NCBI GenBank assembly: GCA_028706715.1
Contig: JAQTVQ010000010.1
Location: forward strand, 1-32,885
Source of the DNA: Minisyncoccota bacterium
GTDB lineage: Bacteria > Patescibacteriota > Minisyncoccia > Minisyncoccales > JAQTVQ01
Length of the DNA stretch: 32,885 nt
Reading direction: 5' to 3'
Shown: piece after piece, positions 1-32,885 of the stretch
Position numbering within the stretch: the stretch's first letter is position 1
How the letters are laid out: each line of letters begins with the position of its first letter
Translations under genes and position numbers: made by a program
Notes under the pieces: generated by a model
The model's input: the letters and a program-made list of their open reading frames with translations, nothing else
The model's database searches: none
What the model was told of the DNA's origin: nothing

Positions 1-10
1 CAAAGATAAA

Positions 11-61
11 ATTTCAAATTTCAAAGCTCAAATGTCAAATCAAATCCAAAATCCAAAAACC
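11..61 (+). repeat. Left terminal inverted repeat of the four-helix-bundle cassette
   Basis: This is a degenerate array of TCAAAT/CAAAG-like units. A 22-nt core at 29-50 is an exact reverse complement of 426-447 on the other side of the gene. The ATG of the four-helix-bundle gene lies inside this core, so the repeat encodes the first residues MSNQIQ. Its role as an element end is inferred. Confidence 0.7.
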
Positions 62-409
62 GAAAAGCAATATGATTTAGGGGAAAGGACAGCTAAGTTG
101 GGAGAGGAAATCATTGAATTTGCTGGTAGCTTGCCAGAAACAGCGTTAAACCGTCCGCTTATAAGCCAAATAGTCCGTTCGGGTACTAGCGTAGGTGCAA
201 ATTATATGGAAGCTGACGGTGCGGAATCAAAGAAAGATTTTCAGCATAAGATAGCGCTCTGCAAAAAAGAAGCGAAAGAAACAACACATTGGTTGAGAAT
301 GATTGCCAAGGCGAATCCTATCCAAGCAAGCAAATGTAGAAATCTTTGGCAGGAAGCCCACGAATTGTGTTTGATATTTTCTTCTATTTTAAATTCAAGA
401 AAGAAATAG
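32..409 (+). CDS. Four-helix-bundle protein (23S rRNA intervening-sequence / S23 family)
   Basis: The 125-residue protein matches the four-helix-bundle family first known from ORFs inside 23S rRNA intervening sequences and structurally related to Avd of diversity-generating retroelements. Visible signatures are the early helix LGERTAKLGEEIIEFAGSLP, the conserved turn RSGTSVGANYMEAD near residues 50-62, the charged helix KKDFQHKIALCKKEAKE, and a final amphipathic helix ending in SSILNSRKK. Length is normal for the family. The ATG at 32 sits inside an inverted repeat shared with the sequence just past the stop codon, and no Shine-Dalgarno is visible. The molecular function of stand-alone members is unknown; RNA or protein scaffolding is a guess. 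The family call is secure, the function is not. Confidence 0.85.
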   Translation: MSNQIQNPKTEKQYDLGERTAKLGEEIIEFAGSLPETALNRPLISQIVRSGTSVGANYMEADGAESKKDFQHKIALCKKEAKETTHWLRMIAKANPIQASKCRNLWQEAHELCLIFSSILNSRKK

Positions 410-465
410 TTTTTAGATTTTGAGCTTTGGATTTGATTTGACATTTGGATTTTGACATTTGATAT
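410..465 (-). repeat. Right terminal inverted repeat of the four-helix-bundle cassette
   Basis: Read on the minus strand, this matches the left repeat. The exact 22-nt core is at 426-447 and carries a start codon (444-442) that again encodes MSNQIQ. Further imperfect copies of the CAAATGTCAAA-type unit extend to about 465. The minus-strand reading frame it opens runs antisense to the gene and is not credible as a protein. Confidence 0.7.
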
Positions 466-515
466 TAGATTCGGGAAAATAATTTTAATATTTTAAATTG
501 TCATTTTGATTTTTG

Positions 516-535
516 CCTGCCTGCCGGTAGGCAGG
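516..535. repeat. 20-bp near-perfect palindrome
   Basis: CCTGCCTGCCGGTAGGCAGG folds on itself with 9 of 10 base pairs; the remaining pair is G/T. It is strikingly GC-rich inside AT-rich spacer DNA. Short palindromes of this style recur as dispersed repeats in many Parcubacteria genomes (general knowledge). Only this one copy was seen here. Confidence 0.55.
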
Positions 536-562
536 ATATTTTCATTTTGAATTAAATAATAT

Positions 563-1639
563 ATGTTCCAAAAGATTTCCGTAATTTTATTATCTTTACT
601 TTTTATCCCTTTTTCGGTTTTCGCCGGGGGAGATTCTATTGGCTTGTCGGTCAGTCCTCAAAAATATGAATTGGATGTTTTTCCGGGAGAGAGCTTTGAT
701 TACAAGCTGGAAATTAAAAATTTAAGCGATTTGGCAATGCCGGTTAAAATAAGGATGGCCGACTTTAACGCTCTTGACGATACGGGAGAGATGATTTTTA
801 GCGAAGCCGAAAGCGTTTCCAGCCAATGGTTCGGCATTGATAACTCCGAAATAATTTTATCCGGGAAGGAAAAAAGAGAGGTTAGTTTTAGCTTTTCCAT
901 TCCCAATGAAGCGGAAAGGGGAGGATATTATAATGTAATGATTTTTGAGCCTCAAATGCCTTCTTACTACTTTAAAGAAGGCCGGCCCAAAGCCATTCCC
1001 GTTGTCGGCGTTTTATTTTTAATTTCAGTAAAGAATTTATCAATAGACAGCGAGGAAGAATTTTCTGGGTTGCAAATAGTGGAATTTTCCATTCCCAAAG
1101 AAGAAAGAGCGGAGGTCTTGGAAAAGATTGCCGGCGTTTTTTCTTCAAGGGGAGCGGCTTCCGTCCAAAGCGCTTATAATTCTTCAGCCTTGCCTTTTGC
1201 GGAAAAAACGCCTTCTTCTTTTTCCGTAAAAATTAAAAACAACGATTACTATCACCTTAAATCTTCAGGAAAAATAGTTATTTATGATATTTTTGGCAAC
1301 AAAGCAGGAGAGACCGACCTTAGCCAAAAAACCATTTTACCCGGGAGAACGAGATTGTTTAAGTCCGAATTTTTGCCTGAAATGCCTGGATACTTGAAGT
1401 GGCTGCCCGCCTCAATATCAAGTTTTTTCTTAAATAATTTCTTTATCGGGCAATATCAGGCGGAAGTGACAATGCAGGGAATAAATCCTGTATCGGGAGA
1501 AAATTCAGGATCAACGCAAAAATTTTCTTTTGCCGTATTCGCCTGGAAATTTTGGCTTCCGTTATTTATTATTGCGGTTTTGGCGCTGGTCTTGAGAAAG
1601 AGGATAGGCAAGGCCATATTGGCGCTGATTAAGAAATAG
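563..1639 (+). CDS. Membrane-anchored DUF916-like (WxL-associated) surface protein
   Basis: The 358-residue protein has a signal peptide (about 1-21, ending VFA|GG). A first beta-sandwich (about 25-140) carries the hallmarks of the DUF916 / WxL-protein peptidoglycan-binding family: GLSVSPQKYELDVFPGESF at the start and an IPNEAERGGYYNVMIF strand pair near its end. A second beta domain (about 145-320) follows, then one transmembrane helix (about 331-346) and a basic tail RKRIGKAILALIKK. The topology is N-out with a C-terminal anchor. A shorter relative lies at 3166-4122, on the other side of two small secreted proteins. In Gram-positives such proteins form surface complexes with WxL proteins; here the partner and ligand are inferred only. 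The ATG at 563 is the only start that preserves the signal peptide. Confidence 0.75.
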   Translation: MFQKISVILLSLLFIPFSVFAGGDSIGLSVSPQKYELDVFPGESFDYKLEIKNLSDLAMPVKIRMADFNALDDTGEMIFSEAESVSSQWFGIDNSEIILSGKEKREVSFSFSIPNEAERGGYYNVMIFEPQMPSYYFKEGRPKAIPVVGVLFLISVKNLSIDSEEEFSGLQIVEFSIPKEERAEVLEKIAGVFSSRGAASVQSAYNSSALPFAEKTPSSFSVKIKNNDYYHLKSSGKIVIYDIFGNKAGETDLSQKTILPGRTRLFKSEFLPEMPGYLKWLPASISSFFLNNFFIGQYQAEVTMQGINPVSGENSGSTQKFSFAVFAWKFWLPLFIIAVLALVLRKRIGKAILALIKK

Positions 1640-1881
1640 AAACTACCTAATAATTTTCAATGGTTAAAGTTCCAACGGAGAGGAGCCCATGAATTTCATT
1701 TTATTTTCTAAAAAATAACGAATAAACTGAATAGAAAGCTTAAAAAATCGGGGCAGAGTTATCCACAACCTTTCAAATAATTTTTATGTTATACTTATTT
1801 TAGATTATTCAAAGGTCTATCCATTATAAAATATAAATATTTTTTGGCTTGTTTATTAATCAAGCTGAAGAAAACAAGAAA
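1640..1881. other. 242-bp intergenic spacer with a consensus DnaA-box 9-mer
   Basis: This is AT-rich spacer without a convincing gene. TTATCCACA at 1759-1767 is a perfect match to the DnaA-box consensus, but it is single, so origin activity is unlikely. TATACT at 1790-1795 resembles a -10 element without a good -35, and could drive the two secreted paralogs downstream. Confidence 0.35.
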
Positions 1882-2493
1882 ATGGTTTATAAAAATACAA
1901 TTTTTGCCGGCGCAGGACTGTTTTCCGTTTTATTTGCAGTATTGCTTTTATCTGGAATAGTTTCTTTGCCTAATTTTGCTAATGCTTCTGAAACTGTAAG
2001 CGTTTCGGCAACCATAGAAGAATGGGTGAGTTTTGCCGTTTCTCCGACTACCACGGATTTGGGAACGTTGGTTGATGCCTCCGGAAATGTAAGCATCGGT
2101 TCGGCCACTTCCAGTTTGACTCTTAGCAGCAATAGTAGCGATGGTTATTCAGTTACTATTGAAGGCACGAACGGAGGATTAAACGGCAGCAACGGTGGAA
2201 CGATTGCCACTCCTGCTGCAGCAGCCACCACTACTTGCTCCGCTGCCGGAGACGGAACTGATGCCTACGGCGCGCAGGCAACTTCGACGACTTTAACGAT
2301 TCTTTCTCCTTTTAATGTAAGCGGAGACGTAGTAGGATCCGTAGCGGCCAGTTCGCAGAATCTTTTGAGCAGCGCTTATTCCACCAGCTCGCAATCAGCG
2401 ATTCTGACAGTTAAAGCCAGCGCCAACAAGTTTGATAAGAATGGTGCTTATACCGATACTCTGACCTTGACTGCCCTTCCTTCAGTCCCATAA
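1882..2493 (+). CDS. Small secreted beta-rich surface protein, paralog A
   Basis: The 203-residue secreted protein has a hydrophobic signal segment (about 10-34, NFANA|SE). An adjoining strand VSVSATIEEWVSF is followed by a Ser/Thr/Gly/Ala-rich, lysine-poor body consistent with an all-beta surface domain. There is no C-terminal anchor or LPXTG motif. A TTG 33 nt upstream would extend the frame, but the ATG at 1882 places a normal signal peptide at the N-terminus and is preferred. It sits in tandem with a close paralog and is flanked by two DUF916-like anchored proteins. That layout resembles Gram-positive csc surface clusters, in which WxL proteins pair with DUF916 proteins, but a true WxL motif is absent (WVS instead). 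Function unknown; structural surface protein inferred. Confidence 0.75.
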   Translation: MVYKNTIFAGAGLFSVLFAVLLLSGIVSLPNFANASETVSVSATIEEWVSFAVSPTTTDLGTLVDASGNVSIGSATSSLTLSSNSSDGYSVTIEGTNGGLNGSNGGTIATPAAAATTTCSAAGDGTDAYGAQATSTTLTILSPFNVSGDVVGSVAASSQNLLSSAYSTSSQSAILTVKASANKFDKNGAYTDTLTLTALPSVP

Positions 2494-2538
2494 ATTTGTT
2501 TTGGGCTGGAGTAAAACTATCATTGAAAATAAACTAGA

Positions 2539-3147
2539 ATGGAAACTATAAAAAATATTGCCATAACCAGCCTAGTCCTGTCTTTTTTTTCCATCTTTCT
2601 TTTAGGGCTGGCTGGAATTTTTGTGTTGCCTCATTCTGTTTCAGCCGAAGATATCAATGTTACAGCGACAGTTGAAGAATGGGTGAGTTTTGCCGTTTCT
2701 CCGACTACTACGGATTTGGGAACGTTGGTTGATGCTTCCGGAAATGTAAGCATCGGTTCGGCCACTTCCGGCTTAACTTTAAACAGTAACAGTTTTGACG
2801 GTTATTCTGTTTCCATCCAAGGTGCGAACGGAGGGCTGGAAAATGGCATTTATTTGATTGCCACTCCTGCTGCAGCAGCCACCACTACTTGCTCCGCTGC
2901 CGGAGACGGAACTGATGCCTACGGCGCGCAGGCAACTTCGGCGACTTTAACAGTGCAAAGCCCTTTTAACGTAAGCGGAGATGTGGTAGGATCAGTGGCA
3001 AGCAGCAGCTCTCAATCGCTTTTGAGCAGCGCTTATTCCACCAGCTCGCAATCAGCGATTCTGACAGTTAAAGCCAGCGCCAACAAGTTTGACGCAAGCG
3101 GTTCTTATTCGGATACTTTAACTTTAACTGCGCTTCCTAATCCATAG
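2539..3147 (+). CDS. Small secreted beta-rich surface protein, paralog B
   Basis: The 202-residue protein has a signal peptide (about 1-36, HSVSA|ED) and is collinear with its upstream neighbour over the whole mature part; Trp48 and the motif EEWVSFAVSP occupy the same positions. DNA identity between the paralogs is patchy. Blocks 2674-2769, 2857-2940 and 3019-3092 match 2017-2112 (two mismatches), 2203-2286 (identical) and 2362-2435 (identical). Signal peptides and intervening segments differ widely, including at synonymous sites. That suggests gene conversion or selection against drift in the blocks. There is no anchor, and a single cysteine in the mature protein (TTTCSAAGD). Function is unknown; it probably works with the DUF916-like protein that starts 18 bp downstream. 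Confidence 0.75.
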   Translation: METIKNIAITSLVLSFFSIFLLGLAGIFVLPHSVSAEDINVTATVEEWVSFAVSPTTTDLGTLVDASGNVSIGSATSGLTLNSNSFDGYSVSIQGANGGLENGIYLIATPAAAATTTCSAAGDGTDAYGAQATSATLTVQSPFNVSGDVVGSVASSSSQSLLSSAYSTSSQSAILTVKASANKFDASGSYSDTLTLTALPNP

Positions 3148-3165
3148 ATATTATTATTTAATTTT

Positions 3166-4122
3166 ATGAGAATAAAGAAAATACTGTTATCCTTTTTGTT
3201 TTTAGGAGGAATATTTTTTTCTCAGTCGGTTTTAGCTGAAGGAGGGATGGCTTTGGGTATTTCTCCTGCGGTTTTTGAAATTACGGCCAATCAGGGGGAA
3301 GTCATAGAAAATATAATCAGAGTCAATAATCCTACTGATAATATTGTTAATATAAAAATGACGGCGGAAGACATAGAGCCTAGCGGAGAACAAGGTAATG
3401 TCATAGTCAAAAATCCCGGAACGGAAAGCTATTCCATCGCTAGCTGGATTAAATGCGACCCGGAAACTTTTCAGCTCAATCCTAGAGAGGAAAGAAAAGT
3501 TAAATTTACCATTACGGTTCCTCAAAACGCAGAACCGGGCGGCCATTACGGAACAGTTGTCGCCGGTCCCAATGTTGTTGCCAGTTCGTCGGTGACAGGA
3601 GCCGCTATCGTTCCAAGAGTAGGAGCGGTTATTTTAATCAATTTGCCGGGAGAGAAGAAAGAGCAAATAATCGTAAAAGATTTTTATACCCAAGTTAAAG
3701 AAAACGGGGATAGGCCCTCTTTTTTCAAGACGAATTTTTTTCAATATCCTCCTGTCGGCTTTGCCGCAAAATTTGAAAACAAAGGCACTGTTCATATAAA
3801 ACCCGGTGCTTCCATCGTTATTACTAATTGGTTCGGCCAAAAAGTTGACCAAATTGAACTGCCGGCTCAAAATGTTTTGCCTAACGCTACCAGGATAATA
3901 AGCACCGAATGGAATGGTTCCAGTTTCAATTTTGGCCGATATACGGCGACTCTAGCCGGGGCATTCGGCACTTATAATACTCCTTTGTCTTCAAGTAATA
4001 TTATTTTTTGGATTTTTCCGATAAAAGAGATCCTTATCGCTTTAGCCATAATAATTTTCTTTATTTTTACAAGAAAAAGGTGGTGGACAGCCTTAAAGAT
4101 TATATTAACGGGTAAAAAATAA
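3166..4122 (+). CDS. Membrane-anchored DUF916-like (WxL-associated) surface protein
   Basis: The 318-residue protein has a signal peptide (about 1-24, SVLA|EG). A DUF916-like beta domain (about 28-140) contains GISPAVFEITANQGEVIENI, a Lys/Arg-rich loop before the last strand, and VPQNAEPGGHYGTVVAGP. A second beta domain (about 150-270) resembles the arrangement of the WxL host-binding half, followed by a transmembrane helix (about 283-303) and a short cytoplasmic RKRWW tail. It follows the small secreted paralogs by 18 bp, so co-transcription is likely. A strong hairpin terminator lies 40 bp after its stop. The DUF916 assignment rests on pattern similarity by eye and would need an HMM search to confirm. 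Confidence 0.75.
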   Translation: MRIKKILLSFLFLGGIFFSQSVLAEGGMALGISPAVFEITANQGEVIENIIRVNNPTDNIVNIKMTAEDIEPSGEQGNVIVKNPGTESYSIASWIKCDPETFQLNPREERKVKFTITVPQNAEPGGHYGTVVAGPNVVASSSVTGAAIVPRVGAVILINLPGEKKEQIIVKDFYTQVKENGDRPSFFKTNFFQYPPVGFAAKFENKGTVHIKPGASIVITNWFGQKVDQIELPAQNVLPNATRIISTEWNGSSFNFGRYTATLAGAFGTYNTPLSSSNIIFWIFPIKEILIALAIIIFFIFTRKRWWTALKIILTGKK

Positions 4123-4161
4123 CGGGTAAAAAAATAGAAAATTTATTCAATCTCCAACATT

Positions 4162-4190
4162 AAAATACACAGGTGCCACCTGTGTATTTT
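4162..4190 (+). terminator. Rho-independent terminator after the DUF916-like operon
   Basis: A 12-bp stem (AAAATACACAGG with CCTGTGTATTTT) closes on the 5-nt loop TGCCA and is followed by T and TAG. The A-run before and T-run after make it effective in both directions. It separates the DUF916/secreted-paralog block from the dockerin/cohesin block. Confidence 0.75.
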
Positions 4191-4211
4191 TAGTCTTGGA
4201 GGAATTTTTGT

Positions 4212-4217
4212 TATAAT
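4212..4217 (+). promoter_or_regulatory. -10 element of a near-leaderless promoter
   Basis: TATAAT is a perfect -10 hexamer ending 10 bp before the ATG of the dockerin gene. Transcription would then start within about 0-5 nt of the start codon, giving an almost leaderless mRNA. No good -35 is seen (TTTAGT lies at the expected spacing). Confidence 0.45.
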
Positions 4218-4227
4218 TAACCAATAA

Positions 4228-5169
4228 ATGGAAACCGTAATAAATAAACGGAAAATTTTTAATTTAACTTGCCTTTTGACAGATTTTTTTTGGGGGATTT
4301 TATTTGTCCTTTTTTTGTTTGTTCCTCCTCATAATGTTTTAGCTGAAGAGCCTCAAGTTAATATTTCTGTCCAAGCCAGCGTTCAAGACTGGCAGGCAAC
4401 CACAACTCCTCCTCTTCCGCCGGGCGGAGGAGGCGGCGGAGTTGTTATACCCGAGGTTCCTACAGCCAAAGTGATTTTTATCGGCCGCGCTTATCCCAAT
4501 GCCTTGGTTACGCTTTTAAAGAATGAAACAGTGGCTGCTACTTTTTTTGCCGAAAGCTCGGGAGTTTTTAGAAAGGAAATCTCTGCCGTTTCCGGAGGGA
4601 ACCAGACTTTCGGGCTTTGGGCGCAGGACAGCGACGGCCGCAAGTCGGTTACTTTAAGCTTCTCCGTGAGTATTCTTGCCAATGCCACAACAACAATTTC
4701 CGGTATTTTTATTTCTCCGACCATTGATGTCAATCCGATACAAGTGGAAAAAGGCAAAGATGTTGATATTTTAGGCCAAGCTTTTCCCGAAAGCCAAATT
4801 AAGATTTTTGTGCACTCAAAGGAAGTCGTTAAAGACGCGGCAGCGAGCAAAAACGGGAAGTGGGAATATAAGTTAAACACAGCGGCGCTGGAGGAAGGAG
4901 AGCATCAGGCTAAGGCGAAATCTTTGTTTGGAGAAGGGGAGCAAAGCTCTTTTTCCCAGTCTCTTTCTTTTTTGGTTTTGCGCAAGGGCGCTTTAGTTTG
5001 CAAGGGCGCGGATCTCAATTTTGATAACAGAGTCAACATTACTGATTTTTCCATTTTGCTTTATTTTTGGAACCAAAAAAAACCGGCAAATCCCTGTGCC
5101 GACATTAATTTTGATGGTATAGTCAATATAGTGGATTTTTCTATTATGATGTATTGGTGGACATCTTAA
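4228..5169 (+). CDS. Secreted Ig-like protein with C-terminal dockerin domain
   Basis: The 313-residue protein has a long signal peptide (about 1-39, NVLA|EE). The strand VNISVQASVQDWQ (44-56) resembles the mature N-termini of the two small secreted paralogs, and a Pro/Gly linker PPLPPGGGGGG follows. Two Ig-like beta domains (about 75-150 and 155-250) share the theme GRAYPNALVTL / GQAFPESQIKIF. The C-terminus is a type I-like dockerin with two calcium loops, DLNFDNRVNITD (262-273) and DINFDGIVNIVD (292-303). Each has D/N/D/N/D at loop positions 1, 3, 5, 9 and 12. Cys258 and Cys290 could form a disulfide. There is no membrane anchor. Three cohesin-bearing membrane proteins are encoded just downstream, so this is the likely soluble ligand that docks to them through calcium-dependent binding; the pairing itself is inferred. 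Confidence 0.88.
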   Translation: METVINKRKIFNLTCLLTDFFWGILFVLFLFVPPHNVLAEEPQVNISVQASVQDWQATTTPPLPPGGGGGGVVIPEVPTAKVIFIGRAYPNALVTLLKNETVAATFFAESSGVFRKEISAVSGGNQTFGLWAQDSDGRKSVTLSFSVSILANATTTISGIFISPTIDVNPIQVEKGKDVDILGQAFPESQIKIFVHSKEVVKDAAASKNGKWEYKLNTAALEEGEHQAKAKSLFGEGEQSSFSQSLSFLVLRKGALVCKGADLNFDNRVNITDFSILLYFWNQKKPANPCADINFDGIVNIVDFSIMMYWWTS

Positions 5170-5199
5170 TTTTTCAGTTAAGTTTTTCTCTGCAGGTTT

Positions 5200-6399
5200 A
5201 TGAAAAACATAATAAAAGCCGGCGCTTCAATTTTATTTGGATTGGCGCTATATTTTTCTTTTTGTTGTCCGGCAGCAGCGGCCGAATTGTATTTTGAGCC
5301 TCAAAACCGGACGATTCAGCAATGTGAAAATTTTACGGTTGAAGTTTGGCTGGACACGCAGGGGGAAAATATCAATGCCGTTGAAGCAAGCCTGCTTTTT
5401 TCCCAAGGAAAGATAGAGCTGGCTGATATTTCTCAAGGAGGATCGTTATTGGATCTTTGGCTGGTTGAACCGTCTTTTTCCAATCAAACAGGAGAAATAA
5501 ATTTCAGCGGAGGCATTCCAAACGGTTTTCAAGGAAAAGGAAAGATACTGTCCCTTGCCTTTAGCCCTGTTCCCGCGGAAGCGGACATAATTACTGCGCA
5601 GATTATTTTTCAAAACGGCTCCAAAGTTCTATTGAACGACGGCTACGGAACCGAAGCGTCTTTAACTTTTAAAACAGCTGATTTTGTGATAACGGCCGCA
5701 GCAAAAGACTTGCCGGTTATCATCTCTCAAACTCATCCCAACCAATCTTTTTGGTATGCAGACAAAAAGCCTCTTTTCTCTTGGGAGGCTGCGCAGGGGG
5801 CGGATTATTCTTACCAGCTTATCGGGTCGGATAAAAAGATTGTTGCTTCAGGAGAAAAAATAAAAACTAAAGAAGAAAACATTGCGTTGGATTTTGATTT
5901 AAGCGGCGAGAGCGACGGCGTATTTTATTTTTCTTTGCGCCAAAAACTTCCGGGGCAGGAATGGTCTCAAGAAGCGGCCCATTTCAGAATAATGGCAGAC
6001 ACCGTTCCTCCTGAAGATTTTTTTCCGCAGATAGGAAAAGATGAGTTTATCTCCGAGGGAAAATATTTCGTCAGCTTTGCGGCCAAAGATAAAACTTCAG
6101 GAGTTGATTATTATGAAGTGTCGGAAATTGACGATTGGGGAATTTTTGATTTTATAAATATAAATAAAAAAAACCTTGTTTGGCGCAAAGCTTCCAGTCC
6201 TTATTTGCTGGCAGACCAAAGTTTGAAATCAAAGATACTGATAAAAGCTGTTGATAAGGCCGGTAATGAGAGAATTGCCAAGGTAGTTCCGCCGAATAAA
6301 ACGGTTTATTGGCAGGCAGGAGTCCTATTATTAATATTAGTTATTTTAGTCGGGGCGATTGTCGTATTCAAAAAAAAGAAAATAAAAGTTAAGAAATAA
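5200..6399 (+). CDS. Membrane-anchored cohesin-domain protein 1
   Basis: The 399-residue protein has a signal peptide (about 1-27, PAAAA|EL). The cohesin-like domain (about 29-165) begins with YFEPQNRTI and contains NAVEASLLFSQGKIEL, a SLLDLWLVEPSFSNQTGEI segment and VLLNDGYGTEA near its end. Two further beta domains follow: a fibronectin/Ig-like one starting at THPNQSFWYADKKPLFSW (about 175-265) and one with DKTSGVDYYEV and AVDKAGN (about 270-365). One TM helix (about 370-389) and a short tail KKKKIKVKK end the protein. It is the first of three paralogs and probably a receptor for the dockerin protein encoded 30 bp upstream. It lacks the long cytoplasmic coiled tail found in the third paralog. 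Confidence 0.85.
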   Translation: MKNIIKAGASILFGLALYFSFCCPAAAAELYFEPQNRTIQQCENFTVEVWLDTQGENINAVEASLLFSQGKIELADISQGGSLLDLWLVEPSFSNQTGEINFSGGIPNGFQGKGKILSLAFSPVPAEADIITAQIIFQNGSKVLLNDGYGTEASLTFKTADFVITAAAKDLPVIISQTHPNQSFWYADKKPLFSWEAAQGADYSYQLIGSDKKIVASGEKIKTKEENIALDFDLSGESDGVFYFSLRQKLPGQEWSQEAAHFRIMADTVPPEDFFPQIGKDEFISEGKYFVSFAAKDKTSGVDYYEVSEIDDWGIFDFININKKNLVWRKASSPYLLADQSLKSKILIKAVDKAGNERIAKVVPPNKTVYWQAGVLLLILVILVGAIVVFKKKKIKVKK

Positions 6400-6503
6400 A
6401 ACTTCTAATCAAATCCCAAACCTTTTTTCTTAAATTGTATCGTTTTTATAAATTGGGATTTTGTTAAGCCAATCATAAATTAGGCTAATTAGAAAATTAC
6501 TGC

Positions 6504-7847
6504 ATGTTTCGGACTTCAAATCTCAAGAGAATATTTTCCATTTTTTTGACGGTTTTTGTCTTATCTTTGCTTTGTCCGAAAACAGCCGCCGCATCCGGCG
6601 CATCTCTATACTTGTCTCCCAACTCGGGAACTTTTTCTGTCGGATCAACTTTTGACATTTCAGTCTTTGTTAATACCGGATCGGAAGAAGTCAATACGAT
6701 TGAAGCAAGGCTTAAATTTGATCCCAAAAAAATACAGATTGTTAATCCTGCGGCTGGAAAATCATTTATTAATGTTTGGATCGCCCAGCCCAGTTACTCA
6801 AATGTTGCGGGAACTATTATTTTCCAAGGAGGAGTGCCTTCTCCGGGAATTAAAACTTCTTCTGGCTTGGTTTCTACGGTTACTTTCAGGGCAATTTCTC
6901 CGGGCCAAACTTCAATAGAATTTTTGGATTCTTCAAAAGTGCTTTTAAATGACGGCAAGGGGACCGATGTTTTAACTTCCAAGCCAAAGGGAACTTATGA
7001 AATAACCGTTCCTCCGCCCGAAGGTCCAAAAATTTTTTCACCCAGCCATACTGACCAAAACAAATGGTATCAAAATAATAATCCCACTTTTAGCTGGGAG
7101 GCTGAAGAAGGAGTGGAGGATTTCAGTTATATCTTGGATCGCAGCCTTTACGGCGCGCCCGATAATATTGGAGAGGGAAAAGAGACATCCGTTTCTTACA
7201 GCGACTTGGAAGACGGCATTTGGTATTTTCATATTAAAGCGAAAAAAGGAGGAAGCTGGGGAGGAATCAGCAGCTATCTTGCGCAAATAGACACCACTCC
7301 GCCGGCTGTCTTTGCTCCGTCCGCTAATCCTGTTTTAAGGCAGCCGAATTTAACGACTGGCCAGCCCATTATAACTTTTTTTACGACAGATGCTCTTTCC
7401 GGAACGGCCTACTACCAATTAAAAGTGATTGATTTGTCAGATACAGGCGAAGCCGGCACGGGATTTTTTGTGGAAGCAAGCAGTCCTTATAAAATATCAA
7501 AGCTTCCTGTGGGAGAATACGAAGTGGCTGTCAGGGCTTTTGACAATGCCGGCAACTGGCGGGATTCTTCAAAAAAAATAGAGGTTTTTGACTATCAGAA
7601 AGCTTTTTATTTTACTCAAAAGGGGCTGTCCTTTTTTAATTTTTTCTTTTCATGGATGGCTATCGCCGCTTTTATTTTGATTCTAGCGGCGGCAATTATT
7701 TTTTTCACTTGGATTTATTTGCGGAATTATAAAAAAATGAAAAAGAAAAGAGAAAAGCTGGAAGGATTGATAGAAAAAGCAAGATCGGGAAAGAATGCTT
7801 TGGAAGAAAGGCTGGAGGAAAATAATAAAATAAAAGAATCTTTATGA
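6504..7847 (+). CDS. Membrane-anchored cohesin-domain protein 2
   Basis: The 447-residue protein has a signal peptide (about 1-30) and a cohesin-like domain (about 31-170) with YLSPNSGTFSVGSTFDISV, NTIEARLKFDPKKIQIV, FINVWIAQPSYSNVAGTI and VLLNDGKGTDV. A fibronectin/Ig-like domain starting at HTDQNKWYQNNNPTFSW (about 178-265) and a domain with DALSGTAYYQLKV and AFDNAGNW (about 270-365) follow, then a TM helix (about 381-405) and a 42-residue charged helical tail. The stop overlaps the start of the next gene (ATGA), so translation is probably coupled. It is parallel in design to the cohesin proteins on either side. Likely role: dockerin receptor on the cell surface. Confidence 0.85.
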   Translation: MFRTSNLKRIFSIFLTVFVLSLLCPKTAAASGASLYLSPNSGTFSVGSTFDISVFVNTGSEEVNTIEARLKFDPKKIQIVNPAAGKSFINVWIAQPSYSNVAGTIIFQGGVPSPGIKTSSGLVSTVTFRAISPGQTSIEFLDSSKVLLNDGKGTDVLTSKPKGTYEITVPPPEGPKIFSPSHTDQNKWYQNNNPTFSWEAEEGVEDFSYILDRSLYGAPDNIGEGKETSVSYSDLEDGIWYFHIKAKKGGSWGGISSYLAQIDTTPPAVFAPSANPVLRQPNLTTGQPIITFFTTDALSGTAYYQLKVIDLSDTGEAGTGFFVEASSPYKISKLPVGEYEVAVRAFDNAGNWRDSSKKIEVFDYQKAFYFTQKGLSFFNFFFSWMAIAAFILILAAAIIFFTWIYLRNYKKMKKKREKLEGLIEKARSGKNALEERLEENNKIKESL

Positions 7848-8539
7848 GAAAAAAAACAGTTTTTTTAATGCTTTTGTTTTTAAGCATGGCACTTGGCGGT
7901 TTTGCTTCAGCCGAAGAAACGGCTCCGACGATTTCAATCAGTCCGGAAAATTATTTTGCCGGAGAAGAAACCCTTTATTTGCAGGGGAGAGCAGAGCCTA
8001 ACGCAAAAGTTTTTATTTTCTTGAGAGATATTGATGGGAAAGAAACAAAGAAATGGATAGTTCAAAGCAATTCCAACGGAGACTGGAGCCTCATGTCCAA
8101 AGACTTGGTTAAGGCAGGGGAGTATAAATTTTTTGCAGGATCCCAAAAAGGAGAAGAAATGTTTTTTTCAAAAGAAAAATCAATAGAAATTTTTTTAAAT
8201 GGAATTGTAATTTTTGGACTGGCAACAAGTTTTAAAAATTTAATTTATATATTGGCGGTAATATTGGCCGTTGCCGCTGTTTTTTTCGGAACAGTTATTT
8301 TTAAAATTGAAAAAGCCAAAAAAAGGATGCGGAAAGAAGTAAAAGAAGCGCGCGATATTTGCGGAATTGTTTTTGAAAACCTTCAAGAAAAAATCAAAAA
8401 AAGGATAGAGCTTATAGACAGCCAGCCCGGTTTCAATATAGAAGAAAAAAAAGCTTTTGATGATTTGAATAAATTTTTAAATGCCGCTTGTTCGTCAATA
8501 GAAAAAGAAATCTTAGACGTGGAGAAGCTAATAAAATAA
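7844..8539 (+). CDS. Ig-like single-span membrane protein with cytoplasmic helical tail
   Basis: The 231-residue protein has a signal peptide (about 1-24, FASA|EE), one Ig-like domain (about 28-120; GRAEPNAKVFIFL, NGDWSLM), a TM helix (about 130-152) and a roughly 78-residue charged helical tail. The tail (RKEVKEARDICGIVFENLQEK... then FDDLNKFLNAA) aligns with that of the 573-residue cohesin protein downstream, and the Ig domain resembles that protein's last extracellular domain. In effect this gene is the membrane-proximal half of cohesin protein 3 encoded separately. The ATGA overlap with the preceding cohesin gene suggests the two products assemble together. No cohesin is present. The shared tail could bind a common cytoplasmic partner (inference). 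Confidence 0.75.
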   Translation: MRKKTVFLMLLFLSMALGGFASAEETAPTISISPENYFAGEETLYLQGRAEPNAKVFIFLRDIDGKETKKWIVQSNSNGDWSLMSKDLVKAGEYKFFAGSQKGEEMFFSKEKSIEIFLNGIVIFGLATSFKNLIYILAVILAVAAVFFGTVIFKIEKAKKRMRKEVKEARDICGIVFENLQEKIKKRIELIDSQPGFNIEEKKAFDDLNKFLNAACSSIEKEILDVEKLIK

Positions 8540-8553
8540 TATTATATTTTTAA

Positions 8554-10275
8554 ATGAAAATAGAGCCGCTGAATTTAATCAATAGATTTTTCTTTTTTTC
8601 TCTTGCCCTTTTCTTTTTCGTTCCGTTTGGCGACGTTTTGGCGGATCAAGCCGATTTTTATTTATCTCCGGCCAGCGGGACATATGAGCCAAACAGTTTT
8701 TTTTCGGTTTTTGTAAAATTAAACGGAAACGGCAATCCGATTAATGCGGCCGAGGCGAAAATAAGCTTTGATCCCGGCCAGCTTTTTGTGTCCAGCATTT
8801 CCAAAGCCGGCTCTATTTTCAGCTTATGGACCAACGAGCCGGTTTTTTCCAATTCGCAGGGCAGCATTTCTTTCGGAGGGGGATCTCCTTTGGCATTTAA
8901 CGGCCAAGCCGGAACTATTATAAAAATAGTTTTTCAAGCCAAAAGTTCCGGCCAAGCCAAAGTTCGTTTTGCTTCAGGCGCAATTTTAGCCGCTGACGGT
9001 AGAGGAACCAATGTTCTAGGGGAAATGATTGGAGGAGCTTATAATTTAAAATTAAGCGGTGAAGCCATCCAGCCGGAGCAGCCTATTTTAGAGCCGGAAA
9101 TAAAAGAGGGTGCTCCTGACGCGCCGATTATCTTTTCCAAAACCCATCCCGACAGCTCCAAATGGTATAGCGATCCGAATGCTGAATTTTCTTGGCAGAC
9201 TCCATCGGATATTTCGTCCGTAAGGCTTTCAGCCGGAAAGAATGCTTCTGTCCCGCCGGAAGTATTATACGATTATGGTATCTCCGAGAAAAAGATGAAA
9301 GGGCTTGAAGATGGCGTTTGGTATTTTGCCGCTCAATTTAAAAATCAAATCGGATGGGGGAAAATATCCTCTTTCAAATTTCAGATAGACTCAAAACCGC
9401 CGGAAAAATTTAAGGTTCAAATTAAAGAAGGAGAAAAAAATTCAAACTCCCAGCCAACGCTAATTTTTGAAGCGAAAGATCAAACATCCGGCATTGACCG
9501 TTATGAAATAAAAATTGATCAGCAGGATTTTATTTCAACCAAAGAATCGGAATTTAAGCTGCCCCCGCAACCTTCCGGCAAGCATATTATAGAATGCAAA
9601 GTTTTTGATAAAGCGGGAAATTACGCTCTGGCAACCGTTGAAGCGGAAGTTACTTTATTGGAAGCTCCGAAGATTATTGAGTATCCCAAAGAATTGTATC
9701 CGGGAACTCCTCTTTTAATAAAAGGATCGGCTCCTTCTGGATGTTTGGTTAAAATTCATTTGCAAAACAAAAAAACGGGAGAAACGACAGGAGAAGCCGT
9801 AGTGAATAATAACGGAGAATGGTCTTATATTGATTTTTCAATAAAAGAAAGCGGAATTTATCGTATCTTTGCTTATACGGAAGACGGCGCCGGAGGAAAA
9901 AGCCTGCCGTCGCCAAAGATTACCGTCTTGGCAACGCGTCCTGTTTTTATCAGAATAGGAGACTTTTCAATCACTTGCTTAGCCTTGCTGATTATTCTGC
10001 TTGGACTGACTCTTCTTATTCTTTTTTACATATTTTTTGCTTGGAAAAAGAAAAAAGAAAAAACAAGAGAAGAAATATCCGAAGCGGAAAAAGCCTTAAG
10101 AAAGGCATTTAAGACTTTGAGGGAAGAAGCGAAAGAACAAATATCCCGGCTAGACGGCAAAAAAGGCCTTAGCAAAAGAGAGCAGCTTGTTTATGATGAC
10201 TTGACGGAATCTTTGAAGATAGCGGAAAGATATGCCGGCGAAGCGATTAAAGACATCAGCGATGAATCTAAATAG
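8554..10275 (+). CDS. Membrane-anchored cohesin-domain protein 3 with cytoplasmic helical tail
   Basis: The 573-residue protein has a signal peptide (about 1-31, VLA|DQ) and a cohesin-like domain (about 33-170) with YLSPASGTYEPNSFFSVFV, NAAEAKISFDPGQLFV, IFSLWTNEPVFSNSQGSI and ILAADGRGTNVL. A fibronectin/Ig-like domain starts at HPDSSKWYSDPNAEFSW (about 195-280). Next comes a domain with DQTSGIDRYEIKID and VFDKAGNYA (about 285-372), then an Ig-like domain (about 375-460; GSAPSGCLVKIHL, NNGEWSY). A TM helix (about 467-492) and an 80-residue highly charged helical tail complete it. It is the largest and most complete architecture of the set and ends the run before a bidirectional terminator. 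Likely a surface scaffold or receptor for dockerin proteins, with a cytoplasmic helical segment that may connect to internal partners. Confidence 0.87.
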   Translation: MKIEPLNLINRFFFFSLALFFFVPFGDVLADQADFYLSPASGTYEPNSFFSVFVKLNGNGNPINAAEAKISFDPGQLFVSSISKAGSIFSLWTNEPVFSNSQGSISFGGGSPLAFNGQAGTIIKIVFQAKSSGQAKVRFASGAILAADGRGTNVLGEMIGGAYNLKLSGEAIQPEQPILEPEIKEGAPDAPIIFSKTHPDSSKWYSDPNAEFSWQTPSDISSVRLSAGKNASVPPEVLYDYGISEKKMKGLEDGVWYFAAQFKNQIGWGKISSFKFQIDSKPPEKFKVQIKEGEKNSNSQPTLIFEAKDQTSGIDRYEIKIDQQDFISTKESEFKLPPQPSGKHIIECKVFDKAGNYALATVEAEVTLLEAPKIIEYPKELYPGTPLLIKGSAPSGCLVKIHLQNKKTGETTGEAVVNNNGEWSYIDFSIKESGIYRIFAYTEDGAGGKSLPSPKITVLATRPVFIRIGDFSITCLALLIILLGLTLLILFYIFFAWKKKKEKTREEISEAEKALRKAFKTLREEAKEQISRLDGKKGLSKREQLVYDDLTESLKIAERYAGEAIKDISDESK

Positions 10276-10412
10276 GCATTATGAAAAACAAAAACAAAGA
10301 AAAAAAAGAGGAGCAAGCGAAAAATTTAGAAAAAGAAAAAATCAGCTGAAAGGGGAAAGCCCACAGAGAAAAGAAGAACCTCAAACCGATCAAGAATTAT
10401 TTAGACAAAACA
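10276..10412. other. Spacer after the cohesin block; one very short Lys/Glu-rich reading frame
   Basis: ATG at 10281 opens a 22-codon frame (MKNKNKEKKEEQAKNLEKEK..., stop at 10347-10349) very rich in Lys and Glu. It is too short and too low in complexity to claim as a gene, although it begins only 5 bp after the preceding stop codon. Nothing else is recognised before the hairpin. Confidence 0.25.
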
Positions 10413-10439
10413 AAAACCGTTCTTTAAAAGAACGGTTTT
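10413..10439. terminator. Bidirectional hairpin terminator between cohesin block and tRNA-Pro
   Basis: An 11-bp stem AAAACCGTTCT / AGAACGGTTTT closes on the loop TTAAA. On the minus strand it begins 7 nt after the tRNA-Pro and is followed by TTTTTGTTTTG; on the plus strand it ends the cohesin transcripts. It serves two converging units. Confidence 0.75.
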
Positions 10440-10445
10440 ATCAAG

Positions 10446-10517
10446 TCGGGGTGCTGGGAGTTGAACCCAGGTCACAAGACCCCCAGCCTTGCATAATGGC
10501 CGTTATACGACACCCCG
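10446..10517 (-). tRNA. tRNA-Pro (anticodon GGG)
   Basis: The 72-nt cloverleaf has acceptor CGGGGTG/CACCCCG with discriminator A, anticodon stem CAAGG/TCTTG, a loop CTGGGGG giving anticodon GGG, a 4-nt variable region, and T-arm CTGGG-TTCAACT-CCCAG. The D-stem is weak (GTA/TAT type). The CCA end is not encoded. It would read CCC and CCU. It has its own promoter and shares a terminator with the convergent cohesin genes. Confidence 0.85.
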
Positions 10518-10531
10518 TAAAAGACAAATAA

Positions 10532-10560
10532 AGTTTAAATCTAAAAAAGGAAAGTGTAAA
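10532..10560 (-). promoter_or_regulatory. Promoter of tRNA-Pro
   Basis: On the minus strand, -35 TTTACA (10560-10555), a 17-bp spacer and -10 TAAACT (10537-10532) predict a transcript starting about 8 nt before the mature tRNA. Confidence 0.5.
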
Positions 10561-10568
10561 GCTTTCAA

Positions 10569-10596
10569 GCAAAAGCCGCGGAATTTTTCGCGGCTT
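10569..10596 (-). terminator. Hairpin terminator after bL28
   Basis: The stem AAGCCGCG / CGCGGCTT (10573-10580 with 10589-10596) has an AT-rich 8-nt loop. Read on the minus strand it lies 23 nt after the bL28 stop and is followed by TTTGCTTG. Confidence 0.6.
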
Positions 10597-10619
10597 GCTT
10601 TGTTTTTTGGACTTTTAAT

Positions 10620-10841
10620 TTATTTGTCTTTGGCTAAAGTTTTTATACATTTAGCGCAGATTAAAATTCTTTTTCCCGCGTATTCTTTGAACTTTGGATG
10701 TTTGATATCCTCGGGAATAGAAACCCATTGAAGATTGGGCTTCTTTCTGAATTTGGGAGAGGGGTTATATTTGCCTCGCAGCTTATTAAGCTTTCTCTCC
10801 ATATGCGAAGTTTTTTCACAAATTGGACATTTCTTTGCCAT
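10620..10841 (-). CDS. rpmB: Ribosomal protein bL28
   Basis: The 73-residue large-subunit protein is recognised from MAKKCPICEK at the start, the basic stretch LNKLRGKYNPSPKFRKKPNL and the conserved LQWV segment. It keeps a zinc-ribbon pattern: Cys5/Cys8 and Cys62/Cys65. Length is normal. It is transcribed opposite to the surrounding genes and divergent from the M50 protease gene, with a good promoter just upstream and a hairpin terminator after it. Confidence 0.93.
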   Translation of the reverse strand: MAKKCPICEKTSHMERKLNKLRGKYNPSPKFRKKPNLQWVSIPEDIKHPKFKEYAGKRILICAKCIKTLAKDK

Positions 10842-10849
10842 ACCGCAAT

Positions 10850-10878
10850 ATCTTATACCATTATGAATATTTTTTCAA
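10850..10878 (-). promoter_or_regulatory. Promoter of rpmB
   Basis: On the minus strand, -35 TTGAAA (10878-10873), a 17-bp spacer and -10 TAAGAT (10855-10850) lie close before the ATG at 10841. The predicted leader is only a few nucleotides long. Confidence 0.45.
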
Positions 10879-10929
10879 GAGCCGTGATCCGTGTTTTAAT
10901 TTTTAATATATTATGATAATAGAATAGTT

Positions 10930-11535
10930 ATGGAGATTGTAATAATTTTAATTTCATTAACGATTTTATTATTTTCCGTAATCTTGCATGAGGTTGCCCA
11001 TGGCACTGTTGCCTATATGCTCGGAGATCCCACTGCAAAGCTTTCCGGAAGGCTGACTTTAAATCCGTTGAAGCACTTGGATTGGACGGGCTCTGTTTTC
11101 CTTCCTTTGGTTTTGGTGATGATAAACTCTCCGATACTTTTTGGCTGGGCAAAGCCTGTTCCGGTCAATCCTTTTAATTTTAAAGACAAGAGATGGGGAG
11201 ATTTGAAAGTCGGAATTGCCGGAGTCGCCGTTAATTTTTTGATAGCGGTTTCCTTCAGTCTTTTGGCGAGATTTTTCTTCGTATCCGAAAGCTTTTTCGG
11301 CATTCTTTATTACATAGCCGTTATAAATTTCATTTTGGGAATATTTAATTTGCTTCCGATTCCTCCCTTGGACGGATCGCATGTTCTTTTCAGTCTTTTG
11401 GGCGACAGATTTTCCGAATTCAAAATTTTTATGCGGCAATACGGTATCTTTCTTTTGGTCGCTTTAATCTTTTTGGGGCTGGGATGGATTTTTGACTTAA
11501 GTTCGTTTCTTTTTTATCTGATTTCCGGGCGCTGA
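10930..11535 (+). CDS. Site-2-type intramembrane metalloprotease (peptidase M50)
   Basis: The 201-residue polytopic membrane protein has the catalytic zinc motif HEVAH (20-24) in the first helix, and the second metal-site motif N140-LLPIPPLD148-G. Between them are conserved GRLTLNPLKHLDW and the reentrant segment FGWAKPVPVNPFNF, typical of the compact YwhC/SpoIVFB-like branch that lacks a PDZ domain. About five or six hydrophobic segments are seen. It would cleave transmembrane substrates; which ones is unknown, though many single-span proteins are encoded nearby. It stands alone between bL28 and the ribosomal superoperon. Confidence 0.92.
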   Translation: MEIVIILISLTILLFSVILHEVAHGTVAYMLGDPTAKLSGRLTLNPLKHLDWTGSVFLPLVLVMINSPILFGWAKPVPVNPFNFKDKRWGDLKVGIAGVAVNFLIAVSFSLLARFFFVSESFFGILYYIAVINFILGIFNLLPIPPLDGSHVLFSLLGDRFSEFKIFMRQYGIFLLVALIFLGLGWIFDLSSFLFYLISGR

Positions 11536-11539
11536 TTAT

Positions 11540-11566
11540 TTGACATTTCCCTTTTTATTTGATAAT
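11540..11566 (+). promoter_or_regulatory. Probable promoter of the str-S10-spc superoperon
   Basis: A perfect -35 TTGACA (11540-11545) is followed by GATAAT (11561-11566, 15-bp spacing) or TAATTT (11563-11568, 17-bp spacing). It lies directly after the protease stop codon and leaves a roughly 120-nt leader before rpsL. Confidence 0.5.
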
Positions 11567-11613
11567 TTATCCTTTGTTAATCGCTTAACATTAATATATA
11601 TTTAATAATGGAT

Positions 11614-11628
11614 AAGCGCGAAGCGCTT
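11614..11628 (+). other. Small hairpin in the rpsL leader
   Basis: AAGCGC-GAA-GCGCTT forms a 6-bp stem with a GAA triloop, followed by GATTATTTTTAT. It could be a leader structure or attenuator, or a weak terminator of the protease gene. Confidence 0.4.
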
Positions 11629-11696
11629 GATTATTTTTATTGCAAGAATTAACAGGGATTAAAGAATTAAAAATTTTAGATTTCTAAAAAATAAAA

Positions 11697-12116
11697 ATGC
11701 CTACAATACACCAATTAATAAAAAAAGGAAGAAAGTCTCAAAAGGCGAAAAGCAAATCGCCGGCTTTGCAGTTTGCGTTTAACCCTATCAAGAATGCTCC
11801 CAAAGAATACAATTCTCCTTTTAAAAAAGGCGTATGCGTTAAGGTATTTACCACCACTCCCAAAAAGCCGAATTCAGCTTTAAGAAAAGTCGCCAGGGTC
11901 AAATTGTCCAACGGCATGGAAGTTGCCGCTTACATTCCGGGCATAGGCCACAAGCTGCAGGAACACTCAATAGTTATGCTTAGGGGAGGAAAGGTAAAAG
12001 ATTTGCCCGGTGTCAGGTATCATATAGTAAGAGGAGTTTTGGATGCTTCAGGAGTGGAAGGAAGAAAAAAACAGAGAAGCGCTTACGGCGCCAAGAAGCC
12101 GAAAGCCGAACAATAA
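11697..12116 (+). CDS. rpsL: Ribosomal protein uS12
   Basis: The 139-residue decoding-centre protein starts with [20 protein letters not shown] and has the invariant [19 protein letters not shown] and [12 protein letters not shown] segments (the sites of streptomycin-resistance mutations in other bacteria are lysine here, as in sensitive strains). An extended N-terminal loop before GVCVKVF makes it somewhat longer than the E. coli protein. It is the first gene of the str operon. No Shine-Dalgarno; the leader is A-rich. Confidence 0.97.
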
Positions 12117-12142
12117 TTTTTCTCAAAATTTAAACAATCGGT

Positions 12143-12175
12143 TGCCGCATCCATTTTTAAAAATATTTCGCGGCA
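12143..12175 (+). other. Hairpin in the rpsL-rpsG spacer, possible S7 regulatory site
   Basis: TGCCGC (12143-12148) can pair with GCGGCA (12170-12175) around an AT-rich loop that can itself pair (TTTTTAAAAA-type). In E. coli, S7 binds the S12-S7 intercistronic RNA to repress the operon. The 110-nt spacer here is one of the longer ones in the superoperon, so a similar role is possible but unproven. Confidence 0.3.
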
Positions 12176-12226
12176 TTGCTTTGCGGAAGATAAAAGTCAA
12201 TTAAATTATTTGAAATTAAAAACAAT

Positions 12227-12694
12227 ATGGCGTGCAGAAAAAACAAAAAAACAGAAATCCAGCCGGATCCTCTTTACAACGACATTGTAGTGGCTAAGTT
12301 TATAAACCACATATTAAAGAGGGGCAAAAAAACCGTAGCGCAAAAAATCGTTTACGGATCTTTTGACATAATTAAAAAAAATACCAAAAGAGAGCCGTTG
12401 GAAGTTTTCAGAGATGCCGTCCAAAATGTTTCTCCTCTTTTGGAAGTTAAATCAAAAAGAGTCGGCGGAGCCACTTATCAGGTTCCCACAGAAGTAAAAG
12501 GAGAAAGAAGATTGGGCGTTGCGATGAAATGGATTATTAATTCAGCAAAAGCTAAGAAAGGAAAAAAAATGGCCGAACATTTGGCTCAAGAATTAACAGA
12601 CGCCTCCGAAAATAAAGGAGAAGCAATCAAGAAAAAAGAGAACGCTCACAGAATGGCCGAAGCCAACAGAGCTTTTGCTCATTTTTCTTTTTAA
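12227..12694 (+). CDS. rpsG: Ribosomal protein uS7
   Basis: The 155-residue primary 16S-binding protein of the 30S head is recognised from PDPLYNDIVVAKFINHILKRGKK, RVGGATYQVP and KGEAIKKKENAHRMAEANRAFAHF. Length is normal. It starts with MACRKNKKTEIQ at an ATG with an A-rich leader, and lies 11 bp before fusA. Established role: nucleates assembly of the 30S head and can autoregulate the str operon in other bacteria. Confidence 0.97.
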   Translation: MACRKNKKTEIQPDPLYNDIVVAKFINHILKRGKKTVAQKIVYGSFDIIKKNTKREPLEVFRDAVQNVSPLLEVKSKRVGGATYQVPTEVKGERRLGVAMKWIINSAKAKKGKKMAEHLAQELTDASENKGEAIKKKENAHRMAEANRAFAHFSF

Positions 12695-12705
12695 TTTTTT
12701 AAAAT

Positions 12706-14820
12706 ATGCCTAGGAATTATTCCATAGAAAAATATAGAGACATCGGCATTATTGCTCATATAGATGCCGGAAAAACAACTACCACCGAAAGGATTCTTTT
12801 TTTTACGGGGGTTTCTCATAAAATAGGGGAAGTCCACGACGGAGAAGCCGTTATGGATTGGATGGCTCAAGAAAGAGAAAGAGGTATTACAATTACCTCT
12901 GCCGCCACTACTTGCTTTTGGACTCCTAAAAAATATTTAGACAGCCAAAGAACGGATGAATATCGTTTTAATATAATTGATACTCCCGGACACATTGACT
13001 TTACTTCGGAAGTCCAAAGATCTTTGCGCGTTCTTGATGGAGCGGTTGTCGTTTTTGACGGAGTGGCCGGAGTGGAGCCTCAATCTGAAACTGTTTGGAG
13101 GCAGGCTGATAAATATAATGTTCCCCGCATTTGCTTTGTAAACAAAATGGACAGGATGGGAGCCGACTTTGAAAAAGACCTCCAGTCTATTTGGACAAAA
13201 CTGACAACCAATGCGGTAGCGGTTCAAATTCCTATCGGATCGGAATCCGATTTTGAAGGAGTCGTTGATTTGATTGAAAGAAAGGCCCTTCATTTTGAAG
13301 GAAAGGAAGGCCAAAATGTTAAAGTTAGCGATAGCGAAATTCCGGAAAATTTAAAACAGCAGGCAGAGGAATGGCGCCAAAAAATGGTGGAAAAAATTGT
13401 TGCCGAGGACGAAGATCTAATGAATAAATATTTGGCCGGCGAAGAAATTTCCATTGAAGAATTGAGATCGGTTTTACGGCAAGCGGTTATCGCTTACAGG
13501 CTGGTTCCTGTTTTTTTTGGAACATCTTTGCGCAATAAAGGCGTGCAGCCGATGCTGGACGGAGTTTGCTATTATTTGCCAAGCCCGATTGATTTGCCTC
13601 CGACCAAAGGTATTAATCCGGATAACGGAGAAGCCGTTGAGAGAAAGGCTTCCGACAGCGAGCCTTTTTGCGCTTTGGCTTTTAAAGTCGCCACCGATCC
13701 TTTTGTGGGAAGCTTAACTTATTTCAGAGTTTACTCCGGAACCTTTAAAAAGGGCAATTATCTTTTAAACACTATTACCGGCCAAAAAGAGAGGATCGGC
13801 CGTTTGCTTCGCATGCACTCAAACCAAAGAGAAGAGGTGGAAGAAATTTTTACGGGAGATATTGTCGGCACCGTAGGATTGAAAGATACTACGACCGGAA
13901 ACACTCTTTGCGATGAAAACGCTCCTATTGTTTTGGAAAAGATTACTTTTCCGGAACCTGTTATTCATATCAAAGTGGAGCCAAAAACTAAAACTGATCA
14001 GGAAAAATTGGGAGTTTCTTTAAAGCGCCTTCAGGACGAAGATCCTACTTTTAGGATCAGGACGGATCAAGATACGGGAGAAACTATTATAGGAGGCATG
14101 GGAGAGCTTCATTTGGATATTATTATTGACCGCCTAAGAAGAGAGTTCGGCCTTGATGTTACTCCGGGACGCCCGCAAGTTGCTTACAAGGAAACCGTTG
14201 AAACCCACGCCGAAGCGGAAACGAAATATGTCAAGCAATCCGGAGGCCGCGGCCAATACGGACATGTAATGGTTAAAATTGATCCTCAAGAACAGGGACA
14301 AGGGTTTGAATTTGTAGACGAGATTAAAGGAGGAGTAATTCCCCGCGAATATATTCCAGCCGTTGAAAAAGGAGTTAAGGAAGCCTTGGAAAAAGGAGTT
14401 GTTGCCGGATTTCCAGTGGTGGATGTTAAAGTTACTTTATATGACGGCTCTTACCATGAAGTTGATTCTTCGGAAATAGCCTTTAAAATCGCCGGTTCAA
14501 TGGCGGTGCAGGAAGCGGCTAAAAAAGCCAAAGCCTTTATTATGGAGCCGATTATGAAATTGGAAGTGGTGATACAGCCGGATTCTTTAGGCGATGTCAT
14601 TGGAGATATTTCTTCAAGGAGAGGCCAAATTGAGGAAACTTCGGAGAGGGGCAATATGAAGGTTGTTGACGCCAAAGTTCCTTTGGCCGATATGTTCGGA
14701 TATGCCACTTCTTTGCGTTCCTTGACGGAGGGAAGGGGAACATTTACAATGGAATTCAGCCATTATGAAAAGGTTCCTCAAAGCATTTCTTTGGCTATTG
14801 TTGAGGGAAGAAGAAGATAA
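12706..14820 (+). CDS. fusA: Elongation factor G
   Basis: The 704-residue translocation GTPase has G1 AHIDAGKT (17-24), the switch-region motif [10 protein letters not shown] (59-68), G3 DTPGH (92-96) and G4 NKMD (146-149). Domains II-V are complete; domain IV carries [14 protein letters not shown] and [13 protein letters not shown], and the C-terminus contains [20 protein letters not shown]. Full length. It is the third gene of the str operon, followed 20 bp later by a small Phd/YefM-like gene that interrupts the usual fusA-tuf order. Confidence 0.98.
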
Positions 14821-14840
14821 TATTTAAGAGAGCCGGCCGT

Positions 14841-15065
14841 ATGGATTTAAAAGATCTTAAAAAAATAATTGACGGAGACAATTCCAAGATTATAATCGTG
14901 GAGAACGGAGAACCGGTTTTTGTCGTGATGGATTTTAAGGAATACGGAAAAACAAAAGGATTGGCGGTTAAGGCTCCAACGGTTTCCAGCAGCCCAAGAG
15001 GGTTGCCGGACTCTGTCAAAGAACCCGCTGAAGAGCAGTTAAAAATTGAAGATTTGCCTTTCTAG
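14841..15065 (+). CDS. Small Phd/YefM-like protein with an SSB-type acidic tail
   Basis: The 74-residue protein starts MDLKDLKKIIDGDNSKIII, then VENGEPVFVVMDFKEY, which matches the N-terminal DNA-binding half of Phd/YefM antitoxins (…NG.P..V…..Y). The middle is Pro/Ser-rich and probably disordered. It ends IEDLPF, very like the tip of bacterial single-stranded-DNA-binding protein (…DDLPF/DDIPF), which recruits repair and replication proteins. There is no toxin gene next to it. It lies between fusA and tuf, 20 bp after fusA, so it is co-expressed with the translation genes. Antitoxin activity is doubtful; function unknown. Confidence 0.7.
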   Translation: MDLKDLKKIIDGDNSKIIIVENGEPVFVVMDFKEYGKTKGLAVKAPTVSSSPRGLPDSVKEPAEEQLKIEDLPF

Positions 15066-15152
15066 ATATTGATATTTGAGGCCGAAAAAGTTTGCTGATT
15101 GCTCCAATGAAAGAACTAGAAGAATTGATAAACGGATAAACGCTGTAAACTG

Positions 15153-15181
15153 TTGACTTTTTTAAAAAATTCCGTTAAATT
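15153..15181 (+). promoter_or_regulatory. Promoter upstream of tuf
   Basis: -35 TTGACT (15153-15158), a 17-bp spacer and -10 TAAATT (15176-15181) lie in the 266-bp fusA-distal spacer, about 150 bp before the tuf ATG. It would give tuf and the S10 operon their own promoter. Apart from this the spacer holds only AT-rich DNA and a 10-codon frame not regarded as a gene. Confidence 0.5.
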
Positions 15182-15331
15182 TATAAAGTAATAATTTAAA
15201 AATAAAAAATAAATCTTCCTTTACCTTAAAAAAAGTTTTGGAGGAAAATAAAAATTGAAACCCTAAGCTTAAAGCTTGAAACTTAAAAGTTCCAACTTTA
15301 TGCTTTGCGCTTGTTTCATCATAACAACCCT

Positions 15332-16531
15332 ATGGCGGAAAAACAAACATTTGAGAGGACAAAACCTCATTTAAACATTGGTACCATCGGCCACGTAGAC
15401 CATGGAAAAACCACTACCACAGCGGCTATCTTGCATGCTTTGAGTTTGGCCGGAATGAAAGCCAGCAATAGAAGCGTTGATCAAATTGATGCCGCACCTG
15501 AAGAAAAAGCCAGGGGAGTTACCATTAACATCGCTCACTTGGAATACGAGACAGACAAAAGGCACTACGCCCACATTGACTGTCCGGGACACGCTGACTA
15601 TATCAAGAATATGATTACCGGAGCCGCTCAAATGGACGGAGGAATTTTAATAGTTTCCGCTCCTGACGGCCCGATGCCCCAGACAAGAGAGCACATCCTT
15701 TTAGCTTATCAGGTCGGATTGCCTTCCATGGTTGTCTTTTTGAACAAAGTTGACCAAGTTGATGATCCCGAAATTATTGATTTGGTGGAGTCGGAAGTCA
15801 GAGAGCTTTTGAAAAAATATCACTTCCCCGGAGATGAAATTCCTTTTGTAAGAGGATCCGCCTTAAAGGCTTTAGAAGCAACATCAGCCGATGATCCGGC
15901 CATTAAGCCGATTTTAGATCTTGTTAAAGCCTGTGACGATTACATTCCGGAGCCCAGCAGACAAACCGATCAGCCTTTCTTGATGGCAGTGGAAGACATC
16001 TTCTCTATTGAAGGCCGCGGCACTGTTGCTACGGGCAGAATTGAGAGAGGAGTTATCCACGCTAATGACGAAGTTGAAATTGTCGGAATCAGACCGACCA
16101 CAAAAACTATTGCAACCAGCATTGAAATGTTCCAAAAGATTTTAAATGAAGGACAAGCCGGAGACAATGTCGGCATCTTGCTTAGAGGCTTGAAAAAAGA
16201 AGATATTGAGAGAGGCCAGGTTTTAGCCAAGCCCGGAAGCATTTCTCCCCACACTGAATTTGAAGCCAATATTTATGTTCTGACCAAAGAAGAGGGAGGA
16301 AGGCACACTCCGTTTTTCCCCGGATACAAGCCGCAGTTTTATTTCAAGACAGCCGATATTACCGGAGACGTTACTCTTCCCGAAGGGACAGAAATGGTTA
16401 TGCCCGGAGACACTGTGAATTTGAAGGTTAAATTAATTGTTCCTATGGCGATGGAAGAACAGCAAAAGTTTGCCATTCGCGAAGGAGGAAAAACCGTAGG
16501 AGCGGGAGTTATAACAAAGATTATTAAATAA
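15332..16531 (+). CDS. tuf: Elongation factor Tu
   Basis: The 399-residue GTPase delivers aminoacyl-tRNA. It has G1 GHVDHGKT (20-27), RGVTINIAH (61-69), G3 DCPGH (83-87; His87 is the catalytic histidine) and G4 NKVD (138-141). Domain II has the [11 protein letters not shown] segment, and domain III ends [15 protein letters not shown]. An in-frame TTG 27 nt upstream is rejected because [15 protein letters not shown] is the standard N-terminus. No strong Shine-Dalgarno. Confidence 0.98.
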
Positions 16532-16543
16532 ATGGAAAGGAAT

Positions 16544-16568
16544 GCCGGAGACCCTTAAAGTCTCCGGC
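16544..16568 (+). terminator. Hairpin between tuf and rpsJ
   Basis: A perfect 9-bp GC-rich stem GCCGGAGAC / GTCTCCGGC closes on a 7-nt loop, followed by the weak tract AAATAGTTCTTTT. It starts 12 nt after the tuf stop and ends 20 nt before the rpsJ ATG. It probably attenuates or partially terminates, letting tuf exceed the ribosomal-protein genes in mRNA level. Confidence 0.6.
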
Positions 16569-16588
16569 AAATAGTTCTTTTGAAGAAA

Positions 16589-16933
16589 ATGACAGCAACA
16601 AAGAAGGCCGAAAAAGCGGAAATCAAGCCGAAATTGAGGATTAAGCTTAGAGCTTATGACCACAAACTCATAGACAAAAGCGCCCGCCAAATTGTTGAGA
16701 TCGCTTTGCGCAACGGCGCGGAAATCTTAGGGCCGGTTCCTTTGCCGGTTGAGGTTCGTAAATATACTGTTAACCGTTCAACTTTTGTCCATAAGAATGC
16801 CAGGGAGCAGTTTGAAATGAGGATACACAAAAGATTTTTGGATGTTATCAGCCCGAATCAAAGAGTTATTGACTCATTGAAATCTTTAACCTTGCCTACG
16901 GGAGTTGATATAGAGGTTAAAAGCATATTATAA
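16589..16933 (+). CDS. rpsJ: Ribosomal protein uS10
   Basis: The 114-residue 30S head protein (also the NusG/NusE contact in transcription-translation coupling) is recognised from LRIKLRAYDHKLIDKSARQI, GPVPLP and RSTFVHKNAREQFEMRIHKR. A short Lys-rich N-terminal addition MTATKKAEKAEIKP precedes the core. A TTG three codons earlier is also open, but the ATG is preferred. First gene of the S10 operon; a 135-nt spacer separates it from rplC. Confidence 0.97.
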   Translation: MTATKKAEKAEIKPKLRIKLRAYDHKLIDKSARQIVEIALRNGAEILGPVPLPVEVRKYTVNRSTFVHKNAREQFEMRIHKRFLDVISPNQRVIDSLKSLTLPTGVDIEVKSIL

Positions 16934-17023
16934 AAAGCTTTAAATATTTACCAAAGAAAGAAAAATTATTATGAATTTTTCTGTCTAATTTAATAAAGAA
17001 CACAAGGTACTAGCTTTAATAGG

Positions 17024-17041
17024 TACCGGGTTAAGCCGGTA
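17024..17041 (+). other. Hairpin in the rpsJ-rplC spacer
   Basis: TACCGG-GTTAAG-CCGGTA makes a 6-bp stem followed by TTTATTAATTTAA. It ends 27 nt before the rplC start and could be a weak attenuator or a ribosomal-protein binding site. No known L4-leader structure is recognised. Confidence 0.35.
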
Positions 17042-17068
17042 TTTATTAATTTAACGGGTAGATTATAT

Positions 17069-17674
17069 ATGAAATTTATATTAGGTTTAAAAATTGGAAT
17101 GGCTCAAATTTTTGACAATGAAAAAGGATTGAGAATACCGGTAACTTTGGTTGAGGCTGGCCCCTGCAAGGTTCTTCAGCTTAAAAATTTGAAAAAAGAC
17201 GGCTACGAATCCGTTCAAATCGGACTTAAGCCCAAAAAAGAAAATAAGGTTAAAAAAAGCGAAAAAGGCAAGGGCTTTAAATTTATAAAAGAATTTCGCT
17301 TGCCGAAAGATGAAAGCGTAGATCTTAATATCGGAGATATGATTGATGTTTCCATTTTTCAGGAAAACGACAAAATAAAAGTCAGCGGCATGAGTATTGG
17401 AAAAGGATTCCAAGGAGGAGTTAAGAGATGGGGTTTTTCCGGAAGGTGCGCCACTCATGGCACGAAGCATGAGAAAAGAACTTTGGGATCAGTCGGATGC
17501 ACCAGGCCTGCTAGAGTTATTAAAGGCAGGAAAATGCCGGGAAGAACAGGATATGCCAGAAAAACGGTTTCCAACCTGCAAGTTGTTAAAGTGGACAAAG
17601 AGAATAACATCTTAGCCGTTTGCGGGATGCTGCCCGGCCGCAAAGGCACTTTATTGGAAATTAGAACAAAATAA
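17069..17674 (+). CDS. rplC: Ribosomal protein uL3
   Basis: The 201-residue protein lies close to the peptidyl-transferase centre. It starts with MKFILGLKIGMAQIFD and has the long loop GKGFQGGVKRWGFSGRCATHGTKHEKRTLGSVGCTRPARVIKGRKMPGR in parts (the Q of GKGFQGG is the methylation site in E. coli). Length and order (L3-L4-L23-L2) are standard. Confidence 0.97.
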   Translation: MKFILGLKIGMAQIFDNEKGLRIPVTLVEAGPCKVLQLKNLKKDGYESVQIGLKPKKENKVKKSEKGKGFKFIKEFRLPKDESVDLNIGDMIDVSIFQENDKIKVSGMSIGKGFQGGVKRWGFSGRCATHGTKHEKRTLGSVGCTRPARVIKGRKMPGRTGYARKTVSNLQVVKVDKENNILAVCGMLPGRKGTLLEIRTK

Positions 17675-17735
17675 TTTTATTTATAAAAGGCTCGCTGCCT
17701 TTCGTCAAAACAGCCCTTGATTGATTAATTTATAT

Positions 17736-18410
17736 ATGAAAACTGCATTATACAATAAAACAGGAGAGGAGATAGGACAAGTGGTTCTTCCCAAGGATCT
17801 TTTTGAAGTATCCTTGAATTCAGATTTGGTGCATCAAGTTGCTGTTTCCCAAGCTTCTAACCGCAGACGCAATATAGCGCATGCAAAAGGAAGAGGAGAG
17901 GTGAGCGGAGGAGGAAAAAAACCGTGGAGACAGAAAGGCACCGGACGCGCCAGGCACGGATCAAACAGATCTCCGATATGGAGACACGGAGGAACAACTT
18001 TCGGCCCTGACAAGGAAACCAATTTTAAGAAAGCAATTAATAAAAAAATGCAGAGGAAAGCCTTGTTTATGGTTTTGTCGCAGAAGGCGAAAAATAACGC
18101 TTTAATTGTTCTTGACGATTTGAAGTTTGAAGAACCCAAAACCAAGGAAATCAAGAATATTTTTGAAAATTTAAAGAAAAAAATAAAAACATTTACCGGC
18201 AAGGGAACGATTATCGCTTTGTCCAAGGACGATAAAAATTCCGTTTTGTCCGTAAGGAATATGGTCAGGACGGTTCCCATGCAGGCGGAAGACTTGAACT
18301 GTTTGGACTTGCTGTCTTATAAATATTTGATTTTGACAAAAAATAGCTTAAAAAACATTAAGGAAACTTTTTCAGTAAAAAAGGAAAAAGAATCCTCCGA
18401 GGAAGAATAA
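17736..18410 (+). CDS. rplD: Ribosomal protein uL4
   Basis: The 224-residue exit-tunnel protein has the tunnel loop GRGEVSGGGKKPWRQKGTGRARHGS and the IWRHGGTTFGP segment. A TTG 15 nt upstream opens the frame, but MKTALYNKTGEEIG from the ATG is the expected N-terminus. The C-terminus ends in a short acidic run (KESSEEE) beyond the usual fold. L4 autoregulates the S10 operon in E. coli; no equivalent leader was identified here. Confidence 0.96.
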   Translation: MKTALYNKTGEEIGQVVLPKDLFEVSLNSDLVHQVAVSQASNRRRNIAHAKGRGEVSGGGKKPWRQKGTGRARHGSNRSPIWRHGGTTFGPDKETNFKKAINKKMQRKALFMVLSQKAKNNALIVLDDLKFEEPKTKEIKNIFENLKKKIKTFTGKGTIIALSKDDKNSVLSVRNMVRTVPMQAEDLNCLDLLSYKYLILTKNSLKNIKETFSVKKEKESSEEE

Positions 18411-18419
18411 AATTGGCAT

Positions 18420-18848
18420 ATGGCTTTGAATATTTTTAAAAAAAATACGGATAAAGGAGTAGAAAATAAAGCGGAAGAGAAGAAGGCTGAAAAAGGAAAA
18501 AAATTGGCGCAAAAAAAAGCCAAGGATGTTAAAGACGGATTGAAAAAAGGAGAAGCAAAAAATAAGGGATACGAAATAGGAACCATTAAAATTCCTTATA
18601 TCACGGAAAAAGCAGTCAGCTTGTCTGAAAAAGACATCTATGTTTTTAAAGTAGATAAAAACGCCAACAAAACATCGGTAAAAAAAGCGGTAGAGGAAGC
18701 TTACAAAGTTGACGTTGAAAAAGTGTCAATGGCCAATGCGAAGAGAAGAAAGACCGGACGAGGAAGATTAGCCGGCTTCAAAAAAGGATTTAAGAAAGCC
18801 ATGGTAAAAATAAAAAAAGGACAAAAGATAGAAGTAATGCCTAAATAA
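18420..18848 (+). CDS. rplW: Ribosomal protein uL23 with Lys-rich N-terminal extension
   Basis: The conserved part (about residue 50 on: KIPYITEKAVSLSEKDIYVFKV, KKAVEEAYKV, VSMANAKRRKTGRGRLAGFKKGFKKAMV) is the tunnel-exit protein that docks SRP and trigger factor in bacteria. It is preceded by an unusual 48-residue Lys/Glu/Ala-rich segment predicted to be helical or disordered, making the protein 142 residues instead of about 95-100. It starts 9 bp after rplD. The extension is in frame from the only nearby ATG, so it is likely real. Confidence 0.94.
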   Translation: MALNIFKKNTDKGVENKAEEKKAEKGKKLAQKKAKDVKDGLKKGEAKNKGYEIGTIKIPYITEKAVSLSEKDIYVFKVDKNANKTSVKKAVEEAYKVDVEKVSMANAKRRKTGRGRLAGFKKGFKKAMVKIKKGQKIEVMPK

Positions 18849-18866
18849 AATTATCTTTAAAGCTTT

Positions 18867-19667
18867 ATGGCAGTTCAAGTTCAAAAAACCAAATTAACAA
18901 AAAATAAGAAGCCTGAAAAAGTCTTGCTTTTAAGGCGTAAAAAAACAGGAGGAAGATCCAGCAGCGGAAGAATCACAGTCAGGCACATAGGAGGAGGATG
19001 CCGCAAGCTTTGCAGAATAATTGATTTTGGGCAGAAAAATTTAAATATGTCCGGAAAAGTGGCAGCTATTGAATATGATCCGAACAGGACCGGCTATCTA
19101 GCTTTGGTTGAATACGAAAATAAAGAAAAAAAATACATTATTGCTCCTGAAGGAATTAAAGAAGGGGATGAGATTATTGCTTCCGAAAATGCTCCGATTT
19201 CTTTGGGCAACCGATTGCAATTGAAAAATATTCCCGAAGGAACCCTTATTCATAATATTGAGATTATGCCCGGCCAAGGAGGGAAGATGGTGAGATCTGC
19301 CGGATCTAACGCGGTTATAATGGCTCACGAAGAAGGTTTTTGCAATTTGAAAATGTCATCTTCCGAGATTAGAAAAATTTCCGGAGAATGCTTCGCTTCT
19401 ATCGGAGCGGTTTCCAACTCCAGCCACCGTTTTCAAAAGAAAGGCAGGGCGGGAGTTAGCCGCAAAAAGGGAATCCGTCCCAGCGTAAGAGGAACGACAA
19501 TGAATCCTTGCGATCATCCTCATGGAGGAGGGGAAGGCAGAGCCGGAATAGGAATGAAGCATCCGAAAACGCCTTGGGGCAAGCCGGCGCTGGGAGTTAA
19601 AACGAGAAAAAGAACCGCTACCAATAAATATATATTGGCTAGAAGAAAAAACAAAAAAAGAAAATAA
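18867..19667 (+). CDS. rplB: Ribosomal protein uL2
   Basis: The 266-residue core protein is needed for subunit joining and peptidyl-transferase-centre structure. It is recognised from GGRSSSGRITVRHIGGGCRK, YDPNRTGYLALV, the NALRA-like region MVRSAGSNAVIMAHE, and DHPHGGGEGRAGIGMKHPKT, which contains the conserved histidine of the peptidyl-transferase region. Complete; standard position before rpsS. Confidence 0.97.
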   Translation: MAVQVQKTKLTKNKKPEKVLLLRRKKTGGRSSSGRITVRHIGGGCRKLCRIIDFGQKNLNMSGKVAAIEYDPNRTGYLALVEYENKEKKYIIAPEGIKEGDEIIASENAPISLGNRLQLKNIPEGTLIHNIEIMPGQGGKMVRSAGSNAVIMAHEEGFCNLKMSSSEIRKISGECFASIGAVSNSSHRFQKKGRAGVSRKKGIRPSVRGTTMNPCDHPHGGGEGRAGIGMKHPKTPWGKPALGVKTRKRTATNKYILARRKNKKRK

Positions 19668-19685
19668 ATTAAATAAATAAAGATT

Positions 19686-19979
19686 ATGGCAAGAAGTCTA
19701 AAAAAAGGTCCGTTTATAGACGAAAAATTAATAGAAAAGGTAAACAAGGCCAAGCCCGGAGATATTATTAAAACATGGGCCCGCGCTTGTGTTATCACTC
19801 CTGAAATGATAGGATATACCTTTGCCGTACATAACGGAAAGACTTTTATTACCGTAAAAGCCAGCGAAGATATGGTTGGCCATAAATTAGGAGAATTTTC
19901 CCATACCACCAAATTTGTCAAGCACGGAGGAAAAATGCAGAAAGGATTGGATGCTGCCGCCGGAGGTAAGAAAAAATAA
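19686..19979 (+). CDS. rpsS: Ribosomal protein uS19
   Basis: The 97-residue 30S head protein is recognised from [46 protein letters not shown] and [19 protein letters not shown]. Length is normal for the family. Its start follows an A/T-rich leader. Confidence 0.97.
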
Positions 19980-20010
19980 TAATCTAAAAATTGATAAAAG
20001 ATAAAAAGAT

Positions 20011-20538
20011 ATGTTGGTTACCGCCAAACTTAGTTATTTGAGAATATCTCCCCGCAAGGCAAGATTGGTTGCCGGCTTGGTTAGAGGGAAATCAGTTGAA
20101 CAAGCCCAAAATATTTTGAATTTTACCGTTAAAAGAGCGGCTAGCCCTGTTTTGAAGCTTTTGAATTCCGCCGCGGCAAACGCTAAAAACAATTTTCATT
20201 TGGAAGCCAAAGACATGTATATCGCTAAAATTATTGTTAATGGGGGGCCGACTTATAAAAGGATTAGAGCCCGCTCAAGGGGTAACGCCAATCAAATTCA
20301 AAAGAAAACTTGTCATATAGAAATATGCTTGGCCGGAAAGAAAGAGAAAACAGCGATATTGGGTAAAGAACCGAAAGGAAGGGAAGAGGAAGCCGTTAAA
20401 GCCAAAGAAAGCCGAAGCAAAAAAGAAAAAACAGTTAAAAAACAAGAAAAGAAGCCGATAAAAGAAACAAGGAAAAAAATAGCAAAGCCTTCAGCGGCAA
20501 AGAAAATTTTCAATAATAAAAAGACAACTAAAAAATAA
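20011..20538 (+). CDS. rplV: Ribosomal protein uL22 with Lys-rich C-terminal extension
   Basis: The first ~115 residues are a standard uL22: AKLSYLRISPRKARLVAGLVRGK, the long beta-hairpin that reaches into the exit tunnel, and GGPTYKRIRARSRGNANQIQKKTCHIEI. The last ~60 residues are a Lys/Glu/Ala-rich low-complexity tail (KAKESRSKKEKTVKKQEKKP and similar), giving 175 residues instead of about 110. The tail is continuous with the fold and not a frameshift. Confidence 0.95.
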   Translation: MLVTAKLSYLRISPRKARLVAGLVRGKSVEQAQNILNFTVKRAASPVLKLLNSAAANAKNNFHLEAKDMYIAKIIVNGGPTYKRIRARSRGNANQIQKKTCHIEICLAGKKEKTAILGKEPKGREEEAVKAKESRSKKEKTVKKQEKKPIKETRKKIAKPSAAKKIFNNKKTTKK

Positions 20539-20589
20539 ATTTTCTTCATCCCAGCAGTTTGAAGAAAGCAGATTTTAATCAAAACCACA

Positions 20590-21270
20590 ATGGCACATAA
20601 AGTTAATCCAAAACTATTTCGCATAAGGCAAAACTCCGATTGGCTGTCCCAAGGATATTATGGAAAATCCCCCAAGTCTTATTTGGAGGAAGATTTTCAA
20701 ATTAGAGAGACTTTGAAGTCCGGCTTGAAGGACGCCAGCGTGGAAAAAATTGAAATAGAAAGATTTCCCCGGGAAGATAAAACAAATATTTTGATTTATA
20801 CCGCCCGGCCGGGACTGGTAATAGGACGCAGAGGAGAAGGCATAGAACTTTTAAAAGTAAAATTAATAAAAGCGCTTTTAAAAGGAAAAAAACTTAGCCA
20901 AAAGGAGAGGGAGCTAAAATTTAAAAAAACCAATATTGAGATTAAGGAAATCGCCGATCCTTGGCTCTCCGCCGCTTTGGTCGCGCAATGGGTTGCCCAA
21001 AGACTTGAAAAAAGAATGCCATTTAGAAAACTTTTGAAGCAGGCGCTTGATAAGATTATGGTTCATAAAGAGGTGGAAGGAAGCAGAATAGAAGTTTCCG
21101 GAAGGCTTGACGGAGCCGCTATCGCTCGCCGCGAATGGCTTAAGAAGGGACAGCTTCCCAGGGGGACTATCAGGGCGGACATTGATTACGGTTTTGAAGA
21201 GGCTCGTTGCACTTACGGAACCATTGGAATTAAAGTATGGATTTGTAAAGGGGAAAAATTTGATCAATAA
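20590..21270 (+). CDS. rpsC: Ribosomal protein uS3
   Basis: The 226-residue protein has an N-terminal domain MAHKVNPKLFRI, a KH domain with VIGRRGEGIELLK (GxxG loop), and a C-terminal domain with EGSRIEVSGRLDGAAIARREWLKKGQLPRGTIRADIDYG and TYGTIGIKVWI. It forms part of the mRNA entry channel. Complete; expected order between L22 and L16. Confidence 0.97.
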   Translation: MAHKVNPKLFRIRQNSDWLSQGYYGKSPKSYLEEDFQIRETLKSGLKDASVEKIEIERFPREDKTNILIYTARPGLVIGRRGEGIELLKVKLIKALLKGKKLSQKERELKFKKTNIEIKEIADPWLSAALVAQWVAQRLEKRMPFRKLLKQALDKIMVHKEVEGSRIEVSGRLDGAAIARREWLKKGQLPRGTIRADIDYGFEEARCTYGTIGIKVWICKGEKFDQ

Positions 21271-21296
21271 AATAATTTTATCTTTATATAATTGTT

Positions 21297-21713
21297 ATGT
21301 TGCTTCCTAAAAAAGTAAAATACAGAAAACAGCAAAAAGGGCGCAAAAGGCACAGAACTTTTGAAAGCAGGGGTACGGAAATTAATTTCGGCAGCTTTGC
21401 TTTAAAATCAGCCGGAATGAAATATATTTCTTCCAAACAGATAGAGGCTTGCAGGAGAGCCATTGTAAGATATCTAAAAAAAGGAGGGAAGCTTTGGATT
21501 AGAATTTTTCCCGATAAGATTATTACCACCAAAGGAGTTGAAACTTGCATGGGAGGAGGCAAAGGAGCTCCGGATCATTACGTTTTTCCGGTAAAGCCGG
21601 GAAGAATAATTTTTGAGCTGGAAGGAATAAGCGAAAAAAACGCAAGAGAGGCCTTCCGCAAAGCCTCGGACAAGCTTCCTGTCAAAACTAAATTTTCCAA
21701 AAGGGAGCAATAA
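21297..21713 (+). CDS. rplP: Ribosomal protein uL16
   Basis: The 138-residue 50S protein near the A-site tRNA elbow starts MLLPKKVKYRKQQKGRK (KYRK-Q-KGR is diagnostic) and has ALKSAGMKYISSKQIEACRRAIVRYLKKGGKLWIRIFPDKI in pieces, ETCMGGGKGAPDHYVFPVKPGR, and KASDKLPVKTKF at the end. Normal length. A TATAAT-like run 5 nt before the ATG is probably coincidence in AT-rich DNA. Confidence 0.97.
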   Translation: MLLPKKVKYRKQQKGRKRHRTFESRGTEINFGSFALKSAGMKYISSKQIEACRRAIVRYLKKGGKLWIRIFPDKIITTKGVETCMGGGKGAPDHYVFPVKPGRIIFELEGISEKNAREAFRKASDKLPVKTKFSKREQ

Positions 21714-21812
21714 GTCCGATAATATAAGATTTTATGAAATTTCATCTCTTTCATTCGGATTTAAGGGGTGGACAAATTTTTAAAAACGAGTAATATAAAT
21801 AGGTCTATCGCA

Positions 21813-22010
21813 ATGAAAACAGCTGAATTAAAACAAAAAAATAAAGAAGAACTGTTAAAGCTTTTGGACGAGAAGAAAAGAGATGTCCAAAATTTGAAAA
21901 TGCAGCTGGCTTCAGGAAAGATTAAAAGCGTGAAAGGACTGAAAGAAACGAAGAAAGACATTGCCAAAATATTTACTTTATTAAACAAAGAATCAGAAAA
22001 CCTTAAATAA
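21813..22010 (+). CDS. rpmC: Ribosomal protein uL29
   Basis: The 65-residue helical-hairpin protein at the tunnel exit is recognised from MKTAELKQKNKEELLKLLDE, LQxQLASGKIKSVKGLKETKKDIAK-like pattern and KESENLK. An in-frame GTG 45 nt upstream is rejected because the family starts with the MKxxEL motif at this ATG. Normal position between L16 and S17. Confidence 0.93.
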   Translation: MKTAELKQKNKEELLKLLDEKKRDVQNLKMQLASGKIKSVKGLKETKKDIAKIFTLLNKESENLK

Positions 22011-22018
22011 TTTGAAGT

Positions 22019-22264
22019 ATGCCAAAAAGAAAATTACAAGGCAAAGTCGTTTCCACCGCAATGCAGAAAACAGTTGTCGTTGAAGTGGAAACGGTGAAAG
22101 AGAATCCTATCTACAAAAAGAAGTATAGGACGCACAAAAAATATAAAGCGCATGTAGAGAACGGCAATTGCCAAACGGGAGATATTGTTACCATTGAAGA
22201 GTGCGCGCCCATCAGCAAAGACAAAAGATGGAGGATACTGGAAAAAGAATCCGAAGAAAAATAA
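22019..22264 (+). CDS. rpsQ: Ribosomal protein uS17
   Basis: The 81-residue primary 16S-binding protein is recognised from MPKRKLQGKVVSTAMQKTVVVEV, YRTHKKYKAHVENGNCQTGD and ECAPISKDKRWRILE. Normal length. It starts 8 bp after rpmC. Confidence 0.96.
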   Translation: MPKRKLQGKVVSTAMQKTVVVEVETVKENPIYKKKYRTHKKYKAHVENGNCQTGDIVTIEECAPISKDKRWRILEKESEEK

Positions 22265-22346
22265 TTTTTTAAATAGAAAAAAGGAAAGCCATAAATTATC
22301 GCGTTTTGCGTATTCCCGCAAACCAAGCAATTAAGAGAAATTCTCT

Positions 22347-22718
22347 ATGATACAGCTTAGATCAATGTTAAAGGTCGCTGACAACAGCGGAGCCAAAAAA
22401 ATACAGTGTATAAAGTCTTTGGGAGGAACAAGGAGAAGATATTCCAGGATAGGCGACATAATCGTTGCGGTTGTTATTGTGGCGGAACCGAGAAAACCGG
22501 TTAAAACGCACCAAATTGTGCGCGCGGTAATTGTCCGCCAAAAGCAGGCTTTTCGCAGAAAAGACGGATCTTATATAAGGTTTGACGACAATGCGGCCGT
22601 AGTTTTAGAGGGAACGAATAAAGAACCGAAAGGAACAAGAATTTTAGGGCCGGTTGCTAGAGAATTGAGGGAAAAAGGCTTTGATAAAATCATAACTATG
22701 GCTCCTGAAGCGCTTTAG
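22347..22718 (+). CDS. rplN: Ribosomal protein uL14
   Basis: The 123-residue subunit-interface protein is recognised from [47 protein letters not shown]-like core and [21 protein letters not shown]. Complete. The 82-nt spacer before it is longer than its neighbours and AT-rich, with no clear signal. Confidence 0.97.
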
Positions 22719-22751
22719 CGTTTCAACGAATCGGAAAATTTTAGAAAATTT

Positions 22752-23057
22752 ATGAAAATAAAAAAAAGCGATTTAGTTTTAGTAATATCGGGAAACGACC
22801 GTTTAAAGAAAGGGAAAGTTGTAAAAGTTCTTCCGTCAGAGAACAAGGTTTTGATTGAAGGAGTGAATATCGCCAAAAAGCACGTTAAGCCGAAACGCAG
22901 CGGAGAAAAAGGACAAATTCTTCAAATCGCCAAGCCTATTTCCGTTTCAAAAGTAAAATTAATTTGTCCAAAATGCAACGCCGTTTCAAGAGTGGGCTAT
23001 GATGTCATCGCCGAGAAAAAAGCGCGCGTTTGCAAAAAATGCGGCCAAGAGATTTAA
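22752..23057 (+). CDS. rplX: Ribosomal protein uL24
   Basis: The 101-residue assembly-initiator protein has an N-terminal KOW motif (VLVISGNDRLKKGKVVKVLP), EGVNIAKKHVKP, and a C-terminal zinc-ribbon-like pattern Cys72/Cys75 and Cys94/Cys97 (ICPKC … VCKKC). Length and order are standard. Confidence 0.96.
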   Translation: MKIKKSDLVLVISGNDRLKKGKVVKVLPSENKVLIEGVNIAKKHVKPKRSGEKGQILQIAKPISVSKVKLICPKCNAVSRVGYDVIAEKKARVCKKCGQEI

Positions 23058-23097
23058 TTAGGAACTTATTTATATAGATTTAATAAAAGGAAGCAAA

Positions 23098-23667
23098 ATG
23101 ACTTCAACCATCAAAGAAAAATATCAAAAAGAAGCGATTCCGGCCCTTAAGGAAAAATTCGGGGAGAAAAGCGTAATGGCTTTGCCTAAAATAACCAAGG
23201 CTGTGATTAATATTGGATTTGGAAGATTACTGGCCGCAAAGAACACTAAAGACGAAGAAAGAAAGCTTATTGCTTATGTTCTTGAAAATCTTTCTGAAAT
23301 TTCAGGACAAAAACCCGTTTTGACAAAGGCTAAAAAATCAATTGCCGCCTTTAAGACAAGAGAAGGAATGGTTCTTGGCGCCAAAGCCACTTTAAGAGGA
23401 AAAAGGCTTTATGATTTTTTGGAAAAATTGATTAATATAACTTTGCCTCGTTCCAGAGACTTCCAAGGCATTCCTGAAAAAGCGGTTGACGAGGGCGGAA
23501 ACTTGAATATGGGAATAAAAGAACATATTTCTTTTCCCGAGATATCTCCGGAAAAATCTTTGACAATATTAAGTTTGGAAATAACAGTAGCAACAAATGC
23601 TAAAAATAAAGAGAGGGGCCTGGCTTTGTTTAATCTGCTTGGTTTTCCGTTTAAAAAACAAAAATAA
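23098..23667 (+). CDS. rplE: Ribosomal protein uL5
   Basis: The 189-residue protein contacts 5S rRNA and the P-site tRNA. It is recognised from KEKYQKEAIPALKEKFG, KSIAAFKTREGMVLGAKATLRGKRLYDFLEKLI and LPRSRDFQGIPEKAVDEGGN. Complete. It has one of the few Shine-Dalgarno-like leaders in the window (AAGGAAGC before the ATG). Confidence 0.97.
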   Translation: MTSTIKEKYQKEAIPALKEKFGEKSVMALPKITKAVINIGFGRLLAAKNTKDEERKLIAYVLENLSEISGQKPVLTKAKKSIAAFKTREGMVLGAKATLRGKRLYDFLEKLINITLPRSRDFQGIPEKAVDEGGNLNMGIKEHISFPEISPEKSLTILSLEITVATNAKNKERGLALFNLLGFPFKKQK

Positions 23668-23673
23668 TATTTT

Positions 23674-23859
23674 ATGGCAAGAACATCAGAAATAGCAAAA
23701 GCCAATAAAAAACCGAAATATTCCAGCAGAACTGAAAATCGCTGTTTTCGTTGCGGCCGCCGCCATGGCTATATGAGGAAGTTTGGATTGTGCCGCATTT
23801 GTTTCAGAGAGATGGCCGCCAAAGGAGAAATTCCCGGGATTAAAAAATCTTCATGGTAA
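23674..23859 (+). CDS. rpsN: Ribosomal protein uS14, zinc-binding short form
   Basis: The 61-residue Z-type S14 has zinc ligands Cys24/Cys27 and Cys40/Cys43 (CFRC … CRIC), and the conserved [20 protein letters not shown]. It begins 6 bp after rplE. The short zinc form is the expected one in this operon position. Confidence 0.97.
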
Positions 23860-23923
23860 TAAATCAGGTTACTGGGCGTTAAATTTTATTTAGCGCTTAA
23901 GACCAAAAAGTAAAAGAAAATCT

Positions 23924-24316
23924 ATGGACCCAATCGCTGATATGTTCAGTATAATAATGAATGCCCAGGCTGTTGAAAAAAAACAGGCAGCTGTTTCGCC
24001 TTTTTCAAATTTAAAGTTCCAAATATTGGGGATTCTTAAAAAAGAAGGCTTTATTTTAGACGCGAAGAAAAAAGGCAAAGATCCAAAAAAGAGAATCTTG
24101 GTGGATTTAAAATACAACGAAGACGGATCGTCCGCCGTTTCCAGCATCAAAAGAATATCAAAACCGGGCAGAAGGGTTTACAACCAATATCAAGAATTAA
24201 AGCCGGTAAGATCCGGATACGGCATTTCCATTATCTCAACTTCAAAAGGACTGATGACCAATAAGGATGCCCGCAAGCAGAAAATTGGAGGAGAGGTTAT
24301 CGCTGAAGTTTGGTAA
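23924..24316 (+). CDS. rpsH: Ribosomal protein uS8
   Basis: The 130-residue primary 16S-binding protein starts MDPIADMFSIIMNAQAVEKK and has ILKKEGFILD, SKPGRRVYNQYQEL and the C-terminal GYGISIISTSKGLMTNKDARKQKIGGEVIAEVW in pieces. Complete. S8 represses the spc operon in E. coli by binding near the L5 start; no matching RNA site was identified. Confidence 0.97.
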   Translation: MDPIADMFSIIMNAQAVEKKQAAVSPFSNLKFQILGILKKEGFILDAKKKGKDPKKRILVDLKYNEDGSSAVSSIKRISKPGRRVYNQYQELKPVRSGYGISIISTSKGLMTNKDARKQKIGGEVIAEVW

Positions 24317-24343
24317 ATAAAACAGTAATTATTTTTAAAAGTT

Positions 24344-24889
24344 ATGTCTCGCGTAGGGAAAAAACCAATTCAAATACCGGCAGGAGTAGAAATCAAGATA
24401 GAAGGAAACGCAATCAGCGTCAAGGGTCCAAAAGGAGCTATCTCTAGAGAAATTCCGGAAGGGATTTTGATTGAGCAAAAAGAAAATGAGATCTTGGTTT
24501 CTCCGAAATCCATTAACAAAAGGAACAAATCTCTTTGGGGTTTGATGAGGATGCTTATCTCTAATATGGTTGACGGAGTCCAAAAAGGATTTGAGAAAAA
24601 ATTAGAAATGCAGGGAGTAGGATTTAAGGCCAATGTCCAAGGGAGTGATTTGGTTTTGGAGGTTGGTTTTAGTCATGACGTTAAATTATCCGCCCCGGAA
24701 GGAATAGCATACTCTGCGGAAAAAAACATAATAACCGTTTCCGGCATTGACAAAGAGAAAGTCGGACAAGCGGCGGCGGTAATCAGAAGAGTAAGACCCC
24801 CGGAACCGTATAAGGGCAAAGGTATAAGATACCAGGGAGAATATGTAAGAAGAAAGCTCGGGAAAAAGGCGACAGGGGGAGCGGGGTAA
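24344..24889 (+). CDS. rplF: Ribosomal protein uL6
   Basis: The 181-residue protein near the sarcin-ricin loop has two L6 repeats; MSRVGKKPIQIPAGVEI, the LRMLISNMVDGVQKGFEKKLEMQGVGFKA-like middle, and PPEPYKGKGIRYQGEYVRRKLGKKA at the end are diagnostic. Normal length. Confidence 0.97.
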   Translation: MSRVGKKPIQIPAGVEIKIEGNAISVKGPKGAISREIPEGILIEQKENEILVSPKSINKRNKSLWGLMRMLISNMVDGVQKGFEKKLEMQGVGFKANVQGSDLVLEVGFSHDVKLSAPEGIAYSAEKNIITVSGIDKEKVGQAAAVIRRVRPPEPYKGKGIRYQGEYVRRKLGKKATGGAG

Positions 24890-24917
24890 TCTTTAATTTA
24901 ATTTATTATTTGCAAAT

Positions 24918-25280
24918 ATGTTATTCAAACAGGAAAAAAGAATTAGTCGCCATGCAAGAGGCAGGGCCAAGATTAAAGGAACTCGCGAGATTCCGAGACT
25001 TTCAGTTTTCAGGTCTTCCAAACATATTTATGCCCAAATTGTTGACGACCAAAAAGGCGTTACATTGGCTTCAATCAGCGATTTAAAAATGAAAAAGCCG
25101 TCAAATAAAGATATGTCCGGAAAAACAGCTCTTGCTTATGAGGTTGGAAAAACCATTGCCAAAAAAGCGGTTGAAGAAATGAAGCTGTCAAAAATTGTTT
25201 TTGATAAAGGAGGACGCGATTATCATGGAAGAGTTAAGGCCTTGGCGCAAGGAGCCAGGGACGGCGGACTTAAATTTTAA
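24918..25280 (+). CDS. rplR: Ribosomal protein uL18
   Basis: The 120-residue 5S-binding protein is recognised from RPRLSVFRSSKHIYAQIVDD-like segment (IPRLSVFRSSKHIYAQIVDD), AYEVGKTIAKKAVEEM and the C-terminal FDKGGRDYHGRVKALAQGAR. Complete. Confidence 0.97.
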   Translation: MLFKQEKRISRHARGRAKIKGTREIPRLSVFRSSKHIYAQIVDDQKGVTLASISDLKMKKPSNKDMSGKTALAYEVGKTIAKKAVEEMKLSKIVFDKGGRDYHGRVKALAQGARDGGLKF

Positions 25281-25303
25281 TAAACAAATAAAATACGAAA
25301 CAA

Positions 25304-25873
25304 ATGACGACTGAAAATTCCGTAAAAACTAAAAATTTTTCAAGCAGAAACAACAGAAGAAGAGACTTCCGCCAAGAAAAGCCCAAAGATGAATTTGATT
25401 CAAAGCTTTTGGATTTGAGCCGCGTAACGAGAGTTTCTGCGGGAGGAAAGCAGATGAGGTTTAGATCTGTTGTTGTTGTTGGAAACGGGAAAGGAAAGAT
25501 CGGCGTCGGAGTTTCAAAAGGATTGGACGTGCCGCAATCTATTGAAAAGGCCACAAAAGCGGCCAAAAAGAATATTATAACCGTGCCCATTGTGAAAGGA
25601 ACCGTTCCCCACGAAGTTCAGGCGAAATACGGTTCGGCTAAAATTTTATTAAAGCCTCAAATTAAAGGAAAGGGATTGGTTGCGGGAGGAACTGTCCGTA
25701 TCCTCTGCGCCTTGGCCGGAATTCAAGATGTTTCTTCAAAGGTTATCGGCAAAACATCCAATAAGCTGAATAACGCTATGGCTACGATAGAAGCTTTCAA
25801 GATTATGAAAACCCGTAAACAGCCGCTTAATTTGGAGAAAAAGGAAGAGGCTGATTCAGAAGAGGAAGAATAA
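25304..25873 (+). CDS. rpsE: Ribosomal protein uS5 with acidic tail
   Basis: The 189-residue protein has a dsRNA-binding-type N-domain (LDLSRVTRVSAGGKQMRFRSV, VVVGNGKGKIGVGVSKG) and a ribosomal S5 C-domain (GTVPHEVQAKYGSAKILLKP, GGTVRILCALAGIQDVSSKV). A Lys/Arg/Asn-rich stretch precedes the fold and an acidic run (KKEEADSEEEE) ends it. It is followed directly by rplO with no rpmD (uL30) between. Confidence 0.97.
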   Translation: MTTENSVKTKNFSSRNNRRRDFRQEKPKDEFDSKLLDLSRVTRVSAGGKQMRFRSVVVVGNGKGKIGVGVSKGLDVPQSIEKATKAAKKNIITVPIVKGTVPHEVQAKYGSAKILLKPQIKGKGLVAGGTVRILCALAGIQDVSSKVIGKTSNKLNNAMATIEAFKIMKTRKQPLNLEKKEEADSEEEE

Positions 25874-25894
25874 TAATATTAATTTTTTGGAAAA

Positions 25895-26527
25895 ATGCAG
25901 ATACACGAAATTCAGCCAATTCATAAAAACAAGACCCGTAAAAGAGTCGGCCGCGGAGGAAAACGCGGCACTTATTGCGGCCATGGACAAAAAGGCCAAA
26001 GCTCCAGGGCCGGACGAAAATTTCAGCCGGTTATCCGGGAATTTATTAAAAGGTATCATAAATTGAGAGGATACCGTTTTGGCACTGGTAAAAATGAGAA
26101 CATTGTAATCTTACAGCTTTCTGTTTTAGATAAAAATTTTGGCCCGAAAGAAATTATCAATCCGGAAAAATTAATAGAAAAAGGAATTATTACTAGGGTA
26201 AATAACCAAATTCCTCAAGTAAAAATATTGGGAAAGGCGGAAATTAAAAAAGCTCTTACGATTGAGAAATGTCTTGCGTCAAAAGGGGTAACAGAAATTG
26301 TTGAAAAGGCCGGAGGCCAAATTATTGTTTCGGACAGGCAAAAAGAAAAAGACAGCAAAGCCAAAGCTAAGGAAAAAGCGGTTGCGAGAAGAGCCCAAGC
26401 CAAGGAGAGAAAAGCTTCCGGAAAGCAGCAAGCCAAAGGATCAACTCCTAAAAAAGCTTCAAAGGCCAAGAAAGCTTCCGTTAAAAATAAAGCCAAAGCC
26501 GAGAAAAAGCCCAAAGCTAAAAAATAA
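25895..26527 (+). CDS. rplO: Ribosomal protein uL15 with Lys/Ala-rich C-terminal extension
   Basis: The core (about 1-145) has KTRKRVGRGGKRGTYCGHGQKGQSSRAGRKFQP in pieces and the C-terminal KGVTEIVEKAGGQIIVSD. It is followed by a ~65-residue Lys/Ala-rich low-complexity tail, so the protein is 210 residues instead of about 145. The tail is in frame and precedes secY by 21 bp. Confidence 0.95.
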   Translation: MQIHEIQPIHKNKTRKRVGRGGKRGTYCGHGQKGQSSRAGRKFQPVIREFIKRYHKLRGYRFGTGKNENIVILQLSVLDKNFGPKEIINPEKLIEKGIITRVNNQIPQVKILGKAEIKKALTIEKCLASKGVTEIVEKAGGQIIVSDRQKEKDSKAKAKEKAVARRAQAKERKASGKQQAKGSTPKKASKAKKASVKNKAKAEKKPKAKK

Positions 26528-26548
26528 TTTATTCATTAGTTTATAAAA

Positions 26549-27829
26549 ATGTCAGGGATTAACAAGGCAATTCAAATTTTCAAAATAAAAGACCTAAGAA
26601 AGAAAATTTTGTTTATTCTCGGAATTTTTGCTGTTTTCAGGCTAATGGCCAATTTGCCGATACCCGGGATTGACTCTTCCCGCGTCCAGCAATTTTTCAG
26701 CGGAAACCAATATTTGGGAATGTTGAATATGTTTACCGGAGGAGCTTTGGACAACTTGTCCGTTGTTATGCTTGGTCTTGGGCCGTATATTACGGCCGTC
26801 ATTATTTTTCAAGTGATGACTTTGATATTCCCCCAGCTGGCCAAACTCTACAAGGAAGAAGGAGAACAAGGCAGGCAGAGATTTAACCAATATTGCCGCA
26901 TTGCCGCCATTCCTTTCTCTGCCTTACAGGGATACGCGATGATTGCTTTCTTTAAAAGCCAAGGACTGGTTGCTATTGCCGGCTGGCAAGTATTGCTGGT
27001 TTCAATTTTAAGCATTACCGCCGGCTCAATGATTTTGATGTGGCTCGGAGAGCTTCTTTCGGAAAAAGGAATCGGGAACGGAGTCTCTCTTTTGATTTTT
27101 GCCGGAATTGTCGCCGATTTTCCAAGAAGCATTTTACAGATGGCAAACACCTTTCAGCAATCGGAAATTTTTTCCTATATTTTGTTTTTCATAGCTTCAG
27201 TTGGAATTATCAGCGCCGTTATTATCCTTACCGAAGGCCGCCGGAATATACCGGTTTCTTACGCTAAAAGAGTTCGCGGCCAAAAGCTTTACGGAGGGGT
27301 TTCCACTTATTTGCCTTTGAACATTAATCCCGCCGGAGTGATACCGATTATTTTCGCTCTTTCCATTATGATTTTGCCTACTATGGTGACTTCCTTGTTA
27401 AAAAATGTAGGAGGTCCGGTTGGAACCGTTTCCGGCGCAATGACGGCATTTTTGCAAAATCCTTGGGTTTACGGCGTGCTTTATTTCTTTCTCGTTTTTA
27501 TTTTTACCTTCTTTTATACGGCCGTTACCTTTGATCCCAAAGCCATTTCATCCAATTTGCAGAAAATGGGAGGCTTTGTCCCCGGAATCAGGCCGGGATC
27601 TTCTACCGCAAACTATTTAAGCTATATTTTAAAAAGGGTGCTGGTTCTAGGAGCTTTTTCTTTGGGTCTTATTGCCGTAATGCCTTCTATCGTGCAAGGA
27701 GTTACCGGAGTCCAGCAATTTAATTTTTTAGTTGGAGGAACCGCTGTCTTGATTCTTGTGAGCGTAGTATTGGAAACAACGCGTCAAATTAGAGCGCAGA
27801 TAGAAATGCGCGATTACGAAAATTTTTAA
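26549..27829 (+). CDS. secY: Preprotein translocase subunit SecY
   Basis: The 426-residue channel protein of the general secretion pathway has ten hydrophobic helices. Signatures include RLMANLPIPGID, FTGGALDNLSVVMLGLGPYITAVI, GEQGRQRFNQYCRI, GIGNGVSLLIFAGIV, the cytoplasmic loop RRNIPVSYAKRVRG, and LPLNINPAGVIPIIFA. It would export all the signal-peptide proteins of the left half of the window. Complete; standard place at the end of the spc operon. Confidence 0.97.
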   Translation: MSGINKAIQIFKIKDLRKKILFILGIFAVFRLMANLPIPGIDSSRVQQFFSGNQYLGMLNMFTGGALDNLSVVMLGLGPYITAVIIFQVMTLIFPQLAKLYKEEGEQGRQRFNQYCRIAAIPFSALQGYAMIAFFKSQGLVAIAGWQVLLVSILSITAGSMILMWLGELLSEKGIGNGVSLLIFAGIVADFPRSILQMANTFQQSEIFSYILFFIASVGIISAVIILTEGRRNIPVSYAKRVRGQKLYGGVSTYLPLNINPAGVIPIIFALSIMILPTMVTSLLKNVGGPVGTVSGAMTAFLQNPWVYGVLYFFLVFIFTFFYTAVTFDPKAISSNLQKMGGFVPGIRPGSSTANYLSYILKRVLVLGAFSLGLIAVMPSIVQGVTGVQQFNFLVGGTAVLILVSVVLETTRQIRAQIEMRDYENF

Positions 27830-27852
27830 TTCTAAATATTTCCTAAAAACAA

Positions 27853-28521
27853 ATGGGAAAAGACGAATTAGTAATCTGCTTGCTTGGCCGCCCCGGATCG
27901 GGTAAAGGCACGCAAGCTAAATTAATCGTTGAAAAATTTGGATTGGCTTATTTCGGTTCAGGGCAAATTCTAAGAGAACGCCAACAGATAAACGATTATA
28001 CCGGCAACAAGCTAAGGGAAAAAATGTCCAACGGCCAGTTGGTTCCCAGTTTTATCGCCTCAAAGCTTTGGGCCGATAAAATGGAGGAATTTAAGCAAGA
28101 ATCCGATCTTAAGGGATTTATTTTGGACGGCAGCCCGAGAACTCTTTCCGAGGCCAAGCTCTTGGATGAAGCTTTGGACTGGTACCAATGGCAGATTGAC
28201 AGGGTTTTTCTGATAGACATATCAAAAGAGCTTTCTTTTAACCGTTTAGCCAAACGCCGCCAGTGCCTTAAATGCGGCCGTTTAACTCCTTTTGAGGAAA
28301 AATATAACGATATAAAAGTTTGCGATGTTTGCGGCGGAAAATTAGTCGTCCGTATGGACGACAAGCCGGAAGCGGTAAAAAAGAGGCTGGATACTTACGA
28401 TATTGAGATGCAGCCGATTATTGATTTTTATATACATCAAGACAAGCTTATTAAAATTAACGGAGAGCAATCCATTGAAAAAGTTTTCCAAGAGATTATG
28501 GAAAACATTCCAAAAGAATGA
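27853..28521 (+). CDS. adk: Adenylate kinase-family protein with zinc-type LID
   Basis: The 222-residue nucleotide kinase (AMP + ATP to 2 ADP) has P-loop GRPGSGKGT (12-20), an NMP-binding region with GQLVPS, DGSPR (92-96) in place of the usual DGFPR, and a LID with four cysteines (138, 141, 157, 160) for structural zinc. The AMP-site segment FGSGQILRER replaces the common STGDMLR, typical of a divergent lineage. Position between secY and map is canonical. Its stop overlaps the map start (ATGA). Confidence 0.93.
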   Translation: MGKDELVICLLGRPGSGKGTQAKLIVEKFGLAYFGSGQILRERQQINDYTGNKLREKMSNGQLVPSFIASKLWADKMEEFKQESDLKGFILDGSPRTLSEAKLLDEALDWYQWQIDRVFLIDISKELSFNRLAKRRQCLKCGRLTPFEEKYNDIKVCDVCGGKLVVRMDDKPEAVKKRLDTYDIEMQPIIDFYIHQDKLIKINGEQSIEKVFQEIMENIPKE

Positions 28522-29285
28522 TTCACATTAAGACATCGGAAGAAATTAAAATAATGGCTGAAGCGGGCCAAATCTTAGCGGAGATAATGAAGAATCTGCT
28601 AAAAGAAGCAAAGCCCGGAGTTGCCACAAAAGATATTGACAGGCTCGCAGAGAGCCTGATTTTAAAACGCGGGGCGAAATGTTCTTTTAAGGGTTATGGA
28701 GGGTTTCCTGCTTGTTCTTGCCTTTCAATCAACGAAGAAATCGTCCATGGCGTCCCTTCCGGCCGAAAGCTGGAAGAGGGAAGCGTTTTAAGCTTGGATT
28801 TGGGACTTTTTCATAAAGGCTATCATTCGGATATGGCTGTTACCGTGCCGATAGGCAATATTGATTTTGAAGTGAAAAGACTGTTAAAGGCAGGGAAAAA
28901 AGCCCTGAAAAGAGGAATTAAGCTATCTAGAGTGGGAAACACTTTTGGGGACATTTCCAATACAATCCAAAGATATGTTGAAGGACAGGGCTTTAATGTG
29001 GCTCGCGATCTTTGCGGCCACGGCATAGGCAAGAACTTGCACGAAGATCCGGAGATCTTAAATTACGGCAAAAGGGGCAGGGGAGCGAAGATTCAAGAAG
29101 GAATGGTTTTCTGCCTGGAGCCGATGGTTGTTGTCGGCGGCGGAGAGATTAAGCTGGGAAAAAACAGGCAAACTTACGAAACCAAAGACGGGTCTTTGTC
29201 CGTTCATTTTGAGCATACAATAGCGGTTACGAAAGAAGGCACGAAAATATTGACCGATATGGGAGACTCCGAAGATTTATCTTAG
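28518..29285 (+). CDS. map: Methionine aminopeptidase, type I
   Basis: The 255-residue enzyme removes the N-terminal methionine of nascent proteins. Metal ligands are Asp94, Asp105, His168, Glu201 and Glu232; the substrate histidine is His77 in EEIVHGVPS. CGHGIGKNLHEDPEI and FCLEPMVVVGGG are conserved. It overlaps adk by 4 nt, indicating coupling. It is the last gene of the superoperon; infA, rpmJ, rpsM, rpsK, rpsD, rpoA and rplQ do not follow. Confidence 0.97.
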   Translation: MIHIKTSEEIKIMAEAGQILAEIMKNLLKEAKPGVATKDIDRLAESLILKRGAKCSFKGYGGFPACSCLSINEEIVHGVPSGRKLEEGSVLSLDLGLFHKGYHSDMAVTVPIGNIDFEVKRLLKAGKKALKRGIKLSRVGNTFGDISNTIQRYVEGQGFNVARDLCGHGIGKNLHEDPEILNYGKRGRGAKIQEGMVFCLEPMVVVGGGEIKLGKNRQTYETKDGSLSVHFEHTIAVTKEGTKILTDMGDSEDLS

Positions 29286-29440
29286 TTCTTAGCCTTAAAT
29301 GAGCCAATAAAGCGGCTGTGGAGAACTTTGTTGACAGATTTCTTAACTGGGAGTAGCTTAACAATACGCTTAATCGGTTCGTTTAGAATTTGGGTGCGGA
29401 ATTTTGTTTGTAAGCGGATTTTTCTTTGCTTAGCATGCAG
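29282..29440 (-). pseudogene. Uncalled basic reading frame without start; possible frameshifted small gene
   Basis: A 52-codon minus-strand frame reads …AKQRKIRLQTKFRTQIL…, PIKRIVKLLPVKKSV and ends SRFIGSFKAKN, a strongly basic, low-acid composition like a small ribosomal or nucleic-acid-binding protein. It lacks an ATG, GTG or TTG. An ATG lies one base out of frame exactly at its beginning (ATGCTAAGC); insertion of one G there would give MAKQRKIR…. It ends 3 nt inside the stop of map. No family is recognised. It may be chance, a decayed gene, or an assembly error. Confidence 0.25.
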
Positions 29441-29460
29441 AGAGAGAAGCTTGCAGAGTT

Positions 29461-29489
29461 AAAAGAGCTTTGGAACCGAGGCTCTTTTT
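29461..29489 (+). terminator. Terminator of the ribosomal superoperon
   Basis: An 8-bp stem AAAAGAGC / GCTCTTTT with a 12-nt inner region (TTTGGAACCGAG) that can pair further, followed by TTG. It lies 176 nt after the map stop and is the first clear terminator after the tuf-rpsJ hairpin. Confidence 0.75.
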
Positions 29490-29502
29490 GTTGGAAAAAC
29501 TA

Positions 29503-29531
29503 TTGATTTGAGGGTTTTTATATCTTAAGAT
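29503..29531 (+). promoter_or_regulatory. Promoter for the small helical gene at 29609
   Basis: -35 TTGATT (29503-29508), a 17-bp spacer and -10 TAAGAT (29526-29531) are placed directly after the superoperon terminator. The same -10 hexamer is seen before rpmB. Confidence 0.45.
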
Positions 29532-29563
29532 AGAGCAGTCAGTTATTTTAAAAAAGAATTTGA

Positions 29564-29926
<363 letters not shown>

Positions 29927-29928
29927 TT

Positions 29929-29954
29929 CCGCGGAGATTAATCCGCGGTTTTTT
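29929..29954 (+). terminator. Rho-independent terminator after the small helical gene
   Basis: The stem CCGCGGA / TCCGCGG with loop GATTAA is followed by TTTTTT. It begins 2 nt after the stop codon. Strong and textbook-like. Confidence 0.9.
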
Positions 29955-30023
29955 CTTGCGGACTGAAGCGTCCGGAGAACGCCTTTTTTCCCGCCGAGGC
30001 TGGCAGAGCTTTTTTAATAGTGT

Positions 30024-30029
30024 TATAAT
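30024..30029 (+). promoter_or_regulatory. -10 element upstream of the GalT-family gene
   Basis: TATAAT lies 50 nt before the start codon and follows AT-rich DNA; the -35 region (CTGGCA at 18-bp spacing) is weak. Confidence 0.4.
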
Positions 30030-30079
30030 TTTATTGTTTATCGTATTGACGCTTAAATAATTTTTCAGCTTAAATTTTT

Positions 30080-31120
30080 ATGGAAGAAAAAAAAGAGAAA
30101 TATTCTTCGGAACTGCGGCTTGATTTAGCTTCTAGAGACTGGGTGGTGATTGCCGCCGGCAGAGGAAAAAGACCGGAAATGTTTAAAAGCTCTAAAAAGG
30201 CGGAATCTAATATAAAAAAGAAAGATTGTCCTTTTTGCCGCATTGAAGAAGGGACAATGGCCAGCACTGCTTTTTTGGACGGAGAAGAAATAAACCTTTC
30301 CCGCATAGGCTATAAAATTCCTGAAAATTGGACGACATTGATTATTCCCAATAAGTTTCCGGCTTTTTCTCCCGCTGATAAGCTTGAGGAAGAAACGGAG
30401 GGAGGTCTTTACCAGCGCATTAATGCGATAGGATATCATGACTTGCTGATAACCAAAGACCACGATAAATCTTTGGCGTTATTGGATCAAGAAAAAATCA
30501 AAGAAGTTTTTGACGCTTATCAATCCAGGTATTTACAGCTCAAAAAGCTTCCTTATATAAATTATGTTTCTATCTTTCATAACCATGGCCCGTCAGCCGG
30601 CGCTTCCCAGCCCCATCCTCATTCCCAAATAATTGCCCTGCCTTTAATAGACGTTGATTTAAAAAATGCTTTGTTGGTAGCTCAAAAATATTATGAAGAA
30701 AATAAAAAATGCCTTTATTGCGAAATGACAAAATGGGAATTAAAAACGCAGAAGAGAATTGTTTTTGAAAATGACCATTTTATAGCTTTATGTCCTTTTG
30801 CCTCAAAGGCCGCTTTTCAAACTATTATTACGCCAAAAACTCATAAAGCTTACTTTGAAGAAATTACAGAGGAAGAAAAATATGCGCTAGCCGAGACGTT
30901 TAAGCAAGTTTTGGCGAAGCTTTACAAGGGACTGGACAATCCTGATTATAATTTTTATTTGCATACTTCTCCTTGCGGAAATAGGGAATACGATTTTTAT
31001 CATTGGCATTGGACCATAATGCCCAAAACTTCAGTTTGGGCCGGTTTTGAAATAGGTTCCAGGATGGAAATTTCCACTATTGCGCCGGAAAAAGCCGCTG
31101 AATATTTGAGACAGCAATGA
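30080..31120 (+). CDS. galT: GalT-family (HIT superfamily) nucleotidyltransferase
   Basis: The 346-residue protein has two HIT-like halves. The first contains CPFC (Cys50, Cys53) and the catalytic HPH-S-Q (His179-Pro-His181-Ser-Gln183); His181 corresponds to the uridylylated nucleophile of galactose-1-phosphate uridylyltransferase. The second half has CLYC (211-214) and YHWHWTIMP (His308, His310). FHNHGPSAGASQPHPHSQ is characteristic. Reaction by homology: UDP-glucose + galactose-1-P to glucose-1-P + UDP-galactose. Other GalT-like enzymes transfer AMP (ADP-glucose phosphorylase type), so the nucleotide is not certain. The stop overlaps the start of the DedA gene (ATGA), so they are probably translated together. 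Confidence 0.88.
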   Translation: MEEKKEKYSSELRLDLASRDWVVIAAGRGKRPEMFKSSKKAESNIKKKDCPFCRIEEGTMASTAFLDGEEINLSRIGYKIPENWTTLIIPNKFPAFSPADKLEEETEGGLYQRINAIGYHDLLITKDHDKSLALLDQEKIKEVFDAYQSRYLQLKKLPYINYVSIFHNHGPSAGASQPHPHSQIIALPLIDVDLKNALLVAQKYYEENKKCLYCEMTKWELKTQKRIVFENDHFIALCPFASKAAFQTIITPKTHKAYFEEITEEEKYALAETFKQVLAKLYKGLDNPDYNFYLHTSPCGNREYDFYHWHWTIMPKTSVWAGFEIGSRMEISTIAPEKAAEYLRQQ

Positions 31121-31755
31121 TTATTGAATTGATAGAGTCAATCTTAATAATAGTCGCTTCTTATATTGTGGACGGAATTTCTTTTTTCGGCTATTGGGGC
31201 GTCGGTTTTTTTATGGCTCTAGAGAGCGCCTGTCTTCCTGTTCCTTCTGAAATCATTATGCCTTTTGCCGGATATTTGGTTTGGACGGGAGAGTTTTCTT
31301 TTTGGCTTGTTGTCATTTGGGGGACAATGGGAAATTTAGCCGGTTCCGTTTTAGCCTACGCAGCCGGTTATTACGGAGGAAGGCCTTTTATTGAAAAATA
31401 CGGAAAGTATATTTTATTATCCGTTCATGATTTGGAAATAGCGGATAAATGGTTTTTAAAATATGGAGATTGGAGCATTTTCTTTTCCCGCCTTTTACCA
31501 GTAATTAGAACTTTCATCTCTTTGCCTGCGGGAGTTGCCAGAATGCCTTTTAAAAAGTTTTGTTTTTACACTACGGCAGGATCTCTGCCTTTTTCAGTTT
31601 TATTAACTTGGGCGGGAGCGGCGCTAGGACAAAATTGGGCGGATTTAAAGCACTATCTTAGAGGACTGGACTGGCTTATTATTGCTTTGGCTCTTGCAGC
31701 CGTTGCTTTGTTTGTTTTTTTAAAAATTAAGAATAGAGGCAAAAATAATAATTAA
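31117..31755 (+). CDS. DedA-family membrane protein (SNARE-associated/VTT domain)
   Basis: The 212-residue polytopic protein has the family signature ESACLPVPSEIIMPFAGYL, the central YYGGRPFIEKYGKY, and FFSRLLPVIRTFISLPAGVARMPFKKFCFYT with the conserved arginine. About five or six hydrophobic stretches are seen. DedA members are envelope proteins linked to lipid flipping (undecaprenyl phosphate or phosphatidylethanolamine recycling) and membrane homeostasis. It overlaps the GalT-family gene by 4 nt and precedes tpiA by 14 bp. Confidence 0.95.
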   Translation: MIIELIESILIIVASYIVDGISFFGYWGVGFFMALESACLPVPSEIIMPFAGYLVWTGEFSFWLVVIWGTMGNLAGSVLAYAAGYYGGRPFIEKYGKYILLSVHDLEIADKWFLKYGDWSIFFSRLLPVIRTFISLPAGVARMPFKKFCFYTTAGSLPFSVLLTWAGAALGQNWADLKHYLRGLDWLIIALALAAVALFVFLKIKNRGKNNN

Positions 31756-31769
31756 TTTTTTTTGGAATT

Positions 31770-32522
31770 ATGGCATCTTTGATTATCGCTAATTGGAAAA
31801 TGAATCCTAAAACGGCTAAAGAAGCGAAAAAAATATTTTTTGGAATAGCAAGCGGTTTTAGGAAAATAAAAAAAGCCCAAGCTGTTATTTGTCCTCCTCC
31901 GGCCTTTTTGAGCCTTTTCATAGGAAAGGCCAAGAAAGTTAAACTGGGAGCGCAAAACTGCCATTGGGAAGAAAAAGGAGCTTTTACGGGGGAGATGTCT
32001 TTGGCGCAGATTAAGGATATCGGCTGCCGCTATGTTTTGGCCGGGCATTCGGAAAGGCGGAAGCTTTTTGGCGAGACTGATGAAATGATTAATAAGAAAG
32101 TTTTGGCAGCCCTTCAAATCGGATTGATTCCCGTTCTTTGCATGGGAGAAACAGCCGAGGAAAAAGAAGAAGAAATGACTTTTCGCGTCCTAAAAGAGCA
32201 GTTGGAAAAAGGACTCAACGGAGTAGCCAAAAAAGCGGCGGATAAGGTTATTTTGGCTTACGAACCGGTTTGGGCGATTGGGACAGGAAAGGTTTGCGGC
32301 GCAAGCCAAGCGGAAGAAGTCAATATTTTTTTGAAAAAAGCTCTTACGGAAAAATACGGACGTAAAATCGCCGATTCCATCTCTATCCTTTACGGCGGCA
32401 GTGTAAAATCGGATAATGTGCTGTCTTTTGTAAAAGACGCCAAAATGTCCGGAGTTCTTGTGGGAGGCGCTTCTCTTGATCCCAAAGAATTTATAAAAAT
32501 AGTTCAGGCGGCGGATTTTTAA
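31770..32522 (+). CDS. tpiA: Triosephosphate isomerase
   Basis: The 250-residue glycolytic enzyme interconverts dihydroxyacetone phosphate and glyceraldehyde-3-phosphate. Catalytic residues are all present: Asn8 and Lys10 in NWKMN, His93 in AGHSERR, Glu165 in YEPVWAIGTG (the mobile loop follows). The phosphate-binding ILYGGSVKSDN is intact. Length normal. It follows the DedA gene closely and is followed by the tRNA cluster, which has its own promoter. Confidence 0.97.
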   Translation: MASLIIANWKMNPKTAKEAKKIFFGIASGFRKIKKAQAVICPPPAFLSLFIGKAKKVKLGAQNCHWEEKGAFTGEMSLAQIKDIGCRYVLAGHSERRKLFGETDEMINKKVLAALQIGLIPVLCMGETAEEKEEEMTFRVLKEQLEKGLNGVAKKAADKVILAYEPVWAIGTGKVCGASQAEEVNIFLKKALTEKYGRKIADSISILYGGSVKSDNVLSFVKDAKMSGVLVGGASLDPKEFIKIVQAADF

Positions 32523-32555
32523 TCAAAAAACAGCAATTAATAATTCCTAAACGGG

Positions 32556-32584
32556 TTGCTTTTATTTTGGTTTTCAGCTAAAAT
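32556..32584 (+). promoter_or_regulatory. Promoter of the three-tRNA cluster
   Basis: -35 TTGCTT (32556-32561), a 17-bp spacer and -10 TAAAAT (32579-32584). The predicted start is about 20 nt before the first tRNA. Confidence 0.55.
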
Positions 32585-32609
32585 ACCAAAGTTAAGCTTT
32601 TAAGCTACG

Positions 32610-32680
32610 TGCGGGGTAGAGGAGTAGTACCTCGCAGGTCCCATAAGCCTGAGACCCTGGTGCAATTCCAGGCCCCGCAA
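32610..32680 (+). tRNA. tRNA-Met (CAT), initiator-like but atypical
   Basis: The 71-nt cloverleaf has acceptor TGCGGGG/CCCCGCA (weak U1-A72 pair) with discriminator A, D-stem GAGG/CCTC with the A11-U24 pair typical of bacterial initiators, anticodon stem CAGGT/GCCTG, loop CCCATAA, and T-arm CCTGG-TGCAATT-CCAGG. Anticodon CAT. Odd points: C33 instead of U33, D-loop AGTAGTA without the G18G19 pair (A at the first G), G55 instead of U55 in the T-loop. CCA is not encoded. It could be a functional divergent initiator tRNA or a decaying copy. Confidence 0.7.
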
Positions 32681-32714
32681 CAAACAATTTATTTTAATAT
32701 CCCAAAAAAAATGA

Positions 32715-32786
32715 GCCGGTGTAGCTCAGCGGCAGAGCGGACGTTTCATAAGCGTTAGGTCATAGGTTCAACTCCTATCACCGGCA
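32715..32786 (+). tRNA. tRNA with CAT anticodon (elongator Met or Ile2)
   Basis: The 72-nt cloverleaf has acceptor GCCGGTG/CACCGGC, discriminator A, D-arm GCTC-AGCGGCA-GAGC, anticodon stem GACGT/GCGTT with loop TTCATAA (normal U33), and T-arm ATAGG-TTCAACT-CCTAT. All conserved positions are intact, in contrast to the tRNA just upstream. Whether it is elongator Met or lysidine-modified Ile2 cannot be decided by eye. CCA is not encoded (CAA instead). Confidence 0.88.
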
Positions 32787-32807
32787 CAATCGGTTCGTAT
32801 TTTTTTT

Positions 32808-32882
32808 GGGGACGTAGTGTAGCCCGGTTAACACGTCTCCCTGTCACGGAGAAGATCGTGGGTTCAAATCCCATCGTCCCCG
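32808..32882 (+). tRNA. tRNA-Asp (anticodon GTC)
   Basis: The 75-nt cloverleaf has acceptor GGGGACG/CGTCCCC with discriminator G (an Asp identity base), anticodon stem TCTCC/GGAGA with loop CTGTCAC, variable AGATC, and T-arm GTGGG-TTCAAAT-CCCAT. Ends three bases before the window edge; CCA is not encoded as far as visible. Confidence 0.9.
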
Positions 32883-32885
32883 CAT

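Follow-up and report, generated by a model that had tools for sequence, protein, structure and literature searches.

The window, by which we mean the whole analysed stretch of 32,885 nucleotides (contig JAQTVQ010000010.1 of a Minisyncoccota genome), contains a block of genes, W1 through W9, that begins at position 563 and runs on into the upstream contig; these genes and all features given below with coordinates lie on the + strand. The order in the block is a giant EW protein, a WxLIP-like protein, small EW proteins, a second WxLIP-like protein, the dockerin protein and the cohesin proteins. A possible promoter (TTGACA-17-GATATT, by consensus scan only) is present 5' of the block at 438..466, and a possible terminator (a 10-pair stem followed by a T-rich stretch, by pattern scan only) 3' of it at 10573..10596. 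An earlier note on this DNA gave the coordinates of the dockerin and cohesin genes correctly, and the genes in the block that it bounded at 4228..10275 are real, but that block lacks its upstream half, which consists of 563..4122 and the neighbouring contig. A longer, conserved locus has the dockerin and cohesin genes as its latter half and a WxL-like pair as its first. Membrane topology of the locus proteins is by hydropathy.

The EW and WxLIP-like genes

Genes W1 (563..1639) and W4 (3166..4122) encode WxLIP-like proteins, each with a signal peptide, two Ig-like domains and a C-terminal membrane helix. Between them lie W2 (1849..2493, start codon uncertain) and W3 (2539..3147), whose small secreted products are identified by the EW family profile and are 84% identical over the compared stretch. 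WxLIP_PGBD matches 20 of the 22 WxLIP-like family members (best 2.1e-9), and HBD is found in one member only. W1 is matched by the family profile at 361 bits and weakly by WxLIP_PGBD (E 0.042), and W4 scores 20.3 bits with WxLIP_PGBD, under the cut-off of 27.3. Sequence searches find no solved structure for either the WxLIP-like or the EW family; the best solved-structure match of the WxLIP-like model is 9i25, the Enterococcus faecium WxLIP bound to WxL, and a fused W3 plus W4 model (EW with WxLIP) has a pTM of 0.84. The Pfam WxL family matches none of 26 EW domains.

A giant EW-tailed protein of 5403 amino acids with an RCC1-type propeller is encoded just upstream, on a neighbouring contig joined to the window by a 127-bp contig overlap. 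Small and large EW proteins are encoded in genes adjacent to the WxLIP-like W1 and W4, and the order is the same in relatives. The EW/WxLIP half of the locus probably works like a Gram-positive WxL cluster.

The same genes could be read as building and anchoring a "Pam pilus", with the EW proteins as pilins, the WxLIP-like proteins as membrane chaperones or platform, and the dockerin-cohesin pair fixing the base or carrying a tip protein. The NCBIfam model NF058581 (CPR_Pam_pilin_C) matches 18 of the 26 EW domains (best 1.1e-15) and PamT matches four, and the protein of one relative passes the NF058581 cut-off with 152 bits, but among the EW proteins of the window only W3 gives a score (full-length and weak, 11.9 bits against a cut-off of 55), and PamT exceeds its cut-off in none of 147 relatives and is absent from this genome. 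Two fimbrial chaperones, CsuC and CfaA, turn up lower in the fold matches to the WxLIP-like model, to which the WxLIP complex is the better match. The N-terminal strand that W5 shares with the small EW proteins (see below) would suit donor-strand polymerisation; EW domains also cap proteins of 1000–5400 amino acids, an arrangement that suits anchored adhesins. A literature search found no paper on Pam pili, and we consider a pilus possible but rather unlikely.

The dockerin protein

Gene W5 (4228..5169) encodes a 313 amino acid secreted protein that has an EW-like N-terminal strand, a Gly/Pro linker, two Ig-like domains (Big_6, 6.9e-8, and Big_13) and a dockerin (4999..5163), and carries no membrane anchor of its own. 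It had been described from the sequence as a secreted protein ending in a textbook dockerin, and this is correct; Dockerin_1 (PF00404) matches residues 262–307 at 27.5 bits (cut-off 22.9), and both calcium loops, DLNFDNRVNITD and DINFDGIVNIVD, are intact, their ligands being the conserved columns among relatives. The two dockerin repeats are 64% alike, and the profile matches the solved cellulosomal dockerins 2y3n, 2mte and 1daq (best 4.2e-8). This is the sole dockerin of the genome.

The N-terminal strand, a motif that was defined post hoc on sequences already seen, is present in 12 of 14 small EW proteins and in 29 of 49 dockerin proteins with a WxLIP gene upstream, compared with none of 41 dockerin proteins without one and seven of 227 cohesin proteins. 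Since the strand of W5 is that of the small EW proteins, W5 probably enters the EW/WxLIP half of the locus.

The cohesin proteins and W8

The three cohesins of the genome are those of W6, W7 and W9, each of which has a single C-terminal membrane helix. W6 (5200..6399; class 1) has a signal peptide, a cohesin domain (5281..5691), an Ig-like part and, after the helix, a short Lys-rich tail; W7 (6504..7847; class 2) has a cohesin domain (6600..7004) and a short charged cytoplasmic tail; and W9 (8554..10275; class 3) has a cohesin domain (8650..9048), Ig-like domains including Big_13, and a conserved cytoplasmic coil. The classes of W7 and W9 are taken from the tree, on which the cohesins form three positional classes (24 label changes, compared with 92 when shuffled). 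W8 (7844..8539) has an Ig-like domain, a membrane helix and a conserved cytoplasmic coil, and has no cohesin. The helix-plus-coil tails of W8 (8252..8527, tail profile 94 bits) and W9 (9988..10260, 93 bits) are kept in relatives.

W7 (28.2 bits) and W9 (31.6 bits) exceed the Pfam Cohesin (PF00963) cut-off of 24.1, and W6 is below the reporting limit of that model. A profile built solely from cohesins that are neither from the window nor in first position gives W6 116 bits (E 1.6e-36), and the best of 2000 shuffled versions of the W6 domain reaches 8 bits on it. The predicted W6 cohesin (pLDDT about 97) has cohesins as its top Foldseek matches (1g1k, E 1.8e-9, TM 0.81 on target), and the cohesin profile matches the solved cohesins 4ums, 1g1k and 2vn5. 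The profile search proposed in the earlier note is therefore positive with Pfam for W5, W7 and W9, and W6 requires a profile of its own family. The motifs named there (YLSP/YFEP and others) are cohesin family consensus, and its picture of three cohesin-bearing, single-span membrane proteins beside one secreted dockerin protein is accurate; a cohesin at the start of the gene is found in W6, W7 and W9, but not in W8.

Occurrence and gene order in relatives

Both domains are present in 101, or about a quarter, of the 380 genomes of a phylum-wide sample (Fisher p 4e-33), in which 30 of 131 dockerin genomes have no detected cohesin and 38 of 139 cohesin genomes no detected dockerin. Of 148 genomes sampled from the order, 47 have a cohesin and 39 of these also a dockerin; in 35 of the 39 the two are at most 10 kb apart on the same strand. 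A contig search with the dockerin alignment gave 219 loci, a set from which records at or very near the genome of the window may be absent. Cohesin genes are near the dockerin in 72 of 80 dockerin loci, nearly all of them from Patescibacteria. The EW-WxLIP-EW-WxLIP-dockerin-cohesins order recurs in many loci, and the gene order that was to be looked for in related genomes is indeed conserved in related Patescibacteria. In cohesin-free loci the protein in the W5 position usually has a C-terminal membrane helix, although the helix is not clear in all seven of these proteins; such proteins are equated with the dockerin proteins by position, except in locus L197, where similarity is significant (7.6e-5).

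Proposed pairing of the dockerin with the cohesins

A fused model of the dockerin and the W6 cohesin, with the W6 signal peptide as linker, gives both domains a pLDDT of about 95–98 and has no PAE; its alignment held 18 naturally in-frame neighbour pairs, with stops read through as a modelling device. The pTM is only 0.64, so docking is unsupported by the AlphaFold model. Once the WxLIP background is accounted for, dockerin distances still follow those of the class 1 cohesins (partial r 0.33, p <0.001) and of the class 3 cohesins (partial r 0.33, p 0.013); the same mirror-tree test found no correlated divergence of class 2 cohesins with dockerins. The mirror-tree values are modest.

The two domains might be true homologues of cohesin and dockerin and yet not pair here, the cohesins being generic adhesive domains and the dockerin capping W5 or binding another partner. 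The fused model without confident docking, the cohesin-only and dockerin-only genomes, and the dockerins on proteins outside such loci would all fit. We nevertheless think non-pairing improbable in view of the strong co-occurrence and adjacency of the domains, the conservation of both calcium loops, the likeness of the dockerin repeats, which is expected of a two-fold binding face, and the correlated divergence of dockerins and the cohesins of classes 1 and 3.

Proposed function

We favour, at a probability of roughly 0.6, a reading in which the genes form a single conserved surface locus with two ligand-receptor modules, one WxL-like and the other cohesin-dockerin, that are coupled through W5. 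In the first module the membrane-anchored WxLIP-like W1 and W4 are predicted to hold the EW ligands W2 and W3 and the giant EW-tailed adhesin; in the second the cohesin receptors W6, W7 and W9 would be sockets for the W5 dockerin. W5 is most likely a two-ended adaptor between the two modules, whose N-terminal strand would enter the first module and whose dockerin would, with calcium, enter the cohesins. The dockerin-cohesin plug may then be a releasable membrane anchor for W5, in place of a membrane anchor of its own. The whole probably serves to keep an adhesive surface layer or fibre attached to the cell, and W8 and W9 apparently reach the cytoplasm through their conserved coil.

A released W5 might instead link cells: cohesins on one cell would bind dockerin proteins carried by sibling cells or by a host. 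The lack of a membrane anchor in W5 and the surface exposure of the cohesins, as judged by topology, would fit this, but the exchange of W5 for a membrane-anchored protein at the same position in cohesin-free loci favours action in cis, and we judge such linking between cells quite improbable. A cellulosome or other enzyme-display system has the same two domain families, and the expressed cohesin and dockerin genes of a CPR genome (Ca. Shapirobacterales) have been read that way (PMC9123182), but Pfam finds neither catalytic nor carbohydrate-binding domains among the genes of the block and the dockerin proteins of seven relatives have no enzyme or carbohydrate-binding domain, there is no tandem-cohesin scaffoldin in the locus and only one dockerin in the genome, and, as no enzyme is present, we reject this reading as very improbable, in agreement with the earlier note, which had seen no glycoside hydrolase.

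The two-module reading can be extended, tentatively, to Patescibacteria at large. Across the group a WxL-type surface apparatus may have taken in a dockerin-cohesin pair that gives it a membrane anchor in two detachable parts. An adaptor with an EW-type strand and a dockerin would then link giant adhesins, or a fibre, to cohesin receptors of three ancient classes, some of which would signal or tether inward by the coil. If true, this way of assembling a surface would be previously undescribed, and the apparatus would be a candidate for the machinery with which much of the CPR attaches to hosts. Work on host attachment in the CPR has so far centred on type IV pili. The exact domain pairs, whose binding is measurable with purified proteins, bring the surface assembly of an uncultured group within reach of experiment, and the locus corrects the habit of calling cohesins and dockerins from CPR metagenomes cellulosomes (PMC9123182).

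Comparison with known systems

The domains are homologous, by profile and fold match, to those of the cellulosomal type I cohesin-dockerin pairs of Clostridium and Ruminococcus; unlike those systems, the locus has no enzymes or tandem-cohesin scaffoldin, and has one cohesin per single-span membrane protein and a dockerin on an Ig-domain protein behind a WxL-like module. Gram-positive WxL clusters (small WxL, large WxL and WxLIP; Hassan et al. 2023, PMC10599100) likewise place small and large ligands beside WxLIP-like proteins, which here have 318–358 amino acids, two Ig domains and a membrane helix. The present locus differs in that the EW domains have no detectable Pfam WxL match, there are two WxLIP-like genes, the large EW protein is the 5403 amino acid propeller protein, and dockerin-cohesin genes are appended. 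Of the CPR "Pam pilus" proteins (NCBIfam NF058581 and NF058579), the pilin has a C-terminal domain to which the EW domains are related, and cohesin-free loci such as L193 and L197 hold EW and WxLIP-like genes; the EW proteins of the window are, however, far under the Pam cut-offs, PamT is lacking, and dockerin-cohesin genes are absent from the named Pam families seen.

Cohesins and dockerins outside cellulosomes are on record (Peer et al. 2009, as cited in PMC10066038), and SEML1_0315, a Southlakia dockerin protein, is essential and needed for epibiotic growth of the saccharibacterium (PMC10633639). A 2026 review of the Minisyncoccota makes no mention of cohesin or dockerin. The earlier suggestion that the arrangement appears undescribed holds for the locus, in the literature searched, but not for the domains, which have already been reported in the CPR and other ultra-small bacteria. 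As in the non-cellulosomal cases, the dockerin here is on a surface protein outside a cellulosome; those reports concern single proteins, whereas here a conserved operon-like locus combines the two domains with receptors of three classes and with a WxL-like module.

The dockerin and cohesin genes

The block contains nine genes, W1 through W9 in order, all on the forward strand, and the gene calls and coordinates of the earlier note are correct. The dockerin that it claimed at the C-terminus of W5 (4228-5169) matches the Pfam family at 27.5 bits (cut-off 22.9), and of the claimed cohesins those of W7 and W9 exceed the Pfam cut-off of 24.1 bits (28.2 and 31.6 bits, respectively). W6 (5200-6399) is missed by Pfam, yet is identified as a cohesin (1.6e-36) by an independent profile made from the cohesins of other genomes alone, with first-position cohesins left out; shuffled versions of the domain (n = 2000) reach at most 8 bits. 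The cohesin family profile finds the solved cellulosomal cohesins 4ums, 1g1k and 2vn5, the dockerin family profile finds the solved cellulosomal dockerins 2y3n (4.2e-8), 2mte and 1daq, and the best matches of a W6 cohesin model are solved cohesins (1g1k, E 1.8e-9, TM 0.81 on target). W5 through W9 all start with a hydrophobic stretch that resembles a signal peptide; hydropathy predicts an additional membrane helix in W6 through W9. W8 (7844-8539), which sits amid the cohesin proteins, lacks a cohesin; its Ig domain is followed by a membrane helix and a cytoplasmic coil. The coil is conserved and ~70 residues long; it comes after the membrane helix in W8 (8252-8527), W9 (9988-10260) and most last-position cohesin proteins, and is free-standing in some relatives (6048-6362 in locus L098 and 9907-10203 in L216). 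By consensus match only, a promoter-like pair lies ahead of W1 and a terminator-like stem at 10573 follows W9. Downstream lies an M50 protease gene (10930-11535), and the stretch from there to 28521 holds ordinary housekeeping genes, apparently rpsL/rpsG/fusA/tuf and the main ribosomal protein cluster up to secY, adk and map.

The larger locus

In related genomes the same gene order, which the earlier note had proposed to look for, occurs often but within a longer fixed series. This runs from a large protein that ends in an EW domain through a WxLIP-like (WX) protein, a small EW protein and a second WX protein to the dockerin protein, followed by between one and six cohesin genes, of which the final one usually encodes the cytoplasmic coil as well. 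Here W1 (563-1639) and W4 (3166-4122) are the WX proteins and W2 (1849-2493) and W3 (2539-3147) the small EW proteins. The locus joins cohesin and dockerin genes to a WxL-like surface cluster, a combination that is widespread in Patescibacteria; what the earlier note observed is upheld, and its reading as a cohesin-dockerin surface system had the right direction but covered half of the locus.

The large EW protein is absent from the window only because the contig ends there. In the same genome, contig C6 closes with an open frame for a 5403-aa EW-tailed protein (2574-18782 of stretch L228), and the final 127 bases of C6 match the first 127 of the window exactly, the usual sign of neighbouring contigs, so C6 probably adjoins the window start. 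This giant has an HTH_17 motif near its N-terminus, an RCC1-type propeller and the C-terminal EW domain. HTH_17-like segments also occur at the start of, or beside, giant surface proteins in loci L193 (7185-8270) and L198 (2445-3464), an odd combination of a DNA-binding motif with secreted giant proteins. Between the giant gene and W1, an open frame truncated by the contig start (2-409) resembles by eye the four-helix-bundle proteins often inserted in gene clusters.

The single dockerin and three cohesins of this genome (755 kb, 97% complete) all lie inside the block. Among 148 genomes of the order, 39 have both domains, 8 cohesin alone and 25 dockerin alone (p 2e-11), and among 380 genomes sampled across the phylum 101 have both, 38 cohesin alone, 30 dockerin alone and 211 neither (p 4e-33), p-values that are overstated because related genomes are not independent samples. 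Kinship notwithstanding, the adjacency is plain: in 35 of the 39 two-domain genomes of the order the cohesin and dockerin genes lie on one strand at most 10 kb apart, and the dockerin gene is almost always the upstream one. A dockerin search of GTDB genomes gave 219 loci; 72 of the best 80 have cohesin genes within the fetched stretch, and several of the remainder end near the dockerin. The records are from Nealson-, Falkow-, Zambryski-, Kerfeld-, Giovannoni-, Staskawicz-, Taylor-, Terry-, Kaiser-, Portnoy-, Doudnabacteria and other Patescibacteria, and two carry labels outside those groups. These Patescibacteria-type loci, on contigs filed under Bacteroidia (L166) and Methylomirabilis (L159), are more likely misbinned than transferred. 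Loci L078, L083, L102 and L063 encode cohesin-dockerin fusions beside separate cohesin proteins, possibly as chain-forming units.

Cohesin classes and proposed dockerin pairing

The cohesins sort into three positional classes, first, middle and a last class that carries the coil (24 changes of label along the tree versus 92 expected by shuffling), and W6, W7 and W9 represent one each. With the WX background removed, dockerin distances correlate with those of class 1 (45 loci) and class 3 (25 loci) cohesins, partial r being 0.33 in both cases, and do not correlate with those of class 2. In a fused model of the W5 dockerin and W6 cohesin both domains fold very well, but docking is not seen (pTM 0.64). 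Pairing of the W5 dockerin with the cohesins of the locus is thus putative, backed by genetics rather than structure. Two-way binding is known for type I dockerins, and the 64% likeness of the two dockerin repeats would allow it here.

W5 is probably an adaptor between the two halves. Its mature N-terminus (VNISVQASVQDW) is similar to that of the small EW proteins (INVTATVEEW), and a simple pattern finds this N-terminal strand in 12 of 14 small EW proteins, in 7 of 227 cohesin proteins, 1 of 102 WX proteins and 14 of 597 others, evidence weakened by the choice of the pattern after inspection of the sequences. Dockerin proteins have it in 29 of 49 cases with a WX gene upstream versus 0 of 41 without, a contrast not built into the pattern, between groups that also differ by lineage. 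In seven cohesin-free loci akin to the NCBIfam CPR "Pam pilus" families, the W5 slot holds a secreted protein with the strand in four and a C-terminal membrane helix in most; one of the seven resembles dockerin proteins significantly by profile. The W5 dockerin would then stand in for direct anchoring to the membrane.

Function

A CPR genome has been reported to express cohesins and dockerins, interpreted there as a cellulosome (PMC9123182). Such a role is disfavoured here because no enzyme domain is present in the block or in the seven dockerin proteins sampled from relatives, whose recognised domains are Ig-like or MG2. The most likely role is adhesion or the anchoring of a surface layer, and a part in host attachment is possible, though hypothetical. 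Southlakia requires a dockerin protein for its epibiotic growth (PMC10633639), and an adhesin role has been proposed for giant dockerin-containing proteins of Omnitrophota (PMC10066038). The suggestion that such a locus appears undescribed holds for the literature searched (no preprints and few subscription papers), where we found no description of the combined locus.

Comparison with WxL clusters

Pfam WxLIP_PGBD is matched by 20 of 22 WX proteins (best 2.1e-9), W4 falling below the cut-off at 20.3 bits, and the NCBIfam CPR Pam pilin domain by 18 of 26 EW domains (best 1.1e-15), W3 scoring 11.9 bits (cut-off 55). W3 and W4 share one reading frame and so were modelled through the stop as a single chain, purely as a modelling device. 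The model (pLDDT 86.5, pTM 0.84) appears to place EW confidently against WX, a reading drawn from the pTM, since the WX part is only ~60% of the chain. Among solved structures it most closely matches the E. faecium WxLIP-WxL complex (9i25) and free WxLIP (9i1y), with fimbrial chaperones ranking lower. Unlike WxL clusters, the locus has EW domains that do not match Pfam WxL (none of 26), so we term its first half WxL-like rather than a WxL member. Its layout equals that of the WxL clusters defined by Hassan et al. 2023 (PMC10599100), which comprise a small WxL protein, a large one whose N-terminal part carries binding domains, and a WxLIP built from two Ig-like domains plus a membrane helix.
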